Made by a program: the position numbers and the translations under genes. Shown piece by piece: positions 1 through 64,000 of a stretch of DNA of 64,000 nt. The stretch is from Sorghum bicolor (taxonomy: Eukaryota; Streptophyta; Magnoliopsida; Poales; Poaceae). The notes below the pieces were generated by a model, which made no database searches, was not told the origin of the DNA, and saw only the letters and a list, made by a program, of their open reading frames with translations. Each line of letters starts with the position of its first letter. Position 1 is the first letter of the stretch. The stretch covers positions 48,355,276-48,419,275 of the forward strand of contig NC_012876.2 of the NCBI RefSeq assembly GCF_000003195.3, written 5' to 3'.

Positions 1-762
1 ATGTCTAAACTTAAGAGAGAACTTGAAATTTGAAAATTAGGCAGAGCAACTATTCATCATATCCATGCTAGAGTTTTATTATTAAGATTCAGTTTAGCAT
101 AGCCACTTTATTTATTTATAAAGCACACTAAGCAAGACAAAATATATAAGCACAAAATCATTATTTGGTTTTCCATAGTTATGTATATTTATATTTTAAT
201 ATAGTATAAGTATAAAGATAGATAGAAATACTTAGCGAGATAAATGGGGGTGCTCTCCCCCAATCTGAATTTTGACGTAATTTCTTCTGATGTAGCTAGC
301 AGGTGGCAGAGGTGTATTTGAAAGTCGGCAGTACCCTGACAGCGATTAGAATGTCCTCCGTCTGCTAGTCTTCTTGATCATTGAATTCTGTGGAGCTCAA
401 ATAGACAACAAAGCTTTGTGGAACTGATTAAGTGTTAGCATAAATATCTAGCCTTTATCATGTTGAGCCTCCTCAATCAATATTACTCTTATATTTTTTT
501 TATTTTCATTTTATAGAGCAGAAAAATATTTATTTTATTTTTATGCCACCACAGTGAATGTACTTATGGGTTTCATGTCACTCGTATACTCACATGGGGC
601 TTACTGTTTTTTTAACATTTTTATTTTCTTTTTAGCATAGTATGAACATAATTAACTAAGTAAACTATTTAAAATAATTAAAAGAGAAAGGATAACTACC
701 AAATTTACCTTTTGGCAAGGCGTTCGGTGTTTTTAAGTCCTCCGAACGGGACTCTCCATTTT
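1..762 (-). other. 3' untranslated region of element D with internal polypurine-like hairpin
   Basis: There is no credible coding here. Read on the minus strand, it follows the D stop codon. At about 245-263 the strand carries a G5-N6-C5 type hairpin (plus-strand text gggggtgctctccccc), the counterpart of the internal polypurine-like tract at about 35702-35720 in element C. The rest is AT-rich and matches the region upstream of the terminal polypurine tract in C. Confidence 0.6.
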
Positions 763-1140
763 TTAGTTGTCCTGGAATTCATTGGGTGGCGTAGTCGGTG
801 CTTCTGGCGGCGCCTCTTCTTCGTGTATAGTTCTCTTCTCTTCCCACACCTGACTCGGTGCTACGGTCTCCTCAGGATAGTCTTGTTCAAGCTGTATGTC
901 TTCAGACCTTACTACTTCTCCTTCATAGTCTGCCCATCCGTCCTTGATGATTTGCCTTCTCTGGTTGCGGTTGCGTCGTTTTCTTCTTGTCCTGACCTGC
1001 TTAGAGTCTTCAACGATATAGTTAGGGTTAGTAAAATAGCGGCATACCTTCTCTGAGGGGAAGTGCATGTGAACTTCTCTGGTTCCAATGTAGATAATTG
1101 CTTTAACGATGCTGAGGAACGGTCTTCCAAGGATGATGGG
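763..1140 (-). pseudogene. Element D polyprotein, end of second protease domain and basic/acidic tail
   Basis: This continues the gag-protease frame that enters from 38566. It begins with the conserved PPIILGRPFL protease segment (codons for GRPFL at 1114-1128), the C-terminal block of a second retropepsin domain. A very basic stretch follows (RTRRKRRNRNQRR), then an acidic Glu/Pro-rich tail ending in a TAA stop at 763-765. Nothing resembling reverse transcriptase follows, so the D polyprotein ends after protease. The tail may be a relic of the protease-RT linker or an evolved terminus; that is inference. The segment is open by itself, but the frame upstream has two stop codons (38668-38670 and 38599-38601), so the gene as found is not intact. 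Confidence 0.7.
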
Positions 1141-2353
1141 TGTTGACGGTCCTTAAGTACCAAATATAATCATCAAATAAATAAAGAAAAGGATCCAAAT
1201 GCAACCAACACCCAGACTTAGGGTTTTATCTGACAGAATTCCATGAGTTTTGGTGTTTGTCTATTTCTGCAGGGGGTTATTAGGAAATACGGAAGAAAGG
1301 CCCACACGTCGGGTTTATATAGAGATATTAATGCACCGCGCAATTTTCCACCATCTAGAAGACTCCAGAAGCCACGGGAACGAAAGGAAAGGCGATCGGG
1401 CCTGGGGGCATGGCGCCCGCCCTCCCCCCTTGGGCGCCCGCCCTGTCCTAGAGTCCAATCAGGACTCTCTTCAGGGATTACGCTCCACCGACCTAAAGGA
1501 TCAAGGATAACCGTTCAATCAATGTCGGTTTGATCCGACGGCCCAGATTCACCTGAGGGGACTATATAAGCAGACCCCCTGGCCCTGGAGGAGAACAAGT
1601 TCATCATAGAGTTGAGAGGAGCCCTCAAAGGAATACCTCTCCTCTAAATAGACTTAGGGCTTAGCATCCAATGTGAGAGTAGACTAGATCTACTAGATTG
1701 AGAGAGATAGAGTGGAGGTGTAGATCAGAGGAAGCCCGGCCTGTCGGTGTCTACTCTGAGGTTGTACCTGCGGGATCAAGTCTCCTAACCCGAGGCATGC
1801 TCCTAGGATTCTTCAGTAATTCGACTTCTAATTCTAGTAAGTTCTTGTTCTTATTGTTCTTTGGTTTATGAGTTTACTTTAATCTCTTCCGGTTGAGTTT
1901 AGAGTAATCATTGCTAGCGTAAACGTGGTGTTTGGGCTAGGGTACTCATAGATATCCCCTGACTAGCTAGACCGTGGTAGTAGCGAGGAACGTGACATTT
2001 CCGAGTTACCTTTGCATCCCACATCTCGTTAGCAGGACGGGTAGGTTTATAGGTGCGGGTCGAACATCCTCTCTGGTGTCTAGATTCCGTAAGCTTCCCC
2101 AATAGAACAGTAGATCATCCTTTCCAAGGTTAGAACGAGACTACAGTTGTAGTCTTCTCTATACATCACTCACATCGATAAACATTCCTTGTAGCCTAAA
2201 GGGTAGTAGCAATAGATTTTGTTACTCAGATGCACGCTTTCTCCCAGTGGTAAAAATATAAATACGATACTCTGGATAACCTCCCGGGTGAAGTGCTCAC
2301 CGATATCCGTGCGCTTGCGGATCATTTTCTGATGGCGATACCAAATATCAACA
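1141..2353 (+). repeat. 5' LTR of element C
   Basis: It is 1213 bp, starts TGTTGACGG and ends ATCAACA, and is a near-copy of 37347-38560. Its U3 holds two copies of the 12-mer ggcgcccgccct (1412-1423 and 1433-1444) about 120 bp upstream of a TATA box. Minus-strand relatives of this U3 occur in D (41006-42654), the fragment at 51460-52225 and H (59948-61463). The U5 ends differ among them. ORFs predicted here are incidental. Confidence 0.93.
1563..1570 (+). promoter_or_regulatory. TATA box of element C 5' LTR
   Basis: TATATAAG lies in the context gggactatataagcag. The same box is at 37769-37776 in the 3' LTR. Minus-strand counterparts sit at 42228-42234 (D), 51800-51806 (fragment) and 61035-61041 (H). 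This conservation supports it as the core promoter. Confidence 0.7.
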
Positions 2354-2361
2354 AGCATTTC

Positions 2362-2379
2362 TGGCACCGTTGCCGGGGG
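2362..2379 (+). other. Primer binding site (tRNA-Asp) of element C
   Basis: TGGCACCGTTGCCGGGG is complementary to the 3' end of plant tRNA-Asp with one mismatch (A for G at the fifth base). It begins 8 nt after the LTR end. tRNA-Asp priming is typical of the Athila lineage. Confidence 0.85.
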
Positions 2380-2467
2380 AGAAAGACGGTTTGCTGAGAT
2401 AACTTTTGGTCTTGCTATTATCTTGTATTATACTTTTATACTTTTATTCTTTTATCTTTTTATCTTT

Positions 2468-2725
2468 ATGGATAACTCAAATTCCACACCTATTATTGAG
2501 TTGTTTGCACCTTCGGAGACCAGCCATAGACCATGGGAGTCAACAAGTCCTTTCTTTGCCCCTAATTATGATCTGTGTCCGGAGTTGATTGCAATAGGTC
2601 AAAACCAACCCTTTTCTATAGCTGAGGTCCTACCTTTTAATCAAAATGATAATGAACTTTTAGCTACACCTAGGGAATCTGTTAATCTTTCTATAAATTC
2701 TGGTTTAAACCGAGCCCTACAAGAC
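2468..2725 (+). pseudogene. Element C 5' ORF, N-terminal part (split by element B)
   Basis: ATG at 2468 opens 86 codons that run without a stop into the left border of element B at 2726. The N-terminus begins MDNSNSTPIIELFAP and is polar, rich in Asn, Pro and Ser, with no signal peptide or membrane span. The frame resumes exactly after the second copy of the AAGAC duplication at 32358 and runs to a stop at 33047, about 315 codons in all with one in-frame TGA. It occupies the place where D has gag but shows no similarity to D gag by eye. I do not recognise the product. It could be an accessory ORF or a strongly diverged gag N-terminus. Confidence 0.6.
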
Positions 2726-5700
2726 TGTGATAGAACCGCCCAATTTATACAAGCTTAAGTGCGACTGTCCTCGTTTAACACGTTGACACGCGCATACTCT
2801 CACTTATATAAACCCGGTAGTCTGCCGAGTGTCACGAAGGACCTCGGTAAATCAACTTTACACCAAGATCGCATGATTAAGCAAATACACATCACATACA
2901 CGGAGATTTGCAGCGGAAATAATATTACAAAAGAGTTCACAAATAATAATACAAGTTTAGATTTTCCAAATCGATTAGAAAACAACATAGCTTTCAAATG
3001 ATTACAATGACATTAGTTTCAAATACATTGCTAGCATAAGTGAATCCTCTGACAAAAGCATGTAGATAAGAACACTATATAGGACCACCGAGCCCACCGG
3101 CGGTTAGCCACCATCCTTAGCAGGCTGAAGACTTCACCTGCAACATGGTGGGATAAACCCTGAGTACTCGAATGTACTCAGCTAGACTTACCCGACAGGA
3201 GAGAAATAAAAGACTCTCAAGGATATGCAAGGCTTTTTGGTGGAGTTGGTTGGATAGCATAACTTTGCCAAAAAGAGCATTACTATCATGAGTCCTTACT
3301 TTCAACCTTTTAGTCAATATTTTAGCATCAAGTTCAATTAAGCTACCATAGCTAGATTTTGCACCTATTCTATAGCAACCACTTGATTATTGAGCATTAC
3401 ATTAATAACCATATCCGGTTTATCATGTAGCCATCATCATCATCATAACCATTAAGTTTCATTTAGTGAGTTCTACATTGCGACTGCCCGAGTCAAGTTC
3501 TCACTACCCGAGAGAGACGACGATTCGAATCGATTCCTATCCAGCTGGAGGGGTATTCCTAGCACTCACCCAGGCGTACTTAGCTAGAGTAGCTTGGATC
3601 ACCTTTAGCACAACTCCGGACCAAGTCTCGGGTCCGTACAGCGCCGCACCCCAGGGACTGCCAATCTGCCAGGGTCAACACTCTAACCTGAGACCTCGGT
3701 CTTACGCCATTGACTCCCCGCACATTCTTACTACCAACCGGGGTGCGCACTTAAACCGAACGGGGTATCCGGCTGGAGATGCACTCGTAGGCTTCGCGGT
3801 CGGAATGACTTATCCGGCCAGCTAAGTGTTAGGCATGCGTTCAACATGACACGAGGACGTTACAGCGAATCGGTCCTTAACCGACACAGACGGGGATAGA
3901 TTCACACCCAAGACCTCCATGCCTTGTTGCTGCACTACCATCATCCCGCCCGGTCTCAAATTCATTATTAGCACAAGGTTATTTCCATGATAGCAAATAT
4001 AGCCAACCGTGATCAGGTATCCACCTATCTCTCGCAGGTGACAGGAAATCACCCTTCTTCTACCGAGCTTAAGCATAGCTAAGCATAGAACGTTTTCCTT
4101 ATACTAGTAAGGGTTCAGGTAGTTTCATATAGTGGACAAGGTAGGAATATATACACCAATGGTTTCATTCAACTCCTATCACCTAATGCATCATATGAAG
4201 TTATACTCTTGTGCTTTTATAAAAAGAGAGGGTAGGAGACTTAGAATGCTCCGGGGCTTGCCTGGAATCCGACACAGTCAGTTAAGTTAGCTTGCGCCAT
4301 CTTGACGACATCCAAGTTCGCAACACTTGTGTAGTCCTTCCATCATCCCGATAGGTCCACCATAAAGTCCTTCACGTAGTTCATTTAGCGTACCTAAATG
4401 AGATGCAAGATGCAAGTGTATGAACACGTAGAAGTGCAATAGACAAAGCAACACACACAAGAAGCATGGCAAGAGCATGGTTACACTAAACTTACTTAAG
4501 GACATCTCACTGCTCAACTTATTGATTACACAACCAACATGCTAAGTCAATAAAGAATGCAACACTAAACATATTAGATATGGTATACATGTTTCACAGG
4601 GTCTCAGGTATATTAACTTGGCCATTACCAAAGACATGAGTCATACATAGCAATATACCAAGCAACAGCAATACAAGGAATCTGCCATTTTTAGGACTGT
4701 TAACAGCAGCTGAGTAAATAAATCATAACTGGAGTTACACAACTCCAAAAGACATGCAAGAAGACATTCTGGAAAGCTTAAAAAATTATCTACATTTGAT
4801 AGTTAGACATAAAAGCATGATTCTCAACTTAAGCTGGTCGAAATTATAAATTTCCAGAATCTGTCCCTGACAAACATAGAGCAGCCCTTTCTGGAATCAA
4901 ACTTTGAACAGACACAACTCACAAACCACAAAACCAAATACTACCAAATTTTGAAAGCAGCTAGATAAATGAATTATCTACAACTTTGCTATAAACAAGA
5001 TTCCCATAAAACATCATTTACACATTGTAATCCAAACAGTTCCAGAAACTGTCCAGAAACAACAATTGCAAACAATTAACTATTAACTTATGTTTCAAAC
5101 ATGCATTTGAGCAAAACCATTGTTACCAACAGTTTGAATATATCTAAAGAACACCAGAAAACATAGTGGACATTACCAAATAAATTTATTTAATGCATTT
5201 CTTAATTAATTGGATTATAAGGTGAATTAAAGAACATATACCAAACAGGCACAGTAAATTCTACAACAATTACAGTAGATTCTACATACCATCCATAGTC
5301 TACTGTATAAATTTCACTGCATTTGGATAAACATAGCTACATCTATGAAAAAGACAAATTACTATTGCAATTAACCATGTGAGAGCAAGATAAATGTACA
5401 AATCATATTTTCTTCAAACAAATGACCACATTATATATTAACATCATACAACAATATCATAGAATTGTACTAGAACAACATTTTTCCATTTTTAGATTTT
5501 TATTTACAATTATAAACCATTTATCAAGCCCCATAAAGACATCTCTGTCCAAAACATGTACAGAATCTATCATGCCACCTTAAACAGCCATAACTTGAGT
5601 TTCATATACCCATAAATTATGGTTATGTACTTTATAGAAAGCTTTATAAATTTTTAACAACCTTGTTATAAACATCTAGAGCTAAATCTACAACTAACAT

Positions 5701-8027
5701 GGTCATACATAACAAACAATGCATCCCTGTCTGGGTTTAGACAGAAACTGAAACAGTAATTTAAACTACTATAACTAAACATATGCTTTACCAAAAATTA
5801 TGCTATTTAGCTTGATGGAAAGCTTATGAAAAGTACTACAACTCATATACTTTCATCCAGGCATGATTCACAACTTAACTGAGCCAAACAATACAAACAT
5901 GCAGATCTACTCAGAATAGGAGCAAAGCAACACATGGCATTTGTTGTTTTTATAACCCTTACTCTATCATGCCTAAATTCATGAAACTTTTACCAGACAT
6001 CACATATTATATGAAAATCATGTCAAAATATTCTCACATTTATTGGAGCAATAATACAGTGGTTATGAAAAGGACAAATATAACAAGCAATTAAAACCGA
6101 ACTGCATAAATCTATTTTTTTTACGGATAAAACTGGAACTAAACCATGCCGTATTATAGATCTAATGCATAGATAATTTCACAAGGATTCCAAAATGTCC
6201 AAATTTGCTATTTTACGACTTTTTTATGAATTACTATGCATTTTCAAAGTTCATCCATGAAATCTAAAAAACAACATAAAAGGAAAACAGATCTTTCACC
6301 AGGGACCCTGGATTTGCCATAAATCACGCTATAACCCAGAAATACTATTCATATGAGTCTTGACTTCGCATCTGGAGCCCTGAGTTGTTTCTTATTCTAA
6401 CCCGAGGTCCTTTCTTCTCTCTATTACGGAACAGAGACCGAACCGGAGATGGGAGAAGGAGGACTCCGGCCGGGCCGACGGTTGCTGCATGGGAAGGCAT
6501 GGCCACGCCCTGGCCATGTCCTTGCGGTCGATGCAGCAGCACAGTGCGGCGCAGTAGCTTCTGCAGCTGGGCAGCAAGGGGCGCCGGCAGCCATGGTGGC
6601 TCCGCTCTGGAGGCGCTGGGGGTGGAGAGAGCGAGCCAGGGGGTGGAGAGGGGCGAGGAAGGCGCGGGCGTGTGTGTCCACTTCGACAGCCGGGCGTGGG
6701 GAGGGCTCTGGGCGAGCAGAAGAGGAGGAGGGGGCGCACTCGGGCATAGATGCCACGCACCCGCGACGTGTCCGCCCGTTGAGGCATTTCACCGAACACG
6801 TGTCGAGCAGTAAAGTGGCTTAGGTGGGACGTGGTTTGGGCCGGTTCTGGACCGAATTTGGTCATGGACCAAAAATAAAGTTTGCTCTACTCTTGATACT
6901 CTTCAACTTTGATTAAGGTGCCATGGTCATTAGTGTTACAGATTAGAAGATAATTTGATGCCAACCTATGAGTGTCAATGAATTGATAATGATTAACAAA
7001 ACTTAAAATTGCTGACCAAAATGAAGTCAAACTGGTGTCATCTTTTGGCATGCTCTAGCCCACAATATGTACTCCAACTTTTATTTTGGGACCCAAGCAA
7101 GTTGTTTAGTAAAATTTAGAGAACGCGGAATGCCAACGTGATGAACTGCAAACCTAGACTTAGAAACTCTAAGTGCTGGAAATTATAGCGGATTTAATCT
7201 TGGGACTATTATTTGACATGCTTAGAAGATGATTCAGACTTAGTAACTTTAACAAAGAATGTAGTGTGCAAACTATAATACAACTTTTACAAAAGGACAT
7301 TGTAGTAGTTCAGTCTTATTTGGAAGATACAAGGCTCCCAACTGGGGTACCCGAAACTGAGCACCTCAGGACTTAGCCAAAATTCTGGAGTTCCCAAAAC
7401 AGCACTGCGTTGAATCTTGTAAGCTTAATATGATTAGGTTAGGGGCAAAACTAGCTCTTGACCATTAAACAAAGTTTGTTCTACAGAATCTAGACTACAA
7501 CTTTCATTTAAGGTCAAACTAAAGAACTAGTACAAAAGTCAAACTTTCGCTTTAGTCAATGCAGCAACTTGATAAAGCTCAAACTAAGGTTTTAGGCTAA
7601 TTGAAGCATTTTTTGGGCACAAGCTCAACATGAACCCTTCATGACTTTTGTTGTATAGTTCATCTAGAGTCATTTGGACAAGGTTGCAAGGATTGGTTGA
7701 TGACCTATGGTTCTATTCACTTAATGAGGTCATTCCAACAAGCATGTAACTTATCATTTTATGTGACCTTTTGATTCCAAACTTCTTGAAACTTTTTGAG
7801 TGATCACTATAGGCAGTGATGGATATGGGACACATGAGAGAGGTTCCATTAATATCACTCAAGCATGCACTTTGAAAAGGCCAATATGTAAGCAAGGGCG
7901 TGTTCTCCAAGTTTAACTTGAGGCTCACTTTCATGGATTGACTTTATCATGATCATCACCACTTATTATAACATGTTTGAGCTCAAAACCTAAGGTCTAA
8001 CTAGTGGCAAACACCTGGGGTGTTACA
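2726..8027 (-). repeat. 3' LTR of element B (5302 bp)
   Basis: This is the long form of the B LTR. Compared with the right copy it has about 570 bp extra between roughly 5240 and 5815, which the right copy lacks. A GC-rich island (about 6430-6850) lies in an otherwise AT-rich sequence; the Ala/Arg/Pro/Ser-rich ORFs there are compositional. It shares short blocks with A and E LTRs, such as the palindrome GATTCGAATC (about 3530) and gagtac...gtactc (about 3161-3178). The end nearest the internal region is a small hairpin, aacacc-tgg-ggtgtt. Confidence 0.92.
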
Positions 8028-8042
8028 ACCCTCCCCCCTTAA
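8028..8042 (-). other. Polypurine tract of element B
   Basis: On the minus strand this reads AAGGGGGGAGGGT directly before the LTR start TGTAACACC. It primes plus-strand DNA synthesis. The adjacent hairpin AATCTCG-TCC-CGAGATT (from about 8046) corresponds to the pol C-terminal codons in A, suggesting B descends from a coding element. Confidence 0.8.
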
Positions 8043-11000
8043 AAGAATCTCGTCCCGAGATTGAGGACAAAAGACTTCCAAGGGTAGAGAAGCATGTTAT
8101 TCACTTCTAACATTGGCGATAGCAGTCAACTACTTATCTCCGAACTTCAGAGAGACTGATTTGGTCAAGGCACTTTCTGATACTTGTTCTTCGTAGTGAA
8201 TTTTTGTCTAAAGAATTTCCTTTTTTGACTTCTGTGAAGTATTGTTATCTTAGGAGGAATTCAAGACAACATAGTTCATCATTCCCAATGTACGATGGAT
8301 GGCCAGGAGCAGACTAAACTACTCATTGCAATGTTTCCATATTTGTTCACAAGGCTCGAAAAGTAGTGCTCTACCGAAATGGCTCGAGTACAACCTTTCG
8401 GAGGGGATGAGATCCTGAACTAGATAAACATCCTTTGAGGTTATGAGAAACCAACTAACCAACAAACGATGTCTATTTTGGTCATAAGGTCTAATCACTT
8501 AGATGCCAATTGATGGAAAGCAACATAAGGTTCCATGTGTGCAGTTCTCTTTCTCTGATAACAGCACTGTATTATCTGAGTCTATCAAGTCAATGCTCAC
8601 CATTCAAGGAATTTCATGACTCCAAGTGTTAACAATTACCTAGGTCGTATCAAATACAACCTCTTGGGTAAAAGGACATAGAAGATACCCATGGCATGTT
8701 AGCATTGGATTAGCATTGCTAAAGATGGATGATAGCAAGGTCTAGAGGACAACATCAGTTGCAAGTATTCACCGAACTAGGGAAACAAGCTACTACCAAG
8801 CAAGTCAACTAAAATTTTCCTTCATTAAGCAACGACTTAGTAGGTTCTAGGTCGACTTGCATTGTAGCAGAATAGCTTGGTGAGACTACTTTTGAGATTG
8901 AGGATTCCTTTCTAGGATCAAATAACAGCTCCAAGATAATAAATTTAAGATTGTTGTTTAACACCTTTCTAATTATTTTTGGCTTGTAGAACTCCTAGAT
9001 TGTTCAACTATCGGTTGATGTGATAGGGTAACAGCTAGGCACCCAAGGTGAAAGGAGGCTTTTCTAGGTCATCGTTAGGTTCATCCAATCAAATTCTAAA
9101 CAAAACTTTTGATAGCACCACACAAAGAATGATGCTGACCGAGGGACATACTTTCTCTAGCTTGTGACCCAGATATAGCATCTAGTACTATATGTGTGAT
9201 TGTCCAAGAGGGAATTGACTTGACAACATTGGGTTTAGAGAAGGAGGCCATATTTGCATCATTGATCGACTCATTATCTTCTTTGCTGAACAACGGTCTA
9301 TGGGACATAGCTGCTATAGCTACTAAAGAGTCATTATCTAGCTAGAGATTAACTTTCTTATTGGTAACTAACCAGTTGTCCCTTAACACTAAAAATTTCC
9401 AAAGCTTTCTTCCTAGTGGCAACAATTGTAGTTGATGCGTATATAGGCAGTCAAGATCAAAGTCAGCCAAAGAGAGATTACAATAGAGATGGTTGATTAT
9501 GACTGTGTGATTACCATGCACCTTAGATTGAGACTTGGATAGCCAGGTCATAAGAATAATGCAACAATCAATTCTTGTCTGACTGATAACTTGTCCAACT
9601 TTAAGTGTTGTGTGCCCTTTGGATTCAACAGTGGATGACACAAGTTACTCACTAAACAACTGATATTGTTACATGGGTAACAAATATAGTCTCTTGTCTA
9701 CCACCCCTTGCAGTCTGTTAAGGTTTATGTCGGTAACCTATTCTTCAAAGGTTATCTTCTTAGCAACTTCAGAAGGAAGTCCTATTAGATAAGTCTGATA
9801 TAGATCCTTTGATTGAAGATAAGGAAAGATAACCAAGGACAAGCTCATGAGAAGATAACACAGGGGTGTAGTTTTATAATAGATCATGACTAGCAACCAC
9901 GATACCAGTGCGTGCCGAGCAGCACGACCTTGTGTCTGCAGCCACAAGATGCTCTCGGTTTCGTCACGGCACCATCAATCGTTAATCATGACAATATTAT
10001 TGACCTTACCACCAATGTGAAATCTCACATGACATAGGTAGGTCTTGCATGTACAAGGATCATGTGCAAGACATAATTAAGCAAGCAAAGGTGACAACAA
10101 GATCTGGAGGTAACAAGTAGGAGGTGAAAGGACGAGAACAAGACACAAGACATAAAGGGATATGCCCTATGCCCATCAAGGCCATTACTCAACAATTAAT
10201 TTATGAGATGCGGTCATGTTGGGTAGGAATATGAGATCAAAGTTGATAAGCATCCAAGACTTGGGGAGGCTGGAGATGACTAAAGCAAACTCCAAAGGTA
10301 GAACCACTACACCGATCAGAGATTTAGATGATAGGGAGTTACATGGTTTGTAAAGCAAAAGATTCCAAGATTAGGCAGCAAAAGATTCAGAGATCAGGCA
10401 ATAAGAGATTGCATTACACAAGTTAAGCTTTGGGAGATGCAATCGGGAGGTCCAACATGGATTTGGTATGGTCTCCGTAACTAGCAAAGAACAACTATAG
10501 TCAAAAGCTTTCTGTAGCGAGAACTTATTCTAGCTAGTTGGCTAGGCAAGGATATTTGCAAACGGGTGTAGGGCAACCATGGTATATGCAAGCATTTGAG
10601 GGTCTGGACATTGGTTTACGTATCAAGCGTATGCATGGATGCTCCAACATTAAAAAACTAGCAGTCAAGTCCATAAGCTCGGCTTCTAAGAAAGGAAGCT
10701 AATCTGATACAACCAGCACACAATCAACCTAACTTGAGTGCCATTCTATGATAAAGCTATTTAACACTCGTGCTTGTCGAGGACAAAACAAGAAACAACC
10801 AAGGCATGATCTAGATAACCAATCATCCACACAACATAACAGTTTTAAGCAAGTACTTGAGAAAACTCAAACAACCACGCTTAAACAACCATTACTAAGC
10901 ACAAGGCTTACATATAACAAACATCTATCTACAGCAATACAACACATTTATCCCACATACAAGGATTATGATACAAGATGTGCTACAAAGCAAGTGGACA

Positions 11001-11821
11001 TGGCTCAGTCTTTTAGGGAGAAGATGATTTTGAGATAGATAGTAAAAGGGCTCCAAAAGACTTTGGTATGGCTGCACTATCATGTAAATGGACATACCAC
11101 AGGAAGGAGTTTAGTATTTAGGAAAACTCAGCGGGAAAAGGTTATTGAACCTATAGAGCTAATCCAAAACTTAACAAGGTTGAAAAAGAATAGCAATCAG
11201 CTCTGCCTAAACTAGGACAGAGAACTTGATATGAATTTTAGAAAATGGTAATTAAAGTTCCATTGATTGAATAAACATGATCATTAATCTTATGGAAAAC
11301 TTATCAAGTTACCTATAATTTTCTTATTATCATCTTATGATGCTTCTACAGCTAACAAGCACAACAATACAAAAAAGACATCAATTCAGATTTTGACAGA
11401 TTCTGTCATTCTACTTCACAAGCACATAACATAAGATTTAAACCACCAAAAGTAGTGATCTAAGATATTTTGGAAACCTTAACAAAAGTACTACACTTCT
11501 TCTATTAACTCCAAGACATGATTCTGTATGCACACTAGTCAAACAAACTAAACATTCAGATCTGGTCAAAACACGATCAGGATCTGTCAACAAACTTCAA
11601 AAGTTCATAACTCCTAAACCATCAGGCCTATGGTCATGAAATTTTAGGATAGACTAGATATTGAAGTTGGCTACAACTTTGGTATTCATTATAATTACAG
11701 AAAACACTATTATTGTCATGAAAACACAACTAGAATACAAACTGGTGTAGCAGCCAAAATTCTATACCCTATCGAGCAATGTTTTCCCTTGTTCTATTAA
11801 CAAGAGAGCACACACATGCAT
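8043..11821 (-). other. Internal region of element B, 3' part, non-coding
   Basis: About 3.8 kb with only short scattered ORFs and no recognisable retroviral motif (no protease DSG, RT YxDD, or integrase HHCC/DDE) on either strand. The first ~40 bp match the end of a Tekay-type pol gene; beyond that I see no homology to A. It could be a heavily decayed pol gene or captured unrelated DNA. Confidence 0.6.
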
Positions 11822-14800
11822 TGTAACAGAACCGCCCAAATTATAAGAGATTAAGCCTAATAGTGACCATTTGCATAGTCAAACCATCGAGCTTAAGCCC
11901 ATACAATCCCGGTAGTCCGTGAAATCTCGAAGGATTTCAAACCACAGATCGTACATACAACCAAGATCGTAATAAGTTTAGCGGTCACCATCCACAGTTA
12001 CATCCAGTTCGAAAATAACCATCAAATACATCGGAGTACTTAAAGTTATTACAAACCAAGTTCATAAGTAGCGGAAGCTTCATAGTTCGAAAACAACACA
12101 CACATGCTTAGTCTGATACAGTGCCATAGTTTTGGTCATTCCCACAAAAGCAAAAGAAGAGACGGAGTGACCATCGCCCTTGGTCTAGTCCTCACCCATA
12201 GCTAGGTACAGGCAGAGGATGCAATAACCAAAGTACATTTGACCATCTGCAAAACAACATGGGAATAGAACCCTGAGTACGAGAATGTACTCAGCTAGAC
12301 TTACCCGTCATAAACTCAAGAATAAAGACTCTTCAAGGATCATGAAGGCTATATAGTGGGGTAACTGACAACCTTTTTGCAAAACAGCAGGAATCTAGTA
12401 GCATATCCTACCGAAATCTTTCTTCTTTTAATTTGCTCAACTTGAAAGTATCATTACCTATGATCTAGGTTTGCACCTGCACTATGGCAATCAAAAAGTA
12501 ATAATATGATGGTACCTCATCATAGCATTCATGCAATTATTCAGCTTATGACTCAAGTGTTCCATAGTCCTTACTACGAGGACGAAGCTCATGTCAAGTG
12601 CTCACTGTCCAGGAGCGATGGTGATTCGAATCGATTTCTAACCAGCTGGCGAGGTATTCCCCACACAAACCACACTCACTGATCAAGTGAGCTACAGATC
12701 ACCGTATTACACTATCCAGGACCAAATTGCGGGTTCGGCAGGCACCGCCAGTACCCGAGGACCGTTTCGGCGACCGAGGTATCCAAGGTATACCAAGGTT
12801 GCGCGCCGCGCCCTCGTCGTTCTCCTCAACCATCACCAATACAGCGCATGGCGGCTCGACTCCCGGCCCGGATAGTGTTCAGGCTTCGCGGTCGGAACGA
12901 CTTATCCTTCCAGCTAAGTGTGGGGCATGCGTTCAACATGACAAGAGGGCCGTCAACGATCGATCCTTAATTGACACAGGCAGGGGCACTACAGTCAACC
13001 CACCATAAGACCCTGCCCGGTCTCAAATTTCCATTCCACACTTGGTTATTCTCTTCCCAAAGCAATCACTGCTTAATCAAGCCGGTATCCACCTATATCT
13101 CGCAGGTGACAGGAAATCACCCGACTTCTACCGGACTAAGCAGGCTAAGCATAGACTCCGTGCCTAACTAAATAGGACAAGATAGATAAACGAGTAGGGG
13201 TAACAAGGAGTACATATGCATTAACGGTATCAAGCAATTTCTATCACTTAAATGCAACATAGTAGAACAAACATAATATATTATTTAAGTTAGCAAGAAT
13301 AGGGAGACTTAGAATACTCCGGGGCTTGTCTTTCTCGAAAGTGCTCGGCTTATGATCTGGGCACTCCTGTAGCTCTTCTCCGGGTTCCAGTGCTCCCAGA
13401 GGTTCCTGCTCCTGGATCTCCTCCGGCTCCTCGGGTCCCACTTCGTTCTCCTGCGAGCCTGTATGGTGCATGTATGCTCATGAGTGGAGTGCGAAATGCC
13501 CGGGGTGCAATGCTCATGCGGGAGAATACCAGATGACTATGACATGGTGCATGGATGATTTATGTGGTCATTTACAAGGTAGTCAACATCATCCAAGAAC
13601 ATGCAATTGAATTAAACATCTATTGCATTCTCTTCTACCAATTGTACTCAAGTGTAACCAGCAACTCTCAAGATGCTTCAAGGATACACCAAACCCTTTT
13701 TATTCTACTTAATCTATATATATATATATAGCAATTTATAGGTTCTTTATTCATTTTTACACCCCTCAAATATAGCATGTATTTCTATTTATCAATAAAT
13801 TCCACAAAACTTACAGGAGACTACCAGTCAAGCATAAACCATAAATTTTTCATCATTTTTGGATACTTATTTTGAGCTACAAAAATCACCAGATTAATTA
13901 ATAAGGCAAGTACAATTATTCTACTGTGGTACAAGTGCCAAACAGCAGATTTTATATTTTTATAATTTGCTTAATATCATAAGAAACACCCACAAAAATT
14001 TCCAGATTAATTGCATGATCCAAATATTTATTAAAAATCATAAACCCCTGCCATGCAAGCTTTTAAATCACCACAAATTCATTCATATACCAAATAATGT
14101 GTAGCAGAATTTTCCCAGTGACTAAACATACATGCAGAGCTAGCAAAACAAGTTTCACATTTTTCTGGGTCATATTTTAATTACTATGCATTTTCCAAAT
14201 TCAGCAAAAACATGGATTAATTATTTCTGTCCAGAAAAAGTGTTCAAACATGACATGCAATTACATCAAACTGTAGATCTGAGAACAGAGAGCACACCAA
14301 AATTTATTTCACCAGATTTGGAGCTGTAGAACTCAAGATATGGATTTTACAAGTTTTAAATCAATTTCTGGAAAACCTTTATTTGAGAAAACCGACAGAA
14401 AACGCTAGATCCACACGGATCCACACTCGCAGAGGCGCTGACAGGTGGGACCCAGGGGCCGTGACCCCACGAGTCAGTCATGCAGAGCTCCGGCCAACTT
14501 CGGCCGGCCGGCTTTCGCCGACGGCGAGGTCTTCGGCCACGGGGTGGGCACCAACGTGTTCCCCGCAGCGAGGCGCATCCAGGGGTACCCTCGGACTGGG
14601 CGGAGGATGACCGGAACACCTCCAACGAGCGTGCATGGCGGCACGGCGGCGCTGCTCACCGTGGCCAGGCCGCTCCGGTGCGGTAGAGCGCGCACAAAAG
14701 CTACTCCGAGCATCCCCATCGATTTACGGACCTAACGCGCTAAAGAGCGAGCGAAACAAGGCAGGATATCGCAAGATCCATCGCGGCGGAGCTCTCCGGC

Positions 14801-15735
14801 GAGGTCGGAGCAACTCCGGCGAGCGATTCACGGCGCACGGCTGCTTCTCACCTCAGTAGAGTGTACGCAGGGGCTCACCGCGGCGATGGCGAGTGCGCTG
14901 GTGTCCTTGGCGTCGAGGTTGGAGCTCTGGTGCGAGCGGCGGCGAGCGGCGGGGCTTTCTCCGGCAATGGCGCGCGGCGGAACTGCTGCTGCTGCTGCTG
15001 CACGGACGGAGGAAGGAGGGAGATGCGCGGGCGACAGAATGAAGGGAGTGATCTGGGGGCGCGGGGCGGCGTCCCGACCAGGGGGGTGGAGGTGGTCGGC
15101 CGCGGCGCGCCCAACGCCGGCATACGGCCGCCACGTGGCCGTCACTGGATGAGGCGAGGCGGGCGCCGCGCGCGGGAGAGAGAGGAGGGGGAGGCAGGCG
15201 GAGCTGCTGGCTGGGCCGAAAGGGAGGCGGGTCGGCCCAGCAGCGCCTGTCCCCTTCTCTTTTTTTTTAAATTCTTTTCTCAATTTCTTTCTAAATTCAT
15301 TTGGACCATTTAAAAATCACTTTCACCCTTTTCTCCCAAAAGCAAAGTTGTTCCAAAACAAAAATCCTACAACTTTGTTTTAATAAGCAAGACCAAATTC
15401 CAAATAGAATTTGAGTTACAGATTAAAACTAGTTCTAGGTTTTCAAATAAATTCATTTTGGAGATTTTTGCATAAATTCCATTTCTCAAATTCTATGGCT
15501 CCAAAAATTGCACAAAAATACTCTTAATTCTTTTTGCACACAATTCAACCTAGTTTGAATATTTCACAATTTTAGAAGCAAGCATCATATTTTTAACATA
15601 TTTAAACCACATAGAATAAAGCACATAAAATCACATTTTGGATGGATGACATGCTCATGTGATGCTATGCTTGATGAGAATGCTTATGCATGTTTTGATA
15701 AGACTAAGTGCATGCTTAACACCTAGGGTGTTACA
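11822..15735 (-). repeat. 3' LTR of element A (3914 bp)
   Basis: Near-copy of 22378-26232. It holds a (TA)n run (about 13714-13731) and a GC-rich island (about 14380-15265) with a (CTG)6 run at 14983-15000; the other LTR has five CTG units. Compared with the right LTR it keeps about 58 bp near 12125-12180 that the right copy lost. The ORF set near 12687-13171 recurs in all three LTRs of this family only because the DNA is repeated. Confidence 0.95.
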
Positions 15736-16313
15736 GCCCTTCCCCCCTTAGGGAAATCTCGTCTCGAGATTTGGGTTACTAACCATTTCTTATGGAATTT
15801 TGGATAAACTATTTTTAGATAATCCTCGGTTTCCCAGGTGGCATCCCTATCGTCAAGATGACTCCACACCACCTTGTATGTTTTAACAACTCTGTTTCGG
15901 GTTACTCGTTCCTTGGTATCTACGATCCCCACTGGCTGCTCTTTATACTCCAAGTCTGCTTTTATTTTGATCCCTCGAGGTTCAATCCTCTGCTCAGGTA
16001 CTTTCAAACATTTTCGTAGATGTGATACATGGAAAACTGGGAAAATTGAACTCAACTCTTCCGGTAACTGAATCTTGTAGGCCACCGGGCCTTTTCTCTC
16101 CAATATCTGGTACGGTCCCACATATCTGGGTGCAAGCTTGCTTCGAACTCGGAAACGCTGGACTTTCTTCATTCGCGTAACCTTGAGGTAAACATAGTCA
16201 CCTACATTGAACTCAAGTGGCCTTCTTCTCTTATCAGCATAACTCTTTTGTTGTGATTGTGGCGCTTGCATATGCTGCTGTATGATTCGCACCTTTTTCT
16301 CAGCCTCGTTCAC
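15723..16313 (-). pseudogene. Integrase C-terminal domain with chromodomain (element A pol end)
   Basis: A 196-codon open stretch at the end of pol. Residues ~33-100 are the GPY/F region (VGPYQILERKGPVAYKIQLP, then FPVFHVSHLRKC) that ends gypsy integrases. Residues ~121-172 look like a chromodomain: TYKVVWSHLDDRDATWE matches the beta2-beta3 core, with Trp150 at the second aromatic-cage position. The third cage position appears to be Leu153 instead of an aromatic residue, as in group II chromodomains of plant chromoviruses. A chromodomain is thought to direct integration to marked heterochromatin. The frame reads through the polypurine tract and stops at TAG 15723-15725, inside the 3' LTR. It is separated from the integrase core by stops near 16330-16370, so this copy is broken. 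Confidence 0.85.
15736..15749 (-). other. Polypurine tract of element A
   Basis: On the minus strand it reads AAGGGGGGAAGGGC immediately before the LTR start. It lies inside the last codons of the pol frame, so the sequence is both coding and the plus-strand primer. Confidence 0.85.
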
Positions 16314-16370
16314 GAAGTCGATACCATAGTATCTTCTTTCACCGGGTTCAACCTAGTTTAAAGGAGTCCT

Positions 16371-18383
16371 TTACCATCGACCATACAAAGCTTCGAACGG
16401 GGCCATCTTGATACTCTCTTGATAACTATTATTGTATGAGAACTCAGCCAAAGGTAACCATGATTCCCATGATCCCTTGGACGATAGTACACAGGCCCTC
16501 AGCATATCCTCTAACACTTGATTTAACCTTTCAGTTTGACCCGAGGTCTGGGGATGATACGCCGTGCTTCTTATCAGACTGGTCCCCAAACTCTTATGCA
16601 TTCGCTCCCAAAAGTGAGCGGTGAACTGTGGTCCTCTATCTGATATGATGGTCTTGGGAATACCATGCAACTTGACAATCTCAGCCATATATATATCAGG
16701 ATACTCGGGAGGTCTGTAGGTGTTCTTAACTGGAATGAAATGAGCCGACTTGGTCAATCGATCTATGATTACCCAAATCGAGTCATTCCCCTTTCGTGTT
16801 GGCGGTAAACCAGTGATAAAATCCATGCTGACCTCTTCCCATTTCCACTCTGGAACTGATAACGGTTGTAACAGACCAGTAGGTTTCATATGGATCGCCT
16901 TAACTCTGCAACACGTGTCACAACGGGCCACATATGCGGCTATTTCGTTCTTCATTTTGGTCCACCAAAAGTGGGGTCTTAGGTCTTGATACATTTTACT
17001 ACTGCCAGGATGAATAGAAAGCTTGGAGAGATGGGCTTCCTCCAGGATGCGATTCTTCAATTCTCGATTCTTTGGAACTACTAGACGGTGCTGAAACCAC
17101 AATACCCCTTTCTCATCAACCCTAAATTGAGTTTTTGGGTCATCTTTGATCTTCTCCTTGATGTGGAAAATACCCTTGTCTGTCTTCTGACCTTCAATGA
17201 CTTGACTCTCAAGTGAACAACTGAGCTGTATGTGACATAAGACTTCAGGATGCATGAGATTGAAACCATCTTCAAACAACGGTTGAACCACTTGATAGTG
17301 CGGTTTGCGACTCAAAGCGTCTGCTACCACATTAGCCTTGCCTAGATGATAGTGGACTTCCAGATCGTAATCCTTGATCAGTTCTAACCATCTTCGTTGC
17401 CTCATATTTAGCTCGGACTGAGTGAAAATGTATTTCAGACTTTTATGATCGGTGTAGATATGACACTTATTTCCTAGCAAATAGTGTCTCCAGATCTTCA
17501 AAGCGTGCACTACTGCTGCTAACTCGAGGTCGTGAGTTGGGTAGTTGACTTCGTGTTTTCTCAGCTGCCATGAGGCGTAGGCTATAACTCTGCCATCTTG
17601 CATTAGCACACATCCTAATCCACTTTTCGATGCGTCGCAAAACACATCAAAAGGCTTCTCGATATTGGGTTGCGCCAGAACGGGAGCGGTGGTTAGCAAC
17701 TTTCGCAAGGTGCGGATGGCTAGCTCACACCCTTCCGTCCAGACAAACTTATGATCCTTTTGTAGCAAACTAGTCATCGGCTTAGCAATCTTGGAGAAGT
17801 CGGGTATGAAACGACGATAATACCCGGCCAGACCAAGAAAACTCCGAACTTCCGAGACAGAAGTTGGTGCCTTCCAATCCATGACTTCCTGCACTTTTGA
17901 CGGATCCACAGCAATCCCTTCTTCAGATAGAATGTGCCCTAGGAAGGGAACTTTCTTCAACCAGAACTCACACTTGCTGAACTTTGCATATAACTGATGC
18001 TCTCGCAGTCGTGTTAGCACGACTCTCAGATGCTCGGCGTGATCTTGCTCATTTTCTGAGTAAACCAGGATATCATCGATAAACACCACAACAAACTTAT
18101 CTAACTCCGGCATAAAGACTGAATTCATCAGATACATGAAATATGCAGGAGCATTCGTCAACCCAAAGGACATGACCAGATACTCATACAACCCATATCT
18201 GGTGGAAAAAGCAGTCTTCGGGATATCTTGCGGGCGAATCTTGATTTGGTGATACCCGGATCTCAAATCTATCTTGGAAAATACTTTTGCCTTGGACAAC
18301 TGATCAAACAAAATATTGATCCTTGGTAACGGATACTTATTCTTGATTGTTACCGCATTGAGTGGACGATAGTTCACGCACAT
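16371..18383 (-). pseudogene. Reverse transcriptase, RNase H and integrase core (element A pol)
   Basis: 670 codons. RT carries the first catalytic Asp in SKIDLRSGY (res 39) and FIDDILVYS (res 101-109) with Asp103/Asp104. RNase H has DVFCDAS (Asp250), Glu287, Asp312 and Asp355. Integrase has a zinc domain with His451, His458, Cys488 and Cys491, and the DDE triad Asp521 (SMDFITGLP), Asp582 (SDRGPQF) and Glu618 (GQTERLNQ). All catalytic residues are present. The N-terminal RT motifs lie in another frame upstream: the T run at 18403-18408 has six bases where the sister copy E has five (43422-43426), so a 1-bp insertion made the shift. The frame ends at a stop after LYGRW, before the C-terminal domain. 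This is a recently disabled gene. Confidence 0.9.
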
Positions 18384-19749
18384 GCGCAGCGATTGATCCT
18401 TCTTTTTTCACAAACAACGCCGGACAACCCCATTCTGATGAGCTTGGCCGGATGAACCCTTTATCCAGCAACTCCTTTAGTTGATTCTTCAACTCAGCGA
18501 GTTCGTTTGGCGGCATCCGGTACGGCCTTCTAGATATCGGTGTTGTACCTGGTATCAACTCTATTGCGAACTCTACCTCCCTGTCTAGGGGAAGTCCTGG
18601 TAATTCCTCAGGAAAAACATCAGGGAACTCACAGACTACTGGGATCTGTGGTAATGGAACCACATGCGTAGCACAAGAGATGCTAGCAAACTCAAGGCGA
18701 CGGGGTAGAGGTACTTGAAAAGAGCTACTGCGCTGGGGTTCTCTGAGAGATAACATCCTCTTCCCAGTATCTATGACCGCATCCCATTCCCTCATCCAGT
18801 TCATGCCCATGATAACGTCCAAAACTAATCCAAGCATGACTACTAAATTCACTCGAAACACCCGGCCACTTATATCCAGGGTTGCCCCTCGGACCACTCT
18901 ATTTATTAACACATCTGCCCCTGCTGAGCTGATACGATAGCCATAACCCAGATCTGTAACTGGTTGATCATGCTTTTGTGCAAATGCTTGGCTCATGAAT
19001 GAATGCGATGATCCCGAATCAAACAAAACAACTACAAGATGTTGGTTGACAGGAAACATACCAGCTGTTACCGGTTCTCCTTCCGGAATCTCCTCGATTG
19101 AGGTATGGTGCACACGAGCTGGATAGGTTGGCTGTTGCCTCTTGGGGTAGGGACATTCCTTGGCAAAGTGTCCCATCTTGTGGCAGTTGTAGCACGAACC
19201 CTTGGTCACATTGTTGGTGGCAGGTGCCGCGGCTTGAATTGCCTTTGGCTTGGCAGGAGCTATCGCCACCTTGTACGGTTTCTGCTGCGTTGGATGCCTG
19301 GTGTTCCTTCTCTGCGGTGGTTGAAACCTAGCACCTGGGGCAGGAGGACGATACTGCGGTCGCCCTGCCACTGGTGCCCTGGACTGAGACGACCCGGCTT
19401 CAAAAGCCCTCTTCCTTGACTTGGATGCACTATAGTCACTGATGTAAGCATTGAAGGTAGCCCGGGTCCCTGTACCCATGGTCTTCAGCATCTTTGGGTT
19501 CAAGCCTCTCTGGAAACTAGCAATCTTCTTGGCCTCCGTGTTCACAAACTCAGGGGCGTAGCGAGCGAGATTGTTGAAAGCGTGTAGATACTCCTTCACA
19601 GACTTCGTTCCCTGAGACAGCCTCATGAACTCCCCAACCTTCATTTCCACCACACCCGGAGGAGGTAATTTCCTCGAAATGCAGTGGTGAAGCGGTTCCA
19701 GGTGATCGGGGTCTCCTCTGGGTAGGTGGTACGATGATGGGACCACCAA
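18337..19749 (-). pseudogene. Gag C-terminal part, protease and start of RT (element A)
   Basis: Open stretch of 470 codons. It starts inside gag (capsid-like helices, [17 protein letters not shown], res ~43-58). A single CCHC zinc knuckle follows, [14 protein letters not shown] (res 186-199), within a Pro/Gln/Arg-rich basic region that binds RNA. The aspartic protease has [10 protein letters not shown] (res 243-252; Asp244 catalytic). The chain then reaches the RT fingers ([18 protein letters not shown]) and runs out of frame at the T-run insertion near 18403. The apparent start is not a real start, because gag continues upstream in another frame (19764-20189). Confidence 0.88.
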
Positions 19750-19763
19750 ATCCCAGCTGGTCC

Positions 19764-20189
19764 CTACAACTGATGGGCCGCATACTCAGCCTTGAGTTCT
19801 TCAGTCATCCGAAGAAGACGGAACTTCTGCTCCATGGTGTTGATCCATTCATCCTCCTCGAGCGGTTCCAAAGTCTCCTTGAAGACTGGTGGTTTGGTAT
19901 CCATGAAGTCCTTGAAAGAGCTGTACTGGTTGACTTCACGGCCGCCCTGGTTATCCCCACGGCGGGTGTTGTCAGCTATGTTACGCAGGGCTTCTTCCAT
20001 ATTGCGCTGCATCTGCTCCATGTTGCGTTGGCTCCCCAGAAACTGTGCGAAAAACACGTCCGCAGTGTACGGAGGAGGCGGTGGTGGTGGCGGTGATGGT
20101 GCTCTTTCCTCGTTCTGTTGAGCCCCACCTCCGGATGTACCTGCTCCAAGACCGGGGTTGCTGTTACCCCCGCCACGTGTTTGCACCAT
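19764..20189 (-). pseudogene. Gag N-terminal part (element A)
   Basis: The likely gag start is ATG at 20189 (MVQTRGGG...), the same start as in copy E (45210). The upstream in-frame ATG is 6 nt earlier and not conserved. The N-terminus is Gly/Pro-rich with a polyproline run, then EEDEWINTMEQKFRLL, typical of retrotransposon gag capsid entry. The frame stops at 19764 and the capsid continues in other frames, so it is frameshifted. The ATG immediately follows ATATGCAG, a splice-acceptor-like sequence also seen in E (GCATTCAG), which suggests gag might be read from a spliced RNA. Confidence 0.8.
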
Positions 20190-20513
20190 CTGCATATGTC
20201 AATGATAAGCAATCGTTAGGAGTTGCCATCAACGGTAGACATGTGTAGAATCATGCCATACTGATTTTTACTGAGGAAATAAATTCGCACAATAAACAGA
20301 GGCACAACAATTCATCATCCACGCACAACATCACTAACAGATTACTTAACATTCAAACAACAAGGTTCGCATACATCTAAACTTGCCAGCATACATACAC
20401 TAGACTTTCAGCATCATCTCATAAAGTTTTATGTGGCCCAGATCCAAAAGTACAAGACATGCCATGCAACATCAACAACAAAAGAAGAAGGACTAGCTCT
20501 AGAGCCCTAGCAT
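20190..20513 (-). other. Spacer between H3-tail ORF and gag, with acceptor-like sequence
   Basis: About 320 bp without an ORF. The minus strand has a pyrimidine-rich stretch just after the H3-tail ORF stop and ends in ATATGCAG directly before the gag ATG. The spacer is conserved in E (45211-45540). Confidence 0.5.
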
Positions 20514-21557
20514 CTACTCGCTATGGTCACTGTCCATGCCGGAGCCCTCCTCGTCCTCATCTCCACTAGCAGCTGCCCCTATCTCTGGATCCTCATCCAT
20601 CTCGTCCTCGGAGTCTAGCTCAGCTGCTCCAGGCAGGTGGTGAGGGTGGAGCTGGTTATGCAGCTGGTGGATCTCCTCATGCAAGTTCTCATTGTACTCC
20701 TCAGCATTAGCTAGCTGTTGCTCAAGCTCTAGCTGTCGGGCCCTCAAAGTGTCCTCCTCGTGCCAGGCTTCATTCCTCTGACCAAGCACATGAACTAGCA
20801 TGCGCTCGCAGTTCCTGTGAGCAGTAGTCACCCTGTCTCGCTGCTCTCTCACTGCAAGTAGGTCCTGGCTCAGCTCACTGTTCTTCTGGACCGCTTGATC
20901 CCTCTCTTGGGTCATGCGGGCCAACACTGCCTGCAGCCTCTCAACCTCAGTGTCGAACTCACGCTGCAGTTGGCGCTTCTCATCCTGGACGGTGAGAAGA
21001 GACCCGGACAAGCGACCCAAACAACGCTCTAGGCCTCCGTAGGTCTTCATCAAAGCGTACATAGCACTCATAGCTGCGCTGTCACTGTGCTGGTCCTCAT
21101 CCGCACTCCTCTCTAGAGCGTTCACCTCGGACTGATCCCACACCGAAGTGTAGGGGTCACCCCGGGGAAACACCCCAGCGAAGGCGTGGGCCAGCTCCTG
21201 TGGAAACCTCTCCATGAGGTCCCTCAGAACTGTGAAAGCTGCCCTGCTGGCACCGTGGAAAGGCGTGGTACCTCGGGACTCGTACACCCAACCGCCCCAG
21301 GCGGGGTCACCTCCACTAGTAGGGACCACTGCCTCGATCCCCACCAGGGTCCCGTCACCAAGCTGCTCCTTGTCCCAATAGTAGCGAGGTTCCCTTCCTT
21401 CGGGATACCCCATCGAACTGAGCACCCTCCAAAGCAAAGTGGGCATCCCAAACTCCTCCAGGAACTTGCTCTTATGGCGCGAGCTCCTAGCTGCCAACGG
21501 ATGGCGAGGGGCCCGCCCACCAGTGGACTTGCGAGCGGTGAGCCTAGTGCGTGCCAT
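20514..21557 (-). CDS. Accessory protein with histone H3-tail-like N-terminus, coiled coil and acidic tail (element A)
   Basis: An intact 347-codon ORF upstream of gag. The start is ATG at 21557, directly after an acceptor-like TTTGCAGCAG. Residues 2-27 follow the H3 tail: 17 of 26 positions are identical, including the full TARKSTGG block around H3 Lys9 (Lys10 here); H3 Lys4 and Lys14 are Arg here, and Lys18 and Lys27 are His. Residues ~31-130 are globular (LLWRVLSSMGY, then GWVYESRG and SRAAFTVLRDLMERF), with an alpha-beta-alpha order reminiscent of a double-stranded RNA-binding domain (weak inference). Residues ~175-305 are a long Glu/Gln/Arg-rich coiled coil. Residues 313-347 are strongly acidic. 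There is no histone fold, so it is not a histone. The function is unknown; a role in engaging H3-tail readers or modifiers, with oligomerisation by the coiled coil, is a hypothesis. A second, decayed copy lies in E. Confidence 0.85.
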   Translation of the reverse strand: MARTRLTARKSTGGRAPRHPLAARSSRHKSKFLEEFGMPTLLWRVLSSMGYPEGREPRYYWDKEQLGDGTLVGIEAVVPTSGGDPAWGGWVYESRGTTPFHGASRAAFTVLRDLMERFPQELAHAFAGVFPRGDPYTSVWDQSEVNALERSADEDQHSDSAAMSAMYALMKTYGGLERCLGRLSGSLLTVQDEKRQLQREFDTEVERLQAVLARMTQERDQAVQKNSELSQDLLAVREQRDRVTTAHRNCERMLVHVLGQRNEAWHEEDTLRARQLELEQQLANAEEYNENLHEEIHQLHNQLHPHHLPGAAELDSEDEMDEDPEIGAAASGDEDEEGSGMDSDHSE

Positions 21558-22359
21558 CTGCTGCAAAGGGAATACCTTGGGTAAGATTGAGGATTACCTT
21601 TAATTATTTTATTTTGAATTGGGACAGATTTAATTAAGGGGGAAAGTAAGCAATGATATGAAATGAACGTGATGCATGCACGGACTTACGATCTCACAAA
21701 CTTAGGAACAAAAGTTAACACTAAGCGGTATACGCGGTGGCACACAACGCTCTCTCATAACGTAACTAGCGTTCTAAGCGAGAACGTGGTTAGTGTACCT
21801 GTAGAAAACTCATTTCAGCCCAACCACAGTATGCTCATGCAAAACAAGAAATTAAAACTATACACCCCACATACACAGACACCCCATCCATGCATATGAC
21901 GTGCTACTACCCACATCATCGCCCTAATGACGGCATCGCCTCTCAGGACGGAATCTCCCAACATGCGGTACTGTTCCTAAGCACACCAACCATGGGTGCA
22001 TGACATAGCACCTAACAACACTCCCCTAGACCGGCAGTGTATCCAATCATGCTCTCACAGCTCCCACTTACCGAGGCGTAGAGGTCAAATTGATCCATAC
22101 ATTACCACTCAAATGAATGGTACTCATACTATTGCACGCCGTATGAGCGACGAAATAGAAATATGATGCATTAACCCCCAAGTCAGTACTTAACTAGCCA
22201 CCTTAGAGTCCTTAACTGGGCATAAAGGATATGACCATGGCACACAAGATAGTTTTTCGAAAAACTTAGTTTGACACCTTGATTATCATTAATAAAAATC
22301 TTTTATTAAACCGGTTTAGATTTAGTTTAGAATGTACTTATGAACAGTAACTCGCTAAA
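21558..22359 (-). other. 5' leader of element A
   Basis: About 800 bp between primer site and first ORF, with only small incidental ORFs. It contains a conserved hairpin (22123-22147) and short blocks shared with B and E (for example gccacc...gtccttaa...gggcata near 22197-22225). It ends in a pyrimidine-rich CAG just before the H3-tail ORF. The position suits packaging or splicing signals. Confidence 0.6.
22123..22147 (-). ncRNA. Leader RNA hairpin (element A copy)
   Basis: The arms CTCATAC (22123-22129) and GTATGAG (22141-22147) enclose an 11-nt loop. Element B has TCCATAC and GTATGGA at the same place, twice. The arm changes compensate each other, which supports a selected RNA structure. 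Candidate packaging or dimerisation signal. Confidence 0.55.
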
Positions 22360-22375
22360 CCTTGCTCCGATGCCA
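22360..22375 (-). other. Primer binding site of element A
   Basis: The minus strand reads TGGCATCGGAGCAAGG, 2 nt after the LTR end. It resembles the initiator tRNA-Met complement (TGGTATCAGAGC) with changes; element B has TGGTATCGGAGC. Confidence 0.75.
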
Positions 22376-22377
22376 GC

Positions 22378-25300
22378 TGTAACAGAACCGCCCAAATTAT
22401 AAGAGATTAAGCCTAATAGTGACCATTTGCACAGTCAAACCATCAAGCTTAAGCCCATATAATCCCGATAGTCCATGAAATCTCGAAGGATTTCAAACCA
22501 CAGATCGTACATACAGCCAAGATCGTAATAAGTTTAGCGGTCACCATCCACAGTTACATCCAGTTCGAAAATAACCATCAAATACATCGGAGTGCTTAAA
22601 GTTATTACAAACCAAGTTCATAAGTAGTGGAAGCTTCATAGTTCGAAAACAACACACACATGCTTAGTCTGATACAGTGCCAGGTCTAGTCCTCACCCAT
22701 AGCTGGGTACAGGCAGAGGATGCAATAACCAAAGTACATTTGACCATCTGCAAAACAACATGGGAATAGAACCCTGAGTACAAGAATGTACTCAGCTAGA
22801 CTTAGCCGTCATAAACTCAAAAATAAAGACTCTTCAAGGATCATGAAGGCTATATAGTGGGGTAACTGACAACCTTTTTGCAAAACAGCAGGAATCTAGT
22901 AGCATATCCTACCGAAATCTTTCTTCTTTTAATTTGCTCAAGTTGAAAGTATCATTACCTATGATCTTGGTTTGCACCTGCACTATGGCAATCAAAAAGT
23001 AATAATATGATGGTACCTCATCATAGCATTCATGCAATTATTCAGCCTATGACTCAAGTGTTCCATAGTCCTTACTACGAGGACGAAGCTCATGTCAAGT
23101 GCTCACTGTCCAGGAGCGATGGCGATTCGAATCGATTTCTAACCAGCTGGCGAGGTATTCCCCACACCAACCACACTCACTGATCAAGTGAGCTACAGAT
23201 CACCGTATTACACTATCCAGGACCAAATTGCGGGTTCGGCAGGCACCGCCAGTACCCGAGGACCGTTCCGGCGACCGAGGTATCCAAGGTATACCAAGGT
23301 TGCGCGCCGCGCCCTCGTCGTTCTCCTCAACCATCACCAATACAGCGCATGGCGGCTCGACTCCCGGCCTGGATAGTGTTCAGGCTTCGTGGTCAGAACG
23401 ACTTATCCTTCCAGCTAAGTGTGGGGCATGCGTTCAACATGACAAGAGGGCCGTCAACGATCGGTCCTTAATTGACACAGGTAGGGGCACTACAGTCAAC
23501 CCACCATAAGACCCTGTCCGGTCTCAAATTTCCATTCCACACTTGGTTATTCTCTTCCCAAAGCAATCACTGCTTAATCAAGCCGGTATCCACCTATATC
23601 TCGCAGGTGACAGGAAATCACCCGACTTCTACCGGACTAAGCAGGCTAAGCATAGACTCGATGCCTATCTACATAGGACAAGGTAGATAAACGAGTAGGG
23701 GTAACAAGGAGTACATATGCATTAACGGTATCAAGCAATTCCTATCACTTAAATGCAACATAGTAGAACAAACATAATATATTATTTAAGTTAGCGAGAA
23801 TAGGGAGACTTAGAATGCTCCAGGGCTTGCCTTTCATGAAAGTGCTCGGCTTATGATCTGGGCACTCCTGCAGCTCTTCTTCGGGTTCCGGTGCTCCCAG
23901 AGGTTTCTGCTCCTGGATCTCCTCCGGCTCCTCGGGTCCCACTTCGTTCTCCTACGAGCCTGTATGGTGCATGTATGCTCATGAGTGGAGTGCGAAATGC
24001 CCGGGGTGCAATGCTCATGCGGGAGAATACCATATGACTATGACATGGTGCATGGATGATTTATGTGGTCATTTACAAGGTAGTCAACATCATCCAAGAA
24101 CATGCAATTGAATTAAACATCTATTGCATTCCCTTCTACCAATTGTACTCAAGTGCAACCAGCAACTCTCAAGATGCTTCAAGGATACACCAAACCCTTT
24201 TTATTCTACTTAATCTATATATATATATATAGCAATTTATAGTTTCTTTATTCATTTTTAGACCCCTCAAATATAGCATGTATTTCTGTTTATCAATAAA
24301 TTCCACAAAAATTACAGGAGACTACCAGTCAAGCATAAACTCTACCATAAATTTTTCATAATTTTTGGATACATATTTTGATCTACAAAAATTACTAGAT
24401 TAATTAATAAGGCAAGTACAATTATTCTACTATGGTGTAAGTGTCAAACAGCAGATTTCATATTTTTATAATTTGCTTAATATCATAAGAAACACCCACA
24501 AAAATTTCCAGATTAATTGCATGATCCAAATATTTATTAAAAATCATAAACCCCTGCCATGCAAGCTTTTAAATCACCACAAATTCATTCATATACCAAA
24601 TAATGTGTAGCAGAATTTTCCTAGTGACTAAACATACATGCAGAGCTAGCAAAACAAGTTTCACATTTTTCTGGGTCATATTTTAATTACTATGCATTTT
24701 CCAAATTCAGCAAAAACATGGATTAATTATTTCTGTCCAGAAAAAGTGTTCAAACATGACATGCAATTACATCAAACTGTAGATCTGAGAACAGAGAGCA
24801 CACCAAAATTTATTTCATCACATTTGGAGCTGTAGAACTCACCAGATTTGGAGCTGTTTTAAATTAATTTCTGGAAACCTTTATTTGAGAAAACCGACAT
24901 AAAACGCTAGATCCACCCGGATCCACACTCGCAGAGGCGCTGACAGGTGGGACCCAGGGGCCGTGACCCCACGAGTCAGTCATGCAGAGCTCCGGCCAAC
25001 TTCGGCCGGCCGGCTTTCGCCGACGGCGAGGTCTCCGGCCACGGAGTGGGCACCAGCGTGTTCCCCGCAGCGAGGCGCATCTAGGGGTACCCTCTGACTG
25101 GCCGGAGGATGACCGGAACACCTCCAAAGAGCGTGCATGGCGGCACGGCGGCGCTGCTCGCCGTGGCCAGGCCGCTCCGGTGCGGTAGAGCGCGCACAAA
25201 AGCTACTCCGAGCTTCCCCATCGATTTACGGACCTAACGCGCTAAAGAGCGAGCGAAACAAGGCAGGATATCGCAAGATCCGTCGCGGCGGAGCTCTCCG

Positions 25301-26232
25301 GCGAGGTCGGAGCAACTCCGGCGAGCGATTCACGGTGCACGGCTGCTTCTCACCTCAGTAGAGCGTACGCAGGGGCTTACCGCGGCGATGGCGAGTGCGC
25401 TGGTGTCCTTGGCGTCGAGGTTGGAGCTCTGGTGCGACCGGCGGCGAGCGGCGGGGCTTTCTCCGGCAATGGCGCGGCGGAACTGCTGCTGCTGCTGCGC
25501 GGACGGAGGAAGGAGGGAGAGGCGCGGGCGACAGAATGGAGGGAGTGATCTGGGGGCGCGGGGCGGCGTCCCGACCAGGGGGGTGGAGGTGGTCGGCCGC
25601 GGCGCGCCCAACGCCGGCGTACGGCCGCCACTTGGCCGTCGCTGGATGGGGCGAGGCGGGCGCCGCGCGCGGGAGAGAGAGGAGGGGGAGGCAGGCCGAG
25701 CTGCTGGCTGGGCCGAAAGGGAGGCGGGTCAGCCCAGCAGCGCCTGTCCCCTTCTCTTTTTTTTTAAATTCTTTTCTCAATTTCTTTCTAAATTCATTTG
25801 GACCATTTAAAAATCACTTTCTCCCTTTTCTCCCAAAAGCAAAGTTGTTCCAAAACAAAAACCCTACAACTTTGTTTTAATAAGCAAGACCAAATTCCAA
25901 ATAGAATTTGAGTTACAGATTAAAACTAGTTCTAGGTTTTCAAATAAATTCATTTTGGAGATTTTTGCATAAATTCCATTTCTCAAATTCTATGGCTCCA
26001 AAAATTGCACAAAAATACTCTTAATTCTTTTTGCACACAATTCAACCTAGTTTGAATATTTCACAATTTTAGAAGCAAGCATCATATTTTTAACATATTT
26101 AAACCACATAGAATAAAGCACATAAAATCACATTTTGGATGGATGACATGCTCATGTGATGCTATGCTTGATGAGAATGCTTATGCATGTTTTGATAAGA
26201 CTAAGTGCATGCTTAACACCTAGGGTGTTACA
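22378..26232 (-). repeat. 5' LTR of element A (3855 bp)
   Basis: Partner of 11822-15735. It is about 60 bp shorter mainly through one deletion near 22681. The GC-rich island (about 24890-25765) lies in the half that begins the LTR in the transcribed direction. The hairpin aacacc-tag-ggtgtt marks the outer end. TGCAT follows at 26233-26237. Confidence 0.95.
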
Positions 26233-27600
26233 TGCATAACTCTAGTAGCTACTAACATTATTGCCTAGACAACAATAATGTAGTTTGGTGACAATGAGGG
26301 ATTATCAGAAGAAACACAAATTGTTTAAGTGAGGTTAAAGCATTTGCAAACGCTTGCAGGAGCAACGTATTCGCCTTTTGGCTAAACAAGCGAACACCTA
26401 CAAGTTCAAGCATATAGCCTCAACTATTTCTATTATAGGTAGGCTATACTTTTACTTAGTTAATTAACATTAGAGGATTCATTGGAAAACATTCACATAC
26501 ATGTTCACTGACAAGCTTTAGTTTTCAAAGGATTGTAGTTTCTGCTACTACTAACTTAGCATTCCTATGGAAGCAAACATTCAAGGCTAGATACCTCACA
26601 CACTACCTTCAAGCAAAACTATTCAAGTAGTATGGAACATGGCAATGTTTGTCTAGCTTACACAAGGAAGATAGTAACATCATGTCAATCACAAGTTATT
26701 TATCATTAGAAAAAAGATGAGAGAAGAATAGTTATGGATAATGCAACAATCATGAGGATGCATGCTTCGTCTTATTCGTTCTCACAAAATTGCCAGCCTA
26801 AGATGGCAATCACGTTCTATGTCGGTGGCATAACACATACTCTCTTGACATATAGCTAGTCGTCAACTACGTTCAATCTATGCATTCATGGTTAGGGTAC
26901 CTGTAGAAGAATTTCATTTCAGCCCAACCCATCAATAGTATAAGTACAGAAATGAAAGTCTGGTCTCTAGGTTGAAAGCTAAATACTCCAATATATATTC
27001 CCGAATATATATTGCAGCATACTACCCATGTGAAGCACGCCCATGTATACACAGAGACATGTATACACGGTCATAACAACTAACCCACAATTAAGTACCT
27101 TTATATAGACATGTGTGTAACATGTAAATATTCCAGTAACCACATCTAACTCTCCCCTAGACCGACGGTTGGACGGTCATGCTTTCACAACTCACACTTA
27201 CCATAGCGTAGAGGCATATAGATCCATACATTACCACTCAAGCAAGTGGCATCCATACAATTTCACGCCGTATGGACGACGAAAGGAAAATATTGCTTAC
27301 CGTGACGTAGAGGTATATGATCCATTCATTACCACTTAAGTAAGTGGCATCCATACTATTGCACGCCGTATGGACGACGAAAGTAAAAGTTGCGATAAAG
27401 TAAACCCCCCATAGTTAGTATCAGTTTACATAAAGCCACCTAGTAGTCCTTAATTGGGCATAATTTGAGGTTGTCGCTAGCATAGTTTTTGTAAATTAGT
27501 TTTGACAAGTTTTGCCTGTAGCTAAAGTTTTAGTCAAAATAGGATTTTTAAAATCAAAACATTGTTTTTAAAACAGTGTACCTGATAGTATTATACTTAA
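26233..27600 (-). other. Internal region of element B, 5' part (leader), non-coding
   Basis: It contains no ORF of note. It begins with the second TGCAT duplication copy from element A. Near the primer site it shares short blocks with the A and E leaders and holds a duplicated hairpin module (27188-27390). Confidence 0.65.
27188..27390 (-). repeat. Tandemly duplicated leader hairpin module in element B
   Basis: Two diverged ~100-bp units sit head to tail (about 27190-27290 and 27295-27390). Each holds the block attaccact...agtggcatccatac...cacgccgtatggacgacgaaa. The hairpin arms are TCCATAC 27252-27258 with GTATGGA 27270-27276, and TCCATAC 27350-27356 with GTATGGA 27368-27374. Elements A and E have a single unit. 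Confidence 0.75.
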
Positions 27601-27616
27601 TCTTGCTCCGATACCA
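27601..27616 (-). other. Primer binding site of element B
   Basis: The minus strand reads TGGTATCGGAGCAAGA, 2 nt from the LTR end. It is closer to the initiator tRNA-Met complement than the site in A. Confidence 0.78.
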
Positions 27617-27618
27617 GC

Positions 27619-30600
27619 TGTGACAGAACCGCCCAATTTATACAAGCTTAAGTACGACTGTCCCCGTTTAACACGTTGACACGCGCATACTCTCACTTAT
27701 ATAAACCCGATAGTCTGCCGAGTGTCACGAAGGACCTCGGTAAATCAACTTTACACCAAGATCGCATGATTAAGAAAATACACATCACATACACAGAGAT
27801 TTGCAGCGGAAATAATATTACAAAAGAGTTCACAAATAATAATACAAGTTTAGATTTTCCAAATCGATTAGAAAACAACATAGCTTTCAAATGATTACAA
27901 TGACATTAGTTTCAAATACATTGCTAGCATATGTGACATCCTCTGACAAAAGCATGTAGATAAGAACACTATATAGGACCACCGAGCCCAACGGCGGTTA
28001 GCCACCATCCTTAGCAGGCTGAAGACTTCACCTGCAACATGGTGGGATAAACCCTGAGTACTCGAATGTACTCAGCTAGACTTACCCGACAGGAGAGAAA
28101 TAAAAGACTCTCAAGGATATGCAAGGCTTTTTGGTGGAGTTGGTTGGATAGCATAACTTTGCCAAAAAGAGAATTACTATCATGAGTCCTTACTTTCAAC
28201 CTTTTAGTCAATATTTTAGCATCAAGTTCAATTAAGCTACCATAACTAGATTTTGCACCTATTCTATAGCAACCACTTGATTAATGAGCATCACATTAAT
28301 AACCATATCCGGTTTATCATGTAGCCATCATCATCATCATAAGCATTAAGTTTCATTTAGTGAGTTCTACATTGCGACTGCCCGAGTCAAGTTCTCACTA
28401 TCCGGGAGAGACGGCGATTCGAATCGATTCCTATCCAGCTGGAGGGGTATTCCTAGCACTCATCCAGGCGTACTTAGCTAGAGTAGCTTGGATCACCTTT
28501 AGCACAACTCCGTACCAAGTCTCGGGTCCGTACAGCGCCACACCCCCAGGGACTGCCAATCTGCCAGGGTCAGGACTCTAACCTGACACCTCAGTCTTAC
28601 GCCATTGACACCCCGCACAACCTTACTACCAACCGGGGTGCGCACTTAAACCGAACGGGGTATCCGGCCGGAGATGCACTTGTAGGCTTCGCGGTCGGAA
28701 CGACTTATCCGGCCAGCTAAGTGTTAGGCATGCGTTCAACATGACACGAGGACGTTACAGCGAATCGGTCCTTAACCGACACAGACGGGGATAGATTCAC
28801 ACCCAAGACCTCCATGCCTTGTTGCTGCACTATCGTCATCCCGCCCGGTCTCAATTCATTATTAGCACAAGGTTATTTCCATGATTGCAAATATAGCCAA
28901 CCGTGATCAGGTATCCACCTATCTCTTGCAGGTGACAGGAAATCACCCGGCTTCTACCGAGCTTAAGCATAGCTAAGCATAGAATATTTTTCTTATACTA
29001 GTAAGGGTTCAGGTAGTTTCATATAGTGGACAAGGTAGGAATATATGCACCAACGGTTTCATTCAACTCCAATCACCTAATGCATCATATAAAGTTATAC
29101 TCTTGTGCTTTTATAAAAAAAGAGGGTAGGAGACTTAGAATTCTCCGGGGCTTGCCTGGATCCGACACAGTCAGTTAAGTTAGCTTGCGCCATCTTGACG
29201 ACATCCAAGTTCGCAACACTTGTGTAGTCCTTCCATCATCCCGATAGGTCCACCATAAAGTCCTTCACGTAGTTCATCTAGCGTACCTAAATGAGATGCA
29301 AGATGCAAGATGCAAGTGTATGAACACGTAGAAGTGCAATAGACAAAGCAACACACACAAGAAGCATGGCAAGAGCATGGTTACACTAAACTTACTTTAG
29401 GACATCTCACTGCTCAACTTAATGATTACCCAACCAACATGCTAAGTCAACAAAGAATGCAACACTAAACATATTAGATATGGCATACATGTTTCACAGG
29501 GTCTCAGGTATATTAACTTGGCCATTACCAAAGACATGAGTCATACATAGCAATATACCAAGCAACAGCAATACAAGGAATCTACCATTTTTAGGACTGT
29601 TAACAGCAGCTGAGTAAATAAAACATAACTGGAGTTACACAACTCCAAAAGACATGCAAGAAGACATTCTGGAAACCTTAGGAAATTATGTACATTTGAT
29701 ATTTAGACATAAAAGCATGATTCTCAATTTAAGCTGGTCGAAATTATAAATTTCCAGAATCTGTCCCTGACAAACAGAGAGCAGCCCTTTCTGGAATCAA
29801 ACTTTGAACAGACACAACTCACAAACCACATAACCAAATACTACCAAATTTTGATAGCAGCTAGATAAATGAATTATCTACAACTTTTCTATAAACAAGA
29901 TTCCCATAAAACATCATTTACACATTGTAATCCAAACAGTTCAAGAACCTGTCCAGAAACAACAATTGCAAACAATTAACTATTAACTTATGTTTCAAAC
30001 ATGCATTTGAGCAAAACCATTGTTACCAACAGTTTGCATATATCTAAAGAACACCAGAAAACATAGTGGACATTACCAAATAAATTTATTAAATGCATTT
30101 CTTAATTTATTTGGATTATAAGGTGAATTAAAGAACATAGTGGAAAGCTTATGAAAAGTACTACAACTCATATACTTTCATCCACGCATGATTCACAACT
30201 TAACTGAGCCAAACAATACAAACATGCAGATCTACTCAGAATAGGAGCAAAGCAACACAGGGCATTTGTTATTTTTATAACTCTTAATCTATCATGCCTA
30301 AATTCATGAAACTTTTACCAGACATCACATATTAAATGCAAATCATGTCAAAATATTCTCACATTTAGTGGAGCAATAATACAGTGTTTATGAAAAGGAC
30401 AAATATAACAAGCAATTAAAACCGAACTGCATAAATCTATTTTTTTACGGATAAAACTGGAACTAAACCATGCCGTATTATAGATCTAATGCATTGATAA
30501 TTTCACAAGGATTCCAAAAAGTCCAAATTTGCTATTTTACGACTTTTCTATGAATTACTATGCATTTTCTAAGTTCATCCATGAAATCTGCAAAAACAAC

Positions 30601-32352
30601 ATAAAAGGAAACAGATCTTTCACCGGGGACCCTGGATTTGCCATGAATCACGCTATAACCCAAAAATACTATTCATATGAGTCTTGACTTCGCATCTGGA
30701 ACCCTGAGTTGTTTCTTATTCTAACCCGAGGTCCTTTCTTCTCCCTATTACGAACAGAGACCGAACTGGAGACGGGAGAAGGAGGACTCCGGCCGGCCGA
30801 CGGTTGCTGAAGGCATGGCCATGCCCTGGCCATGTCCTTGCGGTCGAAGCAGCAGCACAGTCGGGCGCAGTAGCTTCTGCAGCTGGGCAGCAAGGGCACA
30901 CAGCAGAGCGCCGGCAGCCATGGTGGCTCCGCTCTGGAGGCGCTGGGGGTGGAGAGAGCGAGCCAGGGGGTGGAGAGGGGTGAGGAAGGCGCTGGCGTGT
31001 GTGTCCACTTCGACAGCCGGGCGTGGGGAGGGCTCTGGGCGAGCAGCAGAGGAGGAGGGGGCGCACTCGGGCATGGATGCCACGCACCCGCGACGTGTCC
31101 GCCCGTTGAGGCATTTCACCGAACAAGTGTCGAGCAGCAAAGTGGCTTAGGTGGGACGCGGTTTGGGCCGGTTCTGGACCGAATTTGGTCATGGACCAAA
31201 AACGAAGTTTGCTCTACTCTTGACACTCTCCGACTTTGATTAAGGTGCCATGGTCATTCAAGTTACAGATTAGAAGATAATTTGATGCCAACCTATGAGT
31301 GTCAATGAATTGATAATGATTAACAAAACTCAAAATTGGTGACCAAAATGAAGTCAAACTGGTGTCATCTTTTGGCATGCTCTAGCCCACATTATGTACT
31401 CCAACTTTTATTTTGGGACCCAAGCAAGTTGTTTTGTAAAATTTGGAGAACGCGGAATGCCAACGTGATGAACTGCAAACCTAGACTTAGAAACTCTAAG
31501 TGCTGGAAATTATAGCGGATTCAATCTTGGGACTATTATTTGACATGCTTAGAAGATGATTCAGACTTAGTAACTTTAACAAAGAATGTAGTATGCAAAC
31601 TATACTACAACGTTTACAAAAGGACATTGTACTAGTTCAGTTTTATTTGGAAGATATAAGGCTCCCAATAGGTACCCGAAACTGAGCACCTCAGGACTTA
31701 GCCAAAATTCTGGAGTTCCCAAAACAGCACTGCGTTGAATCTTGTAAGCTTAATATGATTAGGTTAGGGGCAAAACTAGCTCTTGACCATTAAACAAAGT
31801 TTGTTATACAGAATCTAAACTACAACTTTCATTTAAGGTCAAACCTCAGAACTAGTACAAAAGTCAAACTTTCACTTTGGTCAATGCAGCAACTTGATAA
31901 AGCTCAAACTAAGGTTTTAGGCTAATTGAAGCATTTTCTGGGCACAAGCTCAACATGAACCCTTCATGACTTTTGTTGTAGAGTTTATCTAGAGTCATTT
32001 GGACAAGGTGGCAAGGATTGGTTGATGACCTATGGTTCTATTCACTTAATGAGGTCATTCCAACAAGCATGTAACTTATCATTTCATGTGACCTTTTGAT
32101 TCTAAACTTCTTGAAACTTTTTGAGTGATCACTATAGGCAGTGATGGATATGGGACACATGAGAGAGGTTCCATTAATATCACTCAAGCATGCACTTTGA
32201 AAAGGCCTATATGTAAGCAAGGGCGTGTTCTCCAAGTTTAACTTGAGGCTCACTTTCATTGATTGACTTTATCATGATCATCACCACTTATCATAACATG
32301 TTTGAGCTCAAAACCTAAGGTCTAACTAGTGGCAAACACCTGGGGTGTTACA
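27619..32352 (-). repeat. 5' LTR of element B (4734 bp)
   Basis: Partner of 2726-8027, shorter because of a ~570-bp deletion at about 30140 (aaagaacatag joins directly to tggaaagctt). The GC-rich island lies at about 30735-31200. It ends GGTGTTACA and is followed by AAGAC, the target duplication. Confidence 0.92.
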
Positions 32353-32357
32353 AAGAC

Positions 32358-33047
32358 CATATTTTTCCTTGATATTTTCACATTGGTCTTAATCATATAC
32401 CCTTTGGTAGAGTTTTTCTTGCTTTATCCATTAGTAAAGGAAGGTATGTCTTCATTTGTGGACATCCTTCTTGCACTAGTCTTCATAAAAAATTCCTAGA
32501 GATAGAGAAGGAATCATCTCCTAGACGAGGAAAGGAAGTTTCAATAGCCGATTTCCAAACATTTCAATCCCATGATTCGGCTATCCAACCCATCCTTGAG
32601 CCTAATAATTTCTCCTATGCTCTTTCTCTTGAACCTCCCGATGATCCTATGAATCTCTCTAGACATCCCATTCATAAAAGTCACCAAGACCACAAGGAGG
32701 ATCGAGAAGAGCAGCATCAATGGCTAGAGGGCATTAAAAATCCATGTGCTATCACCATTGAATGGATAGATAAAACAAACTTGAGAGACAATCCTAGAGG
32801 AATTTTAAGCATTCATGAAGAATCATCCTTGGAGTTTGAGAATGAGAGAAATAACAGTGAGCATGGAAGTTATTTCATAAATACCTCACCAAGTCCTTGC
32901 TCATATAAAACATCTCCCCAATCAATTGGTCTCTCCAACATCACCGCATTTGAGATCTCCAACCCCCTCTTCCTTTCTATTTATAAAAACTTTAAAAGGG
33001 CGGTTGTCGATGCAAATGTCTATAATAAATATTGCAGATCTCGTTGA
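32358..33047 (+). pseudogene. Element C 5' ORF, C-terminal part (continuation from 2725)
   Basis: The frame of the ORF interrupted at 2725 resumes here in phase, with one in-frame TGA after five codons (probably from TGG), and then runs open to the stop at 33047. The region just after the join reads HIGLNHIPFGRVFLALS and VFICGHPSCTSLHKKF, with two Cys and nearby His that could bind zinc. Later parts are polar and acidic (EDREEQHQWLEG). No gag, protease or other motif is recognised. The in-phase resumption independently confirms the B borders. Probably an accessory ORF, disabled by the insertion and the stop. Confidence 0.6.
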
Positions 33048-34465
33048 GTTGATCTTGATATAGCTAAGCGTCGGAGGGGAAACCACTTCGCCGACATAAA
33101 TTGATGGTTTCCCAGGGACAAGCTTAGTGTCCTAAAACAAGCACTGATCAGATCGTAACATGAACTTCTAATTATTTGCAACATTGCCTTGTGTATTAAG
33201 CATATAAGGATAAATATTCCTTTGGGTATTCTTGTCACTAACCTTTCCAAGATTGTGCAAGAAGATCGGATGAATAACAAGCACAAGGTATGTCCAACCA
33301 ACCATCACACAACATTGAATTAAATTCATCCAAACTTGAATTTTGCAAAATTCAAGCTTGGGGAAGTACTTTACATAAAAACATCATTTGCCATGTTGCT
33401 ATGTTGGTTGTCCCTACCTTTGAGACATGCTCAATTTATCACACTACTTCATCCCCACTTGAGTAGATCTCTATAAATGCTCTCATGCTACCTTTATTTG
33501 CTTTAGTATATGTCTAGGTTTGGAGTAGTTTCATTTATCTCTTAATTAAGCATGGTGCTTAGTTTACGAATGATGATCTTACTTCCAAAGGATTTTTAAA
33601 TTAAGCATGGTGCTTAGGTTAAAATGCCCTCCTAAATCAAACTAGACATGGTGTCTAGGTTGATTTTTGAGCCGATAGTATGCTATAGTAGATATGGGAT
33701 ATTTTGTTGGACTAACCCCTGCAGGAAAACTTTCAATATCAACCTGGGGAGTCCTGAGATACAAACTCATTGGAGATAAAGGAGACACATGAAGTTTAAC
33801 AATTTAGAAGGACATAGCTCATTCATCATAAAGAGATGATCCATGGAGGGTGCCACAAACACGATGCACAACCGCTAAAAAAGGAAAGCTTCCACAAGGT
33901 GATACTATACCATCACTCTTCAATTAAGGTAACATCTTAAAGTACTTGACTATCACTTTTATAAGTTTCTCCTTGGTTCTGGCATTCACATAAAATAAAG
34001 AGACAAACATGTATGATTTGTAGCTCCAAATGAATCAACCCAATTAAATCAACATGTTTAGTCCTTTAATCTTTGTTCTTAGTACTACCTTTATGATCCC
34101 ACACTCCTAATCATATAAGCTAATATGTTGCACATTCAATCTTTGGAAGATATAAACAAAACATAAATATAGATAGATTATCTTTCCATTAGGTTGAGCC
34201 ATCTGATCTGACAAATGTTTCAAATGCTACACTCATGATCCTATCAACTTTGTCTTGCTCACTATGCTTAAGGTTAGAGAAGAACAAATGCACTTTTGGT
34301 TCTATTGGTGTTTTTCACCAACAGGGCCCATGCACTTGATCTCTGCCTTGTCAATGTGAGTAGGTACACTTCGAGCAAAACCTGGAGGAGTTTTACAACT
34401 CCCAGACTCCACCAAGTGAAAGGGCTTGGATCTACGAGCACAAACACACTGGAGATACTAGACAC
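33048..34465 (+). other. Element C internal non-coding region with three covarying hairpins
   Basis: No credible ORF. A polypurine-like stretch, caagcttggggaagtac, lies at about 33352-33368. Three short hairpins with a TGG loop occur at 33547-33561, 33602-33616 and 33642-33658; the third has different but still complementary arms. Confidence 0.55.
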
Positions 34466-35120
34466 TTAGGCAGTCACTGCCCTGAGATGCTTGAGGACGT
34501 AAACTACATCAACAACAACTACTACTACTACAACCGTCCTCAACAAAATCAAGAACCTCTGCGTTCGAGTTGGGAGGCCATTCCTGAACACCTTGGGAGC
34601 TGTCATCTACGCTAGTGTTGCAAAGATCAGTTTCTACATCAAGGGGAAGAAGGAGACGTTTTCCTTCAAGAACAAGACTACACAAATTTCAGAGCAATCC
34701 CGACATGAACCAAGGAAGAGGACCAACAGGAGGAACAGGAACAAGCAAATGTGGACCGAGTCAGCTAAGATGGTCACTGCAGCCCAAGGAGGTCAAGATC
34801 GTAGACTTAAGTCACCATTTCTGACCAAAAAGGATGAGCCAGCTCCAGATGGCAGATCAGACATTCTGAAAGGTTGAAGTTTATTGTCATGGGAGAAGAC
34901 GAGTGTGATCCACCCATCATCCTTGAGAGACCGTTCCTCAGCACCGTTAAAGCAATCATCATCATTAGAACCGGAGAAGTCCACATGCACTTCCCCTCCG
35001 AAGAAGGCGACGCCACGAGAGGAGGCAAATCATCAAGGACAGATGGGCAGATTACGAAGGAGAAGTGGCAAGGTCTGAAGACATACAACTTGAATAGAAT
35101 TGTCCTGAGGAGATCATAGC
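34466..35120 (+). pseudogene. Deleted gag-protease relic in element C
   Basis: Fragments of the same polyprotein as in D, in several frames. First come the residues just after the D gag zinc knuckle (Asn/Tyr-rich, about 34466-34555), then a jump into the end of the first protease domain (RPFL region, about 34580), then the basic linker (ISFYIKGKKETFSFKNK, SRHEPRKRTNRRNRNKQ, about 34626-34760), and finally a jump into the end of the second protease domain (DPPIILERPFLS near 34908-34945, where GRPFL became ERPFL). Large deletions removed both catalytic Asp segments, so no active product is possible. Confidence 0.75.
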
Positions 35121-37332
35121 ACCGAGTCAGGTGTGGAGAGAGAAGATAGTTATAGCTGCCGGAAACACCGACTACGCCATCCAGCGAATCCCAGGACGAC
35201 TGAGAAAACGGAGAGTCCCGTTCGGAGGACTTAAAAACACCGAACGCCTTGCCAAGAGGTAAACTTGGTAGTTATCCTTTTCCTTTCAATAGTTTGCTTA
35301 GTTAATCAGGTTCATGCTATCTTGAAAAGAAAACAAAAATGTTAAAAATAGTAACGCCCATGTGAGTAGACTTGTGGTTTAAAAACCCATAGGTATATTG
35401 ACTGTGGTGGCATAAAATAAATATGTTTTCATCTTACAATAAAAATATAAATAATAAGTGCATGATCCTGCTAAATAAAATTTATTAGGAGGAAGCTCAA
35501 TATGATAAAGGCAAAGAGATTTTATGCTAACACTTAACCAGTTCCACAAAGCTTTGTAGTCTATTTGAGCTCCACAGAATTCAAGGATCAAAGAAGACTA
35601 GCAGACGGAGGACGTCCTAATCGCTGTCCGGGTGCCGCCGACTTTCAAATACACCTCGAACACCTGCTAGCTACATTAGAAGAAATTACGTCAAAATCCA
35701 GCTTGGGGGAGAGCACCCCCATTTATCCAGCTAAGTGTTTCTACTCGCGTTTATACTTTACTGAAATAATAAAAAGATGCATAATCATGAAAACCCAAAC
35801 AGAAATTTCGTGTTTATATATATCTTTGCTTAGTTTGCTAAATAAATAAATAAAGAGTCTAGGCCAAACTGAACCCTTATGATAAACTCTTACATGAACA
35901 TGATAAATAGTTGCTCCGCCATGTACCTAGATTTCAAGTTTGAAATCTCTCTCAAGTTTAGGCATAACTGTTATAATTTAAACCTGTTCTAAACCTGAAC
36001 CTGTGGGAAGAGTACTTGATCTAAAGTCTAAGTCGTTAACGGATGTGATATGGAAGGTTGAGCTGCTGTTTATCTGTTCCTAGAGATGCTAGAATTATAG
36101 AGAATTTTATCTTTGAAAATCTTTAAAATAACACATGATGAGTTCCTGTATGATGAGAGTTTAAAATCCTACCACAGCCATATATACATGCTTATTAGAC
36201 TTTGAGCCACACATTTATTTTTACTGCTTATAAGCGTTGAGTGTGGTCAAGCTGTGTAGACCCTTAGGAGCTTGTCATGTGGTTAAAATCAAGATTCACT
36301 TGCACGTTCACTCACACATATTGCTTCTACTCCGGACGTACGCATCCACATATATCCACTCACTTCCATCTCCAGAGCCACCCAAAAGTATTCTACTCCT
36401 AATCCGGGAGAGAATAGCCAAAAACATTTCTATTTTTCCTGTGAAATAAATGCTCAAGTTATCTTGGTTACTACCACTTGCTATATTATTTAAGGAGATG
36501 AGTGCTCTAAAAAAAAGAGAATACGAGGAAATTAAAAGGGGCAAGTGCCCGAAACCTCGAAGAAAAGAAAAAGTAAGATGAGAGGTAAAAATAGACAAGT
36601 GTTCCACCATAGAATATAGGGGTACAAGATACCCACCTCAGAGAAAAGAGAAAAAAAAAGAAAATATAGAGCATCTCATTCTCCTCAAAAAGCTTCAAAG
36701 TACAAGAAAGGTATGTATCCCCTAAAAAGAGCAAAAGTAGAATTAGACTTTCACCATTATTATCACCATCATCAACATACACCATTCATTCGCCACACAT
36801 GCACATCTTGATTTGACTTATTGACTTGTTTCTCCAGATCCATGGTTTGACTATGCAATAAATGTCATGTAAGTATGTATTATCTGTCTCCCACCTATGA
36901 GCTCCAGATATCAAAACCTTATTAGAGTAGGGTGAGAGAGAAGGCAATATCACTATGCGTCATACCAAAAAAATACCACATACTTCGAGAGAAGGCATAT
37001 ACCATTACTGCCTGGGAAAGGATCCAGAAATACCACAAAAGAGAGATTTGAGAGAGTCATACAAGGAATCTCTAAGTTTTATTTGAAAATCTGAAAAAAC
37101 TCTAGAGCTATAACTGATGAAAGAACAAGAGACATGGCGCTTGACTAGACTGTTCTATCTTTTAACTGCTCAAGACACAAGTGACAGTTGCAAACCCCAT
37201 GGTGAAAGGTAAAATGAGTAAGTTTTAAGTCTTAACAGTTTACTCTAACTCAGAGATGAGATCTTACTTTTAAGGCATGAAACCACTGCAGAAACTCTTG
37301 AGTTCATCCTTGCTCAGGGACGAGCAAGAGGT
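35121..37332 (+). other. Element C 3' untranslated region
   Basis: About 2.2 kb with no supported gene. It matches D (1-760) in its first part and H (about 61480-62900) in its last part. It holds a polypurine-like hairpin at about 35702-35720 (ggggg-agagca-ccccc) and A-rich stretches. Confidence 0.6.
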
Positions 37333-37345
37333 AAGCTTGGGGGAG
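37333..37345 (+). other. Polypurine tract of element C
   Basis: AAGCTTGGGGGAG lies 1 nt before the 3' LTR start TGTTGACGG. Element H has the same tract on the minus strand (61464-61479). Confidence 0.85.
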
Positions 37346-37346
37346 T

Positions 37347-38560
37347 TGTTGACGGTCCTTAAGTACCAAATATAATCATCAAATAAATAAAGAAAAGGAT
37401 CCAAATGCAACCAACACCCAGACTTAGGGTTTTATCTGACAGAATTCCACGAGTTTTGGTGTTTGTCTATTTCTGCAGGGGGTTATCAGGAAATACGGAA
37501 GAAAGGCCCACACGTCGGGTTTACATAGAGATATTAACGCACCACGCAATTTTCTACCATCTAGAAGACTCCAGAAGCCACGGGAACGAACGGGAAGGCG
37601 ATCGGGCCCGGGGGCAGGGCGCCCGCCCTCCCCCCTTGGGCGCCCGCCCTGTCCCAGAGTCCAATCCGGACTCTCTTCGGGGATTACACTCCACCGACCT
37701 AAAGGATCAAAGATAACCGTTCAATCAATGTCGGTTTGATCCGATGGCCCAGATTCACCTCAGGGGACTATATAAGCAGACACCCTGGCCCCTAGAGGAG
37801 AACAAGTTCATCATAGAGTTGAGAGGAGCCCTCGAAGGAATACCTCTCCTCTAAATAGACTTAGGGCTTCGCATCCAATGTGAGAGTAGACTAGATCTAC
37901 TAGATTGAGAGAGATAGAGTGGAGGTGTAGATCGGAGGAAGCCCGGCCTGTCGGTGTCTACTCCGAGGTTGTACCTACGGGATCAAGTCTCCTAACCCGA
38001 GGCTTGCTCCTAGGATTCTTCAGTAATTCGACTTCTAATTCTAGTAAGTTCTTATTCTTATTGTTCTTTGATTTATGAGTTTACTTTAATCTCTTCCGGT
38101 TGAGTTTAGAGTAATCATTGCTAGCGTAAACGTGGTGTTTGGGCTAGGGTACTCAAATATATCCCCTGACTAGTTGGACCGTGGTAGTAGCGAGGAACAT
38201 GACATTTCCGAGTTATCTTTGCATCCCACATCTCGTTAGTAGGACGGGTAGGTTTATAGGTGCGGGTCGAACATCCTCTGTGGTGTCTAGATTCTGTAAG
38301 CTTCCCCAATAGAACAGTAGATCATCCTTACCAAGGTTAGAACGAGACTACGGTTGTAGTCTTCTCTATACATCACTCACATCGAGAAACATTCCTTGTA
38401 GCCTAAAGGGTAGTAGCAATAGATTTGGTTAGTCAGATGCACGCTTTCTCCCAGTGGTAAAAATATAAATACGATACTCTAGATAACCTCCCGGGTGAAG
38501 TGCTCACTGATATCCGTGCGCTTGCGGATCATTTTCTGATGGTGTTACCAAATATCAACA
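37347..38560 (+). repeat. 3' LTR of element C (1214 bp)
   Basis: Near-copy of 1141-2353 with the same ends and TATA box (37769-37776). It is followed by the ATGGG duplication. Confidence 0.93.
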
Positions 38561-38565
38561 ATGGG

Positions 38566-40845
38566 TGGATCGTACTCATCTTCTCCCATGTCAATAACCT
38601 AAAAGTCTGTGTAGACAAAATGATCGTCTATTTTGACAGGGACATCAGTTACTATACCTTTAACCTCTCAAAATGTCTGATCTGCCATCTGGAGCTGAAT
38701 GTATGTTGGTTTTAAGGGCATGGTTCCGAACAAGAGCCGATAGGTAACTACGGCCATTATGTTGACGCCCGATCCGGTGTCGCAAGTCGTCTTGTAGAAG
38801 TTGTATCCATTTATGGTGCAATAGATGCTTGGCATTCCTGAGTCGTCCTTCTTGGTCAGAAACGGTGACTTAAGTCGATGATCTTGACCTCCTTGAACTG
38901 CAGTGACCATCTTAGCTGACTCGGTCCACACTTGCTTGTTCCTATTCCTCCTGTTGGTCCTTTTCCTTGGTTCATGTCGGGATTGCTCTAGGATTTGTGT
39001 AGTCTTGTTCTTGAAGGAAAACGTCTCCTTCCTCCCTTTGATGTAGAAACTGATCTTGGCAGCACTAGCGTAGATGACAGCTCCCGAGGTGTTTAAGAAT
39101 GGCCTCCCTAAGATGATGGGTGCCCTCTCATCATTACCGGTCTCTATCACCACGAAGTCTGCTGGGGCGTACAAGGTACCAACTCTGACGCAAAGGTTCT
39201 TCAATATTCCCTTTGGGAAACTTAACGTCTGATCTACAAACTGCAAACACATGGTTGTTTCTAATAAAGGATATGTAAAGAATTTTTCATAGAGTACCCT
39301 GGGCATAATGTTGACACTAGAGCCAAAGTCGCAAAGTGCTTCTGGGAAGTCCACCATGCCGATGGAGATCGGGATGACGGGGCATCCTGGATCGCCTCTC
39401 TTGACCGGCAGAAGGTCAGTAGTTACTTCAGTGACAGGGTTACTCCAGTAGTTACCTGCATCAAACATGTCTACAAGATTTACAGATTCTAATCCTTTCG
39501 GTTGTGATAGTATACCGAGGTTAGTAGCAGGAACAGCAGCAGCTATTCGATTTAACTGAGATTCAATCATTTTATTAAAGCTAATTTGATTCTTGATGGC
39601 AGTAGAGAAATTATGCATTCTGTTATTTATATTTTCTAGCATTTTATCATTAGACGCTAGTTTCTTAGATAGGTTATCCATTAGCTTTCCTTGATTAGAC
39701 ACTAACTCTCTTAGAGGTGGAAAATTATTAGTATTATTGTAAGAATTGTTACCTTGATCATTACCTGAGTAGTTAGGTCTTTGTTGATTCCAACCTTGAT
39801 TTTGTTGAGGACGGTTGTAGTAGTAGTTGTTGTTGTTGATGTAGTTCACATCCTCAAGCATCTCAGGGCAGTGATTGCTTGAGTGTCCAGTATCTCCACA
39901 CTCCTCACAAGTCATGTTAGAGTCGTAGATGTGCATAACTTCTTTCTTGTCTCCAGCTCTATCATCGAGCTTCTTCATGAGCAGGTCTAGCTTTGTAGAC
40001 AGCATGTCTACCTCCTTGAGCTGATGTATACCTCCACCTCTCTTGCGTGTCTGGGTCCTCTCTTCATTCCAGCTTTGGTTGGACGCCATCTTCTCCACAA
40101 GAGCTGTGGTTTGTGATATAGTAAGTGATAGGAATGCTCCTCCAGCTGCAGCATCCATGGTTTCTCGGGCACTGTTGCCGAGCCCATGATAAAATGTGTG
40201 CATCAGTAGCCAGCTCTCCATTCCATGATGGGGACATTCTAGGATGTAGTCTTGGAAGCGCTCCCATGCTTCTAGAACAGATTCATCATGTTGTAGCTGA
40301 AAACTTGTAATTTTCCCATGGAGAGCATTGGTCTTGCCCATGGGAAAGAACTTAGCTAGAAATTTCGTGGAGCAGAGTGCCCACATAGTAATCTTCTCCT
40401 TTGTAGCGTAGAACCACTGCTTCGCTCTCCCCAACAGTGATAATGGGAAGAGGCGAAGTAGTATAGCATCTCTGGGGACTCCTGATATGGTGAATGTGCT
40501 GCAAATCTCCAAAAAGTGTTGGAGATGAGCAATAGCATCTTCATGTGCCTTCCCACAGAACTGGTTGGATTGCACCATGTTGATAAGTCCAGGTTTGAGC
40601 TCAAAGTTGCCATCGATCTCTATAGCAGGTCCTGTGCGGATGTTGTCCGTAGTGGGAGCTGAGAACTCACGGATTGATTTGTTCGCCATGGCTTCGAACT
40701 CTGAAGACAAGTTCCGGTGATCTTCTTGATTGGATGAAGCTTCGTGCTGAAGTGTTGATGATCTCTTCTTGAGCTTGGCTCTTGTTTTTCTGAATAATGC
40801 TTCGGGATTGTCAACAAAATTTCCTGGAAGATGTCTTCTATTCAT
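38566..40845 (-). pseudogene. Gag followed by two retropepsin domains (element D)
   Basis: The 725-codon open frame starts at ATG 40845, about 135 nt after the primer site. Residues ~85-225 are an Athila-type gag core (FLEICSTFTI, LLGRAKQWFY, LEAWERFQDY). The zinc knuckle CEECGDTGHSSNHC is at res 313-326, followed by an Asn/Tyr/Gln-rich linker. The first protease has LCDFGSSVNIMP (Asp506) and IILGRPFLNTSGAVI (res 577-591). A basic linker follows, then a second protease start, TTCDTGSGVNIM (res 686-697, Asp689). The frame meets TGA at 38668-38670 and TAG at 38599-38601 but otherwise stays in phase through the C insertion to the second GRPFL at 1114-1128. No RT follows. The duplicated protease in one chain is unusual. 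The stops suggest a decayed gene. Confidence 0.82.
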
Positions 40846-41005
40846 ACATTACCCTGCATAAGATAAAAAAAGAAAAATATCGGGGTAAAACTGTATGAGA
40901 GAATTGATAAGCTCAATCATATTAGTGATGCGAATGATGACTCGAAATTCTATATTCATTCCTGATTAGTAATCAACCTTCCCCGGCAACGGCGCCAAAA
41001 ATGCT
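40846..41005 (-). other. Element D leader with tRNA-Asp primer binding site
   Basis: The minus strand of 40980-40997 reads TGGCGCCGTTGCCGGGGA, a full match to the 3' end complement of plant tRNA-Asp as I know it. It lies 8 nt from the LTR end. The leader to the gag ATG is short. Confidence 0.88.
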
Positions 41006-42654
41006 TGTTGGGCATTCTTAACGTCACTACCAAAAGTAGACTTAGTTTTCTAATTCTGATAACGGCGCCAAAAATGCCAAACCTATCCCTCATGCCACTT
41101 AAGCCAAGTTGTCATCCCTAGCATGACATAAGAGACGCGGTATTGAAATATGCAATTGCTCTTCTAAATAAATAACAAATGAGATCTGCAAGCGCACAGA
41201 TTAATACCGATGTTGCATTTTAACCGGGAAGTATTCCAGGTATCGTTATTTATATTTTTACCACTGGGAAGGGATTAATAATCATCAATGTTGATTATAG
41301 AATAGAATATAAGATTGAGTATCTATCATTGCATGTATAATTGAGAACATTTTTCTAACACTTTCATACGGGGATAAGTGTCACATAAAGGATATATTAA
41401 GTAATGAATAGTGACAAAGATAATTAGTCTGAACAGCATAACTTAGCCACATAATAAATATGAAAAGCACCTCAATTAGATATTCTAGCAAGTCATTAGC
41501 ATGGTATTAGGACAAACTACAAGAATATTTCCTAAGTTATTCTCAACTATACAGTCTAGCATATCATAGTTAGTGCAATTATACTTAGCAATCATTGTGA
41601 GACAGGACTACGCCCATGCATAGTGATATTATCAAGGAATATGAGAAACATCACAATCACTCCCCTGTAATAATGTTGCTCTGCCAGCCCAATACACGAG
41701 AGGGGGACTATATAAGAATTAATGGAGCTGTCACTACCAAGAACTACCCCGCTATCTGGCATATAGGGTACAATCGCAGATAAATACGGTATAGGCACCA
41801 TGCATACACAATATCTATCATTTACCCATGGATCCGATGGATAAACGCTATACGATCCTAAGCATGTATATAATTCCAATCTAACTAAGCCAAGTATATA
41901 ACTATGCTAAACTAAGAACAATATAATTGTGAATATAAACAAGTAGAGCAAAGTCATAATCAATATATTGAAGTAGAACAAAGTCATATTCATAATATTG
42001 AAGAACAAAGATGAACAATTGAAGAACAATAGAGAATTACCAAGAATCCTCTTGACAGATCTGGAAACCAATCGAAGATTGACTCCTAGTTCTAGTCCTA
42101 TGTAGCTGTGCTAATCTTGAGATCTAATTGATGTGGTGGCTCTAGGGCTTGATCAGAGGCTTCTTCTCCCTGATGAATAATGAATTAGGGTTGAGAGGTG
42201 CTCTCCTCTAGGGGCCAGGGGGTCTGGTTATATAGTCCTTCCAAGTGAATATGGGCCGTCGGATCAAACCGACATTGATTGAACGGTTATCCTTGATCCT
42301 TTAGGTCGGTGGAGTATGATCCCCGAAGAGGACTTTGATTGGGCACCAAAGGGGGGCGGGCACCCTGGTCTCTAGGGGGCGCCCTGGGCCAGGCCCCTTT
42401 CTGCCTCCGCTTCGTTCCCGTGGCATCTGGAATCTTCTAGATGTTAGAAAATTGCGCGGCACGTTAATATCTCTATGTAATCCCGACGTGTGGGCCTTTC
42501 TTCCGTATTTCCTGATAACCCCCTATAGAAATAGACAAACACCAAAAATTGTGGAATTCTGTCAGATAAAACCCTAGGTCTGGATGACGGTTGCATTTGG
42601 ATTCTTTTATTTGTTTATTTGATAATTAAATTTGATACTTAAGGACCGTCAACA
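41006..42654 (-). repeat. 5' LTR of element D (1649 bp)
   Basis: It begins (minus) TGTTGACGGTCC at 42654 and ends CAACA at 41006. The U3 and TATA box (42228-42234) are close to those of C, while U5 is longer and shares stretches with H. A 17-mer, aacggcgccaaaaatgc, occurs inside the LTR at 41061-41077 and again at the primer site (40988-41004). Confidence 0.85.
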
Positions 42655-44132
42655 CGACTCAGGGCATCTGCTACCACGTTGGCCTTGCCTGGGTGGTAAT
42701 GGACCTCAAGATCATAGTCCTTGATTAACTCAAACCATCTCTGCTGCCTCATATTCAACTCAGATTGGGTGAAGATGTACTTAAGACTCTTATGATCCAA
42801 GCGAATTTATTGGGGAAGTCGGGGATGAAACGACGATAATACACGGCAAAACCAAGAAAGCTTCGAACTTCCGAGACAGAAGTTTGTGCCTTCCAGTCCA
42901 TAACATCTTGTACTTTTGATGGATCCACCGTGATCCCTTCTTCTAACAGAATGTGCCCCAGGAATGGAGCTTTCTTAAGCCAGAATTCACACTTGCTGAA
43001 CTTTGCATATAACTGATGTTCTCGCAGTCGTGTCAGCACGACCCTTAGATGCTCAGCATGATCTTGCTCATTCTCTAAATAAACTAGAATGTCATCGATG
43101 AACACCACGACAAACTTGTCCAACTCTGGCATAAAGACTGAGTTCATCAGATACATAAAGTATGCAGGAGCATTCGTCAACCCAAAGGACATGACAAGAT
43201 ACTCGTACAACCCACATCTGGTGGAAAAAGCAGTCTTTGGTATATCTTGTGGGCGGATCTTGATTTGCTGATACCCGGACCTCAAATCTATCTTGGATAA
43301 CACCTTGGCTTTAGATAACTGGTCAAACAGGATGTCGATCCATGGCAGAGGATACTTATTCTTGATTGTCACAGCATTGAGTGGACGATAGTCCACGCAC
43401 ATGCGCAAGGATTGATCCTTCTTTTTCACAAATAGTGCCGGACAACCCCATTCAGACGAACTCGGCCAGATGAAACCTTTGTCCAGCAACTCCTTCAATT
43501 GAGTTTTCAATTCAGCGAGCTCGTTTCGCGGCATCCGGTATGGTCTTCTAGAGATCGGTGTTGTACCTGTTATTAACTCTATAGCAAACTCTACATCCCT
43601 ATCCGGGGGAAGTCCTGGCAACTCCTCCTGAAAAACATTAGGAAACTCACAAACCACTGGTATGTGCTCTAGCGGAATCACTTGCACGGCACAAGAAAGA
43701 CTGGCAAAGTCAAATCGCTGGGGTAACCTGACCTGAAGCATGCCCTCCCCCCTGTGGATCCTTGAGGGAGAGGGTCCTCAGACCTGCATCTATGACTGCA
43801 TCCCAGTCTGTCATCTTATTCATGCCAATGATAACGTCCAAAACTAACCCTGTCATGACCACAAGGTTTACGCGAAACCTTTGGCCGCTGATGTCCAAGG
43901 TAGCGCCTGTTACTACTTTGTTGGTTAACACATCAGCCCCAGCCGAACTGATGCAATAACCACAACCCAACTTGGTAACTGGTTGATCATGCTTTTGTTC
44001 AAATGCTTGGCTCATGAATGAATGCGATGATCCAGAATCAAACAAAACAACTACAAGATTTTGGTTGACAGGGAACATACTAACTGTTACCAGTTCTCCA
44101 TCTGGGATCTCCTCTATCGAGGTGTGGTGCAC
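42655..44132 (-). pseudogene. Protease and RT, truncated (element E pol)
   Basis: The protease has [17 protein letters not shown] (about 43980-44060). RT runs from the fingers ([20 protein letters not shown]) through [10 protein letters not shown] to [12 protein letters not shown] and is open in one frame (42755-43741) across the site where A has its frameshift. After YRRFIPDF the sequence jumps to the end of RNase H: about 345 bp present in A (17440-17790) are missing at about 42810. The final part reads into the HKSLKY...ADALSR region, cut by D at 42654. Confidence 0.85.
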
Positions 44133-45210
44133 ACGGGCTGGGTAGGTTGTCTGCTACTTCTTGGGGTAGGGACATTCTTTGGCAAAGTGCCCCATCTTGT
44201 GGCAGTTGTAGCATGGTCCCTTGGTCATGGTGTTAGCAGCAGGTGCTGTGGCTAATTCGCCCTTGGCTTTGCTGGGCCACTGCTACCCTGTATGGCTTCT
44301 GCTGAGTTGGATGTCCTATATTCCTTTTCTGCGGGGTCAGAACCTAGCACCGGCGGCAGGAGGACGATAATGCTGACGTCCTGCCATTGGTGCCCTAGAG
44401 ACGATCTGGCTTCAAAAGCCCTCTTGCGTGACTTGGATGCACTGTAGTTGTTATTATTGTTCTCTTGAGTCAGACAGTCGCTGATGTAGGCATTGAAAGT
44501 AGCCCGGGTCCTTGTACCCATAGTCTTCAGCACATTCGGGCTCAAGCCCCTCTGGAAACTAGCAATCTTCTTAGCATCGGTGTTCACAAACTCTGGAGCG
44601 TAACGAGCAAGATTGTTGAAAGCGTGCAGATACTCTTTCACAGACTTGGTTCCCTAAGACAGCTTGATGAATTCTCCAATCTTCATCTCCACCACACCCG
44701 GAGGAATATAATTTCCCCAAAAAGCAGTGGTGAAGTGGTTCCACGTGATCGGGGTTCCCTCTGGATAGGTGGTACGATGATGGGACCACCAGCAGGTCCC
44801 TGCAACTAATGCACTGCATACTATACCTTGAGCTCTTCGGTCTGCTGAAGGAGACAGAACTTCTGCTCCATGGTGTTAATCCATTCATCCGCCTCAAGCG
44901 GTTCCACAGCCTCTTTAAAGACCGGTGGTTTGGTGTCCATGAAGTCCTTGAAAGAGTTGTAATTATTCACTTCGCGGCCGCCCTAGTTATCCCCACCGCG
45001 GGCGTTGTCGGCAATGTTGCATAGGGCAGCTTCCATGTTTCGCTGCATTTGCTCCATGTTTCGTTGGCTCCCTAGAAACTGTGCGAAAAACATGTCCGCA
45101 GTGTACGGAGGAGGTGGTGGTGCTCTTTCCTCATTCCTGCAAGCCTCACCTCCGGAGGAACCTTCTATAGCACCGGGGTTACTGTTACCCCCGCCACGCG
45201 TTTGCACCAT
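44133..45210 (-). pseudogene. Gag (element E), frameshifted
   Basis: The start is ATG 45210 (MVQTRGGGNSNPG), as in A. It then falls into three frames with stops: N-terminal part 44983-45210, capsid fragments at 44571-44897 and 44252-44641 ([19 protein letters not shown]), and zinc knuckle relics near 44165-44220. It lacks the longer polyproline run of the A gag. Confidence 0.8.
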
Positions 45211-45540
45211 CTGAATGCGTCAGTGATAAGCAGTCGTTAGGAGTTGTTATCAACCGGTAGACATATGCAAAATTGTGCCACACTAAATTGACTGATGAGA
45301 ATAAATCCACACAATAAACAGAGGAACAATAATTCATCATCCACACACAACATCACTAACTGATTACTTAACAGATAGCCAACAGGGTTCGCATACATCC
45401 AAAATTGCCAGCATACATACACTGGACTTTCAGCGTCAACACAACTCAACACATAAGGTCTTACACATCCTAGATCCAACAGATTACAAACACATGCCAT
45501 GCAACAACAACAGCAAAAGAAGAAGGACTAGCTCTAGAGC

Positions 45541-46590
45541 CCTAGCATCTACTCGCTATGGTCGCTGTCCATGCCGGATCCTTCCTCGTCCTCATCTCCA
45601 CTAGCGGCTGCCTCCATCTCTGGATCCTCATCCATCTCATCCTCAGAGTCTAACTCAGCAGCTCTAGGTAGGTGGTGAGGGTGGAGCTGGTTATGCAGCT
45701 GGTGGATCTTCTCATGCAGGTTCTCATTGTACTCCTCAGCATTAGCTAGTTGCTGCTCAAGCTCCAGCTGTCGGGCCTTCAGGGTGTCCTCCTCGTGCTA
45801 GGCTTCATTCCTCTGACCAAGCACATGAACTAGCATGCGCTCGCAGTTCCTGTGAGCTATGGTCACCCTGTCCCTCTGCTCTCTCACTGCTAGCAGGTCC
45901 TGACTCAGCACACTGTTCTGCTGGACTGCCTGGTCCCTCTCTAGTCACACAGGCCAACTCTCCCTGCAGCCTCTCAACCTCACTATCAAACTCACTCTGT
46001 AGCTGGCGCTTCTCATCCTGAACTATCAGTAGAGACCCAGACAAGCGTCCCAAACAGCGCTCTATACCCTCATAGGTCTTCATCATGGCAAACGTATCAC
46101 TCATTGCTGTACTGTCACTCTGCTGATCCTCATCCGCACTCCTCTCTAGAGCATTCACCTCGGACTGATCCGACACCGAAGTGTAGGGGTCACCCCAGGG
46201 AAACTCCCCAGCGAAGGCGTGGGCCAGCTCTTGTGGAAACCTCTCCATGATGTCCCTCAGAACTGCAAAAGCAGCCCTGCTGGCACCCTGGAAAGGTTTG
46301 CTGCCTCGGGACTCGTATACCCAGCCACCCCAGGCGGGGTTACCACCACTGGTAGGAATCACTGCCTCAATCCCCACTAGGGTCCCGTCACCAAGCTGCT
46401 CTCGGTTCCAATAGTAGTGAGGTTCCCTTCCTTCAGGAAACCCCATCGAACTGCGCACCCTCCACAGCAAGGTAGACATCCCAAACTCTCCTAGGAACTT
46501 GCTCTTGTGACACGAGCTCCTAGGTGCTAACTGATGGCGAGGGACCCGCCCACTAGTCGACTTGCGAGCGGTGAGCCTAGTGCATGCCAT
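45541..46590 (-). pseudogene. Histone H3-tail-like accessory ORF, decayed copy (element E)
   Basis: Same gene as 20514-21557. It starts at ATG 46590 after TATTTTCAGCAG. The N-terminus MACTRLTARKSTSG keeps the TARKST block around the Lys9 equivalent and keeps Gln at the H3 Q19 position (PRHQLA), where A has Pro; 14 of 26 tail positions match H3. The globular region (LLWRVRSSMGF, RAAFAVLRDIMERF) and coiled-coil start are clear. A 1-nt loss near 45955 shifts the frame, and a TAG (Trp codon in A) lies near 45797. The acidic tail is still readable to a stop near 45541. Conservation of the tail in two diverged copies suggests past selection. Confidence 0.78.
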
Positions 46591-47394
46591 CTGCTGAAAA
46601 TAGAATACCTTGGGTAAGACTAAGGAATATCTTTTATCATTTTAATTGAAATTGGGACAGATTTAAATAAGGGGAGGAATTAAGTAATGATATGGAATGA
46701 ACATGATGCATGCACGAAACTTACGATCTCACAAACTTAGAAATAGAAGTCAATACTAAACGGTATATGTGGTGGCACACAACGTTCTCTCATAACGTAA
46801 CTAGCGTTCTATGCGAGAACATGGTTAGCGTACCTGCAGAAAACTCATTTCAGCCCAACCACAGTATAAACATGCAGAACAAGAATTTAAAACTATGTAC
46901 CCCACACACATAGGTACCACACCTATACATGTGACATGCCACTACCCACATCATCGCCCTAATGACGGCATCACCTCTCAGGAAGGAATCTCCCAAGATG
47001 TGGTACTGTTCCCAGGCACAATGGATATGCGTGCATGACACAGCACCCTAAAGCACTTCCCTAGATTGGCAGTGTATCCGATCATGCTCTCATAGCTCCC
47101 ACTTACCGAGGCGTAGGCCAAAAATGATCCATACATTACCACTCAAATGAATGGCACTCATACTATTAAACGCCGTATGAACGACGAAATAGAAATATGA
47201 TGCATAACCCCCAAGTCAGTACTTAACTGCCACCTTAGAGTCCTTAACTGGGCATAAAGCATATGACCATTGGCACACTGTGTAGTTTTCCAAAAACTCA
47301 TTTTAACACATTAATTACCTTTAATAGGTAATTGACTTTTATTAACCGGTTTTAGTTTACTTTAGAACATACTTATGAACAGTAATCCGCTGAA
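46591..47394 (-). other. 5' leader of element E
   Basis: Homologous to 21558-22359. The hairpin arms CTCATAC (47157-47163) and GTATGAA (47175-47181) have one mismatched pair compared with A. No ORF of its own. Confidence 0.6.
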
Positions 47395-47410
47395 CCTTGC
47401 TCCGATGCCA
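47395..47410 (-). other. Primer binding site of element E
   Basis: The minus strand reads TGGCATCGGAGCAAGG, identical to the site in A and 2 nt from the LTR. Confidence 0.75.
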
Positions 47411-47412
47411 TC

Positions 47413-50400
47413 TGTAATAGAACCACCCAAATTATAAGAGATTAAGCCTAATAGCGACCATTTACACAGTCACTTGCCAAGCTTAAGCCCATATAATCAC
47501 GGTAGTGTGTGAAATCTCGAAGGATTTCAAACCACAATCGTACATACAACCAAGATCGTAATAAGTCCAGCGATCACCATCCCCAGTTACATTCAGTTCA
47601 CAACATTAAGAGATTACATCGGAGTTCAAATATAGTTATTACAAACCAAGTTCAATAGTAGAAGAAGCATCATAGTTTTAAAATAACACAAACACATAGT
47701 CTGATACAGTGCCATAGTTTAATCATTCCCACAACAGCAAAAGAGGAGGTAGAGTGACCATCGCCCTTGGTTAGTCATCACCCATTGCTGGGTACAAGCA
47801 GTGAATGCAATACCCATAGTACATCTGACCATCTGCAAAACAACATGGGAATGGAACCCTGAGTACGAGAAGGTACTCAGCTAGACTTACCCGTCATAAA
47901 CCAAAATAAAAGACTCTTCAAGGATTATGAAGGCTGTATAGTGGGGTAGTTGAAACCTTTTTGCGTAAGAGCATTAACCATCTAGAAGTATATCCTAACA
48001 TCCTCCTTTCTTTTATTTAGCTCAAGTTAGGTATTATTACCTATCATCTAGATTTGCACCTGCACTATTACAAACAATTGTTGTGGCATGATAATACCTT
48101 ATCATAACATTCACAGTTCGTCACTTATCATAACCCAAGTGTTTCATAGTCCTTACTACGAGGACAAGGCTCATGTCAAGTGCTCACTATCCAGGAGTGA
48201 TGGCGATTCAAATCGATTTCTGACCAGCTGGCGAGTTTATTCCCCACACAAACTACACTCACTGATCAAGTGAGCTACAGGTCACCGTGTTACATTATCC
48301 AGAAGCAAATCGCGGGTTCGACAGGCACCGCCCGTACCCGAGGACCGTTCCGGCGACCGTGGTATCCAAGGTATACCAAGGTTGCGCGCCGCGCCCTCGT
48401 CGTTCTCCTCAACCAGCACCAATACAGCGCGTACATCAGGCCGATTCCGGGCCCGAATAGTGTTCAGGCTTTGCGGTCGGAATGACTTATCCTTCCAGCT
48501 AAGTGTGGGGCATGCGTTCAACATGACAAGAGGGCTGTCAACGATCGGTCTTTAATCGACACAGGCAGGAGCACTACGGTCAACACCACCATAAGAACCT
48601 GCCCGGTCTCAAATTCATTCCCACACTTGGTTACTTTTCACCAAAGCAGTGACAGCTAATATTTAGGTATCCACCTATATCTCGTAGGTGACAGGAAATC
48701 ACCCGACTTCTACCGTACTAAGCAAGCTAAGCATAGACTCCGAGCCTATCTACATAGGACAAGGTAGATAAACAGGTGGTGAAATCAAGGAGTAAATGTG
48801 CATCAACGGTGTCAAGCAACTCCTATCACTTAAATGCAGCATAGTAAAACAATTATGATATAACAAATTAAGTTAGCGAGAATAGGGAGACTTAGGTTGC
48901 TCCGGGGCTTGCCTCTCACGAAGGTGCTAGGCCTATGGTTTGGGCACTCCTGCAGATCTCCTTCCGGCTCTGGTCCTTCCGGAAGCTCCTGCTCGTGTGT
49001 CTCCTCCTGCTCCTCAGGTCCCACCTCATTTTCCTACAAGCCTATATGATGCATATGTGCTCATGAGTGGAGTGCAAGATGCCTGCGGTGTAATGCTTAT
49101 GCAGGTTAATACAAGATGATCATGACATGGTGCATAGATGAAACAGGAAACTATTTCTACAAGGTAGTCAACATCATCCAAGAACATGTAACCAAGTCAA
49201 GATCTATTGCATTCTCTTCTACAAATTATTATTAACCAGCAAGCTATCATGGTGCTTCAAAGATACACCAAACACCATTTATTCTATTCATCTCATGCAT
49301 AACAAGGTTTTATTTATTTAATTATTATTAGGCATACAACAGTAGCATATACTTCTGATCTTCGATAAATTCCACAAAAATTACAGTAGGTCACTAGTTA
49401 TTTATAAAGTTTACCACCAATTTTTCATAATATTTGGACAGGTAACATGGTCCACACAAAAATCACAGTTAAATCTACATAATTAAGTGTAAATACCCTA
49501 CTGGTGATAAAGTGTCAAACAATAGATTTCATATTTTTATAAATTACTTACTATCGTAAGAAATGTCCACAAAAACTTTCAAATTAATTGCATGATCCAA
49601 ATATTTATTAAAAATCATAAACCATTGCCATGCAAGCATTTAAATCATCATAAATTAACTCCTACAGCAAATATTGTGTTACATATTTTTCCCATAGAAT
49701 AAACATCCATGCAAAGCTAACAAAACAAGAATTACATTTTTCTGAGTTATATTCTATTTGCCATGCATTTTCTAAATATCAGCAAAATATGGAATAATTA
49801 TATTTACATAGAAAAGTTGTACAAACATGACATGCAAAGACACCAGGTTGTAGATCTTGAATTATGGAACACATCAAACTTTATTTCATCATTTTTGGAG
49901 CTGTGGATATCAAGATATGGATTAAATACCATTTAAACAAATTTTTGGAAAACATTTATAAAACAAAACAGATTCAAAACGCTAAGTGCACCCGATCTCC
50001 ATCCCCCAGAGGCGCTGACAGGCGGGAGCCGTGGGTCAGCCGACCCCACCCGTTAGACACTCAACTTATCCGCGGCCGTGGACCGGCTGGGATCTCACCG
50101 CCGGTGAGGTTTCCGGCGACCCCAAGAGCACCTACAGCTTCCCGAGCGTGAGACGAACCTAGCCGTACCCTTTGCAGCATCTACCATGCACCGGAGATAG
50201 CTCGCCGTCGAGCATGGCGGATGCGGTGGCGCTGCTCACCGCGGCCCGGACATCTCGGTGCGGTAGAGCGCGAACCAAGGACGGGGAAAGGAGTGCGAAG
50301 TCGAGGCGGAGCTAATGCGCTTGAAAACATGGGCATTGGTGGAGAGGAGGGGGAGAACCACGTGAGCCGAGAGGTCGCCGGAGCTCTGGCTCACTCCGGC

Positions 50401-51354
50401 GAGCTCTAACGGATGAGCTAAGCTTACCGAGGGTGGTTGAGCGTGCGTGCGGGGTGCGGGAAGGCGAGGCGGAGTCGCTGGTGGCCGAGGATTCGAAGGA
50501 GGAGGCCAGGGCTGCCAGAGAGAGGAGCTCCGAGCGTCGGCAGCAATGGCGAGCGGTGGCGCGGCCGCTGCGGCTGTCCGGGCGAGCGAGAGAGGGGGAG
50601 TGGACGAGCGCGAATGGCAGAGGAGGGAGAAGCGAGCGCGACCGGGGCCTCCTGGTGGCCGACCAGGGCGTGTCCACCTCGGCGCATGGGCGCCACGTGG
50701 CGGCAGAGCTCTGCCGGCTCGCCACGGCGGCACGGCGCGGCCAGCTGTCACGTGTGGACACGAGCGCGGGCGCGGGGATTGGGAAGGCGCGCTCATGGGC
50801 TGGGCCGGCTTCGGCCAGCGGGCCAGAAGCGAGGCCGCGGCCTGCTAGGGCCCCCCCTTTCCCTTTTCCATTTTTTTGAATTTCTTTTCACAAATATTTT
50901 CCAAGCTCATTTTGACACATTGAAAATCTTTTTTAGGTTTGGCCCCTAAAACAAAAGTTGACCAAAATAAATAGCTCTACAACTTTGCTTTAAGCTGCAA
51001 CTCCAAATTCCAATTAGAATTTGAAATGCAATTCAAAACTAGTTCTAGGTTTTTAAATAAATTCATTTTGGGGATTTTTGTATAAAATCCATTTCTCAAA
51101 TTCTAGAGCTCCAAAAATTCCACAAAAAAATTCTTAATTCTTCTAAAACATAGTTCAACTTACTTTGGTCATCACAAGCAAATTTAAAGCAAGCATGTTA
51201 ATTTATTATATTAAATTCATTTAAATCAAGCACATAAAATCACAATTTAAAAGCTACTATGCTTATGTGATGCTATGCTCATGCTATGCTTGATGAGAAT
51301 GCTTATGAGTGAGTTTGTGAGACTAAGTGCATGCTTAACACCTAGGGTGTTATA
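47413..51354 (-). repeat. 5' LTR of element E (3942 bp)
   Basis: Clearly homologous to the A LTRs over its full length but diverged throughout. The outer end reads GGTGTTATA instead of GGTGTTACA. The GC-rich island is at about 49985-50870. The LTR is followed at once by a pol fragment of the same family (51355-51459). Confidence 0.9.
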
Positions 51355-51459
51355 GCCTTCTTCTCATGTCAGCATAGCTTTTCTGACGTGATTGTGCGGC
51401 TTTCATGTATTGTTGTATGATTTGTACCTTTTTCTCACCGTCGTTGACGAAGTCAATAC
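51355..51459 (-). mobile_element. Scrap of Tekay-type integrase gene
   Basis: About 105 bp matching 16225-16325 of A (minus-strand coding for the stretch around NEAEKKVRIIQQHM), so it is pol sequence outside the E LTR. Either E inserted into another copy of its own family, or recombination produced an internal-LTR-internal arrangement. It ends abruptly at a truncated Athila-like LTR. Confidence 0.75.
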
Positions 51460-52225
51460 CAGATTAAAGTAAACTCATAAACCATAAGAACAATAAAACA
51501 AGAACTTACTAGAATTTAGAAGTCGAAATACTGAAGAATCCTAGGAGGAAGCTTCGGGTTAGGAGAACTTGATCCCGCAGGTACAAGCTCGGAGTAGACA
51601 CCGACAGGCCGGGCTTCCTCCAATCTACACCTCCACTCTATCTCTCTCAATCTAGTAGAAACTAGAAGATCTATTTCTACTTTACATTGGTTGCTAAGCC
51701 TAAAAAGAAATATTAATTAGAGAAGAGGTTTTCCTTCGAGGGCACCCCTCAATCTCTATGATAACTTCTTGTTTTCCTCCGGGGGCCAGGGGGGTCTCCT
51801 TATATAGTCCTCCTCCTCTATGCGTTTTTGGCTCGGTAGGCGAGGTGGTACTACGTTATTCTTGATCCAATAGGTCGGTGGAACATCGTGTGCGAAGAGA
51901 GTCATGAATGGCTTCTAGGAGGGGGCGGGCGCCCAGGTCCTCAGGGCGGGCGCCCTAGGCCTGGCCCCTTTCGGCCTCTGCTTCCTTCCCGTGGCTTCTG
52001 GAGTCTTCTAGATGGTAGAAAATCACGCAGTGCATTGATATCTCTATGTACTTCTGACATGTGGGCCTTTGTTCCTTATTTCCTGATAACCCCCTGCAGA
52101 AACAGATAAACAACAAAACTCGTGGAATTCTGTCAGATCAAACCCTAATTCTAAGTGTTGGTTGCATATTGGTCCTTTCTCTTGTTTATTTGATAATTAA
52201 AATTGAAACTTAAGAACCGTCAACA
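51460..52225 (-). repeat. Truncated Athila-like LTR (5' portion)
   Basis: Begins on the minus strand with TGTTGACGGTTC at 52225 and follows the C/D/H U3, TATA box (51800-51806) and part of the transcribed region. It breaks off at 51460, leaving roughly half of a full LTR. The right border abuts copia pol sequence and looks like a true insertion edge. Confidence 0.82.
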
Positions 52226-53490
52226 TGTGCCATTCTTCATTTGCTTGATTTGAATACCAAGGAAGTAACTAAGCTCTCCAATCATTGACATCTCAAATTC
52301 TTTTGCCATCATCTTCTTAAACTATTCACTAAATTTTTGATTTGTTGAACCAAATATAATGTCATCAACATAGATTTGCAACACAAATAAGTCCTTGCCT
52401 ATCTTTTTAGTGAAGAGAGTGGTGTCAACCTTACCCATAATAAACCCTTTAGAGAGTAAGAAATCCCTTAACCTCTCATACCATGCTCTAGGTGCTTGTT
52501 TCAAACCATACAAAGCTTTCTTCAACTTATAAACATGGTTGGGCTTCTTGTCATTTTAAAAACCAAGAGGTTGCTCAACATAAACCAACTCATTTATGTA
52601 TCCATTCAAGAATGCACTCTTCACATCCATTTGATATAGCTTGATATTGTGAGCACAAGCATAGGCTAACAAGATCCTAATTGCTTCCAATCTAGCAACC
52701 GGGGCATATGTTTCACCAAAGTCAAGACCTTCAATTTGTGTGTAACCTTGTGCTACCAATCTTGCTTTATTCCCTATTACTATCGCATCTTGATCTTGTT
52801 TATTTCGAAAGACCCACTTGGTTCCAATCACATTATGATCCTTAGGCCTCTCTACTAACTCCCATACTTGATTTCTAGTAAAATTGTTTAGCTCTACATG
52901 CATAGCATTTACCCAATCAACATCTCTTAATGCTTCTTCTACCTTCTTTGGTTCAATGGATGATACAAATGAGAAATGTTCACAAAATGATGCCAATCTT
53001 GATCTAGTTTGCACTCCTCTTGATATATCACCAATGATATGATCCAATGGATGATCTCTTGCAATATTTATTGGTTGGAGTATTTGCACTTGATTGCTTG
53101 CACTTGGTTGATTACTTGATTTAGATGGTGTACTAGCTTCATGTTCTTGATCTTGCACTTGAGATGATGAACTAGCTTGAATTTGGTCATGAGACCCACT
53201 AGCTTGCACATTAGAGGAAAGGAAGCACTTGATCTTTGTCATCTTCAACATCAAGTACCTCTCTTGGCCTAATATCACCAATTTCCATTCTCTTCATGGC
53301 ATCGGCCAATTGTGTGCCTCTCACATCATCCATGTTCTTTTCTTCATCTTGAGAGCCTTGAGTTTCATCAAATTCAACATCATGTACTTCCTCAAGTTGA
53401 CCACTTCCCAAATTCCATACTCTATATGCTTTTCTTGAAGTGGAGTAACCAAGCAAGAAGCCTTCATGATATGACCATGCCACCAAGCAA
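52226..53490 (-). pseudogene. Ty1/copia pol fragment (SIRE/Maximus-like), integrase end and RT
   Basis: The minus-strand frame begins with the integrase C-terminus (HEGFLLGYSTSRKAYRV, about 53415-53470), a variable linker, then [71 protein letters not shown] and the catalytic YVDDIIFGSTN. It continues through GELSYFLGIQIKQ to 52226, where the LTR fragment interrupts. There is a frameshift near 53220, an in-frame TAA near 52553 and a TAG near 52320. The N-terminal half of pol and the RNase H are absent. Clade assignment is from motif memory. Confidence 0.88.
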
Positions 53491-53932
53491 GATGTCACAA
53501 GCTCCAAGTCAAGCTACACCCACTCAAGTTTCACCTACACCGACACCAGCCGAAGTCATCGATGGACCGATTACACGTAGTCGTGCAAAGAAGCTACAAC
53601 AAGAGGTCCACGCGCTACTTTATGAGATTCATTTTAACATTAATAAGAATTATATACTACCTAAGTGTTGTACCTTGATTGTACTCAGGTATATAGAAGA
53701 AGAGAAGGATGAATTGGACCTGAAGAACGGACCAGTGCAAGTTCCAGAAGAAGTCAAAAACGGACCAGTGGAAGTCAAAAACGGACAAGTTCAAAGAAAT
53801 CTTCATAACTTTTTAGTCACAAAAGCTATGAAGGTCCATGAGGAATTGTTGGAAAGCTTGTCGAGTCTGCTTTCCAATGAATCTAGTGGCGACCAGCTTG
53901 GATACACCATATTGCCTGCAGGCCGGAATTAG
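53491..53932 (+). pseudogene. 3' end of a chromovirus (CRM-like) polyprotein
   Basis: An open plus-strand frame joined to the copia fragment at about 53475-53490. It contains DGPITRSRAKKLQQEVHALL, a C-terminal motif I know from grass chromovirus polyproteins, followed by Lys/Glu/Val-rich short repeats (KNGPVQVPEE, KNGPVEVKNGQVQ) and a stop at 53930-53932. No upstream integrase remains. It may belong to the same family as G. Confidence 0.65.
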
Positions 53933-54550
53933 TACAGACTGCTCAGAAGGTCAACAGTTTGTCATGACAGAATGTTGGTACAACTTGCCACGTAAAACTA
54001 TACCAATGTACAATGTATCATGCTGGTTGGCATACATTGCTAGAAAGCCCTTTGAGTGTAGTTTTACACCCAAGAAACAGTTCATCATTTGGACTTCCCA
54101 ATAAAAAGTCATGGTCAGTTTATTGGAAACTGCTCTGGAAGCCAACAGTCACACGAAGCCACTTCGGGAATCCATTTCGAGGGGACCTTTCACATTGCCT
54201 TCCCTCAGAAACTCTATTTCGTTTTCATACCTATCTAGCAGGGCTGTTGCTAGTATAAATACCCCCTAAGACTCATTGTAATCTCAGACTTTTGATAATT
54301 GAAATACAGAACCCCTTTTGTTTAGCTGTGTGCTAGCAAATATTCATAGAGTGATCTCTACCCCTTGCTCTTGTGATTTCCTAGCATTCAACCAAGTTCT
54401 GCCCATCTGTGACACATTGAAATAATTCTAGCAAGGAATCAACAAGTGATCACTGCCCGTAATAGACTGCTATTTGCCTATTTCTATCACTTCAAATCTA
54501 TGGTTTCAATCCAACTATAAAACCAAAATATAAGTTCATCTCATATGTAC
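53933..54550 (+). repeat. 3' UTR and LTR portion of the chromovirus fragment
   Basis: Non-coding. TATAAATACC at 54254 with downstream pyrimidine- and T-rich sequence looks like an LTR promoter and transcribed region. The exact LTR start is not clear. It may continue at 55682 beyond the DNA transposon remnant: TAC occurs at 54548-54550 and at 55682-55684. Confidence 0.45.
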
Positions 54551-54913
54551 CTTTCGTTCCTAATGGAAGGGCTTGGGCCTATCTCTGGTCGACCTCTCCC
54601 GCGGCCAGCACCAATCCCAGGATGAAGCTCCTGGGGGCAATCCCACTGTCTCAGCCAGTGAAGCCCGGTGGCCTGGAGCTGCAGCCAGGCGTCAAGCTCC
54701 AGGAAGCGTGTCGGGCTACTGCCGTCGGTGTTGTGGTCTTGCCTCCGGCAGCGGCCTGCTGCCGGTGTCGTCGGGATCCGCCAGAGGCGTTGAGAATCAG
54801 CCGCCGCCGCCGCCGGCAGCACCAGCTAGCTTCGATGTCCTGGGATGAGGTTGGATGGCGTTGGTGAGATGCTGATGGCGGCGACGACAAAGGGTGACGG
54901 CCTCTGGCAAGGA

Positions 54914-55008
54914 GCGATGGGCAAAGGGCGGCGGCCTCCTGCAAGCGGCGATGGGCAAAGGGCGGTGGCCTCCTGTAGGCGGGGTTGGGCAAAGGGCGGC
55001 GGCGGCGG
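54914..55008. repeat. 34-bp tandem repeat, about 2.7 copies
   Basis: Units start gcgatgggcaaagggcgg and recur every 34 bp with few changes. The period is not a multiple of three, so the ORFs crossing it are unlikely to be selected coding sequence. Confidence 0.8.
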
Positions 55009-55145
55009 ACTCCTACTGCGAACGGACACGGACAAAGGCACACATCCGCTCCTACTCCAGAGTACAAAGTGTTTATCGGGATGTGCCTTGTGTCTCCAAG
55101 TCGAGACAGAACAAAATAAAAACCAATCCAATTATCCACAAATAG

Positions 55146-55216
55146 TGATGACTAGCTCAGTGGGATGTCCATTCTTTACAAAGACCAAGGGCGTGGGTTC
55201 AAATCCCACACGCCAT
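55146..55216 (+). other. tRNA-like Pol III module (A and B boxes)
   Basis: Box A TAGCTCAGTGGGA is at 55153-55165 and box B GGGTTCAAATCCC at 55195-55207. A perfect T-arm (GTGGG-TTCAAAT-CCCAC) is present, and T-rich stretches follow. The acceptor stem pairs poorly and the anticodon arm is not standard, so a functional tRNA is unlikely; a SINE head or tRNA pseudogene fits better. Confidence 0.5.
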
Positions 55217-55319
55217 AGTTTATGCTTAATTTTTAAATTTATTTTTTTAATATAAACCTTAATATTTACCTTATGTAGGTGGGTCCCAGTTCACCTAGAC
55301 ATGGCTGTGCCAAAATACT

Positions 55320-55530
55320 TTTTAAAATAATTTTAAATTTATATCATCTTCACATCTTACCAATTTTTGTGCCAAAATATATATTTGAAAGATTTTTAAT
55401 TCATGACAATCATATCTCATCAAATTTGTTATGAGCTATTGTCACAAAGTTTAGAAAAAATGATTTTAAATTTATGACAATCACATTTTATCAATTTTGG
55501 TCATTAACTGTTGTCATAAAGATTAAGAAA
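55320..55530. repeat. Three diverged ~70-bp subterminal repeats
   Basis: Units start near 55320, 55393 and 55463. Each has gattttaaatttatgacaatc-like and ttgtcataaag-like motifs. This is the usual pattern near CACTA ends, where transposase binds. Confidence 0.6.
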
Positions 55531-55681
55531 GGCACATGGTGACTATTGTTTATGACTAAATCATAACTTTGTCACATATACTTGTCATCCAAAGAAAAAT
55601 TGTCATAAACACATTACTTTCATGACTAAAAGATGTTTTGTCATGTGAAAATTGTCATAGAACGCCTAATCTCTTGCAGTG

Positions 55682-55968
55682 TACATAGGCAACGGCTTCA
55701 TCCGCTCCCAATTGGTGCTCCTATTCCCTTCAAGGTATTCCTTGATTGATTGTAGGCTGTGTTGGTTGGTTCTTTGAGAGTGTGGTTGGGCGAATCCTCG
55801 ATTCAAGTTGCCGGTTAAAGACGGTGGTTGGCTTCGAGTTTTATTTGCCAGGTTGCACAAGTTATCGCTGCTTGCAGCAAGTTATCCGGCTGTTCTTCAG
55901 CTAGTTATCGATGTTCTTCCTACGTCGTGAAGATCGGGACAACGTGTCGCATTATCTGGTATCAAAGC
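55682..55968 (+). repeat. LTR remnant and primer binding site of element G
   Basis: About 270 bp of LTR end (U5) up to near 55951, then TGGTATCAAAGC at 55957-55968, matching the initiator tRNA-Met complement with one change. The left side is cut by the CACTA-like remnant. Confidence 0.65.
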
Positions 55969-56912
55969 TTTTGTTACCACGGTAGGAATTCTATCCATAG
56001 CTACATATATATTTTTGTTTCGTCCTATCCACCAACAAGCAAGAAAAATATATTGCTTAGATCTTTCTTTCAATCTGTTATTTTAGTGAGTTCGGTTAAG
56101 TCGCAGTCCATTAGAGTCTTTGTTTTAGTTGCAGATCATTTATCCTTCGCGTGTTCTTTGTGCCTCTTTTATATCTAAAAATCTCTACAGAAAATCTCTA
56201 TAGCCTATATCATCCTTTGTGTTAACTTTGATCCTATCTAGCTACTGGTTGTTGTTTTATTTCTGTCTTTAGTTGTGCAAGTATCATAATTTGATCCCTG
56301 TTTTTTAGTTCTATATATATAAAAAAAAGTGTATCAAAAAAAAGAAAAGAAAGTGCAAAAAAAGTGAAGTGAAAAAAAAAGTTGAGAAAGGTTCAGAGAG
56401 AAAGTCTGAAAGATTAGTTGGTTTATGTGCACAAGTGCTGAAAGTTTCATATCAAGTTCTGCAACTAGTTTGCTATCTTTGTTTGGTGCAAAACTTTGGT
56501 TGGGTCTGATTGCAACACTTGCATCCCAATCATACTCCTTGTTTGCATCAATTCTGAAATTTCTTTGCGTGTGTGTGATCTATTTATACACTTCGAATCT
56601 TTTGATCAGCACTAGGCAGAGAACTTCTAGTTTGGATCGTTACTTAACTTTACAACAACTAGAATTTAGATTGCATTCCTTGTATATTACTCCCCACCAA
56701 GCTTCACATAAAAACTATCGTAATCGGTACTCTCTGTTCTTGTATTCGCCTCGCCATCACTTTTAGTTGCCACCACACATTTGTTTTCCTTGTAATCTAC
56801 AGCAGAGGAATTAATAAGAGCTTTGGTGGTTAGAGAGGTGAGTTGTGAGAGCCACCAAATTTTCATATTCCACAAATACAAATTATTTATATTCAGCTAA
56901 CCTTACAGGAGG
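55969..56912 (+). other. Leader of element G
   Basis: About 0.9 kb without a supported gene. An A-rich tract with repeated aaaaaagtg motifs lies at about 56318-56380. The two ORFs predicted here (55828-56178 and 56425-56766) are hydrophobic by T-richness and show no motif. Confidence 0.6.
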
Positions 56913-57402
56913 ATGGGTCGAGTGGACATCAATGATCGTGTTACCATAGCACAATTGAATAAACTCCGACAAAGCATGGAAGAAAAGCAAGATAGGTTGA
57001 CACAAGATCTTTAGAATCTTATGAAATGAAATCAGAAGGCATCGTCCCCCTCATGATGGTGCAAGCAACCATAGTGGAGATGGAAAAGATAGTGATGGAA
57101 GAAGAGGAGGTCAGAGGAACCGGAGGGCTGCACATGGTAGAGGAAGAAGACTTTGTCGAAGAAATGATGATGAATCTGAAGACGAGGATGATGACAACCG
57201 CTCCCAACTCAATTTTGGTCGCCGATGTCATCGAAGAGGCAACCATGAAGAAAGATTTGGCAAATTGAAATTTACCATGCCAAAATTTGCTGCTGAACCA
57301 TCCACGAGGAATTTCTCTGGAAGAAGCAAATCAAACACAAAGTTTGCTGCTGAATCATCTACGGTGAAAAGCTCAAGTGGAGGCTCACAATCTAATTTTT
57401 AA
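56913..57402 (+). pseudogene. Gag of element G with core domain deleted
   Basis: The start MGRVDINDRVTIAQLNKLRQ at 56913 is a coiled-coil-like gag N-terminus, ended by TAG near 57012. The same frame continues with an Arg/Gly/Asp-rich region to KLKFTMPKF (about 57266-57292), which normally leads into the capsid core. Here the core is missing and the text jumps to Ser/Thr/Lys-rich sequence that normally precedes the zinc knuckle. A stop follows at 57400-57402. Confidence 0.7.
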
Positions 57403-58263
57403 GGTACAATTAGTGGAAAGAACACTGCTGTCCCAAGTTCAAAACTAGCAGCATCAACTAGTACTTCAGTGGGTTCTACTTCCAAGAGTAGTGGAATTCA
57501 GTACTTCAAGTGTGGAGGCCATGGGCATATAAGTAAGGAGTGCCCAAATAACCAGGTGAACATTGTGAATGATGATGGAGAATATGAACCAGCTAGTGAA
57601 GTGAGAGTTGAGAAGGAAGCCCATGGAGATGAGGACCTTACTGGCTGCGCGTTTGAGCAAGGAGCTGCTCTTGAGATGACTCAAATCTTGAGTGTTCAGG
57701 CAAATGAAGCAGAAAATAGGCAGCGACACAAATTATTTCAAACTAGAGCAAAGGTGCATGATAAAGTGGTGAAGGTGATTATCGATGGAGGGAGCTGCCA
57801 TAATCTTGCTAGTTGTGAGATGGGTGATAAACTTGGCTTGAAGCTACTACAACACCCTCATCCATATCATGTACAGTGGCTGAATGATTCGGGAGATATC
57901 AAGATTGGATATAAAGTAAATGTTCCATTCAAGATTGGTGAATATGTCGACACAGTAGAGTGTGATGTGGCACCTATGTTGGTGTGTCACTTGCTGCTTG
58001 GAAGGCCAAGGCAATATGATCGATATAGCCAACATTGTGGGAGAACAAATCAGTTTACTATCGATCTAAAGGGGAAGGAGTTTGTTCTCAAGCCTATGAC
58101 ACCCCAACAAATCATGGTTGAACATTTAAAAAAGAAATCTAAAATTGCTCCAGTGAGTAGAGAGGAAGAAGAGCAAAAGAAATTGAGTGCCATCCACAAT
58201 TCGGTGAGTGAGTGCCACAAGCCAAATTTGAGGGAAAAAAGAAAGGAGAGGGAGAGAATGTAG
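57403..58263 (+). pseudogene. Zinc knuckle and protease of element G
   Basis: The open frame contains a knuckle-like FKCGGHGHISKECP (first Cys of the usual CxxC is Phe-Lys-Cys; about 57505-57545). The protease has VIIDGGSCHNLAS (about 57778-57815; DGG in place of DSG, common in this group), then CDVAPMLVCHLLLGRP. The frame ends at 58263. RT resumes in another frame, so a shift lies near 58260-58400. Confidence 0.78.
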
Positions 58264-59947
58264 TCATGCTAGCCATAAAATCGGAAATGAGAGAAGTGAG
58301 GAACAACCCCGAACAAGTGCTCTTTGTACTTGTGTGTAAAGACATTTTAATTTCAGCTAACGACATGACCTCTCTTCCTAGTGTTGTCTCATCTTTTGCA
58401 GGACTATGGAGATGTCTTTCCAGAAGAAGCACCAGCGAGACTACCTCCAATTCGTGGGATTGAGCATCAAATTGATCTCATTCTAGGGGCTGCACTACAT
58501 AATCAACCACCATACCGAACCAATCCAGAAGAAACAAAGGAGATACAAAGGCAAGTGCAAGAACTTCTTGATAAAGGTTTTGTTCGTGAAAGTTTAAGTC
58601 CTTGTGCTGTTCCTATAATTTTAGTACCTAAGAAAGATGGTTCTTGTAGAATCTGTGTTGATTGCAGAGCTATAAATAACATCACTGTTCGCTATCGCCA
58701 TCCTATCCCACGTTTAGATGACATGCTTGATGAATTAAGTGGTTCCACCATATTCACTAAAATTGATTTGAGAAGTGGATACCATCAGATAAGAATGAAA
58801 ATAGGGGATGAATGGAAAACTGCATTTAAAACAAAATTTGGGCTGTATGAATGGTTAGTTATGCCTTTTGGTTTGACTAATGCTCCTAGTACTCTCATGA
58901 GATTAATGAACCATGTCTTGAGAGCTTTCATTGGAAAATTTGTTGTTGTCTACTTCGATGATATCTTAATTTACAGCATGTCTTTTGAGGAACATGTGAA
59001 TCATATTCGGCAAGACTTGGAAGTGCTTAGAAAGGAGAAATTATTTGCTAATCTTGAGAAGTGCAGTTTTTGCACAAACCATGTTGTGTTTCTTGGCTTT
59101 GTTGTTTCAAGAAAAGGTATAGAAGTGGATGAAAGCAAGGTGAAAGCCATCAAGGATTGACCAACTCCAACGAATGTAAGTCAAGTAAGAAGTTTTCATG
59201 GCCTTGCTGGTTTTTGTACGAGGTTTGTGAGAGATTACCGTACCATCGCTGCTCCTTTGAATGAATTGACAAAGAAAGGTGTTGACTTTAAATGGGAAAA
59301 ATTACAACAAAATGCATTTCAAGAATTAAAGAAACATTTGACTAAAGCACTTGTACTTGTTCTTCCTGATTTCACTAAAACTTTTGAAATAGAATGTGAT
59401 GCTAGTGGAATTGAGATAGGAGGAGTTTTAATACAACAAGGAAAACCTGTAGCATATTTTAGTTTAAAACTAGGAGGTGTTCAACTGAATTATTCTGTGT
59501 ATGATAAAGAATTATATGCTTTGGTGCGTGTGCTTGAAACATGGCAGCACTACTTATGGCCAAAAGAATTTGTTATTCACTCTTATCATGAAGCTTTGAA
59601 GTACTTGAAAGGACAAGCAAAACTGAAACATCGTCATGCCAAATCGGTTGAGTTCATCGAAACGTTTCCATACATTGTGAAATATAAGAAAGGTAAGGAC
59701 AATGTTGTTGCTGATGCTCTGTTACGAAAGAGTGTGTTGCTAAACCAACTTGAGGTAAAAGTTTTGGGTCTGAAAAGTCTAAAAGATCTGTATAATAATG
59801 ATGCTGAATTTTTAGAACCACATAATCATAGCCAAGATGGAAAAGGTTGGGGAAAATATGACATACATGACGGTTTTCTGTTTAGAGCTAACAAACTGTG
59901 TGTTCCAAATTCTTTGGTTAGATTGCTTTTGTTACAGGAATGCAAGG
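58264..59947 (+). pseudogene. RT and RNase H of element G
   Basis: RT extends from [15 protein letters not shown] through [31 protein letters not shown] and the catalytic [11 protein letters not shown] to the thumb. An in-frame TGA at 59158-59160 replaces a Trp codon (usual DWP). RNase H follows: [26 protein letters not shown], and [11 protein letters not shown], with catalytic residues Asp, Glu and Asp present except that the usual TDHxAL is SYHEAL. The end at 59947 is the H insertion edge. Confidence 0.85.
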
Positions 59948-61463
59948 TGTTGACACTAGCTAACACCACTTAGATACTAGGTTGTCATCCCCAGCATGGT
60001 GCCAGAGTGTACAAAGGTATTTATAAATGTAAAGGCTCTCTAGAAAATAATCTATTCTATCCGCAAGCGCACAGATAAAACACCTCATTGTAGCATTTCA
60101 CCAGGATAAGTATTCCAGGTATCGTTATTTATAATTTTGCTTAAGAGAACTAAGGAGATTAAATTAAGGGCAAAATCTATCAAGCCATAGACTAGAGATA
60201 AACTTGCAAGACATGATTACTAATGAGAAACTCGTCACACAGTCACTTACTTTAGCAGGGGGTAAACCATAAAGATAATGATAATGAAGTATAAGTTCAA
60301 GGGATAAATAACACAGCGATTAGAAAATAGACTACTCCTCATATATGTAGGTGATGTCGGATTAGCTAGAGAATGGATTCTAAGTTATCTACTATCTACT
60401 AAGTCATAATCTACTCTAGTTATCTACAAGATCATATATAGCATAAACGACTCTTTATTCATGTATAAGGAACATTGATAAAGTAAATCAGAGCATCGCA
60501 CGACTTACTCCACAATACCGGTTCTGCCTGTCCTATCAACGGAGGGTGGACTATATAAGAATCAACGAAGCTGTCACTATCGTGAACTACCACACGACCC
60601 GGCCAATAGGATACATTTGCAGATAAATAACATCTAAGCACCACGCTCACATGTTATCTATCACCTAACTCCCTCGCATCAAGAGCTAAGCGCTTTGCAA
60701 ACTTATACATAAACTCATTATCAATCATAACTATATCAAATATAGAACTAGAGCAAACTAAGAACATAATAATTAGAGACATAATGCAATTAGAACAATA
60801 GAATTAGAAAAAAATATGAATAATTCCAATCTTTATTACCGAAGATCCGAATCCACAGCGTAGTGCTCTACTTCTCTAATTGCTATCTAATCAAACCTCT
60901 AAACTTGAAGGATTAGGGAGTAGCTAATTCTAATTCTCTGTGGGAGAGAAGCTCTAAACCCTAACTTTGATGGCTATCTCTGAATAATGATTTCTTCTCT
61001 TCTCCTCTCTCCTCCAGGGGTGGAGGGGCCTTGGTTATATAGTCCTTTCAAGTGAATTTGGGCCGTCAGATCAAACCGACATTGATTGTATGGTTTAGAT
61101 TGATCCTTTAGGTCGGTGGAGTTTAGCCCCAAAGCAGAGTCCTGATCCAACTCCTGGCCAGGGCGGGCGCCCAAGGGGGGTGCGTGGGCGCCCTGCCCCC
61201 GAGCCCGATTCCCTTCTCGTTCGTTCCCACGGCTTCTGGACTCTTCTAGATTGAAGAAAATTGCGCGGCACGTAATTATCTCGCTGTAAACATGACATGT
61301 GGGCCTTCTCTCCATATTCTCTGATAACCCCCTGCAGAAATAGATAAACACCAAAGCTCGTGGAATTCTGTCAGATAAAACCCTAATTCTAGATGTTTGT
61401 TTCATATTGATCTTTTTTTATGTTTATTTGATTATTAATTTTAGTACTTAAGGACCGTCAACA
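59948..61463 (-). repeat. 3' LTR of element H (1516 bp)
   Basis: On the minus strand it begins TGTTGACGGTCC at 61463 and ends GTGTCAACA at 59948. The TATA box is at 61035-61041 and the GC-rich gggcgcc repeats at about 61160-61200. U5 is shared in part with D (for example the ccaggtatcgttattta block) and differs from C. Confidence 0.88.
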
Positions 61464-61479
61464 AACTCCCCCAAGCTTA
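61464..61479 (-). other. Polypurine tract of element H
   Basis: The minus strand reads AAGCTTGGGGGAGTT directly before the LTR start, matching the tract of C. Confidence 0.85.
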
Positions 61480-62986
61480 CCCTTTGCTCGTCCCTGAGCA
61501 AATAGCTAAACTCAGACGAATCAGAAGTTGCTTCGATGTTTTCTATCCTGACAGGCACACATGCTTTTATAAAAATTCTTCCAGATTAGAGTGAAGTGTT
61601 ATGGAGCTTAGTACTTGCACTTAAGTCTTAAGTAATTGAAAGACAAAATAGTTAAGTCAAGCACTATTCCTCTTGTCTATACTTCACCTTTGTTCCAGAG
61701 TTTTTCAAAATAAAACTCAGAGTTCCCAGCAATGATTCTCTCAAGTATCTCTATATGTGGTATTTGTGGATCCTTACCAAAATGTCACTTACCTATAGCT
61801 AATGGAATATTTAAGTGGAGCTCATAGGAGTGAAAAACAGCTCATACATATGTTGTCTAATCGAGCCATGGATCCAAAGGAACTCAGCATATAATTAAAT
61901 CAAGATGTGCATGTGTGATGGAGTAAATGATAGTGATGATAAAAATATACAAGTGATAATAAGACTTAGTTCTCATTGCTCCTCATATTGCTATCTCTCA
62001 TCTTCTTTGATCTTTGCTTTGGGAGAACATGGGCTATCTCTCTTTTTTCGGTGGGTAGTAGATACCCCTAATTCTACTGTCGGACACTTGTCCATTTTTT
62101 CCGCTCAAGTGGGCATCTTTGTACTCCTAATTCTACTCCGGACACTTGTCCATTTTTACCTCTCGTCTCACTCTTTCTTTTTTCTTTCTTTTTCGAGGTT
62201 GCGGGCACTCGCCCCTTTTTATTTCCTCGCATATTTTTGCATAACCCATGCCTCTTCTGCATTAAATCTTTTTAGAGGGAGAGAACAACAATATTTGGGA
62301 CAGTGAGTGATAATATTTTTAGCAATTTTAATGATTGGTGATGAATGGTGTAGTGGATGTGTGCAAGTGAATATCTTAATTTAACCACATGAAAAGCTCC
62401 TAAGGGTCTACACAGCTTGATCAAACTCAATGTGAATATAGTAAAAGATGTTATAGCAAGTATGGCTGTGGTAGGTAGTTTGTAATGCTAGGAACTCATC
62501 ATGTGATTTGTAAGTTTCCAAAATAAATCTCCAGAACTTAGTGTAGTAGGAACAAGATAAACAGCAGCTCAAACTTTATATTATGTCATTCTCTTACCTA
62601 GACTTTTAGTTTTATGCTTCCCAAAGATAGTAATTTCAGTTTTAATAATTCCTGGAAGAACTCAAGTATAAAAACTAGGTACTTGAAAGTAAGCAAACAG
62701 AGCAACTATTCATCATTTCCATCATACATCTTTTTGGTCTTTTTATTTTTTCTAGAGATTATTGTTTAGCAGATAAATAAAGCACTCTTATCTACACACT
62801 CTTTTTATTTTGTTTTCATATTTATAAAATGCAGTAAATTTAAGCAAGAAAATATTTATTGGGTTTTCTAAGTTTTTTCTTTTTAAGGTAAAATACTAAA
62901 ATAGAAAAGAATAAATAAGAAGAGCAAATAAAAACTTACTTGACAAATTGGGAGGAACTCCCCCAAGCTGGATGTTGCTGTCGGTC
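61480..62986 (-). other. 3' untranslated region of element H
   Basis: About 1.5 kb without a supported gene. A polypurine-like hairpin at 62957-62971 lies just after the ORF stop. A ~33-bp direct repeat (cctaattctact...ggacacttgtccattttt) occurs at about 62068-62100 and 62127-62158. The last part matches the C 3' region. Confidence 0.6.
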
Positions 62987-63778
62987 TTACTCGATATTCC
63001 AGAACCGCATCATGGTTGTGATATTGTCGTTCATTGTTGTTGTATCTTGTCTCAGCTCTTGTACTGCAGCGGCATGGTCCTGGTTCCATTTTTGTTGCTC
63101 TTCCAGGAGTCTTCCATGTTCTGCTTGCGTGTTCTGGATGTCGAGGAGAGTGTTGTCGGTACGAGTGAAGAAAGCACCGGCCTCTTGGTAGTAGTCATTT
63201 GTGAAAGCGTAGGAGGCGTCGGAGTATCGCCCTGCATCAAATTGGGGTGGAGGTCTGGATCCTGAAGCTCCATATGGATCAAGTGGAGTACCTGCCCGTA
63301 TGAAAAGGCGGGTTTGTCCACTGATGATCTTGGCTCTCCGGCCATGTCTCCTCTGTTGGCTCTTGTGGTTGCGCATGTCGAACGCATGGGTCTCGAAGGA
63401 CTCGGGGGTTGTAATCGCAACTGGCCCAGGATCAACTCCATACCAGGTGCGTTCTCGATGGGTGGTCATCCTTTCAGATGCCACTCGCTGTGGAGCTCTC
63501 TGGTTGACTGTTTCTTGTAGTAAGATTGGATCGAGAGTAGGGGTGTGAATAAAATCTTTGTTCTTCAATTGTTGATAGACTTCTTTCTCTCTTCGGGTCT
63601 TCAGTCCAAGGTCTCCTATCTTGAGAAGGACCTTGACTTGCTGACTTGATGAAGAAGACGGAGCTTGTGTGGGCGTTGGGTCGACGCTCATCTCTGACGG
63701 GTGTGAGGAGTGTCGGGATGAACTCCTTGTACCAATGTTCTTGAGAGCCTTCCCTGCATTCTTCACCTTCTTAAACAT
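62987..63778 (-). CDS. Env-like / 3' accessory ORF of element H
   Basis: An open frame of 263 codons from ATG 63778 (MFKKVKNAGKALKNIG). That ATG follows TTTTGTTTGCAGG, a strong splice-acceptor-like sequence, and an upstream in-frame ATG seems irrelevant. The N-terminus is basic and Ser-rich. The stretch VYQQLKNKDFIHTPTLDP recalls the conserved F-x-HT-x-x-x-D segment I associate with the third ORF of grass Athila elements (often called env-like). The middle is Arg/Gln-rich and the C-terminal ~60 residues are Gln/His-rich and coiled-coil-like. I see no signal peptide or membrane span, so an envelope role is not supported; possibly a shortened derivative. Position between pol (off-window) and the polypurine tract fits the Athila layout. 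Confidence 0.5.
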   Translation of the reverse strand: MFKKVKNAGKALKNIGTRSSSRHSSHPSEMSVDPTPTQAPSSSSSQQVKVLLKIGDLGLKTRREKEVYQQLKNKDFIHTPTLDPILLQETVNQRAPQRVASERMTTHRERTWYGVDPGPVAITTPESFETHAFDMRNHKSQQRRHGRRAKIISGQTRLFIRAGTPLDPYGASGSRPPPQFDAGRYSDASYAFTNDYYQEAGAFFTRTDNTLLDIQNTQAEHGRLLEEQQKWNQDHAAAVQELRQDTTTMNDNITTMMRFWNIE

Positions 63779-64000
63779 CCTGCAAACAAAAGTTGGCAAA
63801 AACACAACTAGTGGAAAAATGTGAGAGAAAATGTTAGTGGTTAGCTGTCCGGAATGTCAGTAGCCTATGGGTTAGTCGTTCAAGATAAGTTTCTATTTTG
63901 GTAGAACTTCCCCCTAAACAACTTTTACTTCCGCTTAGACAACTACTTAATAGGTGATACTTACTCTCTCACTCAAAAGATCTCCCAACCTTCTCACATT
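63779..64000 (-). other. Upstream of the H ORF, intron-like sequence
   Basis: On the minus strand the sequence is T-rich and ends in TTTGTTTGCAG before the ORF. It is compatible with an intron end. Nothing else is seen to the window edge. Confidence 0.4.

Follow-up and report, generated by a model that had tools for sequence, protein, structure and literature searches.

Why should a gene of a plant retrotransposon begin like the tail of histone H3? In the window (the whole 64,000-nucleotide stretch of Sorghum bicolor DNA analysed here), a Ty3/gypsy element of 14.4 kb, bounded by LTRs of 3.9 kb, carries an open reading frame upstream of gag, and the product of this frame begins MARTRLTARKSTGGRAPRHPLAARSSR. 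The first-pass annotation had read this N-terminus as a mimic of the H3 tail around Lys9. The limits and length that it gave for the frame (20514..21557, 347 residues) hold, and the strand, on which it was silent, is minus; the plus strand of the region contains seven stops. We will use the term "ORF0" for this frame, "element A" for the element that carries it and "family A" for the family to which it belongs. The features of element A are the following, a slash in a sequence marking a putative or known splice junction.

11822..15735, minus strand: 3' LTR, 3914 bp, TSD TGCAT at 11817-11821
15723..16313, minus strand: integrase C-terminus with a weak chromodomain match (Pfam)
16371..18383, minus strand: RT, RNase H and integrase (Pfam)
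18337..19749, minus strand: gag (part), zinc knuckle and protease (Pfam)
20187..20192, minus strand: second acceptor-like CAG adjoining the gag ATG (CAG/ATGGTGCAAAC)
20514..21557, minus strand: ORF0, 347 aa, with H3-like tail, dsRBD-like domain, coiled coil and acidic tail
20517..20639, minus strand: acidic C-terminal tail, residues 307-347, last residues DSDHSE
20649..21077, minus strand: single long predicted helix (coiled coil), residues 161-303, pLDDT >90 from about residue 181
21198..21449, minus strand: dsRBD-like predicted fold, residues 37-120, alpha-beta-beta-beta-alpha
21486..21557, minus strand: H3-like tail, Met plus H3 positions 1-23 (MARTRLTARKSTGGRAPRHPLAAR), with Lys9 as residue 10
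21558..21567, minus strand: splice-acceptor-like TTTGCAGCAG, adjoining the ORF0 ATG
22066..22071, minus strand: candidate 5' splice donor GTAAGT in the leader
22378..26232, minus strand: 5' LTR, 3855 bp, TSD TGCAT at 26233-26237

The element and its H3-like ORF0

The two LTRs of element A differ by a K2P distance of 0.0244, which corresponds to ~0.9 My at a rate of 1.3e-8 per site per year. In the minus-strand reading they start TGTAACACCC and end GGTTCTGTTACA. The integrase end matches the Pfam Chromo family weakly (E 9e-5, 22.7 bits, under the 25.1 cut-off). A second, decayed element (element B) lies at ~42.8-51.4 kb and has a homologous ORF0.

45805..46590, minus strand: decayed ORF0 of element B with tail MACTRLTARKSTSGRVPRHQLAPR, reading frame disrupted around codon 215
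47413..51357, minus strand: 5' LTR region of element B, ~77-80% like the element A 5' LTR in aligned parts

A further long-repeat pair (2725-8028 and 27618-32353, ~96% alike) probably represents one more LTR element, which flanks element A or is nested nearby.

The leader of element A contains 23 ATGs, seven before the GTAAGT donor and 16 between the donor and ORF0. The splice-like sites were counted over 98 loci, a set in which seven places are counted twice. Most loci are too short to reach the leader donor; of the 38 in which it could be placed, 37 have GGTAAGT intact. Among the loci where the other sites could be placed, the last 12 bases before ORF0 together with its ATG are unchanged in 90 of 95, and GCAG/AT at the gag start is kept in 75 of 78. 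The presence of one strong donor and two CAG/ATG acceptor-like sites, one at each ORF start, suggests retrovirus-like alternative splicing, in which the one donor would be spliced to either acceptor to give ORF0 or gag from one transcript.

The likeness of the ORF0 N-terminus to H3 is real and not a product of chance. A count by eye against the H3 alignment rows agrees with the first-pass figure of 17 identical residues among the 26 positions after Met. It is also true on the sequence, as first described, that H3 Lys4 and Lys14 are Arg in ORF0 and that Lys9 is the sole lysine among residues 1-27. Searching the PDB with the whole ORF0 (phmmer) retrieves H3 tails at E 5e-4, with the alignment running from residue 1; the same kind of search finds H3 at E 3e-4 with the short relative P0033 and at E 0.003 with P0012, in the latter case after two IpaB rows that match the P0012 coil. 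With a profile built from seven ORF0 tails, H3 is reached at E 2.1e-10 and 129 matches fall at E <= 1e-3; the 60 listed of these 129 are all H3 or the H3 variant Cse4. The likeness starts at residue 1 or 2 in each search, and none of 200,000 shuffles of a protein's own residues 2-38 reaches the observed identity for each of the three proteins tried. Across the ORF0s compared, 15-20 of 24 positions (Met included) match H3, and in families A, B, C and D the likeness ends after position 23.

Beyond the tail, the globular domain, coiled coil and acidic tail described earlier are all present, and the globular part can now be specified as dsRBD-like (predicted). The absence of a histone fold is likewise borne out, as a Pfam scan up to E 1 returns no histone family and the model consists of the dsRBD-like part and one long helix. 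Residues 37-120 are predicted to fold as alpha-beta-beta-beta-alpha, nearest to plant DRB7.2 and DCL4; identity to the dsRBD proteins DRB7.2, DRB4 and DCL4 (solved structures 8igd, 9k9p and 9kby) is 14-15%. At the sequence level, no dsRBD is found in ORF0 by the Pfam scan or among the 17 rows of a PDB profile search. The dsRNA-contact motif of dsRBDs, KKxAK at helix 2, is absent, and helix 2 of ORF0 begins HGASRAAF; this would point to a domain that binds protein in preference to RNA. A Foldseek comparison of ORF0 with viral models gives nothing at E <= 0.001.

Conservation of the tail and selection on it

Relatives of ORF0 in the protein database number 43 by single-sequence search and at least 286 (120 listed) by profile, among the 7995 candidates with the most shared words, and a search with the tail region matches two proteins among six candidates. 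Of 149 proteins compared, 48 extend to the ORF0 start (47 from the database plus that of the window), and the tail is present in 48 of 48. These tails were chosen by a pattern requiring at least seven identities to H3, and an alignment score gives the same number: 48 reach 30 (lowest 36), while the remainder of the 70 best rows score 22 or less. In the other 101 proteins, the first residue aligns no earlier than ORF0 position 21; nine start precisely with MPTLLW (residue 38), presumably where gene callers have favoured the GGAGGAG-like site before it. No relative was found in two viral-contig scans and one genome-contig scan.

In a short form of ORF0 (n = 46; e.g., P0028-P0043), the dsRBD-like domain is missing and the H3 tail runs directly into the coiled coil. 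Among these 46 proteins, K4, G13 and L20 are kept in all, K9 and S10 in 45 each; K14 is replaced by Arg in 46 of 46, and position 18 is never Lys. Other uncharged positions are also well kept (T6 in 42, A7 in 43, P16 in 45 and A21 in 45). The Arg positions are kept in fewer (R2 in 30, R8 in 35 and R17 in 23), with many changes to Cys, His or Gln, probably through the decay of methylated CpG in dead copies. The K4R replacement noted earlier is correct for the window's ORF0 and does not extend to the gene as a whole; K4 is kept in every short form and in family C, so K4R belongs to some families. Almost all tails keep Lys9 and Ser10, and no family read has Lys at position 14 or 18.

The family A element is very abundant in the sorghum genome, and a whole-genome search scored 117 ORF0 places out of 3274 first-look candidates, with nearly the whole query matched and a stop listed in 18 of the 117 rows. 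Stops in the query frame occur in nine of 78 family A loci, seven of the 78 being repeats of the same place. With P0012 as the genome query, the ORF0 places found at 51-53% are family A, and 20 low-ranked places read for new subfamilies all belong to family A, among them the deleted copy L079. The genome search showed no short-form family: P0033 matches from residue 22 or later (the coil) in 149 of 150 rows. The exception, L079 (G000:C4:27027637-27029300), matches from residue 1; it is a family A deletion derivative with the tail in frame, the middle deleted and a family A coil, and it resembles the short form found in other species. Lys is found at the H3 Lys4 position in two family A-type copies, L108 (G000:C9:19758988) and G000:C7:37772350 (the latter seen as a pattern match only), and K4R is therefore recent, polymorphic or reverted in family A.

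Two sets of family A copies have been used to measure selection. The first comprises 48 copies drawn from those with the strongest protein similarity to the query, a choice that favours silent differences, and includes several near-identical copies whose shared variants are not independent. The second comprises 30 loci whose ranking used the coil alone; seven of its places overlap with the first (L057, L059, L066, L067, L069, L070 and L071), and L054 is without its 5' part. Lys9 is kept in 48 of 48 copies of the first set, in 29 of the 29 loci with a readable 5' end in the second and in 20 of 20 of the low-ranked set. The shared variants are poor in nonsynonymous changes in all five segments in the first set (pN/pS 0.05-0.11) and also in the second (0.10-0.15). 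Codons 1-37 carry one nonsynonymous and seven synonymous shared variants in the first set, and two and seven in the second (p 0.0017). For codons 1-26 of the second set, the counts are two and four among shared variants (p 0.06) and four and seven among single-copy variants (p 0.017). The comparison of element A with the decayed element B over the same 26 codons gives five nonsynonymous and two synonymous changes (dN/dS 0.94), which counts against the selection reading.

Family C (P0025) is ~40% like the window's ORF0 (39% identity) and has five scored genome copies, whose tail reads MARTKQTARKSTGG, equal to H3 over residues 1-13; all five read MARTKQTARKSTGGRAPRG. These copies were first found by a pattern that demands most of the tail, and a tail-less P0025 query returns the same five at 92-99%; no other exceeds 42% among the 127 places scored from 2954 candidates. 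Compared with the H3.3-type gene L100, family C shows eight synonymous and no nonsynonymous changes over codons 1-14 (p 2e-5), and six and none when compared with L103. Over codons 1-24, nine nonsynonymous steps separate family C from H3.3, all after codon 14; within the family, the copies L101 and L104 differ by seven synonymous and no nonsynonymous changes, and L101 and L105 by five and none. Sequence for gag, protease and RT was read by eye downstream of the family C copy L110. A fourth family, D (L102), is decayed and has the tail MARTKLTARKSARGRAPRHQLAPG.

When family A is compared with family C, identity is highest in the tail (79%, 19/24), followed by the dsRBD-like part (52%, 44/84) and the coil (29%, 40/138), and the segments fall in the same order when A and C are each compared with P0012. 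The close pair A and B departs from this order: its tail, at 19/24, is exceeded by the linker, the dsRBD-like part and residues 121-160, which are 83-90% alike. Far from being absent or random in related elements, the tail is present and non-random in both the database relatives and the genome copies and, on these codon and segment comparisons, is kept by selection in divergent ORF0 families. The purifying selection that the first-pass annotation asked for is seen for the whole ORF0, for codons 1-37 of family A and for the tail of family C, and is weaker for codons 1-26 of family A alone.

Origin of the tail

A search of the genome for the H3 tail pattern gives 20 places, and a reversed control gives none. 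Eleven of the 20 places were read: five belong to family C, one to family D and one to family A, three are H3 genes and one is an H3-like fragment. This fragment, L099 (G000:C1:55813019), is an H3-like exon sequence (MARTKCTARKSTGGKAPRKQL) that continues into other sequence and may be an H3.3 pseudogene or a further capture. The H3 gene L100 reads ...TTAATGCAG/ATG...GCAACCAAG/GTAACATT, with TGCAG/ATG at the start and AAG/GTAACA at the end, so that a 72-base coding exon for Met and residues 1-23 lies between acceptor and donor. In L103 and L109, a GT also follows the K23 codon, and the ATG is not directly at the acceptor; coding resumes with AARKSAPTTGG after the intron in all three genes. Plant H3.3-type histones are marked by T31, Y41, H87 and L90. 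T31 and Y41 are present in L100, L103 and L109, and H87/L90 in L100 and L109; on these residue marks we take the three genes to be of the H3.3 type.

The simplest reading is that the tail is a captured host H3.3 exon together with its acceptor. This origin is likely because the likeness starts at CAG/ATG and stops at residue 23, the intron site of the three H3.3-type genes. The other possibility, that the element evolved the tail itself, with selection driving the resemblance to H3 and no exon captured, is quite improbable. The ORF0 tails share only 46-53 of 72 bases with two H3.3-type exons, and this distance alone would be compatible with convergence. Against it, the likeness spans the whole 23-residue exon and stops at the exon edge, CAG/ATG is in place at the ORF0 start in all four families read (A, B, C and D), and the 17-base stretch GCTCGCAAGTCCACTGG is unchanged among the H3.3-type gene L103, three family C copies and family A.

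Possible roles of an H3-like tail

It is plausible, judging from sequence, that the tail is bound or modified by the H3K9 machinery. The mimicry first proposed for this locus stands and gains a likely origin in an H3.3 exon. The reading that we tentatively adopt, as quite possible, is that ORF0 is a histone mimic made from the captured exon and acts as a decoy that lowers the H3K9me2-CHG silencing of its element. Removal of the Met by the host would leave ORF0 with a free ART..TARKS terminus, and the coiled coil would hold several copies of the tail together. Host H3K9 methyltransferases and H3K9me2 readers (CMT3/ZMET2, ADCP1) would then treat the tail as H3. CMT3/ZMET2 and ADCP1 are natural partners of an H3(1-23)K9me2-like peptide, and are put forward as targets and not as relatives of ORF0. 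The BAH domain of CMT3/ZMET2 binds H3 residues 1-10, the K18 readout is needed for activation, and an H3(1-17)K9me2 peptide gives no appreciable stimulation (PMC9256654). The contacts described for ADCP1 are R2, K4 and K9me2, with weakening by S10ph (PMC6318295).

The bound mimic may occupy CMT3/ZMET2 without switching it on, because His or Gly replaces the activating Lys18 in the ORF0 families read, and as a decoy it would leave less H3K9me2-CHG silencing on the element. H3 K14, an acetylatable lysine, is Arg in ORF0. Keeping the bound residues (R2, K9, S10 and a basic residue at position 4) and losing K18 and K14 is what a decoy would be expected to do. The dsRBD-like domain may in parallel touch the DRB/DCL small-RNA machinery. 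In its fullest form, which is doubtful as a whole, the proposal is that capture of the first coding exon of H3.3 with its acceptor gave a multivalent H3K9 decoy lacking K14 and K18, methylated and read as H3 and unable to activate CMT3, with the dsRBD-like module aimed at DRB/DCL, so that one protein would oppose both silencing arms.

A rather doubtful alternative is that the K9-methylated tail is a targeting tether: H3K9me readers, or the integrase chromodomain of the element itself, would bind it, and the tail would bring the pre-integration complex into heterochromatin, where new copies are least harmful. The element does have a chromodomain-like integrase end, and a coiled coil bearing the tail would suit a multivalent tether. 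For plant group II chromodomains, the account in PMC3350952 describes the interacting factor as not found, which counts for a tether, and also describes these chromodomains as lacking the aromatic cage residue Y24 and usually Y48, which counts against it. A tether alone also leaves unexplained why K14 and K18 are replaced in all families read.

It is unlikely that the captured exon serves simply as a basic tail, for nuclear import or for RNA/DNA binding in the virus-like particle, with the H3 likeness reflecting ancestry and no recognised mark. The tail is Arg-rich, the change of K14 to Arg retains the charge, and ORF0 also carries a dsRBD-like domain, all of which would fit. However, the uncharged positions in the 46 short forms are kept at least as well as the Arg positions, many Arg probably having been lost by CpG decay, and residues 1-13 of family C are without one change, which charge alone would not require. 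That ORF0 is a relic or an unexpressed frame without function is scarcely credible, since the stops in 18 of 117 scored rows and nine of 78 family A loci (seven of the 78 being repeats) are set against shared variants poor in nonsynonymous changes in all five segments of the 48 copies and again in the 30 copies ranked on the coil.

The decoy reading can be placed beside known systems. The first-pass annotation knew of no characterisation of this gene; by its layout, it is the published ORF0 of Retrosat2/RIRE3-type grass elements. An extra ORF upstream of gag-pol, as here, has been described in the grass Ty3/gypsy elements Retrosat2, RIRE3 and RIRE8 of rice and Sorsat2 of sorghum (Gao et al. 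2012, PMC3485330). The LTRs of the published elements are ~3 kb or more with ends TGTCACACCC; those of element A (3914/3855 bp, starting TGTAACACCC) are near and not identical, and the kinship is drawn from layout and LTR features. Metabolic enzymes have been proposed for ORF0 from 3D models, the function being described as not settled, and the word "histone" does not occur in the main text of that paper (PMC3485330).

Among viruses, histone mimics include influenza NS1 (ARSK), adenovirus VII, HDV and SARS-CoV-2 ORF8 (ARKS) (PMC10208167), the last of which is disputed (PMC10833455). As in ORF0, an H3-tail motif stands on a foreign genetic element, but the mimics named in that review are motifs of a few residues, whereas ORF0 matches H3 at 15-20 of 24 positions at a true N-terminus and likely originated by exon capture; the main text of the review (PMC10208167) has no word starting with "plant" or "transpos". 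A parallel in role is offered by transposon-encoded anti-silencing factors such as VANC. The job proposed for ORF0, an element opposing its own silencing, is the same, and no sequence relation is claimed. In the literature searched, which left most subscription papers outside, the original RIRE3 report among them, no paper on an H3-like ORF0 was found. Both ORF0 and viral histone mimicry were known before; that literature showed no retrotransposon gene whose tail derives from an H3.3 exon and is under selection.

An exon-derived H3 tail under selection provides a concrete and cheaply testable lead on the function of ORF0. The element may use its copy of the H3 tail against the system that silences it. 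If this mechanism works, we would know of no earlier case in which a transposable element turns histone mimicry on its own silencing mark, and opposition to two silencing arms, if true, may in part account for the family's high copy number. The natural variants of the H3 tail (K4R, K14R and K18H/G) would then have been tuned by evolution and could be of use in asking which residues H3K9 readers really need.
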